Virus record (IMG/VR): IMGVR_UViG_3300008113_000007
Location: 64,001 to 117,858 of that record
Length of the DNA stretch: 53,858 nt
Direction: 5' to 3' (one strand)
DNA from: a virus
Shown here piece after piece: positions 1 to 53,858 of this stretch; within the stretch, counting starts at the first letter, position 1, and each line of letters starts with the position of its first letter. The notes under the pieces are model-generated. The model worked only from the letters and a program-made list of their open reading frames with translations, was not told the origin of the DNA and did not search any database. The position numbers and the translations under genes are program-made.

Positions 1-2
1 AG

Positions 3-239
3 CAGGGACTCGAGCGCGACCACGACGGGGAGGTCACGAACTACAACCCTGAGGATGACAAAAAGATACTGTGCCTTATGGTGGAGGAGAAGGTCATAAA
101 CGAGTCTGAAGAAATTCCTTTCATAAGGACGCTCTTCAAGCTCGGCAGACACTACGAGTTCCAGGTCGTGAGGAGGAACGAGCTCATATTCGTCAAAGAG
201 GACGGTGGGATAATCGACTACTACGACTGCGACTTCTAA
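3..239 (+). CDS. C-terminal part of an unknown protein
   Basis: This is an open frame that enters from the left edge and ends at TAA 237-239, giving about 78 residues. I do not recognise it. The visible part is charged, rich in Glu, Asp and Arg, has no membrane segment, and ends in an acidic tail (DYYDCDF). Its codon use (AGG for Arg, ATA and ATC for Ile, TAC, GAC) matches the downstream polymerase gene, which starts 35 bases later on the same strand, so the two may be co-transcribed. The missing N-terminus prevents any functional call. Confidence 0.6.
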   Translation, partial: QGLERDHDGEVTNYNPEDDKKILCLMVEEKVINESEEIPFIRTLFKLGRHYEFQVVRRNELIFVKEDGGIIDYYDCDF

Positions 240-274
240 CAACTAACATATAACCAAAATACGGAGAGAATAAG

Positions 275-1804
275 ATGCTGATTGAGACACAATACCTGAC
301 GAGCAGCCGCAAGCTTGTGGCGAGCTACGTCGACAAGAGCGGCGAGATAAAGCTTAAGTACTACGACTGGGAGAACCCGATGAAGTACGTCACCTGCGAG
401 GAGAACGACGCGCAGAGACACCCTAGCTTCAAGTCGTGGGACGGAAAGCACGTGAAGCAGGTCGAGGTCGACAGGCCCGACAGGTACGCGATATACGAGT
501 TCCTCGACGCGCTACCGCAGCACGAACAGGACGAGCTCTTCGAGTACAACCTTCCTAAGATATACTTCATAGATATCGAGACCGAGATCGTTGACGGCTT
601 CCCGGAGCCTGCAGACGTGAAGGACCAAGAAGGTAACGTCGTCAAGGAAGGTGCGTCCACTCAGGTTCTCTCCATCTCAATCGTGTACGACGACAAAATC
701 ATACTACTCGGACTGAAGGACATGCCTGAGGATATGCAGGACAGGATTCACAAGAACACCAACAAGTACTTCGAGAAGTTCGGATCGGACTACAAGTTCA
801 AGTACGTGAAGTACGACGACGAGTTCGACATGCTCTACGCCTTCTTCCACAAGATGACGCCGAAGATGCCGCTGATGACCGGCTGGAACTTCCTCAACTA
901 TGACTGGCTTTACCTGGTGAACCGCGCCCGCAAGATCAGTAAGTGGATGGACGGGCGTGAGTACCGAATAAATCCTGCTGAGTCTTCGCCACTCAAGAGG
1001 ATGAACAAGATTTGGGGGACCGAGTTCGAGGTGCCGATGCACAGGATGATTTTCGACTACATGCAGCTCTACGAGGTGTGCGACACTTCGATAAAGGTGA
1101 AGGAGTCTTCGTCTCTCGACTTCGTGTCCAGCAAGCTCGTAGGCGTCGACAAGATCAAGTACACCGGCTCTTTGCAGAAGCTCTACGAGGACGACTTCGA
1201 GACGTTCATGTACTACAACGCCGTCGATAGTGTTCTGGTTCAGAAGATACACGAGGCGAGGAACTACATATCGATTATCTACGCGATTTCGTCATTGTCG
1301 AGGATAAAGATAGTCGACGTCGTTTCCCAGATGAACAACGCACTGGCGTCTCTCGCGATTACCGAGGGAGTACTTCGTGGTAGGTTCCGTGAGCTAGACA
1401 ACATAGTCCTCTTCAAGGAAGGAAAGGGCGAGGGCGACGCGACGCTCGCCGGCGGTTGGGTGAAGGATCCCATAGTCGGAATGAACAGGTGGTGCGTCAC
1501 CTACGACTTCGCCTCGCTCTACCCTACGACGCAGAGGCAGTTCTTCATCGCGCCGGAGAACTTCGTCGGTGTTCAGGATCCTAAGAGGCCGACGCACTGC
1601 GAGAACGGTCGCGAGATAGACCCTGACAAGCACGTTCTCTGCATAAACGGAGTCGTCTTCGAGAAGCGAATGTCGCCGACGCTTATAATGCTCGAGGACG
1701 TCTACGCCGACCGGAAGAAGAACAAGAACATAATGATGCAGAGGAAGGAGGACCTGAAGAAGGTGCTCGACGAGATAAAGAAGCTCGAGGCCGAATTGAA
1801 TTAA
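275..1804 (+). CDS. 43A: Family B DNA polymerase, N-terminal half (T4 gp43-like, split)
   Basis: This is the exonuclease half of a T4 gp43-like replicative DNA polymerase (509 residues; T4 gp43 has about 900). The three exonuclease motifs are visible: Exo I YFIDIETEI (about residues 94-102), Exo II TGWNFLNYDW (about 204-213) and Exo III YNAVDSVLV (about 314-322). Polymerase motif A follows (YDFASLYPTTQRQFF, about 409-423). The frame then ends in a Lys/Glu-rich helical stretch where the fingers domain should begin, so motifs B and C (KxxxNSxYG, DTD) are absent. A bidirectional terminator follows directly and no C-terminal half occurs in the window. Split gp43 genes broken near the fingers are known in T4-like phages such as Aeh1, so the second half is probably a separate gene elsewhere. 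A purine-rich GGAGAGAA precedes the ATG. Confidence 0.88.
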   Translation: MLIETQYLTSSRKLVASYVDKSGEIKLKYYDWENPMKYVTCEENDAQRHPSFKSWDGKHVKQVEVDRPDRYAIYEFLDALPQHEQDELFEYNLPKIYFIDIETEIVDGFPEPADVKDQEGNVVKEGASTQVLSISIVYDDKIILLGLKDMPEDMQDRIHKNTNKYFEKFGSDYKFKYVKYDDEFDMLYAFFHKMTPKMPLMTGWNFLNYDWLYLVNRARKISKWMDGREYRINPAESSPLKRMNKIWGTEFEVPMHRMIFDYMQLYEVCDTSIKVKESSSLDFVSSKLVGVDKIKYTGSLQKLYEDDFETFMYYNAVDSVLVQKIHEARNYISIIYAISSLSRIKIVDVVSQMNNALASLAITEGVLRGRFRELDNIVLFKEGKGEGDATLAGGWVKDPIVGMNRWCVTYDFASLYPTTQRQFFIAPENFVGVQDPKRPTHCENGREIDPDKHVLCINGVVFEKRMSPTLIMLEDVYADRKKNKNIMMQRKEDLKKVLDEIKKLEAELN

Positions 1805-1810
1805 AAACGG

Positions 1811-1834
1811 AAAACCTCCCAATCGGGAGGTTTT
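1811..1834. terminator. Bidirectional terminator between convergent genes
   Basis: A perfect 10-bp stem, AAAACCTCCC / GGGAGGTTTT, with loop AATC. It is A-rich on the left and T-rich on the right. It lies 7 bases after the polymerase stop and 1 base before the stop of the small minus-strand gene, so it can serve both. Confidence 0.85.
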
Positions 1835-1835
1835 C

Positions 1836-2015
1836 TCATTCAGTGTCGAACAGAGAATCGATGATTCCCCTGAGGTCTTTGCCGAAGTGTGCCAGACATT
1901 TGTCGTACAGCTCGTTCTTCAGCTCGATGCCCTCCTCGATCAAACTCTGAATGTAGTTCTGTACATCGACCTCGTTTGTGTAGATGTTGAACTCGTCGTA
2001 GTCAAGGACGTGCAT
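1836..2015 (-). CDS. Small acidic protein of unknown function (59 aa)
   Basis: This is a minus-strand frame of 59 residues, from ATG at 2013-2015 (reverse) to TGA at 1836-1838. It begins MHVLDYDEFNIY and ends DSLFDTE, is acidic and probably mostly helical, and I do not recognise it. Support for a real gene: it fills the only sizeable gap between two plus-strand genes, it ends at a bidirectional terminator, its codon use matches the neighbours, and a good late-type promoter block (TAATATATAC, minus strand 2069-2078) lies about 50 bases upstream. Confidence 0.6.
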   Translation of the reverse strand: MHVLDYDEFNIYTNEVDVQNYIQSLIEEGIELKNELYDKCLAHFGKDLRGIIDSLFDTE

Positions 2016-2068
2016 TGCTCTTCTTTTGTTTTTGGACGATTCCCTGCCGAGAACCGTTGAGAGCTAGA

Positions 2069-2078
2069 GTATATATTA
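2069..2078 (-). promoter_or_regulatory. Late-type promoter for the 59-aa gene
   Basis: Minus-strand TAATATATAC, matching the block found before many genes here. The predicted transcript start gives a leader of about 49 bases. Confidence 0.5.
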
Positions 2079-2127
2079 CCTCTAAAATGTAAAAAACCGG
2101 TTTACGGAAACTATTTCGCTAGTTTCC

Positions 2128-2136
2128 GATATAAAT
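2128..2136 (+). promoter_or_regulatory. Late-type promoter variant before the helicase
   Basis: GATATAAAT lies 23 bases before the ATG of the helicase gene. It is closer to the T4 late consensus TATAAATA than to the AATATATA form common in the rest of the window. Confidence 0.4.
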
Positions 2137-2158
2137 TTCACAAAACTAACGCCATTTA

Positions 2159-3826
2159 ATGTCAATCAAGAAGGATCTCGCCAAGTTCAAGCCCAGGAAG
2201 GAGCAGAGGGAGGCGCTCGCGTTCATCGACGCGGAGCATAAGAAAAACCCGATGAACAAGTTCTACCTACTAAACCTGCCCGTCGGAGTCGGCAAGAGCC
2301 ACCTCGCGATGATGATCGCTGACTGGTACAAGAAGAACGTGTCGAGGTTCGCCAGGGTCGACGTAATAACGAACAGCAAGATACTTCAGGACCAGTACGC
2401 CGGAACCTACGAGTCGATAAACGACCTCAAAGGTAAGGAGAACTACGAGTGCGAGGCATACTCGTGCTCGTGTGCTCAAGGCGGAGAGTTCAACCGGTTG
2501 AACAAAACTACCTGCGAGGCATGTCCTTACGCCGCGGCGAGGGAAGGTTACATGCAGGGTGGTGTTTCGCTGACTAACTTCTACCTCTACATTCTTTACG
2601 CTATGTACAACCAGAAAATAATGGAGATGCGCAGCGCGAAGGTTCTGATTGTTGACGAGGCACACGAGTTCGACGACGTGATGAGTGACTTCGTCAGCAT
2701 CAAGATTACGGAATCATTAGTCAAGAAGTACAAGTTCTCGAACGAGTACGACATAGTGAAGAGATTGAAGGCAGTGACTAGCATAACGCAGTACGTCGAC
2801 TTCCTGAGGTTCCTGAACGCCGAGATAATCGACACCGTCGAAGGTATGGAGAAGGGAATGGGCACTGCGCCGAGATCCGAGAAGACGGACAAGCGCGACC
2901 TCAGGATTGACAAGGTGCTCGGCAAGAAGAACTCCGACGTGAGGCTAATGAACCTCGTGACGGACCTGAAGCAGCTCCAGCTCAAGATTGACCTCTTTCT
3001 AAAGGAGTACAAGGACAATCCGAACAACTGGGTTCTGGAGTCTAGCTACAACGAGAAGGCGAGGCAGAAGGAGCTCTCGCTTGAGCCTATCTGGGCATAC
3101 GACTACCTCGATAAGTACGTGTTCAGCAACTACGACATGGTGTTCATGATGTCTGGAACCATACTGGACAAAAACCTTTTCTGCACGCTGAACGGACTCG
3201 ACACCTCTCGCGCGGTATACTACTCGATTGAGTCTCCGTTTCCTCTCAGGAACAGGCCAATCTACTACATGCCGCTCGGTAAGATGTCCTATAAGAGCAA
3301 GGAGGACACTTTCAAGAACTACGTCCCTTACATAGGGAAGCTGCTCGACAAGTACAAGGGTAAGAAGGGCATCATACACACGAACTCTTTCGAGCTGGCG
3401 GGTTGGATACAGAGGTCGGTGAAGGACAAAAGATTGAGGTTCCACGACTCTTCGAACAAAGACGAGGTGTTGAAGAGCCACTACGAGACCGAGGATCCGA
3501 CTGTCATCGTCTCGCCGTCGATGGACACCGGCGTTAGCTTCGACAACGACCGGGCCAGGTTCCAAATCATAGCAAAGGTGCCGTATCCGTCTCTGGCGTC
3601 GCAGAAGAACAAGATGAGACAGTCGAACAATCCCGATTGGTACTCATGGAAGACCGTTTGTGGGCTTATACAGATGAGCGGAAGGGCGGTCAGGTCCGAC
3701 ATCGACTTCGCAGACACGATAATAATAGACGGCGGATTCGGCGACATCATCCGGCACAGCTCTCACTTCCTACCTGAGTGGTTCCAGCTGGCGATAAAGA
3801 GGATAAACGTGAAGCTTGAGGCATGA
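2159..3826 (+). CDS. DinG/XPD-like superfamily 2 DNA helicase with Fe-S cysteines
   Basis: This is a 555-residue helicase of the XPD/DinG type, which unwinds DNA 5' to 3'. Visible motifs are Walker A GVGKSHLA (about residues 42-49), four cysteines in the Fe-S position between motifs Ia and II (ECEAYSCSC ... TTCEACP, about 97-124), the DEAH box VDEAH (about 165-169), the motif III-like MSGTILDKN, and C-terminal motifs SPSMDTGVSFDN and QMSGRAVRSD (motif VI with an arginine finger, about 505). Length and order fit a compact DinG. In a phage this protein would act in replication, R-loop removal or recombination. The gene has its own promoter-like block and ends at a strong terminator. Confidence 0.85.
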   Translation: MSIKKDLAKFKPRKEQREALAFIDAEHKKNPMNKFYLLNLPVGVGKSHLAMMIADWYKKNVSRFARVDVITNSKILQDQYAGTYESINDLKGKENYECEAYSCSCAQGGEFNRLNKTTCEACPYAAAREGYMQGGVSLTNFYLYILYAMYNQKIMEMRSAKVLIVDEAHEFDDVMSDFVSIKITESLVKKYKFSNEYDIVKRLKAVTSITQYVDFLRFLNAEIIDTVEGMEKGMGTAPRSEKTDKRDLRIDKVLGKKNSDVRLMNLVTDLKQLQLKIDLFLKEYKDNPNNWVLESSYNEKARQKELSLEPIWAYDYLDKYVFSNYDMVFMMSGTILDKNLFCTLNGLDTSRAVYYSIESPFPLRNRPIYYMPLGKMSYKSKEDTFKNYVPYIGKLLDKYKGKKGIIHTNSFELAGWIQRSVKDKRLRFHDSSNKDEVLKSHYETEDPTVIVSPSMDTGVSFDNDRARFQIIAKVPYPSLASQKNKMRQSNNPDWYSWKTVCGLIQMSGRAVRSDIDFADTIIIDGGFGDIIRHSSHFLPEWFQLAIKRINVKLEA

Positions 3827-3828
3827 AA

Positions 3829-3852
3829 AAACCCACTCGATTGAGTGGGTTT
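3829..3852. terminator. Bidirectional terminator
   Basis: A perfect 10-bp stem, AAACCCACTC / GAGTGGGTTT, with loop GATT, followed by a T-run on the plus strand. It lies between the convergent helicase gene and the minus-strand acidic/lysine-rich gene. Confidence 0.85.
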
Positions 3853-3858
3853 CTTTTT

Positions 3859-4323
3859 TTATTTCTTTTTCTTGTCCATGAATTTCTTCAGACCTGCAGG
3901 CATTTCACCTTTTTTAGGTTTTTCGAACTTCTTACCACCTTTGTCTTCTTTCTCCTCTTTGTCTTTGAGTGCTTTAGTCATAGGCTCTTTTTTGTCTCCG
4001 TCTTTGTCGAAGTCTTTGAAGTCTGGTTTTTTAGGAGTTTTTTCGTCATCCTTCTTCTTCTCATCCTTCTTAGGAGCTTTCTTCTTTTCGTTGAAAGTAG
4101 AGAACCTCTCTAGCTTAGTGCCTTCGTCGCCCCACGCCCTTTCGTCGTATCCGTCAGCGTCGTCGTCGTTGCAGTCAGCATCGTCGTCATCGTCATCGTT
4201 GCAGTCTGCGTCGTAATCCGCGTCCCCGTCTGCGTCATCGTGTGCGTACATTTTGACTTGGTCGTCATCCTCTCTCGAATGGAAGTCGAAGTCTTCGAAC
4301 GCTTTTATGTTTTTGAATTTCAT
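3859..4323 (-). CDS. Bipolar Asp-rich / Lys-rich low-complexity protein (154 aa)
   Basis: I do not recognise this protein. The start at 4323 (MKFKNIKAFEDFDF) is chosen because a perfect promoter block AATATATAAT lies about 20 bases upstream and because upstream in-frame codons would run through that promoter. After the N-terminal peptide comes a strongly acidic stretch (runs of Asp with Ala, Gly, Asn and a few Cys, about residues 25-60), then a lysine-rich half (KKAPKKDEKKKDDEK) ending MDKKKK. The N-terminus resembles the short MK...FE leaders seen on other genes here, so a head-packaged DNA-binding or charge-balancing protein is one possibility; this is inference. The Asp repeats resemble thrombospondin-type calcium-binding repeats only loosely. 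Confidence 0.7.
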   Translation of the reverse strand: MKFKNIKAFEDFDFHSREDDDQVKMYAHDDADGDADYDADCNDDDDDDADCNDDDADGYDERAWGDEGTKLERFSTFNEKKKAPKKDEKKKDDEKTPKKPDFKDFDKDGDKKEPMTKALKDKEEKEDKGGKKFEKPKKGEMPAGLKKFMDKKKK

Positions 4324-4342
4324 CTTGTTAGATTTATTTTTT

Positions 4343-4352
4343 ATTATATATT
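4343..4352 (-). promoter_or_regulatory. Late-type promoter for the Asp/Lys-rich gene
   Basis: Minus-strand AATATATAAT; the predicted leader is about 16 bases to the ATG at 4323. Confidence 0.6.
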
Positions 4353-4386
4353 TTCTTTTCAAAGCCGAAAAGCTGCATTTTTCGAA

Positions 4387-4396
4387 TAATATATAA
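4387..4396 (+). promoter_or_regulatory. Late-type promoter with leaderless spacing
   Basis: TAATATATAA ends four bases before the ATG at 4400. Aligned to the T4 late promoter (element at about -13 to -6), transcription would begin at the A of the ATG or one base later. Confidence 0.65.
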
Positions 4397-4399
4397 GAC

Positions 4400-5293
4400 A
4401 TGATAGGAAAATTTGACGAGTATAGCCACGGTCGCGAGATGGCGGTCCGATTCTTCGAAAACCTTGATACTGCGATGAACGAGTCTGTAGACAGGGAGGA
4501 GTACATGAAGATACAGGACGAGGAGATTTCTAAATTCAAATCTGGCGTCAAAGGTGACATAAAGCTCAACTTCAACCTTATAGGCACATTCGGTGCCGGA
4601 ATTGGCGCACTCTACCCAATGGTCGACAGCCTCATCTCGAAGACAGCACCAGCGATGGACACACGTACTGTAGTTCTACTTACAATAGCGGCCGTCTACC
4701 TTATTGTTCTCGAGGAGAAGGCACATTCTAAGAAGGAGGATTCTGGAAATAGGAAACAGATGATTGCCGAGATGAAAGCCGTCATTTCTGAGCTGCAGCT
4801 CGCCGGTTTTCCGAACGCCAACACTGGTAGCAAGAACGGATCAGACAACCCGGTCCTTTCAAAGGTCGTCGAGTGCCTGAAAGCGGCTAAGAAGATATTC
4901 TTTGTTCTGCTGAGAGGAATAAAACGTGTCGGTCTAATAGACACCGTCGACTTCGCTATAAGGGGCGCTGCCTCACTTCGTACAGGGTTCATAGATATGA
5001 TTTCCTACACGGCAATGCTGGTACCGGTGATGAACGGCATAAACGCCATAATAGGACTTTACAATATGGACCTGGAAACGTTCTTCATGAACCTAGGCGT
5101 TTTCACAGCGGGTATCACCTCGATAATGGCCAAGCACGGTATCGGATTCCTTATGAGTAAGCTAAGAGACGTCCTGAAACTGTCCAAGAAGGATAGGGAG
5201 AGGATAAAGAAAGAAGTCGAAGAGATAGAGGTGCCACTCATAAAGAGGGTAGGTGACATCGACGACGACCAGGATCTCATCAAGGAACAATAG
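4400..5293 (+). CDS. Unknown membrane protein (297 aa)
   Basis: I do not recognise this protein. It has a charged N-terminal region (residues 1-50), then hydrophobic segments at about 55-72 (LIGTFGAGIGALYPMV), 86-103 (TVVLLTIAAVYLIVL), 198-220 (AMLVPVMNGINAIIGLY) and 226-245. Its C-terminus is charged, Lys/Glu-rich and probably helical (KKDRERIKKEVEEIE). Four membrane segments with a cytoplasmic charged tail are a reasonable reading. The start lies immediately after a late-type promoter block, implying a leaderless late transcript. The neighbouring replication genes do not explain its job. Confidence 0.75.
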   Translation: MIGKFDEYSHGREMAVRFFENLDTAMNESVDREEYMKIQDEEISKFKSGVKGDIKLNFNLIGTFGAGIGALYPMVDSLISKTAPAMDTRTVVLLTIAAVYLIVLEEKAHSKKEDSGNRKQMIAEMKAVISELQLAGFPNANTGSKNGSDNPVLSKVVECLKAAKKIFFVLLRGIKRVGLIDTVDFAIRGAASLRTGFIDMISYTAMLVPVMNGINAIIGLYNMDLETFFMNLGVFTAGITSIMAKHGIGFLMSKLRDVLKLSKKDRERIKKEVEEIEVPLIKRVGDIDDDQDLIKEQ

Positions 5294-5371
5294 CCTGTTC
5301 GGGTTAAAAGGAATGTCGCGGCAAACCAAGACATTCGACGGCATATAATATGTTACAAAGACATTTAGGAT

Positions 5372-6703
5372 ATGACCACCCCACAGCTAGAGAAGGTTTA
5401 CTTCAATTACATACTCAAAAATAGGAAATATTTCGAACTCGTACAACCGCACTTCTTCCGAAACTCGGAAATACAGTTCGTTTATGGTGTGCTCAGAAAG
5501 TATATGATGGCGTCATCAGATGTCAAAGTCCCAACGCCGAGGCAGATTCTCGACATGGTCAACCTTGAAGACAAAGAGGGAGTAATCACGAAGGAGATAC
5601 TGAAGTCGATACTTCAGGTCGACCTGAAGGAGTACGACGAGAAGAACTTCATAGAGCCAAAGTTCAACGGCTGGCTCTTGTCAAACAGGCTAAAGAACGG
5701 AACGGTCGATATCATTGATGAGACCAGAGGGCTGGACAACGTGTCCGACTTCGAGAAGGCCATCGAGGCAGCAAACCGCATAAAGACCATAGTCGACGAG
5801 ATGTCCTCTACGAATTTCGTAGACGAGGACGATCTCGGTTCCGACTTCGACGAACCTGAGCACCACGTTCAGGATTCCGCCAGGTTCAAAGTGAAGTGTG
5901 GCTACGAGACGATTGACCATATGCTCGGAGGTGGTTGGGACATCGCAACACTCAACGTGATAATGGCGCAGACGAACGGTGGAAAGTCTCTCTGGATGCA
6001 GAACTTCGCGGTGAAGTCTGCCAACATGGGACACAACGTGCTCTACATAACGCTCGAGATGAGCGAGAGAAAGGTGATGAAGAGGCTAGGCGCGATGAGG
6101 CTGCAGATACCGATCAACGACTACGACACGCTATCCAAGGACACGGAGATGATAAAGAAGAAAATCGCCGCACTCAGCAGGAGCGAGGGCGGTGATCTGT
6201 TCGAGAAGAAGGTCGGTAAGATAATCTCGAAGTTCTGGGCCGCTGGCACTGCCACCGTTGCCGACTTCGACAACTACCTACAGAAGCTCAAGGAGAAGAG
6301 GGGTATAAAGATTGACATGATAGTCGTGGACTACATCACTCTTATCGCAGCGACCAAAGGTGCAATCGCTGACAACCTCTACACCAAAGGTAAATCACTT
6401 GCCGAAGGTCTCAGGGCAATAGGTGCCAAATGGGGTTGTCCAGTCATTACTGGGGTACAGGTTGCTAAGGACGCTTGGAACTCGGCAGACATAACGCTCG
6501 AGTCGGTTCCTGAGTCGAAGGCTATTGCAGAGACCGCGGATACTTTCTTCGCTATCATCAGAACAGAGGAGATGAAAAGGCAGAACCTCTACCGCTTCAA
6601 GCTCTTGAAGCAAAGAGACGGCGACTTCTCAAGGTCGCAGATAAAGCTCAACCTTAATCCTACTTATTTGACTTTGGAGAACGATCAGTTCCTCGATCAG
6701 TAA
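5372..6703 (+). CDS. 41: Replicative DNA helicase, DnaB family (T4 gp41-like)
   Basis: This is a hexameric replicative helicase that drives the fork 5' to 3' on the lagging strand (443 residues, close to T4 gp41 at 475). The N-terminal half (1-160) is the primase-interacting helical region. The RecA-like core has GGGWDIATLNVIMAQ leading into Walker A TNGGKSLW (about 199-206), the characteristic VLYITLEMSE after it, Walker B IDMIVVDYITLI (about 314-325) and a Gln-rich sensor region (GVQVAKDAW, about 365). The ending KLNLNPTYLTLE resembles other DnaB cores. A TATAAT-like sequence (5344-5349) lies upstream. No gp61-type primase is seen in the window. Confidence 0.9.
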   Translation: MTTPQLEKVYFNYILKNRKYFELVQPHFFRNSEIQFVYGVLRKYMMASSDVKVPTPRQILDMVNLEDKEGVITKEILKSILQVDLKEYDEKNFIEPKFNGWLLSNRLKNGTVDIIDETRGLDNVSDFEKAIEAANRIKTIVDEMSSTNFVDEDDLGSDFDEPEHHVQDSARFKVKCGYETIDHMLGGGWDIATLNVIMAQTNGGKSLWMQNFAVKSANMGHNVLYITLEMSERKVMKRLGAMRLQIPINDYDTLSKDTEMIKKKIAALSRSEGGDLFEKKVGKIISKFWAAGTATVADFDNYLQKLKEKRGIKIDMIVVDYITLIAATKGAIADNLYTKGKSLAEGLRAIGAKWGCPVITGVQVAKDAWNSADITLESVPESKAIAETADTFFAIIRTEEMKRQNLYRFKLLKQRDGDFSRSQIKLNLNPTYLTLENDQFLDQ

Positions 6704-6753
6704 AACCAAAGTGGGATAAACAAATATAAAACAAAAAAAATTATTTTTCAAAG

Positions 6754-7701
6754 ATGGCCAAAAAAATAAGAGACGACGAGGACGACTTCGAAGAAAGAGA
6801 CGAAATTCTCGATACACCCGTCGATTCTGCCCAGGACTCTGAGGATGAAGACGACTTCGAGGAGAAGGGTGAGGCGTTCATAGGTGATGAGGACGAAAGC
6901 ATAGACATCCTCATAGAGATAGACGACGAGGATCTCGAGTTCGGCGAGGAACAGCCTAAGCAGAGCAGTGACGAAGACGAGGAAATAGTTCTCTCTAAAC
7001 ACAAGATGGAAGGAAAGCACTCACTCAAGTACGACTCTATATTCAAAGGTAAGAAGGAGACACCTCCCGACGAGGACGAGCTCGACGGTTTCGCCTACTA
7101 CCACAAAGACTCTATTGAGGTTGACAAATCATCAAACTATTACTTCGAGTCTATAGACAACGAGAGTTACGTGAGGTCTAAGCTTGTCAAGGAGAGGGTC
7201 TACCAGACACTCTGCGACCATACCGAGCTGAACTTCATGAACAACCGTAGGAAGCCTTCGAGGTCGGATTTCAACAGCTATTACAACCTGCTCAAGGTGC
7301 AGCTCGAAGAGGAGAGCTTCACGAACGTAGAGCTTTTCAACGAGCTCGCGGTCTACTTCTCCGACAACCTTTTCAATATGTTCAAGCTGCTGGACAACAA
7401 ATGGCGCAACATGATAATAAACGAGTTGCAGGACCACATCGGAAAGAACCAGAACTCTAAGGAGGTGATGAACAGGAACATCTACGAAGGTACCGAGATT
7501 GAGTTCGTTCACGAGGATGGTTGGGGCCATATGTCGCACATCACCGGCGTCGTTGTTGAGACGTTCTACGACAGCAGCGAGTTCAGAGTGGATTCATACG
7601 AGAACATCTACCTTGTTCACATCAGCGAGATAACTAAGATACTCAACAACACTAAGTTCAAATACAATTTGAACAAACTCAACAACATCGATTTTTTATA
7701 A
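6754..7701 (+). CDS. Unknown protein with acidic N-terminal region (315 aa)
   Basis: I do not recognise this protein. Residues 1-80 are extremely acidic and probably disordered (MAKKIRDDEDDFEERDEIL, then several Asp/Glu runs). Residues 95-315 look folded, with mixed charged and aromatic residues (FAYYHKDSIEVDKSSNYYFE; FNSYYNLLKVQLEEESF) and an ending rich in Asn, Lys and Leu. There is no membrane segment or known catalytic motif. It lies between the helicase and nrdA on the same strand, with 50 bases separating it from the helicase. Acidic N-terminal tails in phage replication regions sometimes belong to DNA mimics or single-strand-binding partners, but nothing here proves that. Confidence 0.75.
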   Translation: MAKKIRDDEDDFEERDEILDTPVDSAQDSEDEDDFEEKGEAFIGDEDESIDILIEIDDEDLEFGEEQPKQSSDEDEEIVLSKHKMEGKHSLKYDSIFKGKKETPPDEDELDGFAYYHKDSIEVDKSSNYYFESIDNESYVRSKLVKERVYQTLCDHTELNFMNNRRKPSRSDFNSYYNLLKVQLEEESFTNVELFNELAVYFSDNLFNMFKLLDNKWRNMIINELQDHIGKNQNSKEVMNRNIYEGTEIEFVHEDGWGHMSHITGVVVETFYDSSEFRVDSYENIYLVHISEITKILNNTKFKYNLNKLNNIDFL

Positions 7702-7763
7702 TGTATACACAGTAAAAAATCACGAAAAAACAATAGACTATATTTTTTAACCGAAAAACGGCC

Positions 7764-7773
7764 TAATATATAA
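7764..7773 (+). promoter_or_regulatory. Late-type promoter for nrdA
   Basis: TAATATATAA; the predicted leader is about 15 bases to the ATG at 7793, through the A-rich stretch ACAACAAAAATTAAGAAG. Confidence 0.6.
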
Positions 7774-7792
7774 ACAACAAAAATTAAGAAGT

Positions 7793-10345
7793 ATGAGCAT
7801 GATAAAAGTAACGAAGAGGAATGGCAAGAAGGAGGCCGTGAACTTCAACAAAATCGTGGATCGAATCACACAGCAGACCTACGGTCTGGACCAGAAGTGG
7901 ATCGTTCCTTTCGAGATTGCACAAAAAGTAATCGAGGGCATCACCCCGGACATCAAAACGTCTATCCTTGACGAGTTGGCGATGGAGACCGCGGCGTCAC
8001 TCGCAACAAAGCACCCTGACTACTCTGTATTGGCCGCTAGGTTGGCGATAACCGCGTTGCACAAAGAGACGAAGAAAAGCTTCTCAGAGACTGTCGAGGA
8101 TCTCTACAAATACGTCGACCCAAGGACTGGTAAACATTCGCCGATTGTATCTTTGAATTTCAGGAACCTCGTCAAGTCACACGCTGACGAACTAGACTCC
8201 GCAATCGTTCACTCCAGAGACCACAACTTCGACTTTTTCGGTTACAAGACTTTAGAGAAGTCGTATCTTTTGAAGATCAATGGAAAGGTCGCTGAGAGGC
8301 CACAATATATGTATATGAGGACAGCGCTTCAAATCTGGGGCGAGAACCTGGAGAAGGTCGTGAAGACATACAACGAGCTTTCCGAGGGTTACTACACGCA
8401 CGCAACTCCTACGCTCTTCAACTCCGGTACGCCAAGACCTCAGCTTTCTTCATGTTTCCTTCTCGACACCGAGGGTGACTCAATCGAAGGAATCTTCGAC
8501 ACATTGAAAGAGGCTGCTCTTATATCGAAGAACGCGGGCGGTATCGGTATCGCTTTCAACAAAGTAAGAGCGACTGGTACCTACATCGCAGGCACCAACG
8601 GAACTTCTAACGGAATCATTCCTTTCCTCAAGATCTACAACGAGACTGCCAGGGCGGTGGACCAAGGAGGTGGTAAGAGAAAAGGATCTATGGCGATCTA
8701 TATGGAGCCGTGGCACGCTGACATCATGGACTTCCTCGACCTTAGGAAGAACCAAGGTAAGGAAGAGATGAGAGCCAGAGATTTATTCCTCGCTATGTGG
8801 ATGAACGACATCTTCATGGAGAGAGTCGAGCTAGACGCGGACTGGTCACTGATGTGCCCTCACGAGTGCCCGGGATTGAACGACACCTATGGCCAGGAGT
8901 TCACAGAGCTTTACCTGAAGTACGAGGCGGCCGGCAAGTACAAGAAGGTCGTGAAGGCGAGAGACGTATGGAACAAGATACTAGAGTCCCAAATCGAGAC
9001 GGGTACACCATACCTCCTTTACAAAGACGCGATAAACGAGAAGTCTAACCAGTCTAACATCGGAATCATCAAGTCTTCAAACCTCTGTGCTGAAATTGTC
9101 GAGGCCACGGGCGTGACCAAGTTCGGCAAGGAGATACTCAAGGATAAGGCCAAACTCGAGTCTTTGGGTCTGGGTGAGTTCTGGGGACAGGAAGAGGTGA
9201 ACGAGACAGCTGTGTGTAACCTAGCATCTATCGCGCTTCCTAAGTTCATCAACAAGAACAAGACCTACAACTTCAACAAGCTCTACGACATCGCCTACGA
9301 CGCTATCGTGAACCTGAACAACGTAATCGACGTGAACTACTATCCGTCGCCTTCTGCGAAGTTCTCAAATTTATGCCACAGACCTGTAGGACTTGGCGTT
9401 CAAGGACTGGCAGACGTTTTCTTCACTATGGGTATAGCCTACGAGTCCGAGGAGGCAAAGCAGCTGAACCGCGACATATTTGAGACTATCTACTTCGCTT
9501 CTATGAAGGCGTCATGTGATCTCGCTAAGTTGCAAGGACCATACGCATCGTACGAGGGGTCTCCAATCTCGCAAGGAAAGTTCCAGTTCGACCTCTGGGG
9601 AACCAAGCCGAGCAAGAGATGGGACTGGGACAAGCTCAGAGAGGACATCAAGAAGTACGGAGTAAGGAACTCTTTGACCGGCTGTATAATGCCTACCGCA
9701 TCCACCGCGTCAATCTTAGGAAACGAGGCGTCTTGCGAGGCACAGACATCCAACATGTACACAAGAAGCGTTCTTTCTGGAACATTCATACTCGTGAACA
9801 AATACCTCGTGAAGGAGCTAGTTAAACTAGGCCTCTGGAACGAAGGCCTTAGGAAGAAGATCATCTCCGAGAACGGGTCTGTACAGAACGTTCCTGAGAT
9901 ACCGACTAACCTGAAGGAGATATTCAAGACCGTCTATGAGATCAAGCAGAGGGACGTGCTAGAGATGGCTGCAGAGAGAGGAGCCTTCATAGACCAGACA
10001 CAGTCGATGAACATCTTTATGGAGTCGCCTAACTTCGCGAAGCTTACGGCTATGCACTTCTACGGCTGGGGAAGAAGAAACCTCATGCAGGACGAGCAAG
10101 GTAATCCTATTGTGCCGCAGGGAGACAACATACAGGTCATCTACGACGCGGAAGGAAACCCGAGGTGCTACAGGGACAAGAGGTACACTCTAAAGACCGG
10201 TATCTACTACCTGAGGAACAAGTCGGCGGCTGACGCTGTGAAGTTCACCGTGCAAGAGGCCTCTAAGAAGACTGTCGATGAGCAGATGGCGGAGATTAGC
10301 TGTTCGCTTGACAACCCAGAGGGATGTGAGTCTTGTGGCGCGTAA
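7793..10345 (+). CDS. nrdA: Ribonucleoside-diphosphate reductase class I, alpha subunit
   Basis: This protein reduces ribonucleoside diphosphates to deoxy forms for phage DNA synthesis (850 residues, full length). Residues 1-95 are the ATP-cone allosteric domain (MIKVTKRNGKKEAVNFNKI). The catalytic barrel carries the first active-site Cys in QLSSCFLLD (about 219), the NLCAEI motif (Asn, Cys, Glu; about 429-434) and FNSGTPRP before the first Cys. The C-terminus ends CESCGA, the redox pair that passes electrons from thioredoxin or glutaredoxin. These features indicate class I (Ia/Ib type), which needs an NrdB partner; none is present in this window. A thioredoxin gene occurs at 52756-53088. The gene has a late-type promoter block and ends before a strong hairpin. 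Confidence 0.95.
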   Translation: MSMIKVTKRNGKKEAVNFNKIVDRITQQTYGLDQKWIVPFEIAQKVIEGITPDIKTSILDELAMETAASLATKHPDYSVLAARLAITALHKETKKSFSETVEDLYKYVDPRTGKHSPIVSLNFRNLVKSHADELDSAIVHSRDHNFDFFGYKTLEKSYLLKINGKVAERPQYMYMRTALQIWGENLEKVVKTYNELSEGYYTHATPTLFNSGTPRPQLSSCFLLDTEGDSIEGIFDTLKEAALISKNAGGIGIAFNKVRATGTYIAGTNGTSNGIIPFLKIYNETARAVDQGGGKRKGSMAIYMEPWHADIMDFLDLRKNQGKEEMRARDLFLAMWMNDIFMERVELDADWSLMCPHECPGLNDTYGQEFTELYLKYEAAGKYKKVVKARDVWNKILESQIETGTPYLLYKDAINEKSNQSNIGIIKSSNLCAEIVEATGVTKFGKEILKDKAKLESLGLGEFWGQEEVNETAVCNLASIALPKFINKNKTYNFNKLYDIAYDAIVNLNNVIDVNYYPSPSAKFSNLCHRPVGLGVQGLADVFFTMGIAYESEEAKQLNRDIFETIYFASMKASCDLAKLQGPYASYEGSPISQGKFQFDLWGTKPSKRWDWDKLREDIKKYGVRNSLTGCIMPTASTASILGNEASCEAQTSNMYTRSVLSGTFILVNKYLVKELVKLGLWNEGLRKKIISENGSVQNVPEIPTNLKEIFKTVYEIKQRDVLEMAAERGAFIDQTQSMNIFMESPNFAKLTAMHFYGWGRRNLMQDEQGNPIVPQGDNIQVIYDAEGNPRCYRDKRYTLKTGIYYLRNKSAADAVKFTVQEASKKTVDEQMAEISCSLDNPEGCESCGA

Positions 10346-10363
10346 TAAGTCACTATAAATCAA

Positions 10364-10392
10364 GAGAGAAAGTTGAACTTTCTCTCTTTTTT
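10364..10392 (+). terminator. Rho-independent terminator after nrdA
   Basis: GAGAGAAAGTT (10364-10374) pairs with AACTTTCTCTC (10376-10386), followed by a T-run. This isolates nrdA from the sugar gene cluster. Confidence 0.8.
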
Positions 10393-10442
10393 TTGTTATA
10401 ATTTTTGCGACATATATGGTCGTTTACAAAAATATCATAAGT

Positions 10443-11696
10443 ATGAAAGTAGGTTTTATAGGTTTGGGTAAGTTAGGTCTCCCGTGTGCGCTGTACATAG
10501 ACTCAAAGGGTCACGAGGTGTACGGCTATGACGTCAACGAGGAGGTCGGAAGCTATCTCAGAAACAGAAGGATTCCATACAGAGAGGAGGGCGCGGAAGA
10601 GCTTCTTGAAAAACACAAAATAAAATTCACGTCTTTGTCGGAAGTGGTCGAGAATAGCGACATCATATTCGTTCCGATACAGACGCCGCACGATTCTATG
10701 TACGAGGGCGTTACCAGGTTGCCAAAGGACAGGATCGACTTCGACTACAAATATCTAAAAGAAGGTATTTCCAATCTGTCCAAAGAGGTGGACCGTATCG
10801 GTAAGGACAAAATCGTCATAATCATTTCCACCGTTCTACCTGGCACAATCAGACGCGAGATAAAGCCGATATTGAGTGACGGGGTGAAGCTTTGTTACAA
10901 CCCGTTCTTTATCGCTATGGGTACGACAATAAAGGACTTCTCGAATCCTGAGTTTGTGCTGTTTGGTATGGACGACGAGAACGCCTATTCAGTCGCGAAG
11001 GATTTCTACTCGACTCTTCACGAAAAGCCACTATACAGGTGTACGATAGAAGAGGCGGAGATGATCAAGGTCACATACAACACATACATCACGATGAAGA
11101 TTTGTTTGGCGAACACCGTAATGGAACTTTCGCACAAAATGTCGAACATAAACTGCGACAACGTTATGAAGGGACTCTTCCTTTCCGACCAGAGATTGAT
11201 GAGCCCTAAGTACCTAATAGGTGGCATGGGTGACGGCGGCGGCTGTCACCCGAGAGACAACATAGCTTTATCCTGGCTGGCGAAGCAGGTCGATCTCAGC
11301 TACGACTGGTACGAGAGCCTTATGTACTGTAGAGAAAATCAGACCGACTGGCTCTCCGACATCATAGAGTCGGAACACAAGAAGGCAGGCCTTCCTGTTA
11401 TCATTCTCGGCAAGACCTTCAAAAAGGAGACCAACCTGGTTGTGGGAAGCCCATCGATACTACTAAAAAACCTTCTCGATGAGAAGAATGTTTCTTCCGA
11501 GATGTTCGATCCGTGGATAGACGAAGTAGAACCTCCGATTGACAGGCCTGCAATTTTCTTCATAGGCACAAACCACGACGCATTCCTCGAGTATAAATTC
11601 CCTGAGGGTTCTGTCGTAATCGATCCGTGGAGGTACATTTCGAAACAGGACGGTGTTGAATTGATAAGTATAGGTGATAGCAGATATGAAAGATAA
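10443..11696 (+). CDS. UDP-glucose/GDP-mannose-type nucleotide-sugar dehydrogenase
   Basis: This is an NAD-dependent 4-electron sugar oxidase of the UDP-glucose 6-dehydrogenase family (417 residues, usual length). The N-terminal Rossmann motif GFIGLGKLGLP is followed by IDSKGHEVYGYDVN, with its acidic ribose-binding residue. VIIISTVLPGT and the catalytic-Cys region GDGGGCHPRD (about residues 263-272) are conserved. The C-terminal domain carries VIILGKTFKKETN. ATG 10443 is preferred to 10416 because the Rossmann strand begins there; the earlier ATG would add nine unusual residues and lies inside the ATATATGG promoter-like sequence. It is the first of four overlapping sugar genes. The product would be a sugar acid for the enzymes downstream. 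Confidence 0.85.
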   Translation: MKVGFIGLGKLGLPCALYIDSKGHEVYGYDVNEEVGSYLRNRRIPYREEGAEELLEKHKIKFTSLSEVVENSDIIFVPIQTPHDSMYEGVTRLPKDRIDFDYKYLKEGISNLSKEVDRIGKDKIVIIISTVLPGTIRREIKPILSDGVKLCYNPFFIAMGTTIKDFSNPEFVLFGMDDENAYSVAKDFYSTLHEKPLYRCTIEEAEMIKVTYNTYITMKICLANTVMELSHKMSNINCDNVMKGLFLSDQRLMSPKYLIGGMGDGGGCHPRDNIALSWLAKQVDLSYDWYESLMYCRENQTDWLSDIIESEHKKAGLPVIILGKTFKKETNLVVGSPSILLKNLLDEKNVSSEMFDPWIDEVEPPIDRPAIFFIGTNHDAFLEYKFPEGSVVIDPWRYISKQDGVELISIGDSRYER

Positions 11697-12618
11697 AAGT
11701 GTACTAATTACAGGCGGTGCGGGTTTCTTTGGATCCAAACTGGTTGAGAAGTTCCTGGACCGAGGGTACTCGGTCACGGTTTACGACAGCCTCATGTTCG
11801 GAGACGACGGTGTCAAACCTTTCCTTTCGAACGAGAACTACACATTCGTCAAAGGATGTGTCACGGACCATAAGAATCTGGCGGATGTCGTCGCAAAAAA
11901 CGAGATTGTCGTCAACTTGGCGGCGTACGTAGGTGAGCCGGTCTGTAAAAAGAACAAAGATACCGTTTACACCGTGAACACAGAGGCGGCGAAGTTCCTT
12001 TCGGGACTGTGCGAGAGCTCGGGCAAGAAGTTCGTTTTTCTCAGCACCTGCTCTAACTACGGAAAGAACGACGTCATGGTCGACGAGAACTCCGAGCTCA
12101 ACCCACTTGGCCTCTATTCGGACTCTAAGATAAAGGCCGAGAAGTTCATACTCGAGAACAGTAAAGGCCAGCTTATTCTAAGGTGTGCCACGCTGTTCGG
12201 TGTTTCTCATCGGATGAGAGTTGACCTCACAATAAATCAGTTCATTTACGAGATAAACAAAGACGGTTTTGTCAGCGTTTACGGCGAGGAGGCATGGAGG
12301 CCGTATCTGCATGTGGACGACGCATGTAACATGATACTCTTATCGATAGAGAACGATTTGAGCGGTGTTTACAATCTTGGCGACAAGACTCTAAACTACA
12401 CGAAAAGACAGATTGTCGACGAGCTTGCAAAGCACAAAGAGTTCAAACTCGAGCAGGTTGACTGGGACGATCCGAGAGACTACAAAGTCGAGTTCTCCAA
12501 GCTCAGAGAGACAATCGACTACGAAATAAAGTTCAGTCTCGAGAGTGGAATTCAGCAGCTCGAGGAATTCATACACGGTGAAGATTTCAAAAACAAAACC
12601 AGTATAAAGAATGATTAG
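11686..12618 (+). CDS. NAD-dependent sugar epimerase/dehydratase (extended SDR)
   Basis: This is a nucleotide-sugar short-chain dehydrogenase (310 residues). The start ATG 11686 gives MKDKSVLITGGAGFFGSKL, placing the NAD motif GGAGFFG at residues 10-16; an earlier GTG at 11674 is possible but less natural. The catalytic pair is in GLYSDSKIKAEKF (YxxxK, about 144-148), and the Ser/Thr partner precedes it in LSTCSNYGKND. The protein has the RPYLHVDDA motif typical of the epimerase family. Its start overlaps the dehydrogenase end by 11 bases and its end overlaps the acyltransferase start by 8, indicating translational coupling. The substrate is not readable from sequence. Confidence 0.87.
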   Translation: MKDKSVLITGGAGFFGSKLVEKFLDRGYSVTVYDSLMFGDDGVKPFLSNENYTFVKGCVTDHKNLADVVAKNEIVVNLAAYVGEPVCKKNKDTVYTVNTEAAKFLSGLCESSGKKFVFLSTCSNYGKNDVMVDENSELNPLGLYSDSKIKAEKFILENSKGQLILRCATLFGVSHRMRVDLTINQFIYEINKDGFVSVYGEEAWRPYLHVDDACNMILLSIENDLSGVYNLGDKTLNYTKRQIVDELAKHKEFKLEQVDWDDPRDYKVEFSKLRETIDYEIKFSLESGIQQLEEFIHGEDFKNKTSIKND

Positions 12619-13138
12619 TGTTGGTGATGATGTTCTCATAGACAAAGACGTCGTGTTCAAACGTGAAAGCCTCGTTCGTATTGGCAACAGAGTTGCCATA
12701 GACAAGGGATTCTACTGCACTACGAAGCTAACGATTGGTGACTACGTGCACATATCACCTTACGTTACCTGCGTAGGAGGTGAGGCCGGCGAGTTTGTCT
12801 GCAAGGGCTTCAACAACATAATGGCCGGTGCCAGAATAGTCTGTTCTTCGGATAGATTTGACGGTAGCGGCCTCTTCGGTGCCATGATACCACAGGAACT
12901 AAAAGGTAAACAGATAGTGAAGCCTGTGGTTATGGAGGAGTTCTCGAACATCGGTACTAACTCGGTTGTACTACCTGGTTCTACGCTCAGGAGGGGAGTT
13001 CTTCTGGCCGCGGGTAGTCTGTTGATCGGAGATACCGAGGAATGGGGAGTCTATAAGGGTAACCCTGCGGTGTTGGTCAAGAAGATTGACCCTACTAAGA
13101 CACTGGAATATTCAAAATTACTTGGCTATGAGTTTTAA
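12611..13138 (+). CDS. Hexapeptide-repeat acyltransferase (left-handed beta-helix)
   Basis: This is a 175-residue protein with the hexapeptide pattern of left-handed beta-helix acyltransferases (ISVGDDVLIDKDVVF, VRIGNRVAIDKG, LTIGDYVHISPYV, SNIGTNSVVLPGSTL). Such enzymes acetylate or formylate amino-sugars or hydroxyls of nucleotide sugars, similar to the WbbJ/VioB group. The end WGVYKGNPAVLVKKI is typical of the family. The gene overlaps both neighbours (8 bases with the epimerase, 11 with the aminotransferase). With an aminotransferase next door, N-acylation of an amino-sugar is the likely step; this is inference. Confidence 0.82.
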   Translation: MISVGDDVLIDKDVVFKRESLVRIGNRVAIDKGFYCTTKLTIGDYVHISPYVTCVGGEAGEFVCKGFNNIMAGARIVCSSDRFDGSGLFGAMIPQELKGKQIVKPVVMEEFSNIGTNSVVLPGSTLRRGVLLAAGSLLIGDTEEWGVYKGNPAVLVKKIDPTKTLEYSKLLGYEF

Positions 13139-13715
13139 CTCTATACATAAGTTTGAGCAGGAAATCGCCGGTTTCTTTGGATCGCCGTACGCTGTCGCTG
13201 TCGACTGCTGCACCCACGCACTCGAGCTTTCGCTCATACTCACGAATGCCAAACGTATAAAGGTGCCCAACAGGACTTACGTCTCCGTACCGTTTCTTTC
13301 ACGTAAGCTCGGCATCGGTCTCGAATGGTCCTACGAAGACTGGAGTGAATACTACTACATCACCGACAGAGTAATCGACGCTGCCGTGCTCTGGAGAAGA
13401 GACAGTTACTTGCCTGGAACTTTCATGTGCGTGAGCTTCCAGTTCCGAAAGCACCTTTCACTGGGCAGGGGAGGTGTAATCCTTACCGACGATAAGGACT
13501 CTTACGATGAACTGAAGAAGCTCTCATACGACGGTAGGCTTCCTGACCAGCCATGGGCCACGCAAAACATAGCGTCTGTGGGCTATCACTACTATATGAC
13601 ACCGGAGACTGCAGAGCTCGGCCTCTCAAAATTACCGGATGCGATAGCCAAATCACCGGAGATATGGACTATCGACAATTGGCCGGATCTTACTCAGATG
13701 GACGTTTTCAAATAA
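13128..13715 (+). CDS. Short DegT/DnrJ-type sugar aminotransferase (195 aa)
   Basis: This resembles PLP-dependent DegT/DnrJ/EryC1 sugar aminotransferases, but at 195 residues it is about half their usual length (roughly 370). Visible landmarks are CCTHALELSLIL (equivalent to the phosphate-binding SGTxALHLAL), VPNRTYVSVPF, VIDAAVLW (the Asp that contacts the PLP ring nitrogen) and SFQFRKHLSLGRGGVI, where Lys is the expected Schiff-base residue. The C-terminal small domain is largely missing after about residue 170. Start ATG 13128 overlaps the acyltransferase stop; the more distal start at 13086 would add residues that do not resemble the family. It may be a compact active enzyme or a decayed one. 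It ends before a terminator. Confidence 0.72.
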   Translation: MSFNSIHKFEQEIAGFFGSPYAVAVDCCTHALELSLILTNAKRIKVPNRTYVSVPFLSRKLGIGLEWSYEDWSEYYYITDRVIDAAVLWRRDSYLPGTFMCVSFQFRKHLSLGRGGVILTDDKDSYDELKKLSYDGRLPDQPWATQNIASVGYHYYMTPETAELGLSKLPDAIAKSPEIWTIDNWPDLTQMDVFK

Positions 13716-13721
13716 ATTCTT

Positions 13722-13748
13722 AAGAGTGTCGTTTGACACTCTTTTTTT
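13722..13748 (+). terminator. Rho-independent terminator of the sugar cluster
   Basis: A perfect 9-bp stem, AAGAGTGTC / GACACTCTT, with loop GTTT, followed by T residues to 13748. Confidence 0.85.
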
Positions 13749-13750
13749 AT

Positions 13751-13758
13751 TATATTTG
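13751..13758 (+). promoter_or_regulatory. Bacteroidota-type -7 element TATATTTG
   Basis: TATATTTGTAGAA fits the Bacteroidota primary-sigma -7 consensus TAnnTTTG. A TTTG (13732-13735) lies upstream at a shorter than usual spacing. The same 13-base string occurs at 14195, before the next gene. Confidence 0.5.
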
Positions 13759-13773
13759 TAGAAACAAAAAGAT

Positions 13774-14154
13774 ATGGCTACTCAATATTTCACACAGAAA
13801 ATATTAAAGACATTGCAATTCTATGTAGAACCAGAAAACGATCATGGTTTCAACTGGGACAGCAACGACAGGTATGAAGTTATCCAAGAAGCGAATTATT
13901 TGGATGGTGGTATGGTATCCATAGAGAATATGAGAAAGGCTCTTGATGAATTCGAGAAACAGGGTGCAAACTACGTAAATGTCGACTTTCATTGTGACCA
14001 CAACGAGGTTGAGGTAACCGGCGTAATCTTCGGAAGATCGACACAGGAAGAAATTGATGCGCATATCAAGAATGAGTTGCATCAAAAAGAAGCACTAAAA
14101 CAAAAAGAGATTGCCAGGTTGCAGGCGGAGATTGAAAGAATTAAAAGTTTGTAG
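13774..14154 (+). CDS. Unknown protein with C-terminal coiled coil (126 aa)
   Basis: I do not recognise this protein. It begins MATQYFTQKILKTLQFY, has a probable alpha/beta core (NYVNVDFHCDHNEVEVTGVIF, about residues 69-89) and ends in a lysine/glutamate-rich coiled coil (QKEALKQKEIARLQAEIERI, about 104-123). Codon use is clearly more AT-rich than in the surrounding genes (AAT, GAA, TTG rather than AAC, GAG, CTC). The promoter is of host type rather than late type. Together these suggest early expression and possibly a more recent acquisition. Confidence 0.75.
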   Translation: MATQYFTQKILKTLQFYVEPENDHGFNWDSNDRYEVIQEANYLDGGMVSIENMRKALDEFEKQGANYVNVDFHCDHNEVEVTGVIFGRSTQEEIDAHIKNELHQKEALKQKEIARLQAEIERIKSL

Positions 14155-14194
14155 TAACTCATTATCACATGCTATAACTTCTCGGATTTATTCT

Positions 14195-14202
14195 TATATT
14201 TG
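14195..14202 (+). promoter_or_regulatory. Bacteroidota-type -7 element TATATTTG
   Basis: The second copy of TATATTTGTAGAA. It ends eight bases before the ATG at 14210, so the transcript would be nearly leaderless. Confidence 0.5.
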
Positions 14203-14209
14203 TAGAACG

Positions 14210-14548
14210 ATGAAAGAAAAGGTAGAGTACGTATGGAGAACGATGACCTCGCAAGAAATCTGGGAAGCAATGCCGAGATCAGAGCAAGAGATGAAGGTCG
14301 TTATAAAGCCATCATTCCCTACTTACAGATGGGGAAAACTAATCACAAAAACCGCAACCAACGACAAAGAGTCGATTGAGAAGGCTATAACAATACTGAA
14401 ATTGAAGGGTGAGACAGTCAGAAAGAGAATCTGTCACGAGACTACTACTAAAAACAAAAGCAGAGGATTTGGTACTTTCTACAAAATTGAGATAAAAACT
14501 ATAAAAAACCATCAAAATTATAAACAAAGTAAAAACGACGATATATAA
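14210..14548 (+). CDS. Unknown basic protein (112 aa)
   Basis: I do not recognise this protein. The start at ATG 14210 (MKEKVEYVWRTMTSQEIWEA) is chosen because the TATATTTG promoter element lies immediately upstream; extending to 14111 would overlap the previous gene out of frame and give an unlikely N-terminus. The protein is basic, with an alpha/beta look (KVVIKPSFPTYRWGKLI, then a helix KESIEKAITILKLKGE) and a Lys/Asn-rich tail. AT-rich codon use matches its upstream neighbour. Its stop codon lies inside a late-type promoter block (GATATATAA), which appears to serve the noncoding RNA downstream. Confidence 0.65.
   Translation: MKEKVEYVWRTMTSQEIWEAMPRSEQEMKVVIKPSFPTYRWGKLITKTATNDKESIEKAITILKLKGETVRKRICHETTTKNKSRGFGTFYKIEIKTIKNHQNYKQSKNDDI
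14540..14548 (+). promoter_or_regulatory. Late-type promoter upstream of the structured RNA
   Basis: GATATATAA overlaps the stop codon of the preceding gene. The next coding start is 420 bases away, so a transcript beginning near 14554 would be the noncoding RNA, ending at the terminator at 14914-14947. Confidence 0.5.
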
Positions 14549-14662
14549 CAATAACTAAGACAATAGCCGTAGTGAGAGACAAGGGTTACTTCGATTTTCT
14601 GAATATAATTTGACACACACCCTATCTCGACTTACTCGGTCGATATTGAACGCAGACATAGT

Positions 14663-14947
14663 CATAGTTTGAGATACTTCGATACAAATTCTAAACTATG
14701 AAAAGAAGAGCTTAGCGGCAGCGAAGCCATGAATGCCCGGGTCTAAGGAACCGCGGGACTAGTGAAAAAGCCCGTCCGGGGGACGTAAAGCTCATAGGAA
14801 AAGCCTTGTTTCCGATAAAAGAAAGGTAGGTTGGCCAGACCTCGATGGCCGGCAGAGTTTCGGGAGAATTCTCTGTGACGCTTAGGCTAAATTTTCTTGT
14901 CTGCTTTCCTATTAGACCGGTGTGCTTGCGCATCGGTCTTTTTTTTT
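14663..14947 (+). ncRNA. Structured noncoding RNA upstream of Ro60 (candidate Y-RNA-like)
   Basis: The 420-base gap 14549-14968 has no credible reading frame but is dense in complementary segments. These are: CATAGTTT(g)AG 14663-14673 with CTAAACTATG 14691-14700; GAGCTT 14708-14713 with AAGCTC 14788-14793, enclosing CCCGGGT 14736-14742 with ACCGCGGG 14750-14757 and CGTCC 14773-14777 with GGACG 14781-14785; and a long-range stem ATAGGAAAAGC 14794-14804 with GCTTTCCTAT 14903-14912. That last stem encloses GGCCA/TGGCC (14833-14850) and CAGAG/CTCTG (14853-14875). A terminator (AGACCG/CGGTCT plus nine T) closes the unit. Bacterial Ro60 genes are commonly neighboured by Y RNAs, so this is the obvious partner candidate. 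I did not find the tRNA-like module of YrlA RNAs, so the class is uncertain. Confidence 0.7.
14914..14947 (+). terminator. Rho-independent terminator of the structured RNA
   Basis: AGACCG (14914-14919) pairs with CGGTCT (14934-14939), with an inner TGC/GCA pairing, followed by nine T. It separates the RNA from the Ro60 message. Confidence 0.8.
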
Positions 14948-14968
14948 GGTACTAATTTTTTATAAGAT

Positions 14969-16411
14969 ATGGCAAAGTTCAACACAAAGTCGCCTAAGGC
15001 GAAGACACTAACAGAGAACCTGGCAGGAGGCCAGGCCTACAAGCAGTCCGACGAGCTCGCGCTCGCTTCCATTTTACTGACGTCGTTCGTTAGCGACCAG
15101 TTCTACCGCGGATCCTCGGACACGCTGTCCGAGGTGAAGTCGCTTCTTTCCAAGGTAGATCCTGTATTCGCGGCTAAGGCTGCGATCTACGCAAGGGATC
15201 GTTTCGGAATGAGGTCGATAACGCACGCACTTGCAGGCGAGATTGCGCCTTTGGCATCCGGTGCAGAGTGGGGCAAGTCCTTCTACGAGAAGGTTGTCTC
15301 CAGGCCGGACGACATGACCGAGATCCTCTCGTACTATATGTCGATAAACGGCAAGGGTAAGGTGAAGTTCCCTAACTCCATCAAGAAGGGGTTCGCCGCG
15401 GCGTTCGACAAGTTCGACGACTACCAAATCGCGAAGTACAAGATGTCGAACAGGAACGTGAAGCTGGTAGACGTCGTGAACCTGGTGCACCCAGTACCTA
15501 CGGACAGGAACAAAGAGGCGCTGTCTCTACTTATTGCGGACAAGTTGAAGAGCACCGACACCTGGGAGGCCAAGCTTTCCGCCGCAGGACAGGCAGCTGG
15601 CAACGCAGAAGAGCTCGAGGTGCTGAAGTCGAACGCATGGAACGAGTTAGTCTCGACCAGGAAGATTGGCTACTTCGCGCTTCTTAGGAACCTGAGGAAC
15701 ATCATCGAGCAGGCTCCTGACGCAATCCCTGCGACGTGTGAGATGCTAGTAGACGCGAGGCTAATCTCCAAGAGCAAGGTTCTTCCTTTCAGGTTCGCGA
15801 CCGCGTACGACGAGATTTCCAGGCTCGGTGGCTCCCAGGAGGTAAGAGACGTCCTGGTGGCGATCAACAACGCGCTTGAGGTGTCAATCGTGAACGTGCC
15901 TAGGTTGGAAAACTGTCTGGTCGTGATGGACGTGTCCGGATCGATGAGTGGTAGGCCTTCCGAGATAGCGAGCCTTTTCGGCGCCGTGCTCGCGAAGGTG
16001 AACTCCTGCGACGTGATGACTTTCGCCGAGAGCGCGAGGTACATGAGCTACAACCCGCTCGACTCAGTGATGTCGATCAGGAAGTCGTTCAGGTTCAGCG
16101 GAGGTGGTACGAACTTTCCTTCCATCTTCAAGACGGCGAAGAAGGCTTACGACAACATAATCATCCTGAGCGATATGCAGGGATGGATCGGCTACTACAC
16201 ACCTACCAAGGAGTTCAACGAGTGGAAGAAGAGGACCGGTGCCAACCCGCACGTGTTCTCTTGGGACCTCGCGGGACACAGCACGCTTCAGTTTCCTGAG
16301 AGCCAGGTTTACTGTCTGGTGGGCTTCTCCGAGAAGGTGTTCGACGTGATGGAGCTGCTGAAGACCGACAGGGCCGCGCTGGTCAACGAGATCAAGGCGA
16401 TTGAGCTTTAG
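14969..16411 (+). CDS. rsr: Ro60-family TROVE/vWA RNA-binding protein
   Basis: This is a Ro60 orthologue (480 residues). Ro60 proteins are HEAT-repeat rings that bind misfolded RNAs in the central hole and Y RNAs on the outer face; in bacteria they also tether RNA to nucleases such as PNPase. Residues 1-300 form the TROVE domain (ELALASILLTSFVSDQFYRG; KAAIYARDRFGMRSITHALA). The C-terminal von Willebrand A domain has the MIDAS motif VVMDVSGSMSG (about 318-328, DxSxS) and the later FSGGGTNF and ILSDMQ strands. The gene follows the structured RNA by 21 bases after its terminator and has its own TTATAAGAT sequence just before the ATG. Ro60 genes are known in a minority of phages. Confidence 0.92.
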   Translation: MAKFNTKSPKAKTLTENLAGGQAYKQSDELALASILLTSFVSDQFYRGSSDTLSEVKSLLSKVDPVFAAKAAIYARDRFGMRSITHALAGEIAPLASGAEWGKSFYEKVVSRPDDMTEILSYYMSINGKGKVKFPNSIKKGFAAAFDKFDDYQIAKYKMSNRNVKLVDVVNLVHPVPTDRNKEALSLLIADKLKSTDTWEAKLSAAGQAAGNAEELEVLKSNAWNELVSTRKIGYFALLRNLRNIIEQAPDAIPATCEMLVDARLISKSKVLPFRFATAYDEISRLGGSQEVRDVLVAINNALEVSIVNVPRLENCLVVMDVSGSMSGRPSEIASLFGAVLAKVNSCDVMTFAESARYMSYNPLDSVMSIRKSFRFSGGGTNFPSIFKTAKKAYDNIIILSDMQGWIGYYTPTKEFNEWKKRTGANPHVFSWDLAGHSTLQFPESQVYCLVGFSEKVFDVMELLKTDRAALVNEIKAIEL

Positions 16412-16416
16412 AAGAG

Positions 16417-16440
16417 ACGGGACGAAAGTCCCGTTTTCTT
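16417..16440 (+). terminator. Rho-independent terminator after Ro60
   Basis: ACGGGAC / GTCCCGT with a GAAA tetraloop, followed by TTTTCTTTTT. Confidence 0.85.
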
Positions 16441-16442
16441 TT

Positions 16443-16452
16443 TAATATATAA
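16443..16452 (+). promoter_or_regulatory. Late-type promoter with leaderless spacing
   Basis: TAATATATAA ends three bases before the ATG at 16456; the predicted start of transcription falls on the start codon. Confidence 0.65.
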
Positions 16453-16455
16453 CGT

Positions 16456-17253
16456 ATGAAGCACATAATAAAGTACTCGCTTTTCGAGAAGCTCACCTAC
16501 GACGAGATGGACCTGACGCCTTTCGACAACAGGTACATAGTCGGACGCTGGTTCGCCAGTGAGGACGAAGCGATGGAGTACCTCAGGAAGTCCATCGCCG
16601 ACTACAAGTATGACAAAGTCGATGAGGAAGAATACTTCGTACACAAGGAGGAAGGCGACGGCAGCCTCAAGCCGTACAGGCTCTTCAGGAAGCCGACCGA
16701 GATTGAGTCGAGAAGAAAGGAGGCCGACGACTTCCTCAGGAAGAACGCGATTCGTACCGGACAGACCATGTTCACCGGAGGTGTCTGGACTCACTCTTTC
16801 GTCGAGTACAAGCACATAGACGAGCTCAAAAGGCTAGGCATATCCTACCGGTTCAGGCCTATAAAGGAGATAAACCTAGATCCGGTGCTGCAGAAGGAAC
16901 TGAAGACTGTCTTCGGATCCGTTCTCATACAGCAGGGCAGGCTCAAGTTCTTCTCACTGGAAAGCTCGTTCGACAGGGACTACATAAAGCATCTGAAGGC
17001 CAGCGTCGAGAAGGAGCTCGTGAAGTTCAACGATAAGCTAGGTACGGACTACTTCGTCCAGAAGACGTACGCCGAGGAGTCGACCGACACGCAGCTATCA
17101 AGAGCACGCAGGCTTCTGAACGACGACGACCGCCCTGTGAACGTTATGTACAAATCGGTTGAGTTCGGTCTTCAGAGAGGCCACGACGAAGAGGAGTTCC
17201 TCGCGATCATACCCGAGGATGAGAAGGGCATGCCTAGGATGTTCCTCAAGTAG
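16456..17253 (+). CDS. Unknown protein with MK...FE leader (265 aa)
   Basis: I do not recognise this protein. It begins MKHIIKYSLFEKL, one of the short N-terminal peptides shared by several genes here, although Lys rather than Ala or Ser follows the Glu. The rest is highly charged and probably globular, with no membrane segment and no visible catalytic motif. It lies directly after the Ro60 terminator behind its own late-type promoter. Its stop (TAG 17251-17253) abuts, with no gap, the stop of the convergent minus-strand gene, and there is no terminator between them. The two transcripts must therefore overlap in antisense. Confidence 0.75.
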   Translation: MKHIIKYSLFEKLTYDEMDLTPFDNRYIVGRWFASEDEAMEYLRKSIADYKYDKVDEEEYFVHKEEGDGSLKPYRLFRKPTEIESRRKEADDFLRKNAIRTGQTMFTGGVWTHSFVEYKHIDELKRLGISYRFRPIKEINLDPVLQKELKTVFGSVLIQQGRLKFFSLESSFDRDYIKHLKASVEKELVKFNDKLGTDYFVQKTYAEESTDTQLSRARRLLNDDDRPVNVMYKSVEFGLQRGHDEEEFLAIIPEDEKGMPRMFLK

Positions 17254-18024
17254 TTATTTCCAGATTTTTTCCAGGTTTATTTTGGCGCTCATATCGATTA
17301 CTCGGCCGTTTTTTCTGAGAGAGTACCTTTGCATCGGCTTTATCATCTCGACCGCATCGTCAATCTTTTTCTTCTCCTCGTCGTCTATGTCGAAGTTGAA
17401 TATCTGTATCAGGTTCTCAATCTCGTCGAAGTTGAGACTTTCCTTGCCGTCCAGAAAGAAAGTGAAGTTGTAGCTGTAGTCGTTGAACCTCTCTGCACCC
17501 GGCTGATAGCTCATTTCTATAAGGTATTGTGTAAGTGAGTTCTCTATTCCTATAGATGGCAACGTCAGTCTGTAGCCGTTCAACTCGAAGCACTTTTCCT
17601 TCGCGTTCCAAGTGTTGAGTAGGTACTCGTCGGGCACGAAGTAGTTGAAGTTCTCCGTGCAGAACTCCAATGTCTCTATTGTGTCTTTCTGCTCGTCGTA
17701 GTAGTTTATCTGTATTGGCTTTTTGTTTGTCATTCTGACGATTTCCAGGAACAGGTATACAACGTCGATGCTCTTTATGTGGTTGAAGTCGTATCCGTTT
17801 TCCAATATTACGTTCTTCCTGACGATTGACTTCAGCTTTGTGAGTACAGATCCAACGTTCTCTTTGTCGTAGTCCGACTCGTACTCTCGTATATCCTCCT
17901 CATTTGCACGTTTTATGTGGATTTTGAAGTCTCCTTTGTAGAAGAAGCCCTGAGATGGCAGCTTTATGACGTCTATTGCCCTTTTCTTTTGAAAAAATCT
18001 GATGAAGAAGTCTAAGAGTTTCAT
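17254..18024 (-). CDS. Putative baseplate protein (T4 gp26-like), tentative
   Basis: This is a 256-residue protein with a basic N-terminus (MKLLDFFIRFFQKKRAIDV). It then has KLPSQGFFYKGDFKIHIKRA, a pattern reminiscent of T4-type baseplate hub (gp26-like) proteins, in which LPSxGxxY is followed by a helical domain with repeated D/E positions (EEDIREYESDY; SIDVVYLFLEIVRMTNK). The C-terminal half is helical and acidic (DDEEKKKIDDAVEMI). Assignment rests on this loose pattern and on the T4-like context, so it stays tentative. The gene is transcribed against its neighbours from a late-type promoter near 18043-18052. Confidence 0.45.
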   Translation of the reverse strand: MKLLDFFIRFFQKKRAIDVIKLPSQGFFYKGDFKIHIKRANEEDIREYESDYDKENVGSVLTKLKSIVRKNVILENGYDFNHIKSIDVVYLFLEIVRMTNKKPIQINYYDEQKDTIETLEFCTENFNYFVPDEYLLNTWNAKEKCFELNGYRLTLPSIGIENSLTQYLIEMSYQPGAERFNDYSYNFTFFLDGKESLNFDEIENLIQIFNFDIDDEEKKKIDDAVEMIKPMQRYSLRKNGRVIDMSAKINLEKIWK

Positions 18025-18042
18025 TTGTCTTGTCAGTTTGAC

Positions 18043-18052
18043 TTATATATTC
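18043..18052 (-). promoter_or_regulatory. Late-type promoter for the putative baseplate gene
   Basis: Minus-strand GAATATATAA; the predicted leader is about 14 bases to the ATG at 18024. It lies back to back with the plus-strand block at 18072-18080. Confidence 0.6.
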
Positions 18053-18071
18053 TTGGAGAGATGGCCTCATG

Positions 18072-18080
18072 AATATATAA
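18072..18080 (+). promoter_or_regulatory. Late-type promoter with exactly leaderless spacing
   Basis: AATATATAA; taking AATATATA as -13 to -6, position +1 is the A of the ATG at 18085. Confidence 0.65.
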
Positions 18081-18084
18081 TTCG

Positions 18085-18804
18085 ATGATTTACAACGACG
18101 ATTGTTTCAACGTCTTACCAACACTGTCGAAGAAGAGCGTCGACCTGATACTCGTCGATCCGCCTTACGGTATTTCCAGAGACTCACTATTTACGAAGAC
18201 CAACGAGAACACGAGCGAGTTCATGGCGATAAAGTACGGGAAGATATCTATAGACTTCGGCGATTGGGACAAGGAGGACATAGACTTCGATCTTCTTTTC
18301 TCGGAGTACTACCGGGTGCTGAAACCTGGTGGGACACTTATCTTCTTCTACGACATTTGGAAGTCCACCTTTGTTAAGGAGTGTGCGGAGAGGAACGGTT
18401 TCAAGCAGCCGAGGGTCTGTCAGTGGCACAAGACCAACCCTGTGCCTATAAACTCTAAGAGGAACTACCTGTCCAACGCAATAGAGTTCTTCTTCACGTT
18501 CGTTAAGGGTAAGAAGCCTACTTTTCACTCTGAGTACGACAACGGTGTCTACAAATCGGCTCTTTGTCACGGAAAGGAAAGGTTCGATCATCCTACGCAG
18601 AAGCCGTTATCTTTGATAACCGAGATTGTCGCCAAGCACAGTAGCGAGGGTGATGTCGTTCTGGACACGTTCGCTGGCACGGGTACGACCGCTATGGCTT
18701 GCCAGAACCTCGGCAGGAGGTTCATAGTAGTCGAGAGAGACCCTGTGTATTTCGCGATGATTGAAAAGAGGCTATGCCAACAAAACAACGAAGACCAAAT
18801 ATAA
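18085..18804 (+). CDS. DNA methyltransferase (N4-cytosine/N6-adenine, beta-class order)
   Basis: This is a 239-residue DNA amino-methyltransferase. Motif IV DPPYGI is near the N-terminus (residues 25-30), preceded by the NDDCFNVLPTL strand typical of the family. The SAM-binding motif I region comes late (VVLDTFAGTGTTAMACQNL, about 192-210) and is followed by FIVVERD. The DPPY-first order is that of beta-class enzymes such as CcrM and M.HinfI. HPTQKP before motif I is also characteristic. No restriction endonuclease is adjacent, so it is an orphan enzyme, probably protecting phage DNA or modifying promoters. The S-adenosylhomocysteine hydrolase at 50.1-51.4 kb would remove its by-product. Confidence 0.9.
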   Translation: MIYNDDCFNVLPTLSKKSVDLILVDPPYGISRDSLFTKTNENTSEFMAIKYGKISIDFGDWDKEDIDFDLLFSEYYRVLKPGGTLIFFYDIWKSTFVKECAERNGFKQPRVCQWHKTNPVPINSKRNYLSNAIEFFFTFVKGKKPTFHSEYDNGVYKSALCHGKERFDHPTQKPLSLITEIVAKHSSEGDVVLDTFAGTGTTAMACQNLGRRFIVVERDPVYFAMIEKRLCQQNNEDQI

Positions 18805-18827
18805 ACAAAAAATAAATAAAAACAATT

Positions 18828-19229
18828 ATGCCAATAGTAGTTAAGAACTCGCAACTGAACGACGAGACGATTACAGCACTGAACTCGCTCATCGATATGG
18901 ACATTAACGCATCAACGGCGTTCAGATTGACGAGGATCATCAAGGAGATATCCTCGATAGTGGAGGACAAAGTCAAGATGGAGAAAAGAATTCTCGACAA
19001 ATGGACTATGAAGGACGAAGAGGGTAACGTTATACCGGCGAAAGACGAACAAGGTAACGTGATTCCCGGTGCCGTCAACATAAAAGATCCTGAGCAATTC
19101 ACAAAGGAGATGTCCGAGCTGATGGATCTTGAGAACGTAATCGACTTCGAGAAAATATCATTTGACAGCCTAGAGCTGAAGACGGCGAAGGTGAAAGACC
19201 TAATCAAAATCGAGTTCCTGTTCGATTAG
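18828..19229 (+). CDS. Unknown acidic protein (133 aa)
   Basis: I do not recognise this protein. Residues 1-60 look helical (NDETITALNSLIDMDINAST). A middle segment contains two similar short strings, EEGNVIPAKDE and EQGNVIPGAVN, suggesting a small internal duplication. The C-terminal part is Leu/Glu-rich (MSELMDLENVIDFEKISFD). It starts 24 bases after the methyltransferase and its TAG stop overlaps the GTG start of the next gene (TAGTG), so the three genes probably form one late operon from the 18072 promoter. The helical character would suit a tail or baseplate accessory protein, but this is a guess. Confidence 0.75.
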   Translation: MPIVVKNSQLNDETITALNSLIDMDINASTAFRLTRIIKEISSIVEDKVKMEKRILDKWTMKDEEGNVIPAKDEQGNVIPGAVNIKDPEQFTKEMSELMDLENVIDFEKISFDSLELKTAKVKDLIKIEFLFD

Positions 19230-19531
19230 TGGAGAGCTTCGTGTACATAATATCTTGCCAGCGCGGGCAGGCGCTTCCCGAGATAAGATCCGTGTGGACC
19301 GACTACGACGACGCCATACTCGCCTACTGCGAGGACCTATCCGATTGGAACAACCAGGACTTCTACCTCTTACACAAGCTTCCGGTCGGCAGGTTCTGCG
19401 GGCCTGGCGAGTGGTGCAAGGAGAAGCTCGGTAAGAGCAGCAAGAACAGGCTGAAGTTCGATGACAAGGAACTGAAGAACCTAATCAAGTCAATCAAGCG
19501 TAACAGGCAGATAGACGAGATACTGGACTAG
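19229..19531 (+). CDS. Unknown small protein (100 aa), GTG start
   Basis: I do not recognise this protein. The GTG at 19229 overlaps the previous stop by one base (TAGTG), which indicates translational coupling; it gives MESFVYIISCQRGQALPEI. The protein contains an aromatic and cysteine-bearing middle (DWNNQDFYLLHKLPVGRFCG, then GEWCKEKLG) and a Lys-rich helical end (LKNLIKSIKRNRQIDEIL). There is no membrane segment. It is the last gene before a strong terminator. Confidence 0.7.
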   Translation: MESFVYIISCQRGQALPEIRSVWTDYDDAILAYCEDLSDWNNQDFYLLHKLPVGRFCGPGEWCKEKLGKSSKNRLKFDDKELKNLIKSIKRNRQIDEILD

Positions 19532-19565
19532 AAAAGGCCCGATTTCCAATCGGGCCTTTTCTTTT
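19532..19565 (+). terminator. Rho-independent terminator
   Basis: A 12-bp perfect stem, AAAAGGCCCGAT / ATCGGGCCTTTT, followed by CTTTTT. It ends the methyltransferase operon. Confidence 0.9.
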
Positions 19566-19575
19566 TAATATATAA
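19566..19575 (+). promoter_or_regulatory. Late-type promoter for the tandem fibre genes
   Basis: TAATATATAA directly after the preceding terminator; the predicted leader is about 14 bases to the ATG at 19595. Confidence 0.65.
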
Positions 19576-19594
19576 ACGAAAAACAGAAAGTAGC

Positions 19595-21214
19595 ATGCCG
19601 GCAACCTACAGCGTCAACATCGGTACACAGTTCGAGACCGAGAGAAAAATAGACATAGTGACGGTTCTCAAAAACCTTCCGGACAACACTAGCAAACTCA
19701 TCTCGCCACGCGACGTTAGGGATGCCTTCCTGACAACATGGGCATCTTCGCCTATAAAGCAGACACGTACGACCGCAGGAACGGAGTACATCGGGATTGA
19801 CTCGGGTAATCCTGCGGACAGAGACATCAAGCAGAAGATACTTCTCGGTAAGAGGAGTTATGGAAACCTTGACATAATGAACTCTACACTGCTCAACAAC
19901 TCAGATGTCGACATTTTCATATACAACACAAAATCCGACTCGGGTTCACAGAACTCTACGAGGATGGGATTTCTGGCAGGCACGTACAGCGAGCTGTTCG
20001 TGAACGTTCCTTATATCGGATCCCAGTACAACACCTCCACATCTCTAATAGACCTGGACATAAGAAATCCGCAGCTCAACGGAGGTAACATAAACATATA
20101 CAGTAGCACTGGATACGTCGTGCTCAACGGTATAAGGTTTCCGAAAGTGGCCGATAACTCGAATGCGACAAACGGTAAGATTCTGAGGTACGTCGGTAAC
20201 TTCCCGAACGGATATTTGAGGTGGGACACCAGCAACGTAGCCATATCGCAGCTTGGCGTTGCTGACAAGGTGACTAACATTTACGGTGGAACTGTCAGTC
20301 TAAATGGCTATGAGCTTGAGTTTGTGAATCCCGAAATGACCTCGGCGAATGTCGGCGGCATTCCGTTCGGCTTCTCTTTCTCCGCAACCTCTTTCAATGG
20401 AAGAAAATGGCCTCTCAGCGAAGTTATCAGAAAGCTTCTTTATCCTAAGCGTGGCCCGGTCATCGCCGTCACCGCGAGTAACAGTTCTTTGTCAACACCT
20501 TACGTAGAGATTGGAACGACCGCTTCAATCAACTTCAGGTACGATTTGACAATCTTTCCTAGGAACCAGTATGAATACATAAGCGATTATCTGATAAGGA
20601 GTAAAGTAGGATCCACTGTGGCACTGACCGACTATTACGGACTTTCTTTTTCGGGAACACCGAACACGTCATTCAACAATACCGTTACGCTCGTTGCCGG
20701 ATCGTATTCGAATATCACACAAACCGACTTTGGAATGCACCTAACGGACGTATGGCTACCTTCCAGGTATGATCACACGTCTTACCCATCGGGTTTCTCA
20801 TACAGTGCGACCGCGTCAATATACCACGTCTGGCCTATCTATTACGGCTTCACCCAGTCACTTATAACAAACTCCACGATCCTCACAAACACGGTCAAGA
20901 AGTTGAAAAAGGCAATAATGCCTTACCCTGGTCTAAGTCAGAGCATCACACTACCCTATGAGGGAGACGGATATTTCTACATAATATACAACAACTCATT
21001 CTCTACCCCTATTTCAAAAGTCTATGATTCGAACGGGTTTCTGCTACACGACTCATCAAATCCTTCTACGTCATTTTTCAGTTCATCCACGAGACTAGGA
21101 CAGCTTTCATTGTCGGGACAGACGACCAACGGTCAGTCTACAACATGGAGAGTATGGGTAAGTGGTCTGACTGCTTCGCTGACGGGTATCAATAATTTCA
21201 CTTTCAAATTCTAA
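19595..21214 (+). CDS. Tail fibre / baseplate-attached structural protein, copy 1 (539 aa)
   Basis: This is a virion fibre-like protein. The N-terminus has the motif NLPDNTSKLISPRDVRDAFL (about residues 26-45), a pattern repeated in the next gene (DLPENTSKLVYPNSVRNAVL) and found at the base of phage fibres. The following region is rich in Asn, Ser, Thr and Gly with beta-strand character (GGNINIYSSTGYVVLNGIRF). The C-terminal half includes a series of strands (VGSTVALTDYYGLSFSGTPN) resembling fibre tip domains. Its TAA overlaps the ATG of copy 2 (TAATG). The two look like a tandem duplication with diverged C-terminal halves, as expected if the tips bind different receptors. Confidence 0.72.
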   Translation: MPATYSVNIGTQFETERKIDIVTVLKNLPDNTSKLISPRDVRDAFLTTWASSPIKQTRTTAGTEYIGIDSGNPADRDIKQKILLGKRSYGNLDIMNSTLLNNSDVDIFIYNTKSDSGSQNSTRMGFLAGTYSELFVNVPYIGSQYNTSTSLIDLDIRNPQLNGGNINIYSSTGYVVLNGIRFPKVADNSNATNGKILRYVGNFPNGYLRWDTSNVAISQLGVADKVTNIYGGTVSLNGYELEFVNPEMTSANVGGIPFGFSFSATSFNGRKWPLSEVIRKLLYPKRGPVIAVTASNSSLSTPYVEIGTTASINFRYDLTIFPRNQYEYISDYLIRSKVGSTVALTDYYGLSFSGTPNTSFNNTVTLVAGSYSNITQTDFGMHLTDVWLPSRYDHTSYPSGFSYSATASIYHVWPIYYGFTQSLITNSTILTNTVKKLKKAIMPYPGLSQSITLPYEGDGYFYIIYNNSFSTPISKVYDSNGFLLHDSSNPSTSFFSSSTRLGQLSLSGQTTNGQSTTWRVWVSGLTASLTGINNFTFKF

Positions 21215-22770
21215 TGGCCACTTACAGCGTATACGACGGACAAAACTACCAGACGACTGGAAGCACACTAATTCTTCTGGATCCTGCAACACAATCCTAC
21301 ACTTTCACCGAGAACAAGGTATACACCGATTTACCGGAAAATACCAGCAAGCTCGTATATCCGAATAGTGTTAGGAACGCAGTTTTGTCGATATACGACA
21401 CAATCGCCTTCAAGGAGAACCTCGTAGGCGACAAATACTTCATCGGAATTGACAAAGGCAATCAGAATATAAAGAAGTCGATTTACATAGGTAAAAGACG
21501 TTACCTCAACTCGGAAATCGCAAATTCATCCATACTTGCAGAGAACGATGTAACAATACACAACACTAAATCCGATACCAGCAACAACCAGTTCAGAACC
21601 GTGATGACTTTCCTAAACGGCGATTCGAGTCGCGCAAGCACCGTAACCAACAGTATAGAGGCGCAGGTTGTAAAATACTCCAACAACACGAGGCGAATAG
21701 ACCTTTCGTTTATCAACTCGAGTGGCGACATAAACGTTTTATCCAAAGGGCCTGGATCTCAGGATTTAGGTTCGTTGGTATCCTTAAACGGAATAGCCTA
21801 CTCGAGGGTACAGGATTCAGATCCGAACTTCGGTGGCTCCGCATCAGACGGCAGAACTTTGGCATACAAAAACGGCGTGATGATGTGGGCCGACCTGACT
21901 CCGACCGATCCTGGTTGGTACGGCGCGACTTCCACGATTGTACCTATTTTAGGTTCGAGTACTTTCATAAACGATTATCCGCTCGAGTTCTCTGACAACA
22001 ATATGATACCGATAGAGATTGGCGACTTGAAGTACGGTGAGACTTTCAGTAAAAGGCCGATTGCTTTTATGTTGGATCGAATAATATACGAATATCTCAG
22101 CCCATCCTGTACACTCAGGCTGGTCGACAGCAAGATGTCGTACGCTGAGATAGGTACGAGCCCGAACATACAACTTGCGTACACTATCACGAAAAAGAGC
22201 AATGATACTAAGCCAACGGCACTCACAAACATGCTACCAAACCAAGTTGGTGCCATAACAGGTCTATCTAGGACGATAGAGGGTACGGCCAAAGGCATCG
22301 TAATCACTCCGCTCGAGAAGGGAACCTCAACATTCAAAATTACCGCAAGCGACGGCATAAATTCAAACTCGGCAAGCGCTACGGTCACAGGAATATACCC
22401 TTACTTTTTCGGATTCACATCATCGACTACGATCAATTCGAACCTACTGAAGACTATGACGAAGGTCGTCGATGGAAAGGCAGAGCAGAAGATTGACATC
22501 TTCAGGAATGGAATCGAGTCGACGGACGTGTTCTACTTCATGTACGATTACGACTACGGCCCGTTGAATTCCGTTTATGACCCGGGAGATCCGGCAGTAC
22601 CTACCGGCTACGAAATACTTTACGCGAGGTTCCAGTTCAAAGAGGCGGTATTGTCGTCACCTAGCGGTCTATGGGCACAAAAGAAATTTAGGGTTTACTA
22701 CTCGACACAGATTGCGTCAACTTACATCAGTTCTACTACTGTAGGATCTTTCTTCCGGTTTATCTTCTAG
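21214..22770 (+). CDS. Tail fibre / baseplate-attached structural protein, copy 2 (518 aa)
   Basis: This is a paralogue of the preceding gene. The shared landmarks, in order, are MATYSVYDGQNYQ, DLPENTSKLVYPNSVRNAVL, YFIGIDKGNQNIKKSIYIGK (copy 1 has YIGIDSGNPADRDIKQKILL), then VTIHNTKSD and VSLNGIAYSRVQD. Similarity fades after about residue 230. The distal half has an Ig/cadherin-like look (AYTITKKSNDTKPTALTN; STFKITASDGINSNSASATV), possibly a binding domain. Translation is coupled to copy 1 through TAATG. The stop is the TAG of CTAG 22767-22770, a palindrome that also provides the stop of the convergent gene. Confidence 0.72.
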   Translation: MATYSVYDGQNYQTTGSTLILLDPATQSYTFTENKVYTDLPENTSKLVYPNSVRNAVLSIYDTIAFKENLVGDKYFIGIDKGNQNIKKSIYIGKRRYLNSEIANSSILAENDVTIHNTKSDTSNNQFRTVMTFLNGDSSRASTVTNSIEAQVVKYSNNTRRIDLSFINSSGDINVLSKGPGSQDLGSLVSLNGIAYSRVQDSDPNFGGSASDGRTLAYKNGVMMWADLTPTDPGWYGATSTIVPILGSSTFINDYPLEFSDNNMIPIEIGDLKYGETFSKRPIAFMLDRIIYEYLSPSCTLRLVDSKMSYAEIGTSPNIQLAYTITKKSNDTKPTALTNMLPNQVGAITGLSRTIEGTAKGIVITPLEKGTSTFKITASDGINSNSASATVTGIYPYFFGFTSSTTINSNLLKTMTKVVDGKAEQKIDIFRNGIESTDVFYFMYDYDYGPLNSVYDPGDPAVPTGYEILYARFQFKEAVLSSPSGLWAQKKFRVYYSTQIASTYISSTTVGSFFRFIF

Positions 22771-23447
22771 TCGATTTTCTCGAACCACCAGTTGAAGAAA
22801 ACGTAGTTGTCGCCAATCAGGTTGTAAGTATAATCATCATGAGAGATAACGAGTCTGTCAGTGTGTGCTCTGACAAGTTCAATCTCGAGACCACGTTCCA
22901 TACTGAGCTGCTTACCGGTCTCTACCGAATAGCAGACTACCTCCTCGTTCAAAAGCCTGTATGTTCCTGGCTCGGGTTTCAACCACTCTTTCAAAGTCTT
23001 TATTATAAGACCTTTGGTTTTGATTATCCATTCTTTAGACTGGAAAAGATCGTAGTCTTTGAAGACTTCTGACTTCAGGTCCGTCGAGTTTGACATCAGG
23101 TTCTGAGCAACTCCCCAGTATTTATCGTCGCCGATTTCGAAGCTTATGTAGGCATCGTATGAGATGTTGTTCACTTTCACAATCCTAAGTATGTTCAGAT
23201 TTTTTATGTTCTGATTTTCCAACGCCATCTTGGATCGTAGGTTCCTGTATGCTCCTGTGTCGGAAAGCCTACCCATTATGTCGTTTATCCTGGACATTGC
23301 GGCTCGGAGTCCGTCAAGGTGTTTGTCGAATGCGTTAAGTGATAGCTGTGGGTCGTCAACGTGCACGGATGCCTGCGCAGAAGTGTCGTTGAACCTCTGG
23401 AGGTTGAACTCTGTGAACTCCAGTATTAGCTTGTTTCTCCTTTTCAT
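22767..23447 (-). CDS. Unknown protein (226 aa), minus strand
   Basis: I do not recognise this protein. The start MKRRNKLILEFTEFNLQRFN at 23447 is preferred to the upstream ATG at 23480, because a promoter block (minus strand AATATATA, 23462-23455) lies between the two and would give a nearly leaderless message for 23447. A helical stretch follows (QLSLNAFDKHLDGLRAAMSR), then a probable alpha/beta domain (VNNISYDAYISFEIGDDKYW). There is no membrane segment and no catalytic motif. The stop shares the CTAG palindrome with the convergent fibre gene. The MK-rich leader is of the kind seen on several other genes in this segment. Confidence 0.7.
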   Translation of the reverse strand: MKRRNKLILEFTEFNLQRFNDTSAQASVHVDDPQLSLNAFDKHLDGLRAAMSRINDIMGRLSDTGAYRNLRSKMALENQNIKNLNILRIVKVNNISYDAYISFEIGDDKYWGVAQNLMSNSTDLKSEVFKDYDLFQSKEWIIKTKGLIIKTLKEWLKPEPGTYRLLNEEVVCYSVETGKQLSMERGLEIELVRAHTDRLVISHDDYTYNLIGDNYVFFNWWFEKID

Positions 23448-23452
23448 ATTTT

Positions 23453-23464
23453 TATATATATTAA
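23453..23464. promoter_or_regulatory. Shared divergent promoter block
   Basis: TATATATATT reads as AATATATA on the minus strand (23462-23455; start codon at 23447) and as TATATATA on the plus strand (start codon at 23483). One palindromic AT block may serve both divergent genes. Confidence 0.5.
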
Positions 23465-23482
23465 AAATCGAAACACGCATTT

Positions 23483-23809
23483 ATGAGGATTAGAAGATTC
23501 AACGAGGCAGAGTCGACTATCATAGACGACGAGAAGCTGACCAAGGTAATCGAGGAACTGGAGGACTTCCTCGCACAGATGAAGGATAGGCAGTCTTCGA
23601 CTGACGAGATAATCAACGTTCTAGATCAATACTCAAATCCATCAAAGAAAGGTAACGACCAGGTAGACGACACTCTGGCGGCTCTTAGGGAGGTCAAGAA
23701 ATCTGTAGACCAGGCAATAGACAAGCTTGACACTGCCCTGCAGAACATGGAGTCTTACAAGGAAGACGGTAGCGAGTTTCTCTACTCAGAAACAAATCCT
23801 AAGACATAG
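23483..23809 (+). CDS. Coiled-coil protein with FNEA leader (108 aa)
   Basis: I do not recognise this protein. The N-terminus MRIRRFNEAESTI contains a possible prohead-protease site (FNE before Ala). The rest is a long amphipathic helix or coiled coil (LTKVIEELEDFLAQMKDRQS; DDTLAALREVKKSVDQAIDK), ending in a short flexible tail. Size, acidity and coiled-coil content would suit a head internal or scaffold-like protein, but this is inference. The next gene starts 12 bases downstream and is probably co-transcribed. Confidence 0.72.
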   Translation: MRIRRFNEAESTIIDDEKLTKVIEELEDFLAQMKDRQSSTDEIINVLDQYSNPSKKGNDQVDDTLAALREVKKSVDQAIDKLDTALQNMESYKEDGSEFLYSETNPKT

Positions 23810-23821
23810 GCTATAAGTCCT

Positions 23822-24049
23822 ATGCAGATTGGTAAAAAGTCACCCGAACACTTAGAGCCTGGATACGTCTGGGCGCCATACGTTCCTATGCAGAAGATGG
23901 TCATTATTCCAGGTAGGCGAATGCGCGCGCTACACGAACTCTGGGGATTTCCGCTAAGCAAGAACGCGGCACCACCGGTCGGCGTTTCCAGCAGGTATTC
24001 TATAAATAAAGTCAACAGCAACTACTACGGCACGATAGAAGTAAAATAA
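23822..24049 (+). CDS. Unknown small protein (75 aa), possible virion protein
   Basis: I do not recognise this protein with certainty. It is proline- and aromatic-rich (EPGYVWAPYVPMQKMVIIPG), basic in the middle (RRMRALHELWG), and ends GVSSRYSINKVNSNYYGTIE followed by VK. The conserved-looking ending and the position after a coiled-coil gene in a late region suggest a small structural protein. The end of the gene lies in a 12-base direct repeat (GAAGTAAAATAA twice, 24037-24060) whose first copy contains the stop codon. A terminator follows. Confidence 0.65.
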   Translation: MQIGKKSPEHLEPGYVWAPYVPMQKMVIIPGRRMRALHELWGFPLSKNAAPPVGVSSRYSINKVNSNYYGTIEVK

Positions 24050-24061
24050 GAAGTAAAATAA

Positions 24062-24095
24062 GAATGCCGACTGAAAAGTCGGCATTCCTTTTATT
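24062..24095. terminator. Terminator between convergent genes
   Basis: GAATGCCGACT / AGTCGGCATTC, an 11-bp perfect stem with a GAAA loop, followed by CCTTTTATTT. Confidence 0.88.
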
Positions 24096-24654
24096 TGTTG
24101 AATCTCAATTTGTAAAGCGTCTTGTAGATGAGTGCGATTACCTCGTCTATTATGTTGTGCATATGAGTGTCCTCTACCTTGATGCACTTCCTCTCTACTT
24201 TGATGAAGTCTGCGAGCTCTCTGAAGTACTCTACGGTATCCTTAGTGTTCGTTGCGCTAGTGTCGATTACATCGTAGTTCTCGATGATGTCGTACTGGCC
24301 TTGGTAAATCTCGATGAGGTCGTCTATGAAACCGAGTATTCCCTCGTAGTATTCGCCTAAGGCAGTGTGCTTGGCGTGCGAACCCATCTCTCCGTTGACT
24401 TGTAGGTGGTAGATGTGTGCCATCTCACGGCTCTCGAAAAGCTTAGAGAAGAACTGAGCAGGGCTAGATTCAGAAGTCGAAACTTCTTTTTCGTCTTTAC
24501 TCACAGGCTCTGGCTGTTTCTCCTTAGTGCCTCCGGAGAGAAGGCCGAGAAGTTCCTCTTTCGACATCTCTTCGTAGTTGGAAGGTAGGTTAGGCTTCAC
24601 CTCATCAGCCTCATTCATCTTCCTTATCTTTTTGATCTCTGTGAATTTCTTCAT
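24091..24654 (-). CDS. Helical, ferritin/Dps-like phage protein with MNEA leader (187 aa)
   Basis: The start at 24654 (MKKFTEIKKIRKMNEADE) is chosen because upstream codons run back through a promoter block. Residues 1-15 form a basic leader ending MNE before Ala, a possible prohead-protease site. A low-complexity linker follows (KEKQPEPVSKDEKEVSTSES). The C-terminal 110 residues are a helical bundle (FESREMAHIYHLQVNGEMGS; HTALGEYYEGILGFIDDLIE) resembling Dps/ferritin helices and, as I recall it, the DUF5856 family of T4-like phages. Metal-binding residues are not certain. A head-packaged DNA-protecting protein is an attractive but unproven idea. A minus-strand promoter block lies at 24676-24685. 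Confidence 0.65.
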   Translation of the reverse strand: MKKFTEIKKIRKMNEADEVKPNLPSNYEEMSKEELLGLLSGGTKEKQPEPVSKDEKEVSTSESSPAQFFSKLFESREMAHIYHLQVNGEMGSHAKHTALGEYYEGILGFIDDLIEIYQGQYDIIENYDVIDTSATNTKDTVEYFRELADFIKVERKCIKVEDTHMHNIIDEVIALIYKTLYKLRFNK

Positions 24655-24675
24655 TTTGTTATCGTTGCATTTTCT

Positions 24676-24685
24676 GTATATATAA
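24676..24685 (-). promoter_or_regulatory. Late-type promoter (minus)
   Basis: Minus-strand TTATATATAC; the predicted leader is about 17 bases to the ATG at 24654. It is a slightly divergent copy of the block. Confidence 0.45.
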
Positions 24686-24710
24686 AATGTCAAATCGCAT
24701 AAAATCGATT

Positions 24711-24720
24711 TAATATATAA
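24711..24720 (+). promoter_or_regulatory. Late-type promoter
   Basis: TAATATATAA; the predicted leader is about 17 bases to the ATG at 24743. Confidence 0.65.
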
Positions 24721-24742
24721 CCTACAAAACATTGTAGAAACT

Positions 24743-24937
24743 ATGAAATACCTGAACAAATATGTAAGGTTCTTCGAGGCCGAGGTGGCGGTGAAGACTA
24801 AGGTCGCCACGCCAGAGACAAAGCCCGCGGATCCAATCCCCGCAACAGGCGTGGACGCTGTCGTGGAGAGACTTTCTGCCATATATAAAAATCTCGACGC
24901 CGAGGGCAAGTCCGAGATTGACTCATATTTCGAATAA
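24743..24937 (+). CDS. Small protein with FFEA leader (64 aa)
   Basis: I do not recognise this protein. It begins MKYLNKYVRFFEAEVAVKTK: a basic/aromatic leader of 12 residues ending FFE before Ala, closely resembling the capsid-targeting peptide of T4 internal proteins. After the leader come a Pro/Thr/Ala linker and a short helix (GVDAVVERLSAIYKNLDAEG). If the leader is cleaved, the mature protein would be about 52 residues, a size like small T4 internal-head proteins. The next gene starts 15 bases downstream and has a similar leader. Confidence 0.7.
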   Translation: MKYLNKYVRFFEAEVAVKTKVATPETKPADPIPATGVDAVVERLSAIYKNLDAEGKSEIDSYFE

Positions 24938-24951
24938 AAACAACGATATAG

Positions 24952-26643
24952 ATGAAAAAGAAAACATTGAAGGATTTCGACCAGTTTTTAGTCGAGGCAA
25001 GCCTGAGAAAGTCGAAGGGACTTCCTTCCGACTTCATGTCGTCAGCTGAGGAAGAGGCCACGAAGAACCTTGGCATCAGAATAGACAGGCAAGGACCAAG
25101 CGACATCGGATCGCTTATGGCACAATCCTCTGCGATGATGAACGAGGGTAGCAAGAAAGAGGTTGAAAAAAGATATAAACAACTTAATGAACTTGCCAAA
25201 GAAGTCATAATGGATGAGTTCGGCTTCGTTCTGAGAGCTTCGGAAAAGCCGGTAGAGCTTGACATCAGACTAGTTAAGAGCGTTATCTCCGAGATGCCCG
25301 AACTCAGACAGAAGTCCGAGGTAGCCGAGGAGGCACCAGAGGCCGAAGAAGAAGTTCAGGAAGAAACACAGGACGAGTTCGCACAAGAGCCTGGACAGTC
25401 CGAGGAAGATCAACCACAGGAACAACAAGAAGAAGATGACTTCTTCAGTTTTTTCGACGATATTGAGACACCAGAAGAGGCCGCTCAATCGGAAGAAGAA
25501 GATGTCGAGACACTTTCAAACAAAGAAGTAAAGCTGGCTATTGACAAGAAGAAGCTCTTGAACACGATAACACAGGGTGCAGGAAAGGCGACCAAAGACA
25601 TAATAAGCCTGTCGGAGACCGCCAAGAATGGCATCGAAAAGATATTCGGCAAAGAGAAGGGCAAGACGATACTGAAATTATGGTGCGACATATCAGACGC
25701 GGCCGACAAGCTAGACTGGATGATACCAATCGGCCAGAAGCAGGCGATGTTCAAAGACGCACCACAGGGAATTGCTGGCGCGGTGAGCGTGAAATGGGAA
25801 TCTCGATCTTACGAGCTAATGAACCTTTCGCTTCTGAAAGAGAACACCGACTACAACAAAATCGTCATCAGGGCCTACGGAACCGACTTTCCTATGCTCA
25901 TACACGAGGCGACCAAAGGAGTTCACATGCTTCTCCTTTCTGCTGCGATCAAGAAGGATCCAGAACTGGCAAAAGAGATAAAAAGGGCAACTTCTTCCTA
26001 CAGGGACGAGGCAGAGGAGTTCAGGTACGGGCCACTCGCCAACCAGCTCTTCTCTGGCTTCGTGAACAACTGCGTAGGTGCGGCGAGGTTCCCGAACGCG
26101 AAGGAAAGGATATTCGGTGCGCTCGCTCTCGACAAAGGAAGAGGCGGTAAGTTCACTGACGAAGAATTTCTCGAGATGACAAAAGAGATGTTCTCATCTT
26201 TTGATAAAACAGAAGAAAATGGCAAGATACGCTTCATCCTGAACAGGCAAAGGTTCTCAGAAACCAGGGCAAAGAGAGAAATTGAGACGATACTCGGAGA
26301 GTTCAACGACATGTGGGAAGAGTACGAGCAGGCATTGAAAGAATGGGAAGAGGATCAGAAGTACGGCACCAGTTCAGGCCAGGCACAGGAAGAGCCTGAG
26401 TCTGAAATAGACAGGCTCGTAAGGCAGACGCTATATACTTCAGATGAACCAGAGGAGGAGGCTCCTAAGAAGAGCTACAAGGACATGACGGCAACCGAGA
26501 TACAGGACGAGATACAGAGGGCAGTCGCCGAAGAGGACTTCGAGCTTGCCGCCTACCTAAAAAACACGTTCTTGAAGGGCGAGGCTAAGAGGGTATGGGA
26601 CATCGAGCTGAAGAGGTTAAACGAATCCAGAGCGAGGAGGTAA
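24952..26643 (+). CDS. Unknown large protein with LVEA leader (563 aa)
   Basis: I do not recognise this protein. It begins MKKKTLKDFDQFLVEASLRK: LVE before Ala fits the T4 gp21 prohead-protease rule (L/I-x-E, then A/S/G) exactly. Residues 120-185 are a Glu/Gln-rich disordered linker (EEAPEAEEEVQEETQDEFAQ). Residues 200-450 look globular, with KWESRSYELMNLSLLKENTD and LIHEATKGVHMLLLSAAIKK; HEATKG recalls short metal-binding helices but no full HExxH is present. The C-terminal region is acidic and helical (DMTATEIQDEIQRAVAEEDF). Size, leader and position make a head-internal or virion-packaged protein plausible. Confidence 0.72.
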   Translation: MKKKTLKDFDQFLVEASLRKSKGLPSDFMSSAEEEATKNLGIRIDRQGPSDIGSLMAQSSAMMNEGSKKEVEKRYKQLNELAKEVIMDEFGFVLRASEKPVELDIRLVKSVISEMPELRQKSEVAEEAPEAEEEVQEETQDEFAQEPGQSEEDQPQEQQEEDDFFSFFDDIETPEEAAQSEEEDVETLSNKEVKLAIDKKKLLNTITQGAGKATKDIISLSETAKNGIEKIFGKEKGKTILKLWCDISDAADKLDWMIPIGQKQAMFKDAPQGIAGAVSVKWESRSYELMNLSLLKENTDYNKIVIRAYGTDFPMLIHEATKGVHMLLLSAAIKKDPELAKEIKRATSSYRDEAEEFRYGPLANQLFSGFVNNCVGAARFPNAKERIFGALALDKGRGGKFTDEEFLEMTKEMFSSFDKTEENGKIRFILNRQRFSETRAKREIETILGEFNDMWEEYEQALKEWEEDQKYGTSSGQAQEEPESEIDRLVRQTLYTSDEPEEEAPKKSYKDMTATEIQDEIQRAVAEEDFELAAYLKNTFLKGEAKRVWDIELKRLNESRARR

Positions 26644-26658
26644 CAACACAAATACAAG

Positions 26659-26685
26659 AAAGGCCAGTTTACACTGGCCTTTCTT
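26659..26685. terminator. Bidirectional terminator containing a stop codon
   Basis: AAAGGCCAGT (26659-26668) pairs with ACTGGCCTTT (26673-26682), loop TTAC. The minus-strand TAA of the RuvC-like gene (26669-26671) is in the loop, so the last codons of that gene form one arm of the hairpin. Confidence 0.88.
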
Positions 26686-27394
26686 CTTTAATGACGTTGT
26701 ATATTAGGAACGCGTCGTTTATGTCCTCGTATGGCTTTGGAATGGTCGAAACGGATAGAAGGTCGTCCTTGACTTGACGGCAGTGTTCGAACCACGGATG
26801 CTCATGTACTTTGTTCTCAACTATCGCCATGAGCATGTCGGTTTTTGTGAAGCTTCCACCTGCAATACCCATGTTGTTCCTCCACTCGTACTTCAACTTC
26901 TTCACCTTCTTGCCGGTCTCTGTCACGATTGGCTCGTATGTGAGCTTGCAAGACTCGAGCTTCAGCGACGCTGGTGAGAGTACGGTTATGTCCTCGGACA
27001 CCCTGTCGAAAAGCTTCTTTCTCAAAAGAGTTGAGAACGTGACGAGGTCGATGATGTCTCCAGCGGAGCTAGAGTAAGAGTAACCCTCAATCCCGACGCG
27101 GGTCGGTAGCGATGTGTCGATTGTTTCTAGTATGTCGGATATTATCAGGTCCGTGATAGCGTCGTAGTCCTTCAGCTTTATAAGCTCACCCTCGGAGTAT
27201 GTCTCGAAAGGCCGGTAGTCTATGAACCTGTACTCGACGTGCTGTTCCGCCATCTTGAACCACTTCTTCATGCCCTTCTTGCCAGCTGCGGAAGATTCCC
27301 TGCAGTAGTTTATCATCCTGGTTCTTTTCGGTGATGCCACGACTAGTGCTGTTGAGATTAGCGACTGGTCCAGCGCGACTATGTTGTATTCCAT
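26669..27394 (-). CDS. RuvC-like nuclease / Holliday junction resolvase (241 aa)
   Basis: This is an RNase H-fold nuclease of the RuvC type, probably resolving branched DNA before packaging, the job of gp49 in T4. The acidic residues are in the expected places: Asp9 in NIVALDQSLIST, Glu103 in VGIEGYSYSS after a hydrophobic strand, and Asp225/Asp228 in YEDINDAFLIYN at the C-terminus. The strand ITVLSPASLKL matches the RuvC strand before its DNA-binding loop. An insertion at about 150-185 (KKVKKLKYEWRNN) is basic and may bind DNA. The gene has a leaderless-spaced promoter block on the minus strand. Confidence 0.82.
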   Translation of the reverse strand: MEYNIVALDQSLISTALVVASPKRTRMINYCRESSAAGKKGMKKWFKMAEQHVEYRFIDYRPFETYSEGELIKLKDYDAITDLIISDILETIDTSLPTRVGIEGYSYSSSAGDIIDLVTFSTLLRKKLFDRVSEDITVLSPASLKLESCKLTYEPIVTETGKKVKKLKYEWRNNMGIAGGSFTKTDMLMAIVENKVHEHPWFEHCRQVKDDLLSVSTIPKPYEDINDAFLIYNVIKEERPV

Positions 27395-27398
27395 TTTT

Positions 27399-27406
27399 TA
27401 TATATC
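27399..27406 (-). promoter_or_regulatory. Late-type promoter with leaderless spacing (minus)
   Basis: Minus-strand GATATATA followed by AAAAATGG; predicted +1 falls on the A of the ATG (27394) or next to it. Confidence 0.6.
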
Positions 27407-27425
27407 AAACACAGCATTTCTCTCG

Positions 27426-27435
27426 TAATATATAG
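27426..27435 (+). promoter_or_regulatory. Late-type promoter with leaderless spacing
   Basis: TAATATATAG is followed after three bases by ATG at 27439; predicted +1 falls on or next to the A of the ATG. Confidence 0.65.
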
Positions 27436-27438
27436 ATA

Positions 27439-27921
27439 ATGAAGTATATAAAAAGTTTCTATACTATGAACGAAAGCATGATTGGTTATAAGAACCGTGT
27501 TGTCGACAATAACGACAAAAAGGTCAAATATGAATTCACGGACGAATACGGCAACGACTTTCTGGTCGTTTTCACCAATGACACCGTTGGTCCCATATCT
27601 AAGCCGATGCTAGGCAAGTCTTACGAGCTTACGTACTTCGTGAAAGACACAGACAGTGGTGATTGGAGCGTAAGCAAGGTCGTGAACACTAATCTGCGCC
27701 TACTTCTCAGGACCATATTGGGTGACATACTTACCGATTTTCTAAATGACCGTCCCTGGGTCAACACAATACGACTGGAAGGTCTAGCCAAAGACGGGGA
27801 GGTGGGCCAGACAAAGAGGACAAAGGTGTACCTCAGGTATTTCGAGAACAACGAAGTCGAAGGATTCAAGCTGGTTCAGGTATCGCTGAACAGGATGAAC
27901 CTCATAAAAATAAGTAGGTGA
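27439..27921 (+). CDS. Unknown protein with MNES leader (160 aa)
   Basis: I do not recognise this protein. It begins MKYIKSFYTMNESMIGYKNR: a basic/aromatic leader of 12 residues ending MNE before Ser, again a possible prohead-protease site. The rest has beta character (VKYEFTDEYGNDFLVVFTND; SYELTYFVKDTDSGDWSVSK), then a helix (LRTILGDILTDFLND) and more strands. There is no catalytic motif. Its TGA stop lies two bases before the ATG of the next gene, so the two are translationally coupled. Confidence 0.72.
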   Translation: MKYIKSFYTMNESMIGYKNRVVDNNDKKVKYEFTDEYGNDFLVVFTNDTVGPISKPMLGKSYELTYFVKDTDSGDWSVSKVVNTNLRLLLRTILGDILTDFLNDRPWVNTIRLEGLAKDGEVGQTKRTKVYLRYFENNEVEGFKLVQVSLNRMNLIKISR

Positions 27922-27923
27922 TT

Positions 27924-28271
27924 ATGAAACCTGAGGTTAGAATTATACAGGCACAGGAAGAGACTGTAGCACCTGCACAGATTAGCAGTTGGGAAGCGGA
28001 GCAGCTGATGCGCAAGTACGGATACTCTACGCAGAACGATGTTCCGGTAGAAGACCAGCCTGCCACTTCCAGCCTGACCTTCGAGGAGATGGTCGCACAG
28101 GAGAACGCAAGGATCAACAACGAGAGGTTGCGACAACAACAGGTTCCGAGGCCTGCATCGTTCGACGGCCGTGGTGGCCTGCACACCGAGACGAGGTACA
28201 GCTCGGACGAGGACACTGGCTTCAGCTTCAACGTTCAGATTACTTCCGACATGCCGATTCCGAGGTATTAA
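27924..28271 (+). CDS. Unknown Gln/Glu-rich protein (115 aa)
   Basis: I do not recognise this protein. The start ATG 27924 (MKPEVRIIQAQEETVAPA) lies two bases after the previous stop; a GTG six bases earlier is possible. The middle is helical and Gln/Arg-rich (MVAQENARINNERLRQQQ). The end, TGFSFNVQITSDMPIPRY, has the look of a conserved C-terminal strand that binds a partner. The gene ends at a terminator before the fibre region. A small structural or assembly role is likely from context only. Confidence 0.68.
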   Translation: MKPEVRIIQAQEETVAPAQISSWEAEQLMRKYGYSTQNDVPVEDQPATSSLTFEEMVAQENARINNERLRQQQVPRPASFDGRGGLHTETRYSSDEDTGFSFNVQITSDMPIPRY

Positions 28272-28295
28272 GGCCTAAAAGGCCTTTGTTGTTTT
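28270..28295 (+). terminator. Rho-independent terminator
   Basis: AAGGCCT (28270-28276) pairs with AGGCCTT (28280-28286), loop AAA, followed by TGTTGTTTT. The stop codon TAA (28269-28271) overlaps the stem. Confidence 0.75.
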
Positions 28296-28304
28296 AATAT
28301 ATAC
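28295..28304 (+). promoter_or_regulatory. Late-type promoter for the main fibre region
   Basis: TAATATATAC; the predicted leader is about 19 bases to the ATG at 28328. Confidence 0.65.
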
Positions 28305-28327
28305 CACCGACAAATGTAATTACATTC

Positions 28328-30742
28328 ATGAGCCAAGTTTTATTCAATAGCTACATCGACATGGTCAACGAGGGCCTTACGCCATCGACAATTGGCTTCA
28401 GTGTCGCCTACGACCTCGACGGAGTACTTAAGCAAAAAGACGAGAACGGTGTTATCACGCCAATAAGTTCCGACTATACGAAGACGTTAGAGAACATACT
28501 TCGAAACGGTAACTACTCCGGTACATATTCGGTTTTGATGGGCACTGGCTCTTACATACAAAACATAAATGGGACAGGACGTGTTACGGTCGGTCAAGGA
28601 AACACAAGCTCGGTCATCATGTCGGTCACCGCCAGCGACATAAACAACCACATAACCAACACTCTGGATTCTGTAGTGATATTAGGATCGAAGTCGAATC
28701 AACGATCAACTGTAGTTGTATCACCGAACACTTTCTCTGCATACGTGGGCACAACGACATACTCGACATTCGTCGAACACGTCGGCAACAGAGTGAGCGT
28801 TGGACACTACGATTCTTTGATAGGAGTTGGTGGTAAGATAAACGTCATCGACTCGGGCAAGACCTACAACGGTGTCGGCTCTCTCAACAAGGCATGGCTT
28901 CACCTGAACACCTACGGTGCATCTACATCATATGGGGTGCAGAACTCTGTGGTGATTGGCGGCCAGTTTTTGACCGCAAGCCGTTCGAACTACGTTTACC
29001 TCGGAAACTGGGTGAACGTAAACAACGCATACACGCTTCCGAACACAGACGGAACGTCGGGCCAGGTTCTTACAACTAACGGCGGCGGAACCGCATCGTG
29101 GGTGACTCTGCCTGCGTCATCAAACAGATTGGACCAGGTACTTACCAACGGTAACTACTCTGGGGCTAACTCGATAATGATGGACACGAACCAGGACGTG
29201 ATACTCGGCACCAGCAGCGTATTGAGGTCGAACAACAGCAACTCGCTCATAAGCCTCGACTACAGCACAGACAGGTTGTTACTTTCCGGCAACGGCGAGA
29301 CTACTACATCTGCTATAATAATAGCGACCAACAGTCAGTCCGTCTACACCGACACATTCAACATGTACATCGGCACCGCATCCAACATAGTTACCAGTAA
29401 TCTGAAGGGTCTCGAGTACGGCGCGGACTACAGTTCGACTTTCACGACAAACTCGCTAATCACGAAATCCTACGTAGACAATAACGCAGGCGGTTACCTT
29501 ACGCACCTAATCGTCTACGTAGACGTCAACCAAGGAAACGACGCAACTGGCCAGCTCAACAAGCCAAACAAGCCATACCAGACAATCGCGGCGGCGATGA
29601 TCGGTCTTACCGCAAGTTCGTACAGTTCATCAGACCGAGGTCTCGTTCACGTAAGGAAAGGAAACTACACTACGAACGTCACGCTCGTCAACAACGTTGA
29701 CTTCTACTGCGAGAACGGCGTTGTTTTCACGCAGAACGGCTTCAGCGACGCTTCAGCCGTGAACTCGAACGTCTACGGAAACGCATCGTTCATAGGAACT
29801 AACTCTAACCTCGTTCCGCTCACAATCGCATACGGCTCAACGGTTAGGTTCGAGTTCGACACTATAGACAACAGGTCATCAATAGGTAGAGTATACGGCA
29901 CCAACGCCAACGTCACGATTTTCGGCAAGCAAATCAAGACACAGGCCTCTGCCGGCTATGGCTTATCCATAGAAGGTTCCGCCAACGTGACAGTAAACGT
30001 GCAGAAGGACATACTCGCCGCTTACTACACGGTGAGGTTCTCGGATGACTACAGCGGCACTTCGTATGTCAGGACACCTTACATTTACTGCAACGGTGAT
30101 TTCGGCCCCAGTGGCTATGTCGTTCCGGACAACGTACGCGCTCTAAGGGTCGGTGATTCTGTGACCGGGAACGTATTCATAGACGCCAACCTTGAGGATC
30201 TTTCGACGACTTACGGCGGCCAGTACCAGAGTGTCGTCTACGTCGGATCCGGAAACACGGTAATAAACGGTAATATAAAATCATTGAGGTCGACCGGTGT
30301 GTACACCACTGGTACTAATGCCGGAAATCTGAGTATAAACGGCGACGTTGTTGCATCCAGAGAAGCGATACTACACGGAAACGTCGGTATGCAAATCAGA
30401 ATAAGAAACTCACGCATCTCAAGTGATGGGCTTGGTGGCTACACGCAGTCAATCTACGTCGGTGCCAACAACTTCACCTTCATAGAGAACTCGACTATAT
30501 ACAACGGCCTAACCGGCTCGGACTTTATAAAGGCGGACGATTGGGACTCTACTATCGGTCTTTACAATGTCAGTGCATACAGTCCTGGTACATTCGGGTC
30601 TTTCATAACGACAAGCTTTGCTGACTACACAATCGGCTTCAGCAACGTCAGGTCCAACAAGGATAACCACGACAACATAGTAGATCTGTTTGATCCTAGC
30701 GGATTCATTTACGATCCATACTTCTTCGTTCCGAAATTCTAA
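28328..30742 (+). CDS. Tail fibre with beta-helix domain (804 aa)
   Basis: This is a virion fibre. The N-terminal part (1-130) carries the adaptor-like MSQVLFNSYIDMVNEGLTPS and the string ILRNGNYSGTYSVLMGTGSY, which recurs as VLTNGNYSGANSIMMDTNQD at about residue 275, so two similar stretches are joined. The second half has the pectin-lyase-type signature VDVNQGNDATGQLNKPNKPY followed by QTIAAAMIGL (about 399-430), the entry to a right-handed beta-helix of the kind used by receptor-binding or glycan-degrading fibres. Several Asn/Gly-rich rungs follow. No catalytic residues can be named. The following gene starts 18 bases downstream. Confidence 0.78.
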   Translation: MSQVLFNSYIDMVNEGLTPSTIGFSVAYDLDGVLKQKDENGVITPISSDYTKTLENILRNGNYSGTYSVLMGTGSYIQNINGTGRVTVGQGNTSSVIMSVTASDINNHITNTLDSVVILGSKSNQRSTVVVSPNTFSAYVGTTTYSTFVEHVGNRVSVGHYDSLIGVGGKINVIDSGKTYNGVGSLNKAWLHLNTYGASTSYGVQNSVVIGGQFLTASRSNYVYLGNWVNVNNAYTLPNTDGTSGQVLTTNGGGTASWVTLPASSNRLDQVLTNGNYSGANSIMMDTNQDVILGTSSVLRSNNSNSLISLDYSTDRLLLSGNGETTTSAIIIATNSQSVYTDTFNMYIGTASNIVTSNLKGLEYGADYSSTFTTNSLITKSYVDNNAGGYLTHLIVYVDVNQGNDATGQLNKPNKPYQTIAAAMIGLTASSYSSSDRGLVHVRKGNYTTNVTLVNNVDFYCENGVVFTQNGFSDASAVNSNVYGNASFIGTNSNLVPLTIAYGSTVRFEFDTIDNRSSIGRVYGTNANVTIFGKQIKTQASAGYGLSIEGSANVTVNVQKDILAAYYTVRFSDDYSGTSYVRTPYIYCNGDFGPSGYVVPDNVRALRVGDSVTGNVFIDANLEDLSTTYGGQYQSVVYVGSGNTVINGNIKSLRSTGVYTTGTNAGNLSINGDVVASREAILHGNVGMQIRIRNSRISSDGLGGYTQSIYVGANNFTFIENSTIYNGLTGSDFIKADDWDSTIGLYNVSAYSPGTFGSFITTSFADYTIGFSNVRSNKDNHDNIVDLFDPSGFIYDPYFFVPKF

Positions 30743-30760
30743 AAATAAAGCTAGCGGCTG

Positions 30761-33688
30761 ATGAAAAACAACAACACAGTACTAAGATCGAGATACGGAA
30801 AAACCGACGTTTCTGAGGAGTTCCTCAGATATCCATTTGAGTCACCGATAAAATACGACGTCGACTACACCGGCACGTACTCGAAGTTCTCCATAGTAGA
30901 CAAATACTACGTGGACACACTGGTAAAGCCACATAAAAGGCTTATCTCCGGTGGTGCAGAATGGGGCTTGTTGGGCGCGTCAATGACGTTCAGCACAAGC
31001 GACGTATACTACACTTTCACCGGGCAGGTACTGAGCATCAGCGCCAGCTATCCTGGCATTGCATTCGAGAACGGATCCTCTGCTGCACGGATAGACGCAG
31101 TCGTCATAAACGAGGACGGATCTTTCGGTATCGTCAAGGGTGAGCCAAAGTTTCCGCCTTCACGACCTGCCATTTCGGACAGCCAGATACTGCTACAGTA
31201 CGCATACATCGGCACTTCGTCGACGACAATAGGTACGACAGAGCAGGTCTACACAAACAACGCACAATGGCAGGTGACCAACTACCAGCTGTCAGGACTG
31301 AACTCGGGAACATTCAACGCTGCATTCGGCGGAGACGACTACACCTCGGGCTTCTGCGTGCAACTGGACACAGACTACAGAACGGGCGTCAAGTTCACCA
31401 AGCCGGCTGGCGGACTGTTGGCATCGGACTACGGATCGATATCTATGCGTATCAAGTTCACTTCGGTAGTTCCTGACCACAAAAGCCTCTTCGTGCAGAT
31501 ACAGGGCACGGCGAACGGTGCGACGGTCTACGGCAACACACTAAACCTTATGACTTACGGTCTACAGAGAGAAGTTACTAACGTCTGGCAGCACGTGGTC
31601 GTACATACTTCAAAGTTCGGTCCGGAATTCTCGCAGTACAACGCACTCACGTTGAGGATGGCCGGTGGTGCCTCGGGCTCTAACACGCTTTGGCGCGTAG
31701 ACAACATACTTATACAGCCAGGCTGGGCATTCGACGGGTACATGGGCGAGCCTGACGCGACCGGTGGCGTAGGTGGTGGTAGCACGACCAACGCAGTAAC
31801 TGGTGGCGTGATTGGACCGGCGGAGGACGGAACCTACACAGACGGTGTCTTCACCGACTTCAATCCGCTTACTCCTATCGGAACGGCAGTAGACAGGTTC
31901 AACGAGCTCTTTTTGGCACTCGTGCCGGCTCCTGCGCCTGCGCTTTCTAACTGGAGCGGTTCCAGGTCTGGAGGTTTCGCCGGAAATGGAAAGCTCAGCT
32001 TCGGAACTACTGACCAGACCATCGACGGAACGACATACTTCGCGGCCAACGCAGGTAGCGGCGCAAGCCCAGCGGTTGCCGCCGACGGCGCCTGGACCGT
32101 CTCGGGCAAGAGGCTGACGATTTATCCAGCTGGCGGATCCGACATTACCGGAACACTTGCAAACGACGTCGGTGCTGAGTCTCTCGGTGCATATGCAGCC
32201 ACATCTTTCAAAGAAGCCACATTAGGAAACCTTACGCTGTCCGTGAACGGTCTGATAGTTTCCACGCAGAGCCTCTCAAGCCCCGCCGCACTCGACAACA
32301 CGAGCGGCAACACGATAAGCGGCTTCGTACTGAGCGCGGCGACGCAGTCGAAGTTCCAGAACGGCAAGCCTTTCGAGACGGACAATCCACTCTTCACAAG
32401 CAGAAATAACTGCGTATGGCGGGTAAAGGCGAACGACCCTAGGCTCAGGAACGGCTACAACTACATCATCGCGGAGCACAAGTCTACGGCAGTGAACACG
32501 TTCACGAGGACTCTCGCCAGGTTCGACTTCATACAGGACGCGAACACGTTCGGCACAACGTTCTCGGAGTTCTCGATCACTAGCTTCTCGCTCAGCGGGT
32601 CTAAGTTCCTATCCGGTATAGAGTACTTCACTGGAGGAACGATAAACTACGACGGCACGATGTCCAACCTTTACAGGAACACCTACAACCCGGACGCCGA
32701 CGCCGTGTCCTTCAACGACACGAGCATCACAGGTAACGGCAGTACGTTGCCGATAGTCAACCTCGCGTCCGTCGGCAACAAGCCGATACTGAACTGTGGA
32801 GACGACGAGAACAAAGTTGTCAGGCTTTCCACGGACTACAACTCATCGAGCCCTCTGGCGTTCTCTCTGCTCACGAGCAGCAAGAGGAGGCTCAACGACC
32901 CGATCGGAATATCGACGACCGCGAAGCGCACCCTGCAGGGCACCCGGACAGGAGGCACCGTATCGATAACCAACGTCTACCTGGACAACTTCGCAAACAA
33001 CTCGAATTTGTTGGATGAGACTTTCAACAGCGAGACCTACAGGCTCAAAGGCGAGACTGCCGGACTAAGCTACAGCATCGTGGCCGACGTCACTGGCAAC
33101 GCCTGGGTTTCATCGGAGTCGCTCACCACAGGCGACACAAACCACAGCGCCGGCCTTATGGTCTACAACGGGAAGCTTATGTACCCTACGCAGGCGACTC
33201 CTACGGCCAACTTCAGCACTGCCGGTAGCGCGGTGACGAACCCTAACTTCGGCAACGCCAACAGGGACTACACCGCCGCTACCGGGACTAGGACGTACAT
33301 CAGGTACTTCAGACAGACCTCTCCATCGTCCGCGGCGTTCACACTTGTCATAACTGGCACCAACACTACGTTTGTTGCCGAGGGCACGGCACTGACAGGT
33401 AACAACGTGCGCGTTCACCTGAAACTGCCGACCGGGACAGGTGCCGGCACCGGATGGCTGGACTGCTATTCGCCCTGGGTGCAGTCAACGTTGACAGCCA
33501 ACAACTACTCGAGTGGCGGCCTTTACTGGGCCACCGCCGGTGCTACGAGAGCGCTTGGCGGTAGCTGGGGTCTCAACCTCGGATCCGGTAGGTCGACGGT
33601 CAACAGCAACGGATACGTTGTGGTGAGGATCACGGTAGGTTCTTCTTGGGCCGGCACGATAGAGAACATGAGCTTGACCTGGTATTGA
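30761..33688 (+). CDS. Large fibre / baseplate-associated structural protein (975 aa)
   Basis: This is a large structural protein. The N-terminus, SEEFLRYPFESPIKYDVDYT and VDKYYVDTLVKPHKRLISGG, looks like a baseplate-docking module. Residues 165-330 resemble a carbohydrate-binding jelly-roll (GVKFTKPAGGLLASDYGSIS; TLWRVDNILIQPGWAFDGYM). The rest is Ser, Thr, Gly and Asn-rich beta structure, ending RITVGSSWAGTIENMSLTWY. Alanine- and glycine-rich stretches around residues 330-480 suggest flexible joints. It probably lies in the same transcript as the beta-helix fibre and is followed by a hairpin near 33712-33740. The exact part of the tail is unknown. Confidence 0.7.
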   Translation: MKNNNTVLRSRYGKTDVSEEFLRYPFESPIKYDVDYTGTYSKFSIVDKYYVDTLVKPHKRLISGGAEWGLLGASMTFSTSDVYYTFTGQVLSISASYPGIAFENGSSAARIDAVVINEDGSFGIVKGEPKFPPSRPAISDSQILLQYAYIGTSSTTIGTTEQVYTNNAQWQVTNYQLSGLNSGTFNAAFGGDDYTSGFCVQLDTDYRTGVKFTKPAGGLLASDYGSISMRIKFTSVVPDHKSLFVQIQGTANGATVYGNTLNLMTYGLQREVTNVWQHVVVHTSKFGPEFSQYNALTLRMAGGASGSNTLWRVDNILIQPGWAFDGYMGEPDATGGVGGGSTTNAVTGGVIGPAEDGTYTDGVFTDFNPLTPIGTAVDRFNELFLALVPAPAPALSNWSGSRSGGFAGNGKLSFGTTDQTIDGTTYFAANAGSGASPAVAADGAWTVSGKRLTIYPAGGSDITGTLANDVGAESLGAYAATSFKEATLGNLTLSVNGLIVSTQSLSSPAALDNTSGNTISGFVLSAATQSKFQNGKPFETDNPLFTSRNNCVWRVKANDPRLRNGYNYIIAEHKSTAVNTFTRTLARFDFIQDANTFGTTFSEFSITSFSLSGSKFLSGIEYFTGGTINYDGTMSNLYRNTYNPDADAVSFNDTSITGNGSTLPIVNLASVGNKPILNCGDDENKVVRLSTDYNSSSPLAFSLLTSSKRRLNDPIGISTTAKRTLQGTRTGGTVSITNVYLDNFANNSNLLDETFNSETYRLKGETAGLSYSIVADVTGNAWVSSESLTTGDTNHSAGLMVYNGKLMYPTQATPTANFSTAGSAVTNPNFGNANRDYTAATGTRTYIRYFRQTSPSSAAFTLVITGTNTTFVAEGTALTGNNVRVHLKLPTGTGAGTGWLDCYSPWVQSTLTANNYSSGGLYWATAGATRALGGSWGLNLGSGRSTVNSNGYVVVRITVGSSWAGTIENMSLTWY

Positions 33689-33711
33689 TTTTTTTCTACT
33701 AATTTTTTTGT

Positions 33712-33740
33712 GATAATCGGGACTATGTGCCCGATTTATC
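33712..33740 (+). terminator. Probable terminator hairpin
   Basis: GATAATCGGG pairs with CCCGATTTATC with one extra T. A T-run precedes rather than follows the stem, so efficiency is uncertain. Confidence 0.45.
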
Positions 33741-33760
33741 ATTTAAGTGTGTCGCGGAAA

Positions 33761-33770
33761 TAATATATAG
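33761..33770 (+). promoter_or_regulatory. Late-type promoter
   Basis: TAATATATAG; the predicted leader is about 17 bases to the ATG at 33792. It is the only promoter-like block before the collagen-like fibre frame. Confidence 0.65.
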
Positions 33771-33791
33771 TGTATAATATAAGTTATAACT

Positions 33792-34250
33792 ATGGCAGGA
33801 ATAAGCTCGAATAACCAGACAAACATAGCGTTCAAAAACCTACTCGGTAAATCGGTAACATACACCAGTGCGGCACTGAGTCAGGAGCCGTTTGGTATAT
33901 TTTTCAACGTAAGTTCTTCTAATGTTTGGGCCTCGGCGATAACGATAGAGGATCCATACGCAACGATCGGCAACGGCGCGGCAGTTTACGTAGAGGCGGA
34001 TTTGGTCTACATCTCATCTTCTAACGGCTCTGCCTTCAAGGCGGTCTGGCCGGCAACCCCGCCGGCGGGAACCGACCCTAAAACTTCTTCGCCATTTTCT
34101 TACGGTTCGGGCTCACTGACTGGTATAGCCGCCGGTAACGTTGTTAATAACGTAATATCCGATGCTTACGGTTCGAGTTATGCGGCCACGGTCTTCTCAA
34201 GTGGTAACGAGATTTACTCTGGTGATACCAGAAACTGGCTTTTCCAGTAA
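33792..34250 (+). CDS. N-terminal module of the collagen-like fibre, ended by an in-frame TAA (152 aa)
   Basis: This frame encodes a 152-residue Ser/Ala/Gly-rich beta protein (MAGISSNNQTNIAFKNLLGK ... SGDTRNWLFQ) and stops at TAA 34248-34250. The same reading frame continues without another stop into the collagen-like gene. The eight codons after the TAA (NSGIYWQE) read like a natural continuation, and no late-type promoter separates the two. It is either a true short gene, the attachment module of the giant fibre joined to it by stop-codon readthrough, or the result of one C-to-T change (CAA to TAA). See the finding for tests. Confidence 0.7.
   Translation: MAGISSNNQTNIAFKNLLGKSVTYTSAALSQEPFGIFFNVSSSNVWASAITIEDPYATIGNGAAVYVEADLVYISSSNGSAFKAVWPATPPAGTDPKTSSPFSYGSGSLTGIAAGNVVNNVISDAYGSSYAATVFSSGNEIYSGDTRNWLFQ
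34248..34250 (+). other. In-frame TAA inside a 3029-codon reading frame
   Basis: The stop sits between CAG and AAC (...WLFQ, stop, NSGIYW...). Positions 33792, 34248 and 34275 are all in the same frame. The nearest downstream start is a GTG at 34275 with no clear ribosome site. Confidence 0.8.
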
Positions 34251-34274
34251 AACTCGGGTATCTACTGGCAAGAG

Positions 34275-37200
34275 GTGCCGAACGCCTCACCTACACCAGA
34301 CCAGATAAAGTTCTTCGTCTACATAGGCGAGACGCTAGCTAACGCCACTTTCGGAGGCGCCGGTATGACCGGTGCCACAGGTCCAACGGGTCCTGCAGGC
34401 GACAGGTACCAGACGTTCGACAACACCACCAGCGCGACCATCGCGAGCTCGGGCAACTTCACCTTCACAGTAGAGGCAGGCTTGGCGTACACCGTCAACC
34501 AGGTCGTGCTCATATCGGCAGGTTCCGGGACCTACATGAACGCCACGGTAACTGCTTACAACAAGACCACAGGCCAGCTCGACGTAACCGCCACAGGATC
34601 AGCAGGATCCGGCACACACAACAGCTGGGTCATAAACCTCGCAGGTGCGGTCGGCGCCGTTGGTGACGCGGGTTCAAGCGGTACTTCAGGTTCGGCAGGT
34701 TCTTCCGGTGTTTCGGGTGACGCAGGTTCTTCGGGTACATCGGGCTCTTCAGGTTCTTCTGGAACAACCGGGTCTTCGGGCAGTTCTGGTACGTCAGGCT
34801 CTTCGGGTTCAAGCGGTACGTCAGGCTCATCAGGTAGTTCTGGTTCTTCCGGTACTACCGGATCATCTGGGTCTTCGGGCACATCTGGTTCATCTGGTAC
34901 ATCAGGCAGTTCCGGTTCGACAGGAACATCAGGTTCATCAGGTACTTCCGGGTCATCAGGTAGCTCAGGTTCTTCGGGTACGAGAGGTTCATCCGGGTCG
35001 TCTGGTTCATCCGGTACGCGTGGTTCATCCGGATCATCGGGTTCTACGGGAACTTCCGGGTCGTCTGGTTCTACGGGAACTTCCGGGTCGTCTGGTTCAA
35101 CTGGTTCGTCAGGTACATCAGGAACTTTCGGTTCTTCTGGTTCTTCTGGTTCTTCAGGTACGTCAGGCTCTTCAGGCTCTTCAGGTACATCCGGCTCTTC
35201 TGGTTCATCGGGTAGCTCCGGTACCACAGGTTCATCAGGTTCCAGTGGTACTAGTGGTAGCTCTGGCTCGTCAGGAACATCCGGGTCGTCTGGTTCGACC
35301 GGTACTTCCGGCTCTTCGGGCTCCTCGGGATCTTCCGGTACAACTGGCTCGTCCGGCTCATCCGGAACTTCGGGTTCGTCCGGCTCAAGTGGCACAAGCG
35401 GTAGCTCTGGTTCTACAGGAACTTCTGGATCTAGCGGTTCGACCGGTACATCTGGATCTTCTGGTTCTGCCGGCACCACAGGCTCGTCCGGCTCTACAGG
35501 AACCTCTGGTTCTTCTGGATCAACCGGCACGTCCGGATCTTCTGGTAGTTCAGGTACAACCGGTTCTTCCGGCTCTAGCGGTTCTTCCGGCACATCTGGA
35601 TCTTCCGGTAGCACCGGAACATCAGGCTCTTCGGGCTCATCTGGTACCACTGGCTCTTCAGGCTCTTCAGGCTCTTCAGGAACTTCTGGTAGTTCGGGCT
35701 CTTCAGGCACTTCTGGTAGTTCGGGAAGTTCTGGAACTTCAGGCAGCTCAGGTTCGACCGGTACTTCAGGCAGCTCAGGTTCGACAGGTACATCAGGTAG
35801 CTCAGGTTCTTCAGGCTCCTCTGGTACTAGAGGTTCGTCTGGTTCGTCTGGTTCGAGTGGCACATCGGGCTCTAGTGGCTCGACCGGTACTTCTGGCTCT
35901 TCAGGCTCGACCGGTACATCCGGATCTTCTGGTTCGAGCGGTACATCGGGCTCTAGTGGTTCGACTGGAACTTCTGGCTCTAGTGGCTCTACCGGTACTT
36001 CTGGCTCTAGTGGCTCTACCGGAACATCAGGCTCTTCCGGTTCAACAGGCACCTCTGGTTCTTCTGGTAGTACAGGAACTTCTGGTTCTTCTGGTAGTAC
36101 AGGAACATCAGGTAGCTCAGGTTCATCCGGCTCATCTGGCACTAGCGGTTCGTCTGGTTCATCCGGTACCAGAGGTTCTTCCGGTAGCTCTGGTTCATCA
36201 GGAACTTCTGGTAGCACAGGAACCTCTGGTTCGTCTGGTAGCACAGGAACTTCAGGTTCTTCCGGTAGCTCAGGTACGACTGGTTCTTCCGGTAGCTCTG
36301 GCTCCTCAGGAACTTCTGGCTCTTCCGGTTCGACAGGAACTTCTGGCTCTTCCGGTTCGACAGGGACCTCTGGCTCTTCCGGTAGCTCAGGTACGACTGG
36401 TTCTTCCGGTAGCTCAGGTACACGTGGATCTTCCGGTAGCTCAGGTTCAACAGGAACCTCTGGCTCTTCCGGTTCGACAGGAACCTCTGGCTCTTCAGGC
36501 TCTTCCGGTACGACAGGGTCATCAGGTAGCTCAGGTTCGACAGGAACCTCTGGCTCTTCCGGTTCTACTGGTACTTCTGGCTCGTCTGGATCTTCTGGTA
36601 CTACAGGTTCATCTGGTAGCTCAGGCACAACGGGTTCTTCGGGATCCTCTGGAACTTCCGGCTCTTCCGGTTCGACAGGAACCTCTGGTTCAACGGGAAC
36701 CTCTGGCTCTTCCGGTACTACAGGCTCCTCCGGTAGCTCAGGCACAACGGGCTCTTCCGGATCGTCTGGTTCGACCGGTTCATCTGGTTCTTCCGGTACG
36801 AGAGGTTCATCAGGTTCTTCCGGATCCTCGGGAACGACGGGTTCATCAGGTTCATCTGGTACGAGAGGTTCGTCTGGCTCTTCTGGTTCGTCCGGTACTA
36901 GTGGCACGGGCTTCAACTCGGTATACTTCCCTGCGAGCAACAGGGTACTCACTGCGTACGGAGGTCTGAACGACAGTGCACTGGCACAGGAAAACCTACT
37001 GTTCAACGGATCTCTTCTGACTGTTATCGGCGGCGCTACCATATCTGGAACTACGTCTACTAACAAACTTTTCATAAACAGTGTAACCTCTGGAACCACA
37101 GAACAGGACATATTAGTCATCTCTAACACCGGCGAGGTGCTAAAGAGAACAATCACCGAGCTTGGTGGCTCTTCGGGCACTTCTGGTTCATCTGGATCTT

Positions 37201-40200
37201 CCGGTACGAGAGGCTCGTCTGGAAGTTCAGGTTCTTCGGGTACTTCAGGAACGGGAACCGCAGGCTCATCAGGAACTGCAGGTTCTTCGGGTACTTCAGG
37301 AACAGGGACCGCAGGATCCTCAGGAACTGCAGGTTCTTCGGGTACTTCAGGAACAGGTACAGCCGGTTCTTCAGGAACTTCGGGTTCATCGGGCTCCTCA
37401 GGTAACACCGGATCTTCTGGCTCATCAGGATCCTCGGGAACTTCGGGATCTTCTGGCTCTTCGGGTACGAGAGGCTCGTCTGGTTCATCTGGTTCCTCTG
37501 GTTCTTCTGGCACCAGTGGTTCTGCAGGTTCATCCGGTACGTCTGGATCATCCGGTTCTTCGGGCACCTCAGGTTCGTCCGGCTCTACCGGTACTTCTGG
37601 TTCCTCCGGTTCATCTGGTACTACGGGTTCTTCAGGCTCCTCGGGTACTACAGGCTCATCCGGTTCTTCCGGTACTTCTGGTTCATCAGGCTCGACGGGT
37701 ACTTCAGGCTCATCAGGCTCGACCGGTACTTCTGGCTCGTCTGGATCTTCTGGGACCACAGGTTCGTCAGGAAGTTCTGGCTCATCAGGTTCCTCAGGCT
37801 CATCCGGTTCTTCCGGTACTTCTGGATCCTCTGGTTCTTCCGGTACTGCCGGCTCATCGGGCTCCTCCGGGACCAGAGGTTCATCCGGTAGCTCTGGTTC
37901 TGCAGGATCCTCTGGATCTGCAGGGTCTTCCGGTACCACTGGTTCTTCAGGCTCTTCCGGAACCACAGGCTCGTCCGGTTCTTCTGGTACTTCAGGGTCG
38001 TCTGGATCCGCCGGTTCATCCGGTACTAACGGACAGAGTGACAGGTACGCGACAACGTCCAGTTCATCGAACAGCATATCTAACACACCGGGTACTTCTC
38101 AGACGTACACTGTCGAATCCGGCCTGGCATACACTCCTAACCAGACTGTTGTCATATCTAGGAATGGAACTTCCGACTATATGAACGCGACAGTTACGTC
38201 CTACTCCGGTAGCACTCTGGTCGTTTCGGTGAACAGTGGCGCCACGGTCGGTGGACCTTATACTAACTGGACCATAAACCTTGCGGGTGCCGCGGGTGGT
38301 AACGGTTCAGCAGGTTCTTCTGGTTCGTCTGGTTCTTCGGGTACCAGAGGTTCATCCGGTTCATCCGGTTCATCTGGTTCATCAGGAACTACAGGCTCAT
38401 CAGGCTCATCAGGAACTACAGGCTCATCTGGTTCATCAGGGACTGCCGGTTCTTCCGGCTCTTCAGGAACATCAGGTTCATCAGGTAGCACTGGAACTTC
38501 AGGTTCATCTGGGTCTTCAGGTACTACAGGATCCTCCGGTTCGTCCGGCACTAGGGGATCTTCCGGCTCGTCCGGAACCTCCGGCTCGTCCGGTAGCACT
38601 GGATCTTCCGGCTCGTCTGGTTCATCCGGTACTTCAGGTTCATCTGGTTCGTCCGGCACTAGAGGATCATCGGGATCATCGGGTTCAACAGGCTCTTCGG
38701 GCTCTACAGGCTCTTCGGGCTCAACCGGCACCTCGGGTTCATCTGGTTCATCGGGAACTACAGGATCATCCGGTTCATCCGGTACTAGGGGTTCTTCGGG
38801 TTCTTCAGGAACTTCTGGATCCGCCGGCTCTTCCGGTACATCAGGAACAACAGGTCCGGAAGGACCTCCAGGACCTCCAGGAACTGGTTTCAACACGGTA
38901 ACTAACTTCGGCGACAACAGGATACTGACCTCTGACGGAACTGCTAACGGTGCATACGCAGAGAACAACTTCACGTTCGACGGCACGCTACTTACGCTCA
39001 CTGGTAACTCGGTAACTTACGGTGACATCAACCAGGGCGACCAATCAGGCACCGGCCGCATAATCAACATAGCAGATGGCAACTTAGAGAATTGGTATCC
39101 TATCGGATACGTGAGCAGCTCTCCGGGTAGGGGTGCCGTCAGGGTAATAGTGTCGTACACGGGTGGCCTTTGGGTACCGGTGACTTACGTCATCGACGCA
39201 TTCAAAGACTACGGAAGTGGAACCGGGGCAGCAACCACACTCTCTCTTCAGAAGTTTGGTACTATTAACTACATAAAAGAGGCAAGGATCGTACTAGACA
39301 GCTCAAACGCTAGGTTCGCACTCGAGGGTCTATTCATCGCAAGAGCGCAGGGACACACAGCGAGTGTGAACGTGCAGAGGCTTCTCGGAACACACAATGA
39401 CTGGACCTTCAACTCGGGCACTTTGGTGCCGTCAACCCTGACTGTGGATCCAGCGAGTGACAACTGGCTGGCCAGGTCGACGTTCCCTGTGAGTAACGGC
39501 GGTAGCACGCTCGAGCGTCTGCACATAAACGACAACCGCGCAGGAAGGTACTGGTCACTCACAGACAACAGTTCAACTACGCAGTACCAGCTTCAGGTGA
39601 ACGACGACACTGACACGATAATGCAGTTCGACGGAACCCTGAACAAAGTCTCCATAGGCACGACGACCGTTCCGACCGCGGCAGATGGAACCCTCAGGAT
39701 AGCCGGCGCTACGATGAGCAACCTGCTCGACGTCTACCAGACGCCGGAGCCCGCCTTCAGGTACCGCGTGAGGGCACTCGGTACGCAGCTAGGCCAAAAC
39801 CTTGAAAATGACAGGCTCGGCATATCGGCAAATGCAATGCCAGTTTACTCCACTGGACTTTTCTACAACCAAAAGGAGGGCGCCGCCATAAAATTCTGGA
39901 GAGGGGCAACCGACTGGGACAGCTCCATAACATTCAATACGTTGGGTGATAGCACATCAACACTCTTAGGCCTATCTGTTGCGACGGCGAGCGAGAGAGT
40001 AATCATCAAGCCATACGGTGAGGTGATGATCAACGCAGGGCAGTTCTTCACCGCTTCGCAGATCTGGAACTCCGGCCTTGGAGCGTCGGCGTCGCTGAAC
40101 GTTTTCCCAATCACCACCGGCGTAACAAGGCCTTACGCGCTCGCTCTTTACGTGAACAACACCCAGTGGCCTATTCTGACAAAGAACACTTCCGTAGCCA

Positions 40201-42878
40201 ACCAGCCCGACCAGTTCTTCGTTAGGCACTCATCAACAGACGTGCATATGGGCAACGCCAGAACAGGCGGTCTGCTCATAATGACGCAGAGCAACGTCGG
40301 CGTGAGCACTAACCTCATAGTAGGAACTCACACGACGCCTGGTGCTAGGCTAGACGTCAGGGCGAACGCTCCTTACGGTGCGTTCAGGATGCAGGATACC
40401 TCAGAGGGTGCAGGCAAGATATTGATGTCAGACGCACAGGGTGACGCGACCTGGGTTGCCGCATCGTCTATCATCGCCAACGGCGTGACCGGTTCCGGAA
40501 CCGCAAACTTCTTCCCTTACTGGACCAGTGCAAGCAACCTCTCTGCGACGAGCTCGATACTGCGCAATGGTGACAATATTGGTGTATCGGGTTCAGTCAC
40601 CGCGTACAATTTCCTCTACAACCGGCCTTACGCGTCGACCGCGATGAGGTACACGAAATCCGTGCCAGGGTTGACATCCAGTGCGTTCATTAACCTCTTC
40701 CGCGTGGACGGCGACACACTAGCCTCTGGGGTAAGGGCCTCATTCACTGGAACCGTAGGAAGCTCCGTGACCAACGTGGTTGTCGACATACTCGTGAGCC
40801 ACTTCCAGGATATCTACGTAGAGTCTATATCCGGAAACTACACCGAGCTGACCCTGAGGATAATCTCCGACAACGACCAAAACTTCGTCGTTCAGGGCAA
40901 GATGTTTGCCCTCAACTCGCCTACATACAACGACCTAAGGGTAGAGGTTTTCCCTTACAGCAGCGAAGTGATCACATTCGACGGCATAACAGTCCCTTCT
41001 GGAACATCAACCAGTACCACTTATGAGCACGCCTGTGGCATCAACGGTAAGGTCATATCCGGAACAGGCAGCGGCTCCGACGACCTTGCCTCTCTCTCGT
41101 TGAGCGGCAGGCTCGCCGTCGGACAAGTCGCGGCATCCGTTTACCCTCAGGCCAAGTTACACGTGAACAACACGTCCAACTCACTTTCGGTGCTCATCGA
41201 GGACTCGCAATACGGAGACTCAACGCCGTTCATGATCTCGGACGACGGTAACGTACACATAGGTACGAACACCGTGAACACAAGTACCAAACTTAACGTG
41301 GTCGCGACCTCGGCGTTCGGCGGCTTCAGGCTTCAGGACACAAGCCAAGGTCCTAACAAAGTCCTCGTATCGGACGCGGACGGCGACGCTTCGTGGCTAA
41401 CCTACTCAAACGTGTTCTCTGCAGTCAGTGGTGTAACAGGCTCCGGTCAGCCGCTCAGGTTCACTTACTGGAACACCGCGAGCAACCTTGCCACGTCTAG
41501 CGACCTCTTCTACGACCCTACCGAGAGGAAAATCGGTATGGGCCAGACTCCTGTCGTGAACACAAGGCTGCAGTTGGGCTGGACAATGTCCGACGTCAAC
41601 AACACAGAGGCATACGGTGCCTTCCTAAAGTCGAACGTAGTGGTCGCGGCATCGCTGATGTCCGGCATCAAGCAGGGTATAAAGGTCGAGACAGAGACCA
41701 CTGGAACGACAGGTACCGCAAACGAGATACACGGTGCGCTCATAGTCAACCGTAATCTGAACAGCACCAAGACAAACAACATGTACGGTGTCACGTCGAG
41801 GGCGGAGATAGGACTTAACGCGAAGGCTGACACAATCTACGCTTTCTCCGCACGAAACTACCTTTCAGACACGCAAACTTCCGCTAAGGGCACCGCGAGG
41901 CGACAGTACGGCCTCCACGTGCAGGAGCTCACAGGCGCGACAGGCGGCAACTGGGCGATATTCTCTCAAGGTCTGAACACGCAGTCTTTACTGCAAGGTA
42001 GACTCGGTCTCGGATACGAAGAACCGCTGGCCAAACTTCACATTGCCGGCGACAACTCGACGTTCAACAGATACGGCGCGATACTCATACATGATCTCAC
42101 AAGCACATCTCCGACGTTCAGCTCCATCATATTCGCGGCAAGCGATTTCAGCGAGAGACACTACATATACACAAGTAACAACTCGAATGATAAAGAGGAC
42201 TATATGAAGATAGGCTCGAGGTTCGGTAACATCCAGTTCACGACTGGCAACATGAGACTGCAGCAGCCAAGCTCCGTCGCAGGCGCTCTGTTCTCAGGAC
42301 CAACGACCAGGATGATCATAGAGAACGGTGGTAACGTAGGTATAGGCCTCACCGGCCCTACTTCGAAACTACACGTCAGGAGCTCGGCAGCGAACTCGAC
42401 GGTGATAGAGGCGGACGGCGTCTCAGGAGAGCTTTTCGGCGTGACCGACACGCTCAACGGAGTTCTGTTCACCGTGAACGACGTCTCCGGCCTACCGGTA
42501 CTTAGGGCGTCCTCGGACAACACCGTAACGCTCGGTGACTTCCAGGCCCCTGTGCTGATGACGACCGTCAAGACGACTAAGGGTGCAAACCTTACGAACT
42601 CTTTCGTTTACTCGCTCAGCGCGACGCAGTACAACACGGCTTTCTTCGAGTACAACGTACTAAGCGGAACCAACTCAAGGGTCGGTACGATTACGGCCGT
42701 CTGGAACTCGATTTCACTCGAGTTCAACGAGACGAGTACGATAGACATCGGCAACACGCTCGGAACCGGCGCGATAACGTTCAACGTGGCGCTTTCAGGT
42801 GCCAACGTGCTGCTCAGGTCGACCACGGCCGCCGGCGGCGGAACATGGACGATAAAGGTTTTCGTCAGAGCATTTTAG
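34275..42878 (+). CDS. Giant collagen-like tail fibre (2867 aa)
   Basis: This is a huge virion fibre. Residues 1-130 hold a beta domain (DRYQTFDNTTSATIASSGNF ... NSWVINLAGAVG). Three Gly-X-Y tracts follow at about 132-877, 963-1252 and 1342-1537, almost wholly GSS, GTS, GSA, GTT and GTR triplets. They are separated by one domain at about 878-962 and by a second copy of the N-terminal beta domain at about 1253-1341 (DRYATTSSSSNSISN ... NWTINLAGAAG). A classical GPEGPPGPPGTG closes the third tract. Residues 1538-2867 are fibre domains, including a repeated module (AFRMQDTSEGAGKILMSDAQ / GFRLQDTSQGPNKVLVSDAD). The chosen start is the GTG at 34275; the frame is also open upstream back to the TAA at 34248. 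Confidence 0.82.
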   Translation: MPNASPTPDQIKFFVYIGETLANATFGGAGMTGATGPTGPAGDRYQTFDNTTSATIASSGNFTFTVEAGLAYTVNQVVLISAGSGTYMNATVTAYNKTTGQLDVTATGSAGSGTHNSWVINLAGAVGAVGDAGSSGTSGSAGSSGVSGDAGSSGTSGSSGSSGTTGSSGSSGTSGSSGSSGTSGSSGSSGSSGTTGSSGSSGTSGSSGTSGSSGSTGTSGSSGTSGSSGSSGSSGTRGSSGSSGSSGTRGSSGSSGSTGTSGSSGSTGTSGSSGSTGSSGTSGTFGSSGSSGSSGTSGSSGSSGTSGSSGSSGSSGTTGSSGSSGTSGSSGSSGTSGSSGSTGTSGSSGSSGSSGTTGSSGSSGTSGSSGSSGTSGSSGSTGTSGSSGSTGTSGSSGSAGTTGSSGSTGTSGSSGSTGTSGSSGSSGTTGSSGSSGSSGTSGSSGSTGTSGSSGSSGTTGSSGSSGSSGTSGSSGSSGTSGSSGSSGTSGSSGSTGTSGSSGSTGTSGSSGSSGSSGTRGSSGSSGSSGTSGSSGSTGTSGSSGSTGTSGSSGSSGTSGSSGSTGTSGSSGSTGTSGSSGSTGTSGSSGSTGTSGSSGSTGTSGSSGSTGTSGSSGSSGSSGTSGSSGSSGTRGSSGSSGSSGTSGSTGTSGSSGSTGTSGSSGSSGTTGSSGSSGSSGTSGSSGSTGTSGSSGSTGTSGSSGSSGTTGSSGSSGTRGSSGSSGSTGTSGSSGSTGTSGSSGSSGTTGSSGSSGSTGTSGSSGSTGTSGSSGSSGTTGSSGSSGTTGSSGSSGTSGSSGSTGTSGSTGTSGSSGTTGSSGSSGTTGSSGSSGSTGSSGSSGTRGSSGSSGSSGTTGSSGSSGTRGSSGSSGSSGTSGTGFNSVYFPASNRVLTAYGGLNDSALAQENLLFNGSLLTVIGGATISGTTSTNKLFINSVTSGTTEQDILVISNTGEVLKRTITELGGSSGTSGSSGSSGTRGSSGSSGSSGTSGTGTAGSSGTAGSSGTSGTGTAGSSGTAGSSGTSGTGTAGSSGTSGSSGSSGNTGSSGSSGSSGTSGSSGSSGTRGSSGSSGSSGSSGTSGSAGSSGTSGSSGSSGTSGSSGSTGTSGSSGSSGTTGSSGSSGTTGSSGSSGTSGSSGSTGTSGSSGSTGTSGSSGSSGTTGSSGSSGSSGSSGSSGSSGTSGSSGSSGTAGSSGSSGTRGSSGSSGSAGSSGSAGSSGTTGSSGSSGTTGSSGSSGTSGSSGSAGSSGTNGQSDRYATTSSSSNSISNTPGTSQTYTVESGLAYTPNQTVVISRNGTSDYMNATVTSYSGSTLVVSVNSGATVGGPYTNWTINLAGAAGGNGSAGSSGSSGSSGTRGSSGSSGSSGSSGTTGSSGSSGTTGSSGSSGTAGSSGSSGTSGSSGSTGTSGSSGSSGTTGSSGSSGTRGSSGSSGTSGSSGSTGSSGSSGSSGTSGSSGSSGTRGSSGSSGSTGSSGSTGSSGSTGTSGSSGSSGTTGSSGSSGTRGSSGSSGTSGSAGSSGTSGTTGPEGPPGPPGTGFNTVTNFGDNRILTSDGTANGAYAENNFTFDGTLLTLTGNSVTYGDINQGDQSGTGRIINIADGNLENWYPIGYVSSSPGRGAVRVIVSYTGGLWVPVTYVIDAFKDYGSGTGAATTLSLQKFGTINYIKEARIVLDSSNARFALEGLFIARAQGHTASVNVQRLLGTHNDWTFNSGTLVPSTLTVDPASDNWLARSTFPVSNGGSTLERLHINDNRAGRYWSLTDNSSTTQYQLQVNDDTDTIMQFDGTLNKVSIGTTTVPTAADGTLRIAGATMSNLLDVYQTPEPAFRYRVRALGTQLGQNLENDRLGISANAMPVYSTGLFYNQKEGAAIKFWRGATDWDSSITFNTLGDSTSTLLGLSVATASERVIIKPYGEVMINAGQFFTASQIWNSGLGASASLNVFPITTGVTRPYALALYVNNTQWPILTKNTSVANQPDQFFVRHSSTDVHMGNARTGGLLIMTQSNVGVSTNLIVGTHTTPGARLDVRANAPYGAFRMQDTSEGAGKILMSDAQGDATWVAASSIIANGVTGSGTANFFPYWTSASNLSATSSILRNGDNIGVSGSVTAYNFLYNRPYASTAMRYTKSVPGLTSSAFINLFRVDGDTLASGVRASFTGTVGSSVTNVVVDILVSHFQDIYVESISGNYTELTLRIISDNDQNFVVQGKMFALNSPTYNDLRVEVFPYSSEVITFDGITVPSGTSTSTTYEHACGINGKVISGTGSGSDDLASLSLSGRLAVGQVAASVYPQAKLHVNNTSNSLSVLIEDSQYGDSTPFMISDDGNVHIGTNTVNTSTKLNVVATSAFGGFRLQDTSQGPNKVLVSDADGDASWLTYSNVFSAVSGVTGSGQPLRFTYWNTASNLATSSDLFYDPTERKIGMGQTPVVNTRLQLGWTMSDVNNTEAYGAFLKSNVVVAASLMSGIKQGIKVETETTGTTGTANEIHGALIVNRNLNSTKTNNMYGVTSRAEIGLNAKADTIYAFSARNYLSDTQTSAKGTARRQYGLHVQELTGATGGNWAIFSQGLNTQSLLQGRLGLGYEEPLAKLHIAGDNSTFNRYGAILIHDLTSTSPTFSSIIFAASDFSERHYIYTSNNSNDKEDYMKIGSRFGNIQFTTGNMRLQQPSSVAGALFSGPTTRMIIENGGNVGIGLTGPTSKLHVRSSAANSTVIEADGVSGELFGVTDTLNGVLFTVNDVSGLPVLRASSDNTVTLGDFQAPVLMTTVKTTKGANLTNSFVYSLSATQYNTAFFEYNVLSGTNSRVGTITAVWNSISLEFNETSTIDIGNTLGTGAITFNVALSGANVLLRSTTAAGGGTWTIKVFVRAF
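34675..36905 (+). repeat. Gly-X-Y coding repeat tract 1 (about 2.2 kb)
   Basis: About 740 residues of GSSGSSGT-type triplets with period 9 at the DNA level. All six Ser codons are used in varied order, so DNA identity between repeats is lower than protein identity. Confidence 0.9.
37165..38030 (+). repeat. Gly-X-Y coding repeat tract 2
   Basis: About 290 residues. It includes a near-perfect DNA repeat, encoding GTGTAGSSGTAGSSGTS units, at about 37247-37370. Confidence 0.88.
38300..38885 (+). repeat. Gly-X-Y coding repeat tract 3
   Basis: About 195 residues of the same triplets, ending with the proline-containing GPEGPPGPPG, which looks like a classical collagen-like cap. Confidence 0.88.
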
Positions 42879-42880
42879 AG

Positions 42881-42909
42881 AATGCCGGCCTTCTGGCCGG
42901 CATTTTCAT
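42881..42909 (+). terminator. Rho-independent terminator after the giant fibre
   Basis: AATGCCGGCC / GGCCGGCATT, a 10-bp perfect stem with loop TTCT, followed by TTCATTT. Confidence 0.85.
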
Positions 42910-42927
42910 TTAAAGGCCTGCCGATAA

Positions 42928-42937
42928 TAATATATAC
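42928..42937 (+). promoter_or_regulatory. Late-type promoter for the beta-roll fibres
   Basis: TAATATATAC; the predicted leader is about 34 bases to the ATG at 42977. Confidence 0.62.
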
Positions 42938-42976
42938 TCTAACTTATTTTGGAAAGTGAAAAAATAGTGTTATCAG

Positions 42977-45973
42977 ATGTCTAACGAATTCTTCGTAAGA
43001 AGAGGCCTCGCGATCGCGACCTCGTCGGTCAGCCTAGCGACAACAGAGAACAAGATTCTCGTACTCGGCGACGACCACGTGGTCAGGTACCGCACCGATA
43101 TCTCGGGCGGCGGGGGCGGCTCGGCGTGCGCAGCTGCGCCTACATTCTCGGTGCAGATAAGCAGCGGCACTGGCCTCACAGGGTTCGGTATAATAGACTA
43201 CGGCCGCGGGTCTGTGCTGATAAACAGGCCGGGACTTCCGATACTCGCTTACAACTCATTCAACACCTTCATAGGCGCGAGCGCCGGTGTCGCCACTCAG
43301 GTCTCGGCCGCGTGCAACACATTCGTCGGCTACAGATCGGGGCAATCGAACCAGACAGGCAGCTGCAACACTTACATCGGTATGGAGACCGGCCTAAACA
43401 ACCAGACAGGTACTGGTAACACCTTCGTCGGGCATGAGGCAGGAAAGACCGGCCAGACCAACACAGGTTGCAATACTTTCGTGGGCTTCCAGGCTGGCCA
43501 AGGCGACGTTTGTAACTTCAACGTCTCGGTTGGATATCAGGCGACCAGCAACTCTATCGGCATCAAAAACGGCGTTTTCATAGGAGCGTGCGCCGGCTTC
43601 CGAGCGTGCGGCGAGAACAACGTCCTCGTCGGATCCTGCGCTGGTCTGTGCCAACAGAGCGCGCCGTCGAACACGGTCGTCGGATCCTGTGCCGGTTTAT
43701 GTAATCTTACTGGCGAGCAGAACGCTATGCTGGGCTTCCAGGCCGGCTTCTGCAACACAAGCAGCTGCAACACGTTCGTAGGATCGTGCGCCGGTAGAAA
43801 CAACAACAACGCCGCAGGAAACGTCGCGGTCGGATGGTGCTCCGCGTTCTGCAACACTTCGGGCACTGGCAACGTATCGGTCGGTTCCGGCGCGGGCTTA
43901 TGTAACACAAATTCCAGGAACGTTTTCGTCGGCCATTTTGCAGGCTGCAAGGTCAACAAGAACGACAACGTCGTCGTCGGCTACGCAGCCGGATTCGGGC
44001 TAGACGGAACGCAGAACACCATAATAGGCGCGAGCGCCGGCGTCGCGTTAGACGTCTCTGACAGGAACACACTGGTCGGCTTCCTTGCGGGCTGCACGAT
44101 GGTCGGCGACTTCGACAACGTGGCGGTAGGCTTCGGCGCCAACAGGCGTGGCACTACGTCGAGGAACACCGTCGTCGGATCCTGCGCGGGCTTCCACGCC
44201 AGTACCCCTGTCGGCTTCGACTCCGAGGCAGTTTACCTCGGTATGGCCTCGGGCTTCTGCGACCTGACCGGAAGGAACAACACTCACGTAGGAACTCGCG
44301 CGGGCTTCGGTGCTGGCTCCGCCACATTCGTAACCACATTGGGTAGCTGCGCGGGCTACGGCAACACGGCATCGTTCAACACCTTCGTAGGCGCCCTGGC
44401 AGGCGCCGGATCTCACGCCTACACTACAGGCTCGATAACGCTCGCAAACCAGAACACCGGTACATCGAGCGTCTTTGTAGGCTTCAGCGCAGGCTTCAGC
44501 AACAAGAGCGGCAATCTCAACACTTTCGTTGGAACAAACGCAGGGTTCTGTAACACAAGTGGCGAGCGTAACACGTTCATTGGATCCTTCGCCGGACTTT
44601 CGAACAGTACTACCTGTGACAACGTTCTGATAGGCGCATGTGCCGGCCGTTCCGTGGCGTCTGGCGGACTCAACGTCATGATCGGTTCTCGTGCGGGCGA
44701 AACTAACACAGGTGACTCGAACACGTTCGTTGGTAGATGCTCCGGTGCACTATCGGAGGTCGCGGCAGGAAACACCTACCTCGGTTATCACGCGGGTATG
44801 AGGTCTTGCGGCACCTCTAACACGCTGATCGGCTACGGAATCGGCGCGGACTGCAACAGCACATCGGCGAACAACGTGGCCGTCGGCCACGTCGCGGGCA
44901 GGTTCAACACCATAGGAGGCGGAAACGCGCTGGTCGGAGCATACTCCGGGCAATATAACAGAGAGGGGACCGGCAACGCTTACCTCGGCTTCCAATCCGG
45001 TAACTTCGGTGTCAACGTAAGTGAAAACGTCGCCATCGGATATTACGCAGGACTCGGAAACACGGCGTCCTTCAACACGATAGTCGGCGCCTACGCAGGT
45101 AGGGGCGACACGACTTTGACCGTAAACTCGGCTAACCTCATGACGGGCACCTCTAGTGTGATGATGGGCTACATGTCTGGCTATAGTAATACCACGGGTT
45201 CTCGAAACACATTCATTGGTGGATACAGTGGTTTTTGCAATCAAAGTGGATGCGACGACACTTTCATCGGTAACCTTTCGGGATGGTGGTCGGCCTCATC
45301 GTGCTGCAACACCTACCTGGGCGCGTGCGCCGGCTTCTGTAGCATAAACCACGCGAATGCGTTCGTCGGTATCTGCTCCGGCCTCAAGAACGAGGCTCTC
45401 GGCGGAGTATTCGTTGGGGCGTTCTCCGGTGTTGTCAATCAGGGTAACTGCAACGTTTTCATAGGCTACTACTCCGGCTGCAAGAACAACACAGGAACAT
45501 GCAACGTTTTCATAGGCGCCAACACAGGATTCTCAAACACGCAGGGTAGCGACAACACTTTCATCGGCTTCAATTCTGGCTACTGTAACGGACTTAATGG
45601 CGTATCCTGCTGGAACACCTTTTTGGGATCGCACGCCGGACACCTCAACAACACCGGTACCGCAAGTACTTACATCGGAAACCGCACAGGATGCTGCGTG
45701 ACCAGCGGCGCTGGCAACACATACGTCGGAAACGAATCTGGAGGGTGCAACAGCAGCGGAAACTACAACGTGGCCGTGGGCTTCAGGTCGAACTACACGA
45801 ACAACTTCTCGTGTACAATATCACTTGGTATCTGCGCACAGCCTACTGCGAACCAACAGCTCGTGATAGCGTCTAACCAGTTTCCACTCGGAACAGCGTC
45901 GGCCGGGACATTCTCGTTCTTCCTGAACGCGCGGATAAACGGAATAAACGTTAAAATACCACTATACCTGTAA
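42977..45973 (+). CDS. Cysteine-rich beta-roll repeat fibre, copy 1 (998 aa)
   Basis: This is a virion fibre. The N-terminal adaptor MSNEFFVRRGLAIATSSVSL is shared with the next gene. From about residue 90 to 960 it consists of repeats of roughly 14-20 residues with core NTFVGxxAGxxN (NTFVGYRSGQSNQTGSCNTY; NVAVGWCSAFCNTSGTGNVS), similar to the head repeats of trimeric autotransporters and other left-handed beta-rolls. Unusually, many repeats carry Cys at fixed places (CAGFCNTSSCNTF), which would stack into ladders along the fibre. The end NGINVKIPLYL is a tip domain conserved in the paralogue. Whether the Cys form disulphides outside the cell or bind metal is unknown. Confidence 0.82.
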   Translation: MSNEFFVRRGLAIATSSVSLATTENKILVLGDDHVVRYRTDISGGGGGSACAAAPTFSVQISSGTGLTGFGIIDYGRGSVLINRPGLPILAYNSFNTFIGASAGVATQVSAACNTFVGYRSGQSNQTGSCNTYIGMETGLNNQTGTGNTFVGHEAGKTGQTNTGCNTFVGFQAGQGDVCNFNVSVGYQATSNSIGIKNGVFIGACAGFRACGENNVLVGSCAGLCQQSAPSNTVVGSCAGLCNLTGEQNAMLGFQAGFCNTSSCNTFVGSCAGRNNNNAAGNVAVGWCSAFCNTSGTGNVSVGSGAGLCNTNSRNVFVGHFAGCKVNKNDNVVVGYAAGFGLDGTQNTIIGASAGVALDVSDRNTLVGFLAGCTMVGDFDNVAVGFGANRRGTTSRNTVVGSCAGFHASTPVGFDSEAVYLGMASGFCDLTGRNNTHVGTRAGFGAGSATFVTTLGSCAGYGNTASFNTFVGALAGAGSHAYTTGSITLANQNTGTSSVFVGFSAGFSNKSGNLNTFVGTNAGFCNTSGERNTFIGSFAGLSNSTTCDNVLIGACAGRSVASGGLNVMIGSRAGETNTGDSNTFVGRCSGALSEVAAGNTYLGYHAGMRSCGTSNTLIGYGIGADCNSTSANNVAVGHVAGRFNTIGGGNALVGAYSGQYNREGTGNAYLGFQSGNFGVNVSENVAIGYYAGLGNTASFNTIVGAYAGRGDTTLTVNSANLMTGTSSVMMGYMSGYSNTTGSRNTFIGGYSGFCNQSGCDDTFIGNLSGWWSASSCCNTYLGACAGFCSINHANAFVGICSGLKNEALGGVFVGAFSGVVNQGNCNVFIGYYSGCKNNTGTCNVFIGANTGFSNTQGSDNTFIGFNSGYCNGLNGVSCWNTFLGSHAGHLNNTGTASTYIGNRTGCCVTSGAGNTYVGNESGGCNSSGNYNVAVGFRSNYTNNFSCTISLGICAQPTANQQLVIASNQFPLGTASAGTFSFFLNARINGINVKIPLYL

Positions 45974-45988
45974 AATTAGAACCTGAAC

Positions 45989-48900
45989 ATGTCAAACGAA
46001 TTTTTTGTAAGAAGAGGCCTCGCAATCGCGGTATCGTCCGTGAATCTAGCAACAACCGAGAACAAGGTGCTCGTACTCGGCGACGACAACATAGTAAGGT
46101 ACAGGACTAACATATCCGGTGGATCCGCGCAGGCAGCCGCTCCTACGTTCTCTGTTCAGATAAGCGACGGCACCGGCCTGACGGGCTACGGCCTCATAGA
46201 CTTCGGCCGAGGCAACACGTCGCTCAACAGGCCCGGTTTTCTTATAACCACAAGCAACTCATTGAACACTCTGATAGGCGCGAGCGCCGGCGTCGCGGTC
46301 GGAACGAACGCAAACGTCTACGTCGGGTACAGGTCGGGCGTTGCGAACGCCAACGGGTGCTTCAACACCTTCCTGGGAACCGAGACGGGCATCGTCGCGC
46401 AGGCCGCCGGACAAGGCTATAACACGTTCGTCGGATACCAGTCGGGCAACGCCACTGTCTGCAGCTGCAACACGTTCGTAGGTGCGTGCACAGGGGTGTC
46501 CGCACTTTGTGCAGGAAACACGCTCGTCGGATACGAGGCTGGCAAGAGTGCGACCAACGCACTTAAAGGGACGTTCGTCGGTTTTCAGGCAGGCTGCGTG
46601 AACTCGGGCGCTGACAACGCCTACGTCGGATACCAGGCAGGAATGTGCGTGACGAGCGGCGCGCAGAACACGATTTTAGGAAGCTGCGCTGGGGAGAAGC
46701 TTACTACGCAATCGAGGAACGTACTGGTAGGATTCCAGGCAGGCTTGTGTGTTACCACAACCGAGAACACGTTCGTCGGAACATGCGCAGGCCGCAACAC
46801 AAGCACGGGCTGTCTTAACACTTTCTATGGCTTCTGCGCCGGGTTCTGCATGACAACTGAGTGTGCTAACGTCTTCGTAGGACATCAGGCGGGATCGTGT
46901 GCGACCGGCGGGTGGAACGTCGGTGTCGGTACATGTGCCGGTTTCTGCAGTACCGGTGCCTTCAACGTGTACCTCGGCCACGGCGCCGGTTACAAGAACA
47001 CCGGCTATAGATCTGTCTTCATAGGGACGGACGCAGGTTGCTCCAACACCTCTAGGAACGACAACGTCGCAATTGGTTATTATGCGGCCTGTAGCCTAGA
47101 CGGCTGTCAGAACACGGTCTTGGGAAGCTGCGCCGCTCCGCAACTCGGCACCAGTGAGAGGAACGTCTACATCGGCTTCATGGCAGGCAGAGATGGCTCG
47201 GTCGAGTACGACAACACCTTCATCGGAAGCTGTGCGGGTGTCTGCGCCAACACCCAGAACTCAACTGCCATAGGTTCCTGTGCGGCATTTCACAGCTGCG
47301 GTCGAGACACAACCAACCAGGACGCCGAGTTCGTCTACGTCGGAATGGGATCGGGCTTCTGTGAAAAGAGGGGACGGGGCAACACCTACATCGGAACAAG
47401 GTCAGGATTCGCAGGAGGTAGCCCGCTATTCGTGACCGCTTTGGGAAGTTGCGCCGGATACGGAAACACGGCATCCTTCAACACATTCGTGGGAGGCATG
47501 GCCGGGGCGGGAATTCACAATTACGTAGGCGTTCCTGGTAACGACGTCAATAACGCGTTGCTCAACAGTGGAACGAGTAGTGTTTTCATGGGCTATATGT
47601 CCGGGCTGAGAAACCTTACTGGAAACAGGAACATCTTCATAGGAAACTACGCAGGATCTTCCAACATCTCTGGTAGTTGCAACGTCTACTTAGGCGACGG
47701 GGCAGGTTCACGCAACACGGCATCCGTCAACACGTTCGTCGGCGCGTTCGCCGGCGAAACGGGTACAGGAGATTCAAACACCTACGTAGGATTCTGTGCT
47801 GGTTTCTGCACCGGCGCCGGCTTCGGAAACGTAGGCATAGGTATCAGTGCACTGACCGGCGACTCGGTCGACGGGGTGAAAGGTAACGGCTGCTATAATA
47901 CAGCCGTAGGCGTGTCTGCAGGATACAGCCTCGGTCGAAACTCCAAAGATAACGTCGTTATCGGTTCTTGGGCGCTTACTAGCGCACTCAACGCGACGAA
48001 CAGCGTGGTCATCGGTAACTGTGCCGGCTGGAATACAGGCGCGAGCACGAACTTAGGCTACTCAAGCAACGTTTTGATTGGAGCCAGGGCCGTGGCCAAT
48101 CAAAAATGGTCTTGTCTAAACACCGTCATCGGAACGGATGCGGTCGGTCACGGTGGTAGTGGTAACTGTTCCTCGTTTCCACTTAGTTGCAACACGATCG
48201 TCGGCCACGAGGCCGCCTACTGTGGATGGTCTCTATTAGAAAGCACCTACATAGGCTTCAGGGCCGGCTACTCGGCCACTTTCTCCTCACAGAATACGAT
48301 ACTCGGTTTCTGCGCAGGTTACGGCAACACATCGACTACCGGCTTCAACGTATTCGTTGGCGCGCGCGCCGGCGCAACTAACACAGGAGACTCGAACACC
48401 TTCGTGGGTAGATGCTCCGGTGCGATCTCCGGGCCAGCAGGAGGAAACACCTACCTCGGTTATCACGCGGGTATGAGGTCTTGCGGTAACGCCAACACGC
48501 TGATCGGTTACGGCGTAGGCGCGGACTGCAACAGCACATCGACCAACAACGTAGCCATCGGCCACGTCGCGGGCAGGTACAACACTACAGGCGGCGGCAA
48601 CGCGCTCGTCGGAGCCTACTCCGGTCAATACAACAGAGAAGGGACCGGCAACGTGTACCTCGGCTTCCAATCCGGTAACCTCGGAGAGAACGGGCAATCC
48701 GGCACTCACCGTCAATTCGACGAACCTCATGACCGGAACATCCAGTGTCATCGTCGGCTTCGGATCTGGATTCAGTCTAACCACGGGTGCACACAACACG
48801 TTTGTCGGTGCGTACTCAGGCTATTCGACGACGTCTGGTTGCAGGAACACGTTCGTCGGATACTGCACCGGCGCTTCCACTGCGTTCTGTGGTTCGATAG

Positions 48901-49055
48901 TGCTCGGATACGGCGCGCAGGCCACCGGTAACTGCCAGCTCGTACTCGGATCCGCCGCACAGGCACTAGGTACAGCGTCAGACGGGACCTTCAACCAGTA
49001 CCTCTGCGTCGTTGTCAACGGAACAAACTTCAGAATACCTCTCTACTCGGCATAA
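45989..49055 (+). CDS. Cysteine-rich beta-roll repeat fibre, copy 2, with frameshift (1021 aa if corrected)
   Basis: This is a paralogue of the previous gene: same adaptor (MSNEFFVRRGLAIAVSSVNL), same Cys-rich NTFVG repeats. Read straight, the frame ends at 48931 after a tail (HRQFDEPHDRNIQCHRRLRI) unlike anything in the repeat family. In the +1 frame from about 48693 the expected sequence resumes (GNPALTVNSTNLMTGTSSVI) and runs to TAA at 49053-49055, with tip NGTNFRIPLYSA matching copy 1. The shift is at AAC GGG CAA (48689-48697) and coincides with the junction of a deletion of about 28 residues relative to copy 1. It may be a real mutation, programmed +1 slippage or an assembly error in repeats. 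Confidence 0.8.
48689..48697 (+). other. Frameshift site in beta-roll fibre copy 2
   Basis: AAC-GGG-CAA: dropping one G restores NGNPALTVNSTNL in register with the paralogue's TTLTVNSANL. It lies at the edge of a deletion relative to copy 1. Confidence 0.75.
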
Positions 49056-49102
49056 TACGAAACATCCGCGTATTCGTTCATATAACAATAAAAAAAAAGT
49101 TA

Positions 49103-50014
49103 ATGAGCAAATACGCTATACTGCAAATAGAAGGCGGCGTGGGTAAGAACGTCATGGCTACTGCGGTCGTACGTGCGATAAACAAACAGCACCCGGCACA
49201 CAAAATAGTCGTGGTTACGGCACACACAGACGTCTGGCTGAACAATCAGAGAGTACACAGGGTAATCCAGTTCGGAACTCTACAGTACTTCTACAATGAC
49301 TACGTAAAAGACAAAGACTCTCTCATTTTCCTGCACGACCCTTACAAGTCCACAGACTACTTGTACAGAAGAAAGCACGTCACCGAAATCTGGTGCCAAC
49401 TCTGCAACGTGAAATACGACGGATCTTTGCCCGAGATGTACTTCACTCAGCTCGAGAACGACTTCTGCACGTCGATGATCGGCAAGGACGAGAGGCCTAT
49501 ATTTATGATAAACGCCTTCGGCGGCGCACCTGAGCAGCAACACAAATACTCCTGGGCCAGGGACATACCACCAGTGGTCGCGCAGTCCGTCGTAGAGGGA
49601 ATGTCTAAGAAGTTCAGGGTAATACAGATAAGGAGACCTGACCAGATAGCTCTGAACGGAGCAGAGTCTTACTCTGTAAACCTCAGACAGAGCATGCTGA
49701 TGCTTATTCAGTCCGACAGGAGGCTTCTCATAGACTCACTATTGCAACACGTGGCGGCAGGCCTCGAAATGAAGTCCACCGTTCTTTGGGCATGCAACAG
49801 CCCCATAGCGCTAGGGTACGAGCTACACGACAACATCTACGCAAATTTCGTTGCAGGCGACCTGAAGAATAGCGTCTACGAGCCTTACGACATAGTCGGC
49901 GATCCAACGCAACTAGCCACCGCACCGATAGATATGTTCAACGTAGATAAAATAATAAAATCACTCGACATAGAAGAGTTCCCGGACTTAGTTACCGATG
50001 CTTTTATGGTATAA
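49103..50014 (+). CDS. Putative glycosyltransferase (GT9/heptosyltransferase-like fold)
   Basis: This 303-residue protein resembles ADP-heptose:LPS heptosyltransferase-type (GT-B) enzymes. The N-terminus AILQIEGGVGKNVMATAVVR has the glycine-rich strand-turn-helix of the first Rossmann domain, and the next strand is KIVVVTAHTDVW. The second domain shows VIQIRRPDQIALNGA and a donor-site-like segment, LIDSLLQHVAAGLEMKSTVL followed by WACNSPIALGYEL. It directly follows the fibre genes, so glycosylation of fibre proteins is one possible role; use of sugars made by the 10.4-13.7 kb cluster is another. A weak promoter-like CATATAACAAT lies upstream. Assignment is by fold-level pattern only. Confidence 0.62.
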   Translation: MSKYAILQIEGGVGKNVMATAVVRAINKQHPAHKIVVVTAHTDVWLNNQRVHRVIQFGTLQYFYNDYVKDKDSLIFLHDPYKSTDYLYRRKHVTEIWCQLCNVKYDGSLPEMYFTQLENDFCTSMIGKDERPIFMINAFGGAPEQQHKYSWARDIPPVVAQSVVEGMSKKFRVIQIRRPDQIALNGAESYSVNLRQSMLMLIQSDRRLLIDSLLQHVAAGLEMKSTVLWACNSPIALGYELHDNIYANFVAGDLKNSVYEPYDIVGDPTQLATAPIDMFNVDKIIKSLDIEEFPDLVTDAFMV

Positions 50015-50049
50015 AAAAAAAAGAGTCAAATTTGACTCTTTTTTTTTAT
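50011..50049 (+). terminator. Rho-independent terminator
   Basis: AAGAGTCAAA / TTTGACTCTT, flanked by A and T runs, immediately after the stop at 50012-50014. Confidence 0.85.
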
Positions 50050-50060
50050 AAAAATATTCA

Positions 50061-50091
50061 AAAAAAATCTCGACAACGTCGAGATTTTTTT
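50061..50091 (-). terminator. Rho-independent terminator of the minus-strand operon
   Basis: ATCTCGAC / GTCGAGAT with loop AAC, flanked by A and T runs. It ends the operon whose last gene is the SAH hydrolase. Confidence 0.85.
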
Positions 50092-50095
50092 TATT

Positions 50096-51409
50096 TTAGT
50101 ACCTGTACTCGTCGCTCTTGAACGGGCCATCAACAGGAACCCCTATGTAGTCCGACTGCTCAGGTGTCAGGATGTCAAGTTCTACGCCAATCTTAGCGAG
50201 GTGAAGCATAGCGACCTTCTCGTCGAGCTTCTTAGGAAGAACGTACACTTTGTTCTCGTAGTTATGCGAGTTCTGCCAAAGCTCGATTTGCGCGAGCGTC
50301 TGGTTCGCGAAAGAGTTCGACATCACGAACGAAGGGTGACCTGTGGCACATCCGAGGTTCACAAGCCTTCCTTCCGCCAATACGATAATGTCCTTACCCT
50401 CGACGTTGTAAACGTCGACCTGTGGCTTTATCTCGGTCTTTCCGGAGCCGTAGTAAGTGTTCAACCAATCCATATCAATCTCGTTGTCGAAGTGGCCGAT
50501 GTTACAAACTATCGTCTTATCCTTCATTCCGAAGAAATGCCTAGACATGATGATGTTCTTGTTACCTGTTGCAGTGACTACAATGTCCGCCTTAGAGATG
50601 ACGCTGTCCAGCCTCTTCACCTCATAACCGTCCATCGCCGCCTGTAATGCGCAGATTGGATCTATTTCAGTAACGATAACTCTCGCACCAGCACCTCTCA
50701 AAGAAGCAGCAGAACCCTTACCCACGTCGCCGTAGCCACAAACGATGGCAACCTTTCCTGCCATCATAACGTCAGTGGCCCTTCTTATAGAGTCGACCAA
50801 AGACTCCTTACATCCGTACTTGTTGTCGAACTTAGACTTAGTAACTGAGTCGTTCACGTTGATCGCCGGAACCAACAAAGTGCCTTTCTTCATTCTCTCC
50901 TGAAGTCTGAGAACACCGGTTGTTGTCTCTTCGGAAAGTCCTTTGATACCTTCTACCAGGTTAGGGTACCTGTCGAAGACCATATTCGTAAGATCACCTC
51001 CGTCGTCGAGTATCATATTCAACGGCTCGCCGCCCTCGAACGCGTGCAGCGTCTGCTCGATACACCAGTCGAACTCCTGCTCGTTCATACCTTTCCAAGC
51101 GTAAACAGGAATTCCTGCCGCTGCAATAGCCGCAGCCGCGTGGTCCTGTGTAGAGAAGATGTTACAAGACGACCACGAAACCTCTGCACCTAGCTCGATC
51201 AACGTCTCGATAAGAACTGCGGTCTGGATGGTCATATGTAGACAACCTGCGATCCTAGCTCCTGCCAAAGGCTTTGAACCTCTGTACTCCTCACGGATCG
51301 ACATAAGGCCGGGCATCTCCGCCTCAGCAAGTCTGATTTCTTTCCTTCCCCATTCGGCGAGCGACATGTCTTTCACTCTGTAGGCAAGTCTTTCATTTGT
51401 TTCTACCAT
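50096..51409 (-). CDS. ahcY: S-adenosylhomocysteine hydrolase
   Basis: This enzyme splits S-adenosylhomocysteine into adenosine and homocysteine, relieving product inhibition of methyltransferases (437 residues, full length). Landmarks are [19 protein letters not shown] near the N-terminus, [17 protein letters not shown], the NAD-binding [39 protein letters not shown], and the C-terminal PFKSDEYRY containing the conserved Lys and Tyr. It is the last gene of the minus-strand operon. The gene is rare in phages; the DNA methyltransferase at 18.1 kb is an obvious source of substrate, and lowering of SAM-dependent defence signals is a further possibility. Confidence 0.95.
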
Positions 51410-51435
51410 TACTTTTTTTATTTTTTGTTTGTGGC

Positions 51436-51795
51436 CTATAAACTTATGGCCATTATTTCCTTTTCCTTTTCAATCAGCTCGACCAGAAGCATTCTGCATT
51501 CTTGTTTCAGGTTACTGAGCTTCTGCATACCTTCGTCGTCAAGAGATGTCTCTTTCTCTATCGCCTCTATCTCGTCGGTGATTGCGATTTTCATTCTGTC
51601 GATGTCGCCCGCGACTATGCCACGCACCTCTTCGAAAAGAGAGCTGTAATATGGATTTTCCCTGATGACATGCAGATACATAGCCGGGTTAAAAGCCTTC
51701 ATTATGGAACGTAGCTGTTCCATAATTGACTCTTCTGTCCTGGACTCAGTTAGGCGTTCGAGTGCCAGTTCGAATTCTATCTCGTTCTTACTCAT
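51436..51795 (-). CDS. Unknown helical protein (119 aa)
   Basis: I do not recognise this protein. It is almost entirely helical and charged: [20 protein letters not shown], then [20 protein letters not shown], and a C-terminal coiled coil ([20 protein letters not shown]). The start codon overlaps the stop of smpB by ATGA, so translation is coupled. The protein could be a partner of SmpB or of the SAH hydrolase, but nothing in the sequence shows which. Confidence 0.7.
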
Positions 51796-52232
51796 CTATG
51801 ACTCAATTCTCTTTTCGTGTCACGGTCTATGTCGCGTTTCTTGATGTCCTCCTTCTTGTTCCAGAGCTTCTTGCCCTTGCAGACGCCAATCTTCGCCTTT
51901 ATGCGGTTGTTCTTCAGGTGCAGGTCCAGGAGTATCATAGTGCTTCCCTTCTCCTCCATCATCCTGTCAATCTTCCTGATTTCCTTCTTGTTCAGCAGAA
52001 GCTTCTTCTCGCGGTTCTCGTCGTGCTTCTCGGCCTTGTGCGCCTGCTTGTATGAAGCGATACGCATGTTCTTCACGAATATCTCGCCAGCCTTGAAGTA
52101 AGCGAAAGAGTCACCGATAGTGACGTCGCCGCCGCGTATCGACTTGACCTCGGATCCCGTCAGTATTATTCCTGTCTCGAAGTCCTCGAGCACCGTGAAT
52201 TCGTGGTATGCTTTCCTGTTCTTTATCATCAT
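51792..52232 (-). CDS. smpB: SmpB, tmRNA-binding trans-translation protein
   Basis: This is an SmpB orthologue (146 residues, usual length about 150). The oligonucleotide-binding core is clear: NRKAYHEFTVLEDFETGIIL, TGSEVKSIRGGDVTIGDSFA, the basic KKLLLNKKEIRKIDRMMEEK, and the C-terminal tail AKIGVCKGKKLWNKKEDIKK and [14 protein letters not shown] that enters the ribosomal mRNA channel. SmpB works with tmRNA (ssrA) to rescue stalled ribosomes; I found no tmRNA in the window (no T-arm GTTCGANTC with a matching 3' CCA end), so it would act with host tmRNA or one elsewhere in the phage. The start could be either of two adjacent ATGs. Confidence 0.92.
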   Translation of the reverse strand: MMIKNRKAYHEFTVLEDFETGIILTGSEVKSIRGGDVTIGDSFAYFKAGEIFVKNMRIASYKQAHKAEKHDENREKKLLLNKKEIRKIDRMMEEKGSTMILLDLHLKNNRIKAKIGVCKGKKLWNKKEDIKKRDIDRDTKRELSHR

Positions 52233-52236
52233 AGCC

Positions 52237-52752
52237 CTAATATACTAAAAAATCATGTTCATCGTACCTACTCTTTACGACTTTCACGTACTCGCCTTTC
52301 GCTATTATCGCCAGGTCTGCTGAGTAAAGTACCCGGTCTCCGCCCACGAAAGTCATCTCGGCATTTAAAGAACTGTTCACGAACGAGACGAATATCACTT
52401 TCATTCCAATATCACGCGCCTGGTGGCTAATGTTCCTGACCTTGTTCCTGAGAGCCTGCAGCATATTGTCGCCTGCCCTCCTCTCGAGACGTATCACAAG
52501 GAAGTTCGAGACGTCCTCGCACTCGTCGAGAACGCTGTCTATCCTCCTGTCCCGGTGTACCTGTCTGAGGTCGTCCACGTCGTGTATCGAGACCTCGTGG
52601 CCGCCGCCTAGCCTTTCGAGCACGGAGCCGACCAACCTCTCGCCTTTGGCGTCGTGGCCAAGCACGGTTACGTAGGGCTCATTAACTGAGATAAGACCCG
52701 CCATGCGGCGGACCTTATCTTCATAGTTCAATATCTCGAGAGTCTTCGACAT
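52237..52752 (-). CDS. RecA-fold-like protein lacking Walker A (171 aa)
   Basis: The C-terminal strand pattern VLYSADLAIIAKGEYVKVVK followed by SRYDEH closely resembles the end of RecA/DnaB-type ATPase cores, where the equivalent segment follows the Gln-rich sensor. The region NISHQARDIGMKVIFVSFVN resembles the strand-helix before it, and NFLVIRLERRAGDNMLQAL the Walker B neighbourhood. There is no P-loop GxxxxGK in the first 60 residues (YVTVLGHDAKGERLVGSVL has a loosely related loop with Lys). It may be an inactive regulatory paralogue of a phage ATPase. It starts four bases from the thioredoxin stop within the same operon. Confidence 0.55.
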   Translation of the reverse strand: MSKTLEILNYEDKVRRMAGLISVNEPYVTVLGHDAKGERLVGSVLERLGGGHEVSIHDVDDLRQVHRDRRIDSVLDECEDVSNFLVIRLERRAGDNMLQALRNKVRNISHQARDIGMKVIFVSFVNSSLNAEMTFVGGDRVLYSADLAIIAKGEYVKVVKSRYDEHDFLVY

Positions 52753-52755
52753 GTC

Positions 52756-53088
52756 TTAAATTTGAGCACCTAAGTGGTTATCAACTAAATCCTGAATCTT
52801 TTCCTTAGTTATCATACCAGTGTTTCTCTCAACGATTTCGCCATCCTTGTAAAGTAGTAACGTTGGAATGTTTCGTATTCCCAGTTCCTGTACTAAATCA
52901 CGAGCACCATCAGCATCCAATTTACCAACGGTAAGTTTACCGTAATATTCAGAGGATATTTGATCCACTATCGGTCCAATTACTTTACACGGGCCACACC
53001 ATTCGGCTTTCACGTCAACTAAAACTAAACCCCTTTCAGTGAAAGATTTGTAATTCTCTTCATTCAATTCGGTAATAAATGCAACCAT
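52756..53088 (-). CDS. trxA: Thioredoxin
   Basis: This is a 110-residue thioredoxin with the active site AEWCGPCKVIGPIVDQIS and the cis-Pro segment IRNIPTLLLYKDGEIVERNT. The start at 53088 (MVAFITELNEENYKSF) is chosen because it gives the normal length; the frame is open further upstream but into the next gene. Codon use is visibly more AT-rich than in the rest of the operon (AAA, TTA, GTT, GAT), pointing to more recent acquisition, perhaps from the host. It could supply electrons to the phage ribonucleotide reductase or act as a polymerase processivity factor as host thioredoxin does for T7. Confidence 0.92.
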   Translation of the reverse strand: MVAFITELNEENYKSFTERGLVLVDVKAEWCGPCKVIGPIVDQISSEYYGKLTVGKLDADGARDLVQELGIRNIPTLLLYKDGEIVERNTGMITKEKIQDLVDNHLGAQI

Positions 53089-53110
53089 ATCCTTATTTTT
53101 TATTTTAGTG

Positions 53111-53851
53111 TTATATTGTGTCCCTGCCCAAAAGTTCACCGATGGTGCTGACACGGCTTTCGATCCTTCCGAATATGTCCCTGCGCACCGAAAGCTCCAT
53201 AAGTAGCGTGTCGGATTCGTCCATCCACGACTCGACAACCCTGCCGGACTCTAGTAGCGCAAGAGCGACAGTCTTGTCCTCGAACGCCGCGAAGGTCTTC
53301 CTCACCGCGGCTATCTGCTGTGAGAGCGTAAGTCCCTTCAGCGACTTCGTCACCATCGGCGAAACTGAGCTTAGAACGCTGAGCATCTTCACGTCACTCT
53401 CGTCGAGCGCTGTGTCGAAGTAGTTCTTAGTGCCGAACAGAGGATAGATGCCCCTGAATAGGCGCATCTTCACCTCGTCTCCGTGCACGTTCCTCATATA
53501 GTTCAGGAAGTCCTTTCCGGTGATTAGCCTGAAGACGTTGCCGTCTTTGAAAACGGATGTGTCCTGGGATATTATATCCTCGAACGACTCTGCGTGGTTC
53601 TTTATTTCTTCGACATCGAACGGCTCCGTCTGGACATGGCGCCTCAGGCCGTATATCTTCTCGTCCAGCCCGTGATTTTTCTTTATGATGTCCTCGACCG
53701 CAGGAACCCTGTGTATGTGAAGGTGCTCTATCAGAAGGTCCTTCACGTCGTCGTAGTCCTGCTTTCTCTTCTCCTTGAAGTACTTCTTCACCGTGTCTGC
53801 GAAGCCGAACTCGATTGCGTGCATCAGTAGCTTGAGCTCGAACTGGTCCAT
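53111..53851 (-). CDS. Unknown protein, possibly incomplete at the window edge (246 aa visible)
   Basis: I do not recognise this protein. From ATG at 53849-53851 it reads MDQFELKLLMHAIEFGFADT and ends GELLGRDTI at TAA 53111-53113. The few codons before the ATG are also open, so the true start could lie outside the window. It is a charged, helical protein (DVKDLLIEHLHIHRVPAVED; LSQQIAAVRKTFAAFEDKTV) with no membrane segment or catalytic motif. It is the first visible gene of the minus-strand operon leading to thioredoxin, smpB and ahcY. Confidence 0.7.
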   Translation of the reverse strand: MDQFELKLLMHAIEFGFADTVKKYFKEKRKQDYDDVKDLLIEHLHIHRVPAVEDIIKKNHGLDEKIYGLRRHVQTEPFDVEEIKNHAESFEDIISQDTSVFKDGNVFRLITGKDFLNYMRNVHGDEVKMRLFRGIYPLFGTKNYFDTALDESDVKMLSVLSSVSPMVTKSLKGLTLSQQIAAVRKTFAAFEDKTVALALLESGRVVESWMDESDTLLMELSVRRDIFGRIESRVSTIGELLGRDTI

Positions 53852-53858
53852 CTCGACG

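What the first reader, a model, noticed from the sequence alone, without database searches (positions are those of the whole stretch)
14549..16411. Phage Ro60 gene with an adjacent structured RNA
A 420-base noncoding gap with at least seven complementary stem pairs and its own terminator lies 21 bases before a full-length Ro60 (TROVE/vWA) gene. A late-type promoter block at 14540-14548 could drive it. Bacterial Ro60 genes are often paired with Y RNAs, but this RNA (about 285-390 nt) has two domains and no clear tRNA-like module, so it may be a new Y-RNA class or a different Ro60 client. A phage carrying both could redirect host RNA decay or protect its own transcripts.
Basis: partly seen in the sequence, partly recalled or inferred. 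Interest (0 to 1): 0.88.

Follow-up and report, generated by a model that had tools for sequence, protein, structure and literature searches.

The report
Two-headed Y RNA beside phage Ro60
A group of very large phages carries, just in front of its Ro60 RNA-quality-control gene, a roughly 340-base structured RNA that joins two Ro60-docking hairpins of the bacterial Y-RNA type to a new knotted RNA module in place of the usual tRNA mimic, so these viruses appear to have rebuilt a cellular RNA-surveillance particle for an unknown purpose.

Summary
A 420-base noncoding gap (14549-14968) ending in a terminator lies 21 bases before an intact Ro60 gene (14969-16411). The RNA is conserved upstream of Ro60 in all 30 contigs of one virus-only Ro60 clade, including a 634-kb phage. 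It contains two Y-RNA-type hairpins. Y1 (14564-14642) is found, in 30 of 30 loci, by a covariance model trained only on Y hairpins beside bacterial and distant-phage Ro60 genes. Y2 (14652-14681 with 14881-14904) shows compensatory changes in both helices. Instead of the permuted tRNA-like insert of relatives, the Y2 loop holds a ~200-nt module with a covarying pseudoknot; its 3' part occurs once per genome, only next to Ro60, and matches no Rfam family. Several of these phages also encode ordinary Y RNAs inside tRNA arrays. Binding, expression and the module's partner are untested; no PNPase or RtcB gene was found in nine phage records, so a nuclease partner would probably be a host protein. 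In the window alone, a local hairpin beats Y2 by about 6 kcal/mol.

The parts
14499..14549 (+). Degenerate copy of a conserved upstream box (CTATAAA-n-ATCC...GATATATAAC); promoter or operator candidate
   Evidence: Box upstream of Y1 in the relatives; a strict form occurs exactly once in each of 6 of 8 phage records; window and L003 carry degenerate versions
14564..14642 (+). Y1: plain Ro60-docking hairpin of Y-RNA type (CCGUAGUGA...GGGUUACUUCG / ACCCUAUCUCGACUUACUCGG)
   Evidence: Model R1 (trained without this clade): 27.7 bits, E 1.3e-5 in 10 kb, next best 11 bits; Y1 hit in 30 of 30 clade loci
14652..14681 (+). Y2 5' strand: GCAGACA-UAGUCAU-AGUUUGAG-AUACUUCG
   Evidence: Best match in the whole window, both strands, to the Y 5'-strand matrix; pairs with 14881-14904
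14661..14701 (+). Competing local hairpin (UCAUAGUUUGAGA / UCUAAACUAUGA), excludes the Y2 inner helix
   Evidence: MFE choice in the window; strong in window and L003, weak or absent in many relatives
14682..14880 (+). Type-A effector module inserted in the Y2 loop, where relatives carry a permuted tRNA-like insert
   Evidence: No Rfam match; its 3' part (model R2) hits once per record next to Ro60 and not in the type B/C loci, distant phages or bacteria tested
14705..14732 (+). Module hairpin around GGCAGC (GACAGC in relatives)
   Evidence: Position-matched hairpin with covarying GUGNN/NNCUAC pairs in most relatives; conserved motif GUGAAAAAG follows at 14762
14828..14850 (+). H-type pseudoknot: stem 1 AGGU/ACCU (14828-14831, 14839-14842), stem 2 GGCCA/UGGCC (14833-14837, 14846-14850)
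   Evidence: Stem 2: all 5 pairs have two-sided changes, 93% of cells paired; slid controls 32-51% paired for the whole structure
14853..14875 (+). Conserved hairpin CAGAG-UUUCGGGAGAAUU-CUCUG
   Evidence: 98% of cells paired, 3 of 6 pairs with two-sided changes
14881..14904 (+). Y2 3' strand: CUUAGGCU-AAAUUUUC-UUGUCUGC
   Evidence: Outer helix 6 of 7 pairs, inner helix 3 of 8 pairs with two-sided changes; 98% of cells paired
14914..14947 (+). Intrinsic terminator
   Evidence: Stem plus T9; terminator-like stem with T-run detected in 27 of 30 clade loci including the window, usually 20-60 nt before Ro60
14969..16411 (+). Ro60 (TROVE + vWA, metal-site residues intact), 480 aa
   Evidence: Pfam, PDB profile hits, AlphaFold pLDDT 83 and Foldseek hits to Ro60

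Best explanation
The gap encodes a bipartite Y RNA, about 340 nt, made from its own start and terminated just before the Ro60 gene. Partial read-through would yield less Ro60 mRNA, so RNA is probably in excess over protein. Each of its two Y stems (Y1, Y2) can dock on the outer surface of a Ro60 ring. Y2 holds a 200-nt pseudoknot-bearing module out into solution in place of the tRNA mimic of ordinary bacterial Y RNAs. The most likely mechanism is that of a Y RNA: the stems gate and tether Ro60, and the module recruits a partner, most plausibly a host exonuclease such as PNPase or another host RNA machine, so that structured or misfolded RNAs are channelled to decay or held during infection. 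Shown here: conservation, Y-stem identity, helices and pseudoknot by covariation, fixed linkage to Ro60. Inferred: transcription start, Ro60 binding, two rings per RNA, partner and purpose.
For: Y1 found by a model trained only on Y hairpins beside bacterial and distant-phage Ro60 genes, in 30 of 30 loci. The same model finds Y hairpins in 38 of 54 bacterial Ro60 loci, and in nine phage records (about 3 Mb) hits only the Ro60 loci and tRNA arrays. The Y2 5' strand is the best matrix match in the 53.9-kb window; its helices covary. The pseudoknot covaries. RNA-first searches lead to Ro60. Ro60 tree: the clade is monophyletic (SH-aLRT 100), nested among Ro60s many of whose loci carry Y arrays with tRNA-like inserts. 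No PNPase or RtcB found in nine records.
Against: No expression or binding data. R1 does not hit Y2 in the window because of its 200-nt loop; Y2 rests on the matrix and on pair counts. In the window alone a local hairpin is favoured over the Y2 helices by about 6 kcal/mol. The 3' Y2 motif is not outstanding by matrix score. The partner of the module is a guess.
Confidence: 0.8

Rival explanations
1. Cis-regulatory leader: the structure controls Ro60 expression by attenuation at the terminator, for example by Ro60 binding its own leader and changing termination.
For: The RNA always precedes Ro60, and a terminator separates them by 20-60 nt in most members. In the window two mutually exclusive folds exist for Y2.
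Against: The competing fold is not conserved and does not involve the terminator. Related Y RNAs occur away from Ro60 in tRNA arrays, so the docking stem is probably used in trans. A 200-nt conserved module is more than an attenuator needs. It could do both.
Confidence: 0.1
2. Client rather than partner: the RNA is a substrate, decoy or sponge that occupies Ro60 or titrates a host Ro60, rather than a tether.
For: Two docking stems per RNA would suit a sponge. Ro60 genes occur in many Bacteroidota genomes, so a host Ro60 could be a target.
Against: The phage encodes its own Ro60 next to the RNA in every case, and the module is conserved in detail, which a sponge would not need.
Confidence: 0.08
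3. Chance folding of a phage intergenic region.
For: Single-sequence folding is only moderately better than shuffles.
Against: Compensatory changes, independent model hits and fixed synteny in 30 contigs.
Confidence: 0.01

Closest known systems
Bacterial Y RNA / YrlA (Rfam RF02553), partner of Rsr/Ro60
   Same: Sits beside Ro60; 5' and 3' ends form a long stem with the docking motif found in Y RNAs beside bacterial and distant-phage Ro60 genes; an effector module is carried in the loop
   Different: Two docking stems in one transcript; about 340 nt instead of 90-150 (size range as given in PMC8394870); a pseudoknot module instead of the tRNA-like one; no YrlA match
RYPER (Rsr-Y RNA-PNPase, Deinococcus)
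   Same: Possible mechanism: Y RNA tethers the Ro60 ring to a nuclease (described in PMC8394870, PMC8058203)
   Different: The nuclease contact in RYPER is the tRNA-like domain, absent here; no PNPase found in nine phage records
Phage Ro60 genes with Y RNAs (mycobacteriophages and Listeria phage CKA15, PMC12282133; Thermus phage phiLo Ro60 structure 9l5y)
   Same: Phage-borne Ro60 with nearby Y RNA or candidate Y RNA (for phiLo, the protein)
   Different: No bipartite RNA or pseudoknot module was found described for these in the papers and tools available here
GOLLD / ROOL large ornate RNAs (PMC12286853)
   Same: Large structured RNAs of bacteria and phages (phage occurrence from general knowledge)
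   Different: No Rfam match to either; linked to Ro60; smaller

Membership tests
Ro60 / Rsr protein | TROVE domain and Ro60 fold | tested here: met
   TROVE 2e-18; Foldseek 9kop, 9l5y, 2i91, 1yvp at E 1e-13 to 1e-15, TM 0.6-0.7
Ro60 / Rsr protein | vWA domain with metal-site residues | tested here: met
   D321, S323, S325, T381, D402 invariant in 36 sequences; vWA_Ro60 match 22.1 bits, below the Pfam cut-off of 27.7
Bacterial Y RNA | Gene adjacent to Ro60 | tested here: met
   Upstream of Ro60 in 30 of 30 loci; RNA-first searches return Ro60 loci apart from chance 16-mer matches
Bacterial Y RNA | Docking stem with the conserved motif of Y hairpins found beside other Ro60 genes | tested here: met
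   Y1: R1 hit. Y2: matrix rank 1 in the window and covarying helices
Bacterial Y RNA (YrlA type) | tRNA-like module (T and D arms) | tested here: not met
   No tRNA or YrlA match in the window or 13 other clade loci; positive control: YrlA or tRNA in 11 of 11 distant loci
Bacterial Y RNA (YrlA type) | Rfam RF02553 gathering score | tested here: not met
   No match in the window or its record
Bacterial Y RNA | Physical binding to Ro60 | not testable with these tools
   Needs pull-down or binding assay
RYPER complex | PNPase tethered by the Y RNA | not testable with these tools
   No phage PNPase in nine records; host unknown
GOLLD / ROOL | Match to the family's covariance model | tested here: not met
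   No Rfam match to them at gathering or relaxed threshold

The most novel reading that the evidence does not exclude
The pseudoknot module is a new kind of Y-RNA effector domain that recruits a machine other than PNPase, and one RNA holds two Ro60 rings, giving a phage-specific RNA-handling particle.
Probability: 0.4. Interest if true: 0.85.

Novelty: new variant of a known kind. Interest (0 to 1): 0.7.

Why it matters
Y RNAs are thought to be modular: a constant docking stem plus an effector. In this clade the effector appears to have been exchanged for another structured module while the docking stem was kept and doubled. That gives a natural experiment on what the effector does, and points to an unknown partner of Ro60. 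It also gives a docking-stem model (R1) that finds Y RNAs where Rfam misses them, including Y RNAs hidden in phage tRNA arrays, so the open question of what phages use Ro60 for becomes testable.

Tried and rejected
Rfam at gathering and relaxed thresholds: the weak hits in the window (L20 leader, suhB) rest largely on the terminator stem and T-run and are chance level. tRNA or tmRNA: none. DNA similarity in plasmids: none. Exact protein patterns in genome contigs: none; the profile found bacterial Ro60. YrlA family on the window's own record: none. The local hairpin as a conserved switch: not supported across the clade. GATATATAAC as a general late promoter: not supported, occurrences in the window near chance. 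Phage-encoded PNPase or RtcB: none found. The pseudoknot alignment A8 needed N letters inserted in five rows (window, L029, L032, L038, L039) to set the register; N cells are set aside in the counts. The Y units used for R1 were picked by a script that demanded pairing, so the pair counts are biased; the tests on the clade are not affected. The pair counts were made on the two Y2 halves joined by N spacers, with the ends found by eye and by a pairing search, so they lean towards pairing too. R2 was built with the window's own sequence included, so its hit there is by construction.

Full report
OBSERVATION. The gap 14549-14968 is 420 bases. An intrinsic terminator (14914-14947) ends 21 bases before the Ro60 start. 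The Ro60 gene is intact: TROVE domain at 2e-18, metal-site residues invariant among 36 relatives, AlphaFold pLDDT 83, and the best structural matches all Ro60, including a Thermus phage Ro60 and Deinococcus Rsr. Single-sequence folding is only moderately better than shuffles (z -2.4), so comparison was needed.

RELATIVES. The same RNA lies upstream of Ro60 in the 634-kb phage LR745206 and in many IMG/VR contigs. Searching by RNA sequence alone, 12 of 17 stretches holding a conserved 16-mer were this RNA, and Ro60 follows it in all of them; the other five are chance matches. A second RNA pattern gave eight stretches, all on contigs of this clade. In a tree of 123 Ro60 proteins the 25 distinct sequences with this RNA form one virus-only clade (SH-aLRT 100); its nearest neighbours L057 and L078 (support 93) carry Y-type motifs, in L057 with a tRNA-like insert recognised as YrlA.

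WHAT THE HAIRPINS ARE. Ro60 genes of bacteria (Saprospiraceae, Hymenobacter, Neolewinella, Clostridium) and of distant phages are often preceded by arrays of hairpins with a constant layout: outer stem, UAGUGA, inner stem, GUUACUUC, loop, inner stem, UUUUCUC, outer stem. Some loops hold a permuted tRNA-like insert, T arm before D arm. Rfam's YrlA model recognises that insert in ten of 11 such loci at E 1e-6 to 1e-2, below its gathering score, and the eleventh (L082, the contig of L004) has a tRNA match within the unit, so these are Y RNAs. Model R1, built from 24 plain hairpins of bacteria and distant phages with none from the clade, finds Y hairpins in 38 of 54 bacterial Ro60 loci (some were in the training set). 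It hits Y1 in all 30 clade loci (E 2e-9 to 3e-4), with three more matches at E 0.3-0.7 in or at the start of Y2 of L048-L050. In the window Y1 scores 27.7 bits against 11 for the next best.

The second hairpin, Y2, has the same 5' motif; by a matrix from the same training set it is the best site in the whole window and Y1 the fourth. Its partner strand lies 200 nt downstream, in the most conserved stretch of the RNA. Over 20 distinct sequences the outer helix shows two-sided changes at 6 of 7 pairs and the inner at 3 of 8; 98% of cells pair against 19-45% in slid controls.

THE MODULE. In place of the tRNA-like insert, the Y2 loop holds about 200 nt. In the window type (A) it includes an H-type pseudoknot whose second stem has two-sided changes at all five pairs, for example GGCCA/UGGCC, GGUCA/UGACC and UAUGG/CUAUA, a strong hairpin at 14853-14875, a hairpin around GACAGC and a constant GUGAAAAAG. 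By inspection, types B and C keep the pseudoknot with other letters (GAUGU/ACAUC, GAAA/UUUC, UUGAU/AUCAA), so the module is probably one family. Model R2, built from the 3' part, hits once at high score in each of nine records, always at Ro60 (one extra 16-bit hit in G009 is noise), and in none of the type B/C, distant-phage or bacterial loci tested. No Rfam family matches.

OTHER Y RNAs OF THE SAME PHAGES. R1 over nine records finds six more Y RNAs, all inside large tRNA gene arrays: three in LR745206 (one at 61.7 bits) and one each in G006, G007 and G009, most with tRNA-like inserts. So at least four of these phages have ordinary Y RNAs in trans besides the rebuilt one next to Ro60. The window's own record (117.9 kb, probably a fragment) shows only the Ro60-linked one.

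EXPRESSION. A box of about 50 bases ending in GATATATA or similar lies upstream of Y1 in the clade; in six of eight records a strict form occurs exactly once. It often contains an inverted repeat with matching changes. The window's copy is degenerate. Whether it is a promoter, an operator or another RNA element is open. The terminator between RNA and Ro60 suggests Ro60 is made by read-through.

MECHANISM. The most likely reading is a Y RNA in function: docking on Ro60 by two stems, with the module as tether to a partner. PNPase of the host is the conservative candidate, as no PNPase or RtcB was found in nine records. Docking and partner are inference.

CAVEATS. In the window alone, a local hairpin beats the Y2 helices by about 6 kcal/mol. 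This competitor is strong only in part of the clade; it may be an alternative or folding-intermediate state. Pair counts treat related sequences as independent. R1's training units were chosen by pairing. Most contigs may be incomplete. The literature library holds only open-licence papers, and the main papers on bacterial Y RNAs were not readable here.

Noticed in passing
L173-L178 (LR745206 342959-343028, 369033-369172, 388895-389000; G007 263151; G006 257507; G009 197820): Ordinary Y RNAs, most with tRNA-like inserts, sit inside large phage tRNA gene arrays, far from Ro60.
   Followed up: partly
L014 2455-4587 (minus strand); same split in L028: The Ro60 gene is interrupted near residue 158 by a 224-aa ORF with HNH-like cysteine/histidine motifs, probably a homing endonuclease; no known intron family matches.
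   Followed up: partly
window 14499-14549 and upstream of Y1 in the relatives: A conserved box of about 50 bases, single-copy in six of eight records by a strict pattern, with a covarying inverted repeat ending in GATATATA, precedes the RNA.
   Followed up: partly
L006 1279-1618: A tmRNA gene (RF00023, 87.9 bits) lies about 1.4 kb upstream of a phage Ro60 gene.
   Followed up: no
L144 1672-1936: Neolewinella persica Y RNAs carry loop inserts that do not look tRNA-like, so other module types probably exist in bacteria.
   Followed up: no
window 10416-13715: A run of sugar-nucleotide genes (UDP-sugar dehydrogenase, epimerase, hexapeptide transferase, DegT-type aminotransferase) sits in the phage.
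   Followed up: no

What the first reader, a model, noticed from the sequence alone, without database searches (positions are those of the whole stretch)
33792..42878. Single in-frame TAA inside a 3029-codon fibre frame: readthrough or nonsense change
The 152-codon frame and the collagen-like fibre share one frame, interrupted only by TAA 34248-34250. The eight codons between the stop and the GTG at 34275 read as ordinary protein (NSGIYWQE), there is no promoter block between them, and the GTG has no clear ribosome site. A regulated TAA readthrough would put an attachment module on only a fraction of fibres; alternatively CAA mutated to TAA.
Basis: seen in the sequence. Interest (0 to 1): 0.75.

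Follow-up and report, generated by a model that had tools for sequence, protein, structure and literature searches.

The report
Private nonsense codon in phage fibre
A very long fibre gene of an uncultured large phage is cut by one stop codon at a place where every relative found has an ordinary amino-acid codon, so this is most likely a one-off nonsense change (or a consensus error) and not a regulated readthrough switch.

Summary
In detail: one TAA (34248-34250) is the only stop in an otherwise open 3,029-codon frame, and no credible start signal follows it. Homologues settle what it is. I found 24 loci (21 distinct sequences) encoding the same N-terminal module. All run through the site: 19 distinct sequences have Tyr (TAT/TAC), the two most distant have Pro, none has a stop. 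Fifteen of the 21 were reached with probes that end before the stop, so finding them did not depend on the site. The syntenic 344-kb relative G001 has one uninterrupted ORF of about 2,710 codons covering both window ORFs. The TAA replaces a conserved Tyr codon, not CAA. It falls between two predicted beta-strands of one small domain, so it cuts the module itself. TAA is the record's commonest stop (53 of 102 ORFs), no tRNA gene was found, the virus shows no Shine-Dalgarno use, and neither restart codon is conserved. Best reading: a private TAY-to-TAA change in one ancestral gene, either a real allele or a consensus error. Programmed readthrough is very unlikely. Raw reads at 34248 would decide real versus error. 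A neighbouring spike gene carries a second private break, a frame switch near 48.69 kb.

The parts
33792..34247 (+). First 152 codons of the fibre's N-terminal module (about 187 residues in all)
   Evidence: tblastn hits in huge-phage genomes; alignments A1-A4; open frame
34248..34250 (+). In-frame TAA at the position of a conserved Tyr codon
   Evidence: Tyr in 19 of 21 distinct homologues, Pro in 2, stop in none
34251..34352 (+). Remainder of the N-terminal module (NSGIYWQEVPNASPTPDQIKFFVYIGETLANATF), out of reach of normal translation in this allele
   Evidence: 45% identical over the 135 residues after the stop to G001, which is continuous there; predicted strands 157-160 and 171-177
34353..42878 (+). 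Fibre body: Gly-X-Y-like (GSS/GTS) repeats interrupted by small domains, then a C-terminal region
   Evidence: translation; C-terminal region 60% identical to G001
34275..34277 (+). GTG listed as start of the second ORF; not conserved (Lys in G001) and without a ribosome site: not a credible start
33752..33791 (+). AT-rich leader with a TAATATATA motif also seen before other genes of the record, upstream of the single ancestral gene

Best explanation
The two ORFs are one ancestral gene for a giant collagen-like fibre: an N-terminal module (about 187 residues) fused to a Gly-X-Y-like shaft and a C-terminal region. In this contig the codon for conserved Tyr153 (TAC or TAT) reads TAA, through a single third-position change private to this sequence. 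If the change is real, ribosomes stop inside the module: a 152-residue fragment lacking the last two predicted beta-strands is made, and the rest of the fibre is not made or is made only at trace level, so virions carrying this allele would lack the fibre. Shown: homology across the stop, the Tyr codon in relatives, the single ORF in the syntenic relative, TAA as the commonest stop. Inferred: the direction of change, the effect on the virion, and that the module anchors the fibre. The confidence given is for a private nonsense change in one ancestral gene, whatever its origin; within it a real allele (about 0.55) and a consensus or assembly error (about 0.37) are not separated.
For: Homologues found with queries that end before the stop all continue past the site; codons at the site are TAT in 16, TAC in 3 and CCA in 2 distinct sequences. 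The residues right after the stop are conserved (NSGIYWQE against QSGIFWQE in G001; 45% identity over 135 residues). G001 holds one continuous ORF, and this TAA is the only internal stop flagged when 46 G001 genes with matches were compared with the record. The AlphaFold2 model (pLDDT 78) places the stop between strands 149-152 and 157-160. TAC outnumbers TAT 62 to 6 in this frame, so C-to-A is the likelier single step.
Against: The remaining 2,875 codons are intact, so either the change is very recent or the downstream part is still used in some way. No second assembly of the same virus was found to show the sense codon, so the direction of change rests on relatives whose module is about 52% identical or less.
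Confidence: 0.92

Rival explanations
1. The TAA is not in the virus at all: a consensus or assembly error (low coverage, oxidative C-to-A damage in the library, or mixed strains) in a metagenomic contig. This is one of the two origins left open inside the best explanation.
For: One single-base departure in an otherwise intact 3,029-codon frame. A second private break, a frame switch near 48687-48704, lies in a neighbouring repeat-rich spike gene where mis-assembly is plausible.
Against: No other internal stop was flagged among 46 matched genes, so the contig is not generally error-rich; the frame switch looks like an out-of-frame length change between repeats, not a base-call error.
Confidence: 0.37
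2. Programmed readthrough of TAA, so that only a fraction of products carries the long fibre.
For: The frame continues with conserved sequence on both sides and no further stop.
Against: No homologue has a stop there; the stop is inside a domain; UAA is the least read-through stop codon (PMC5289835); TAA ends 53 of 102 ORFs of the record; no tRNA gene in the 117.9-kb record or in the first 160 kb of the relative.
Confidence: 0.03
3. The gene is now functionally split: the fragment ends at TAA and the fibre restarts at GTG 34275 or ATG 34365.
For: ATG 34365 has GGAGG at 7-nt spacing.
Against: The virus shows no Shine-Dalgarno use (5 of 99 genes against 15 of 99 control); neither codon is conserved in G001; no promoter motif; both products would hold an incomplete module.
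Confidence: 0.04
4. TAA is reassigned to a sense codon in this virus.
For: None beyond the in-frame TAA.
Against: TAA is the commonest terminator (53 of 102 ORFs), and it is the only internal stop among compared genes.
Confidence: 0.01

Closest known systems
Fibre-like protein of IMG/VR phage IMGVR_UViG_3300042308_001511 (G001, 344 kb; L010/L026)
   Same: Syntenic position, same N-terminal module (52% identical), same GSS/GTS repeats, related C-terminal region, same neighbouring genes
   Different: One continuous ORF of about 2,710 codons with TAT at the site
Protein in LR756501 (735,411-base uncultured phage, L002); its length fits the 735-kb genome of Al-Shayeb et al. 2020 (PMC7162821), but that paper's text does not give the accession
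   Same: Same module fused to a long TSG/SGT repeat
   Different: Continuous, TAC at the site; module about 42-47% identical
Other proteins with the module (LR756502, LR756500, LR756508 and IMG/VR contigs L011, L012, L027-L036, L061, L064, L068-L071)
   Same: Same module at the N-terminus
   Different: Most are joined to unrelated bodies without the collagen-like repeat (L035 has it); none has a stop in the module
Leaky-stop readthrough proteins of RNA phages (Q-beta A1; own knowledge)
   Same: A stop codon followed by open frame
   Different: There the stop is conserved and follows a complete domain; here it is private and inside a domain

Membership tests
Programmed stop-codon readthrough | Stop conserved in homologues | tested here: not met
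   No stop in 21 distinct homologues
Programmed stop-codon readthrough | Stop lies after a complete N-terminal domain | tested here: not met
   Stop lies between predicted strands 149-152 and 157-160 of one module
Programmed stop-codon readthrough | Leaky stop or suppressor tRNA | tested here: inconclusive
   UAA-A context (UAA is the least leaky stop, PMC5289835); no tRNA genes found; the record is a fragment and host tRNAs are unknown
Stop-codon reassignment (TAA as sense) | TAA avoided as terminator and recurrent inside genes | tested here: not met
   53 of 102 ORFs end in TAA
Nonsense allele of an intact gene family | Intact relatives with a sense codon one step from the stop | tested here: met
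   TAT/TAC in 19 distinct homologues
Nonsense allele of an intact gene family | Stop present in raw reads | not testable with these tools
   No reads held
Collagen-like phage fibre proteins | Long Gly-X-Y repeat | tested here: met
   Translation: G-S-S, G-T-S triplets over much of the frame (without collagen's proline)
Collagen-like phage fibre proteins | Homotrimer on the virion | not testable with these tools
   Needs protein

The most novel reading that the evidence does not exclude
The TAA is a real, selected on/off polymorphism of a host-recognition fibre in a natural phage population: part of the population makes the giant fibre and part does not, alongside a frame-broken spike paralogue next door.
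Probability: 0.06. Interest if true: 0.4.

Novelty: new member of a known kind. Interest (0 to 1): 0.13.

Why it matters
Mainly for annotation: the two ORFs should be treated as one interrupted fibre gene, and the 152-codon piece is not a gene of its own. The module is shared by fibres and other virion-like proteins of many large uncultured phages and was not matched above threshold in the curated libraries used here, so it is a useful marker for N-terminal parts of such proteins.

Tried and rejected
TAA reassignment: rejected by stop usage. Suppressor tRNA: none in the record or in the first 160 kb of the relative. Restart at GTG 34275 or ATG 34365: not conserved, and no Shine-Dalgarno use. 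Independent copy of the same virus with another base at the site: none in viral contigs or genome contigs by exact pattern (the own record may be left out). Solved fold for the module: no significant PDB match by structure or profile; only predicted proteins of large phages such as Agrobacterium phage Atu_ph07 and Tenacibaculum phage PTm1 matched. Pfam gave no family above its cut-off for the module or the fibre's C-terminal part, PHROGs none for the module.

Full report
Observation. ATG 33792 opens a frame that meets one TAA at 34248-34250 and is then open to TAG at 42876-42878. The next start-type codon after the stop is GTG 34275, and the eight codons before it read NSGIYWQE. The window is the last 53,858 bases of a 117,858-base virus record, G000.

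Homologues across the stop. A tblastn search with only the 152 residues before the stop found large uncultured phages (LR756500-503, LR756508). In LR756502, LR756501 and LR756500 the frame runs through the site: NWIYQYNSGVFFQQ, NWIYQYQSGIYFQQ and LWIYQYQPGVYFRQ against the window's NWLFQ*NSGIYWQE. Scans of viral contigs added more loci. A scan built only from residues before the stop, and so unbiased at the site, returned 14 loci, all with TAT or TAC there. In total 24 loci, 21 distinct sequences: 16 TAT, 3 TAC, 2 CCA (Pro, among the most distant), no stop. Fifteen of the 21 were reached with probes that end before the stop. The stop-free state is therefore general and the TAA is private to this contig. 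The step is TAY to TAA; because the frame uses TAC 62 times and TAT 6 times, C to A is the likelier change.

The closest relative. G001 (344,083 bases) is broadly collinear with the window, with many core proteins 80-93% identical. It carries one ORF of about 2,710 codons that matches the window before the stop, across the stop and at the C-terminus. Among 46 G001 genes with a match in the record, this is the only one whose alignment holds an internal stop. The 135 residues after the stop are 45% identical to G001 and continuous there.

Where the stop falls. With the site read as Tyr, AlphaFold2 (13-row alignment, pLDDT 78, pTM 0.67) predicts strands at 149-152, 157-160 and 171-177 and a helix at 182-188. 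The stop thus separates two neighbouring strands of the module. It does not sit at the joint between module and shaft, where a readthrough stop that makes two useful products would be expected. The same module heads proteins with very different bodies, which is why I read it as the N-terminal, probably virion-attached part; that role is inferred.

Readthrough, recoding, restart. TAA ends 53 of 102 predicted ORFs, so it is not a sense codon here. No tRNA gene was found in the record or in the first 160 kb of the relative. UAA is reported as the stop with least readthrough in bacteria (PMC5289835). SD-like 4-mers occur upstream of 5 of 99 genes against 15 of 99 in a control stretch, so the GGAGG before ATG 34365 is best seen as glycine coding. 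Neither GTG 34275 nor ATG 34365 is conserved in G001. A TAWTATATA motif lies within 30 nt upstream of 12 of 99 genes and in none of the controls; one also starts 31 nt before ATG 33792 and none lies between the ORFs.

Real or error. Reads are not available here. In favour of a real change: the contig is otherwise clean by comparison with G001. In favour of error or a mixed population: a second private break lies 14 kb away. The spike-like paralogue 45989-48931 matches its sister 42977-45973 and G001 in frame 2 up to about 48.69 kb, and then in frame 3 to the usual C-terminal ending. Compared with the sister it seems to lack roughly 30 codons at that place, with a net change of frame, as from deletion or assembly collapse between degenerate repeats. 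I put a real allele at 0.55 and an error at 0.37; these are judgements, not computed values.

Verdict. An ordinary private nonsense change in a giant collagen-like phage fibre gene, or a consensus error; not a readthrough switch.

Noticed in passing
window 48660-48735, inside 45989-48931 and overlapping ORF 48729-49055: Second private break: the spike-like paralogue switches from frame 2 to frame 3 near 48687-48704; its normal C-terminal ending (GTNFRIPLYSA) is in frame 3. Looks like an out-of-frame deletion or assembly collapse between repeats.
   Followed up: partly
upstream of 12 of 99 genes of the record, e.g. window 4400, 16456, 27439; also 31 nt before 33792: TAWTATATA motif within 30 nt upstream of start codons (none in the control stretch), a likely phage promoter; the genes show no Shine-Dalgarno use.
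   Followed up: partly
window against G001 (L018-L025, L037-L046): The record has 49.5% GC and the relative 36.6%, although many proteins are 80-93% identical: strong compositional divergence between close phages.
   Followed up: no
window 50096-51409 (-): S-adenosylhomocysteine hydrolase gene (Pfam AdoHcyase, E 6e-135) in the phage, about 88% identical in G001.
   Followed up: no
window 19595-21214 and 21214-22770: Tandem paralogous genes of unknown function (cross-matches about 28-29% identical), also tandem in G001.
   Followed up: no
window 19229-19531: Short gene 83% identical to a G001 gene that lies next to the DNA polymerase there (near G001 60.5 kb), away from its window neighbours: a gene move.
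   Followed up: no
window 34556-38086 (-): 1,176-codon antisense ORF opposite the repeats; a by-product of the repeat's codon composition, not a likely gene.
   Followed up: no
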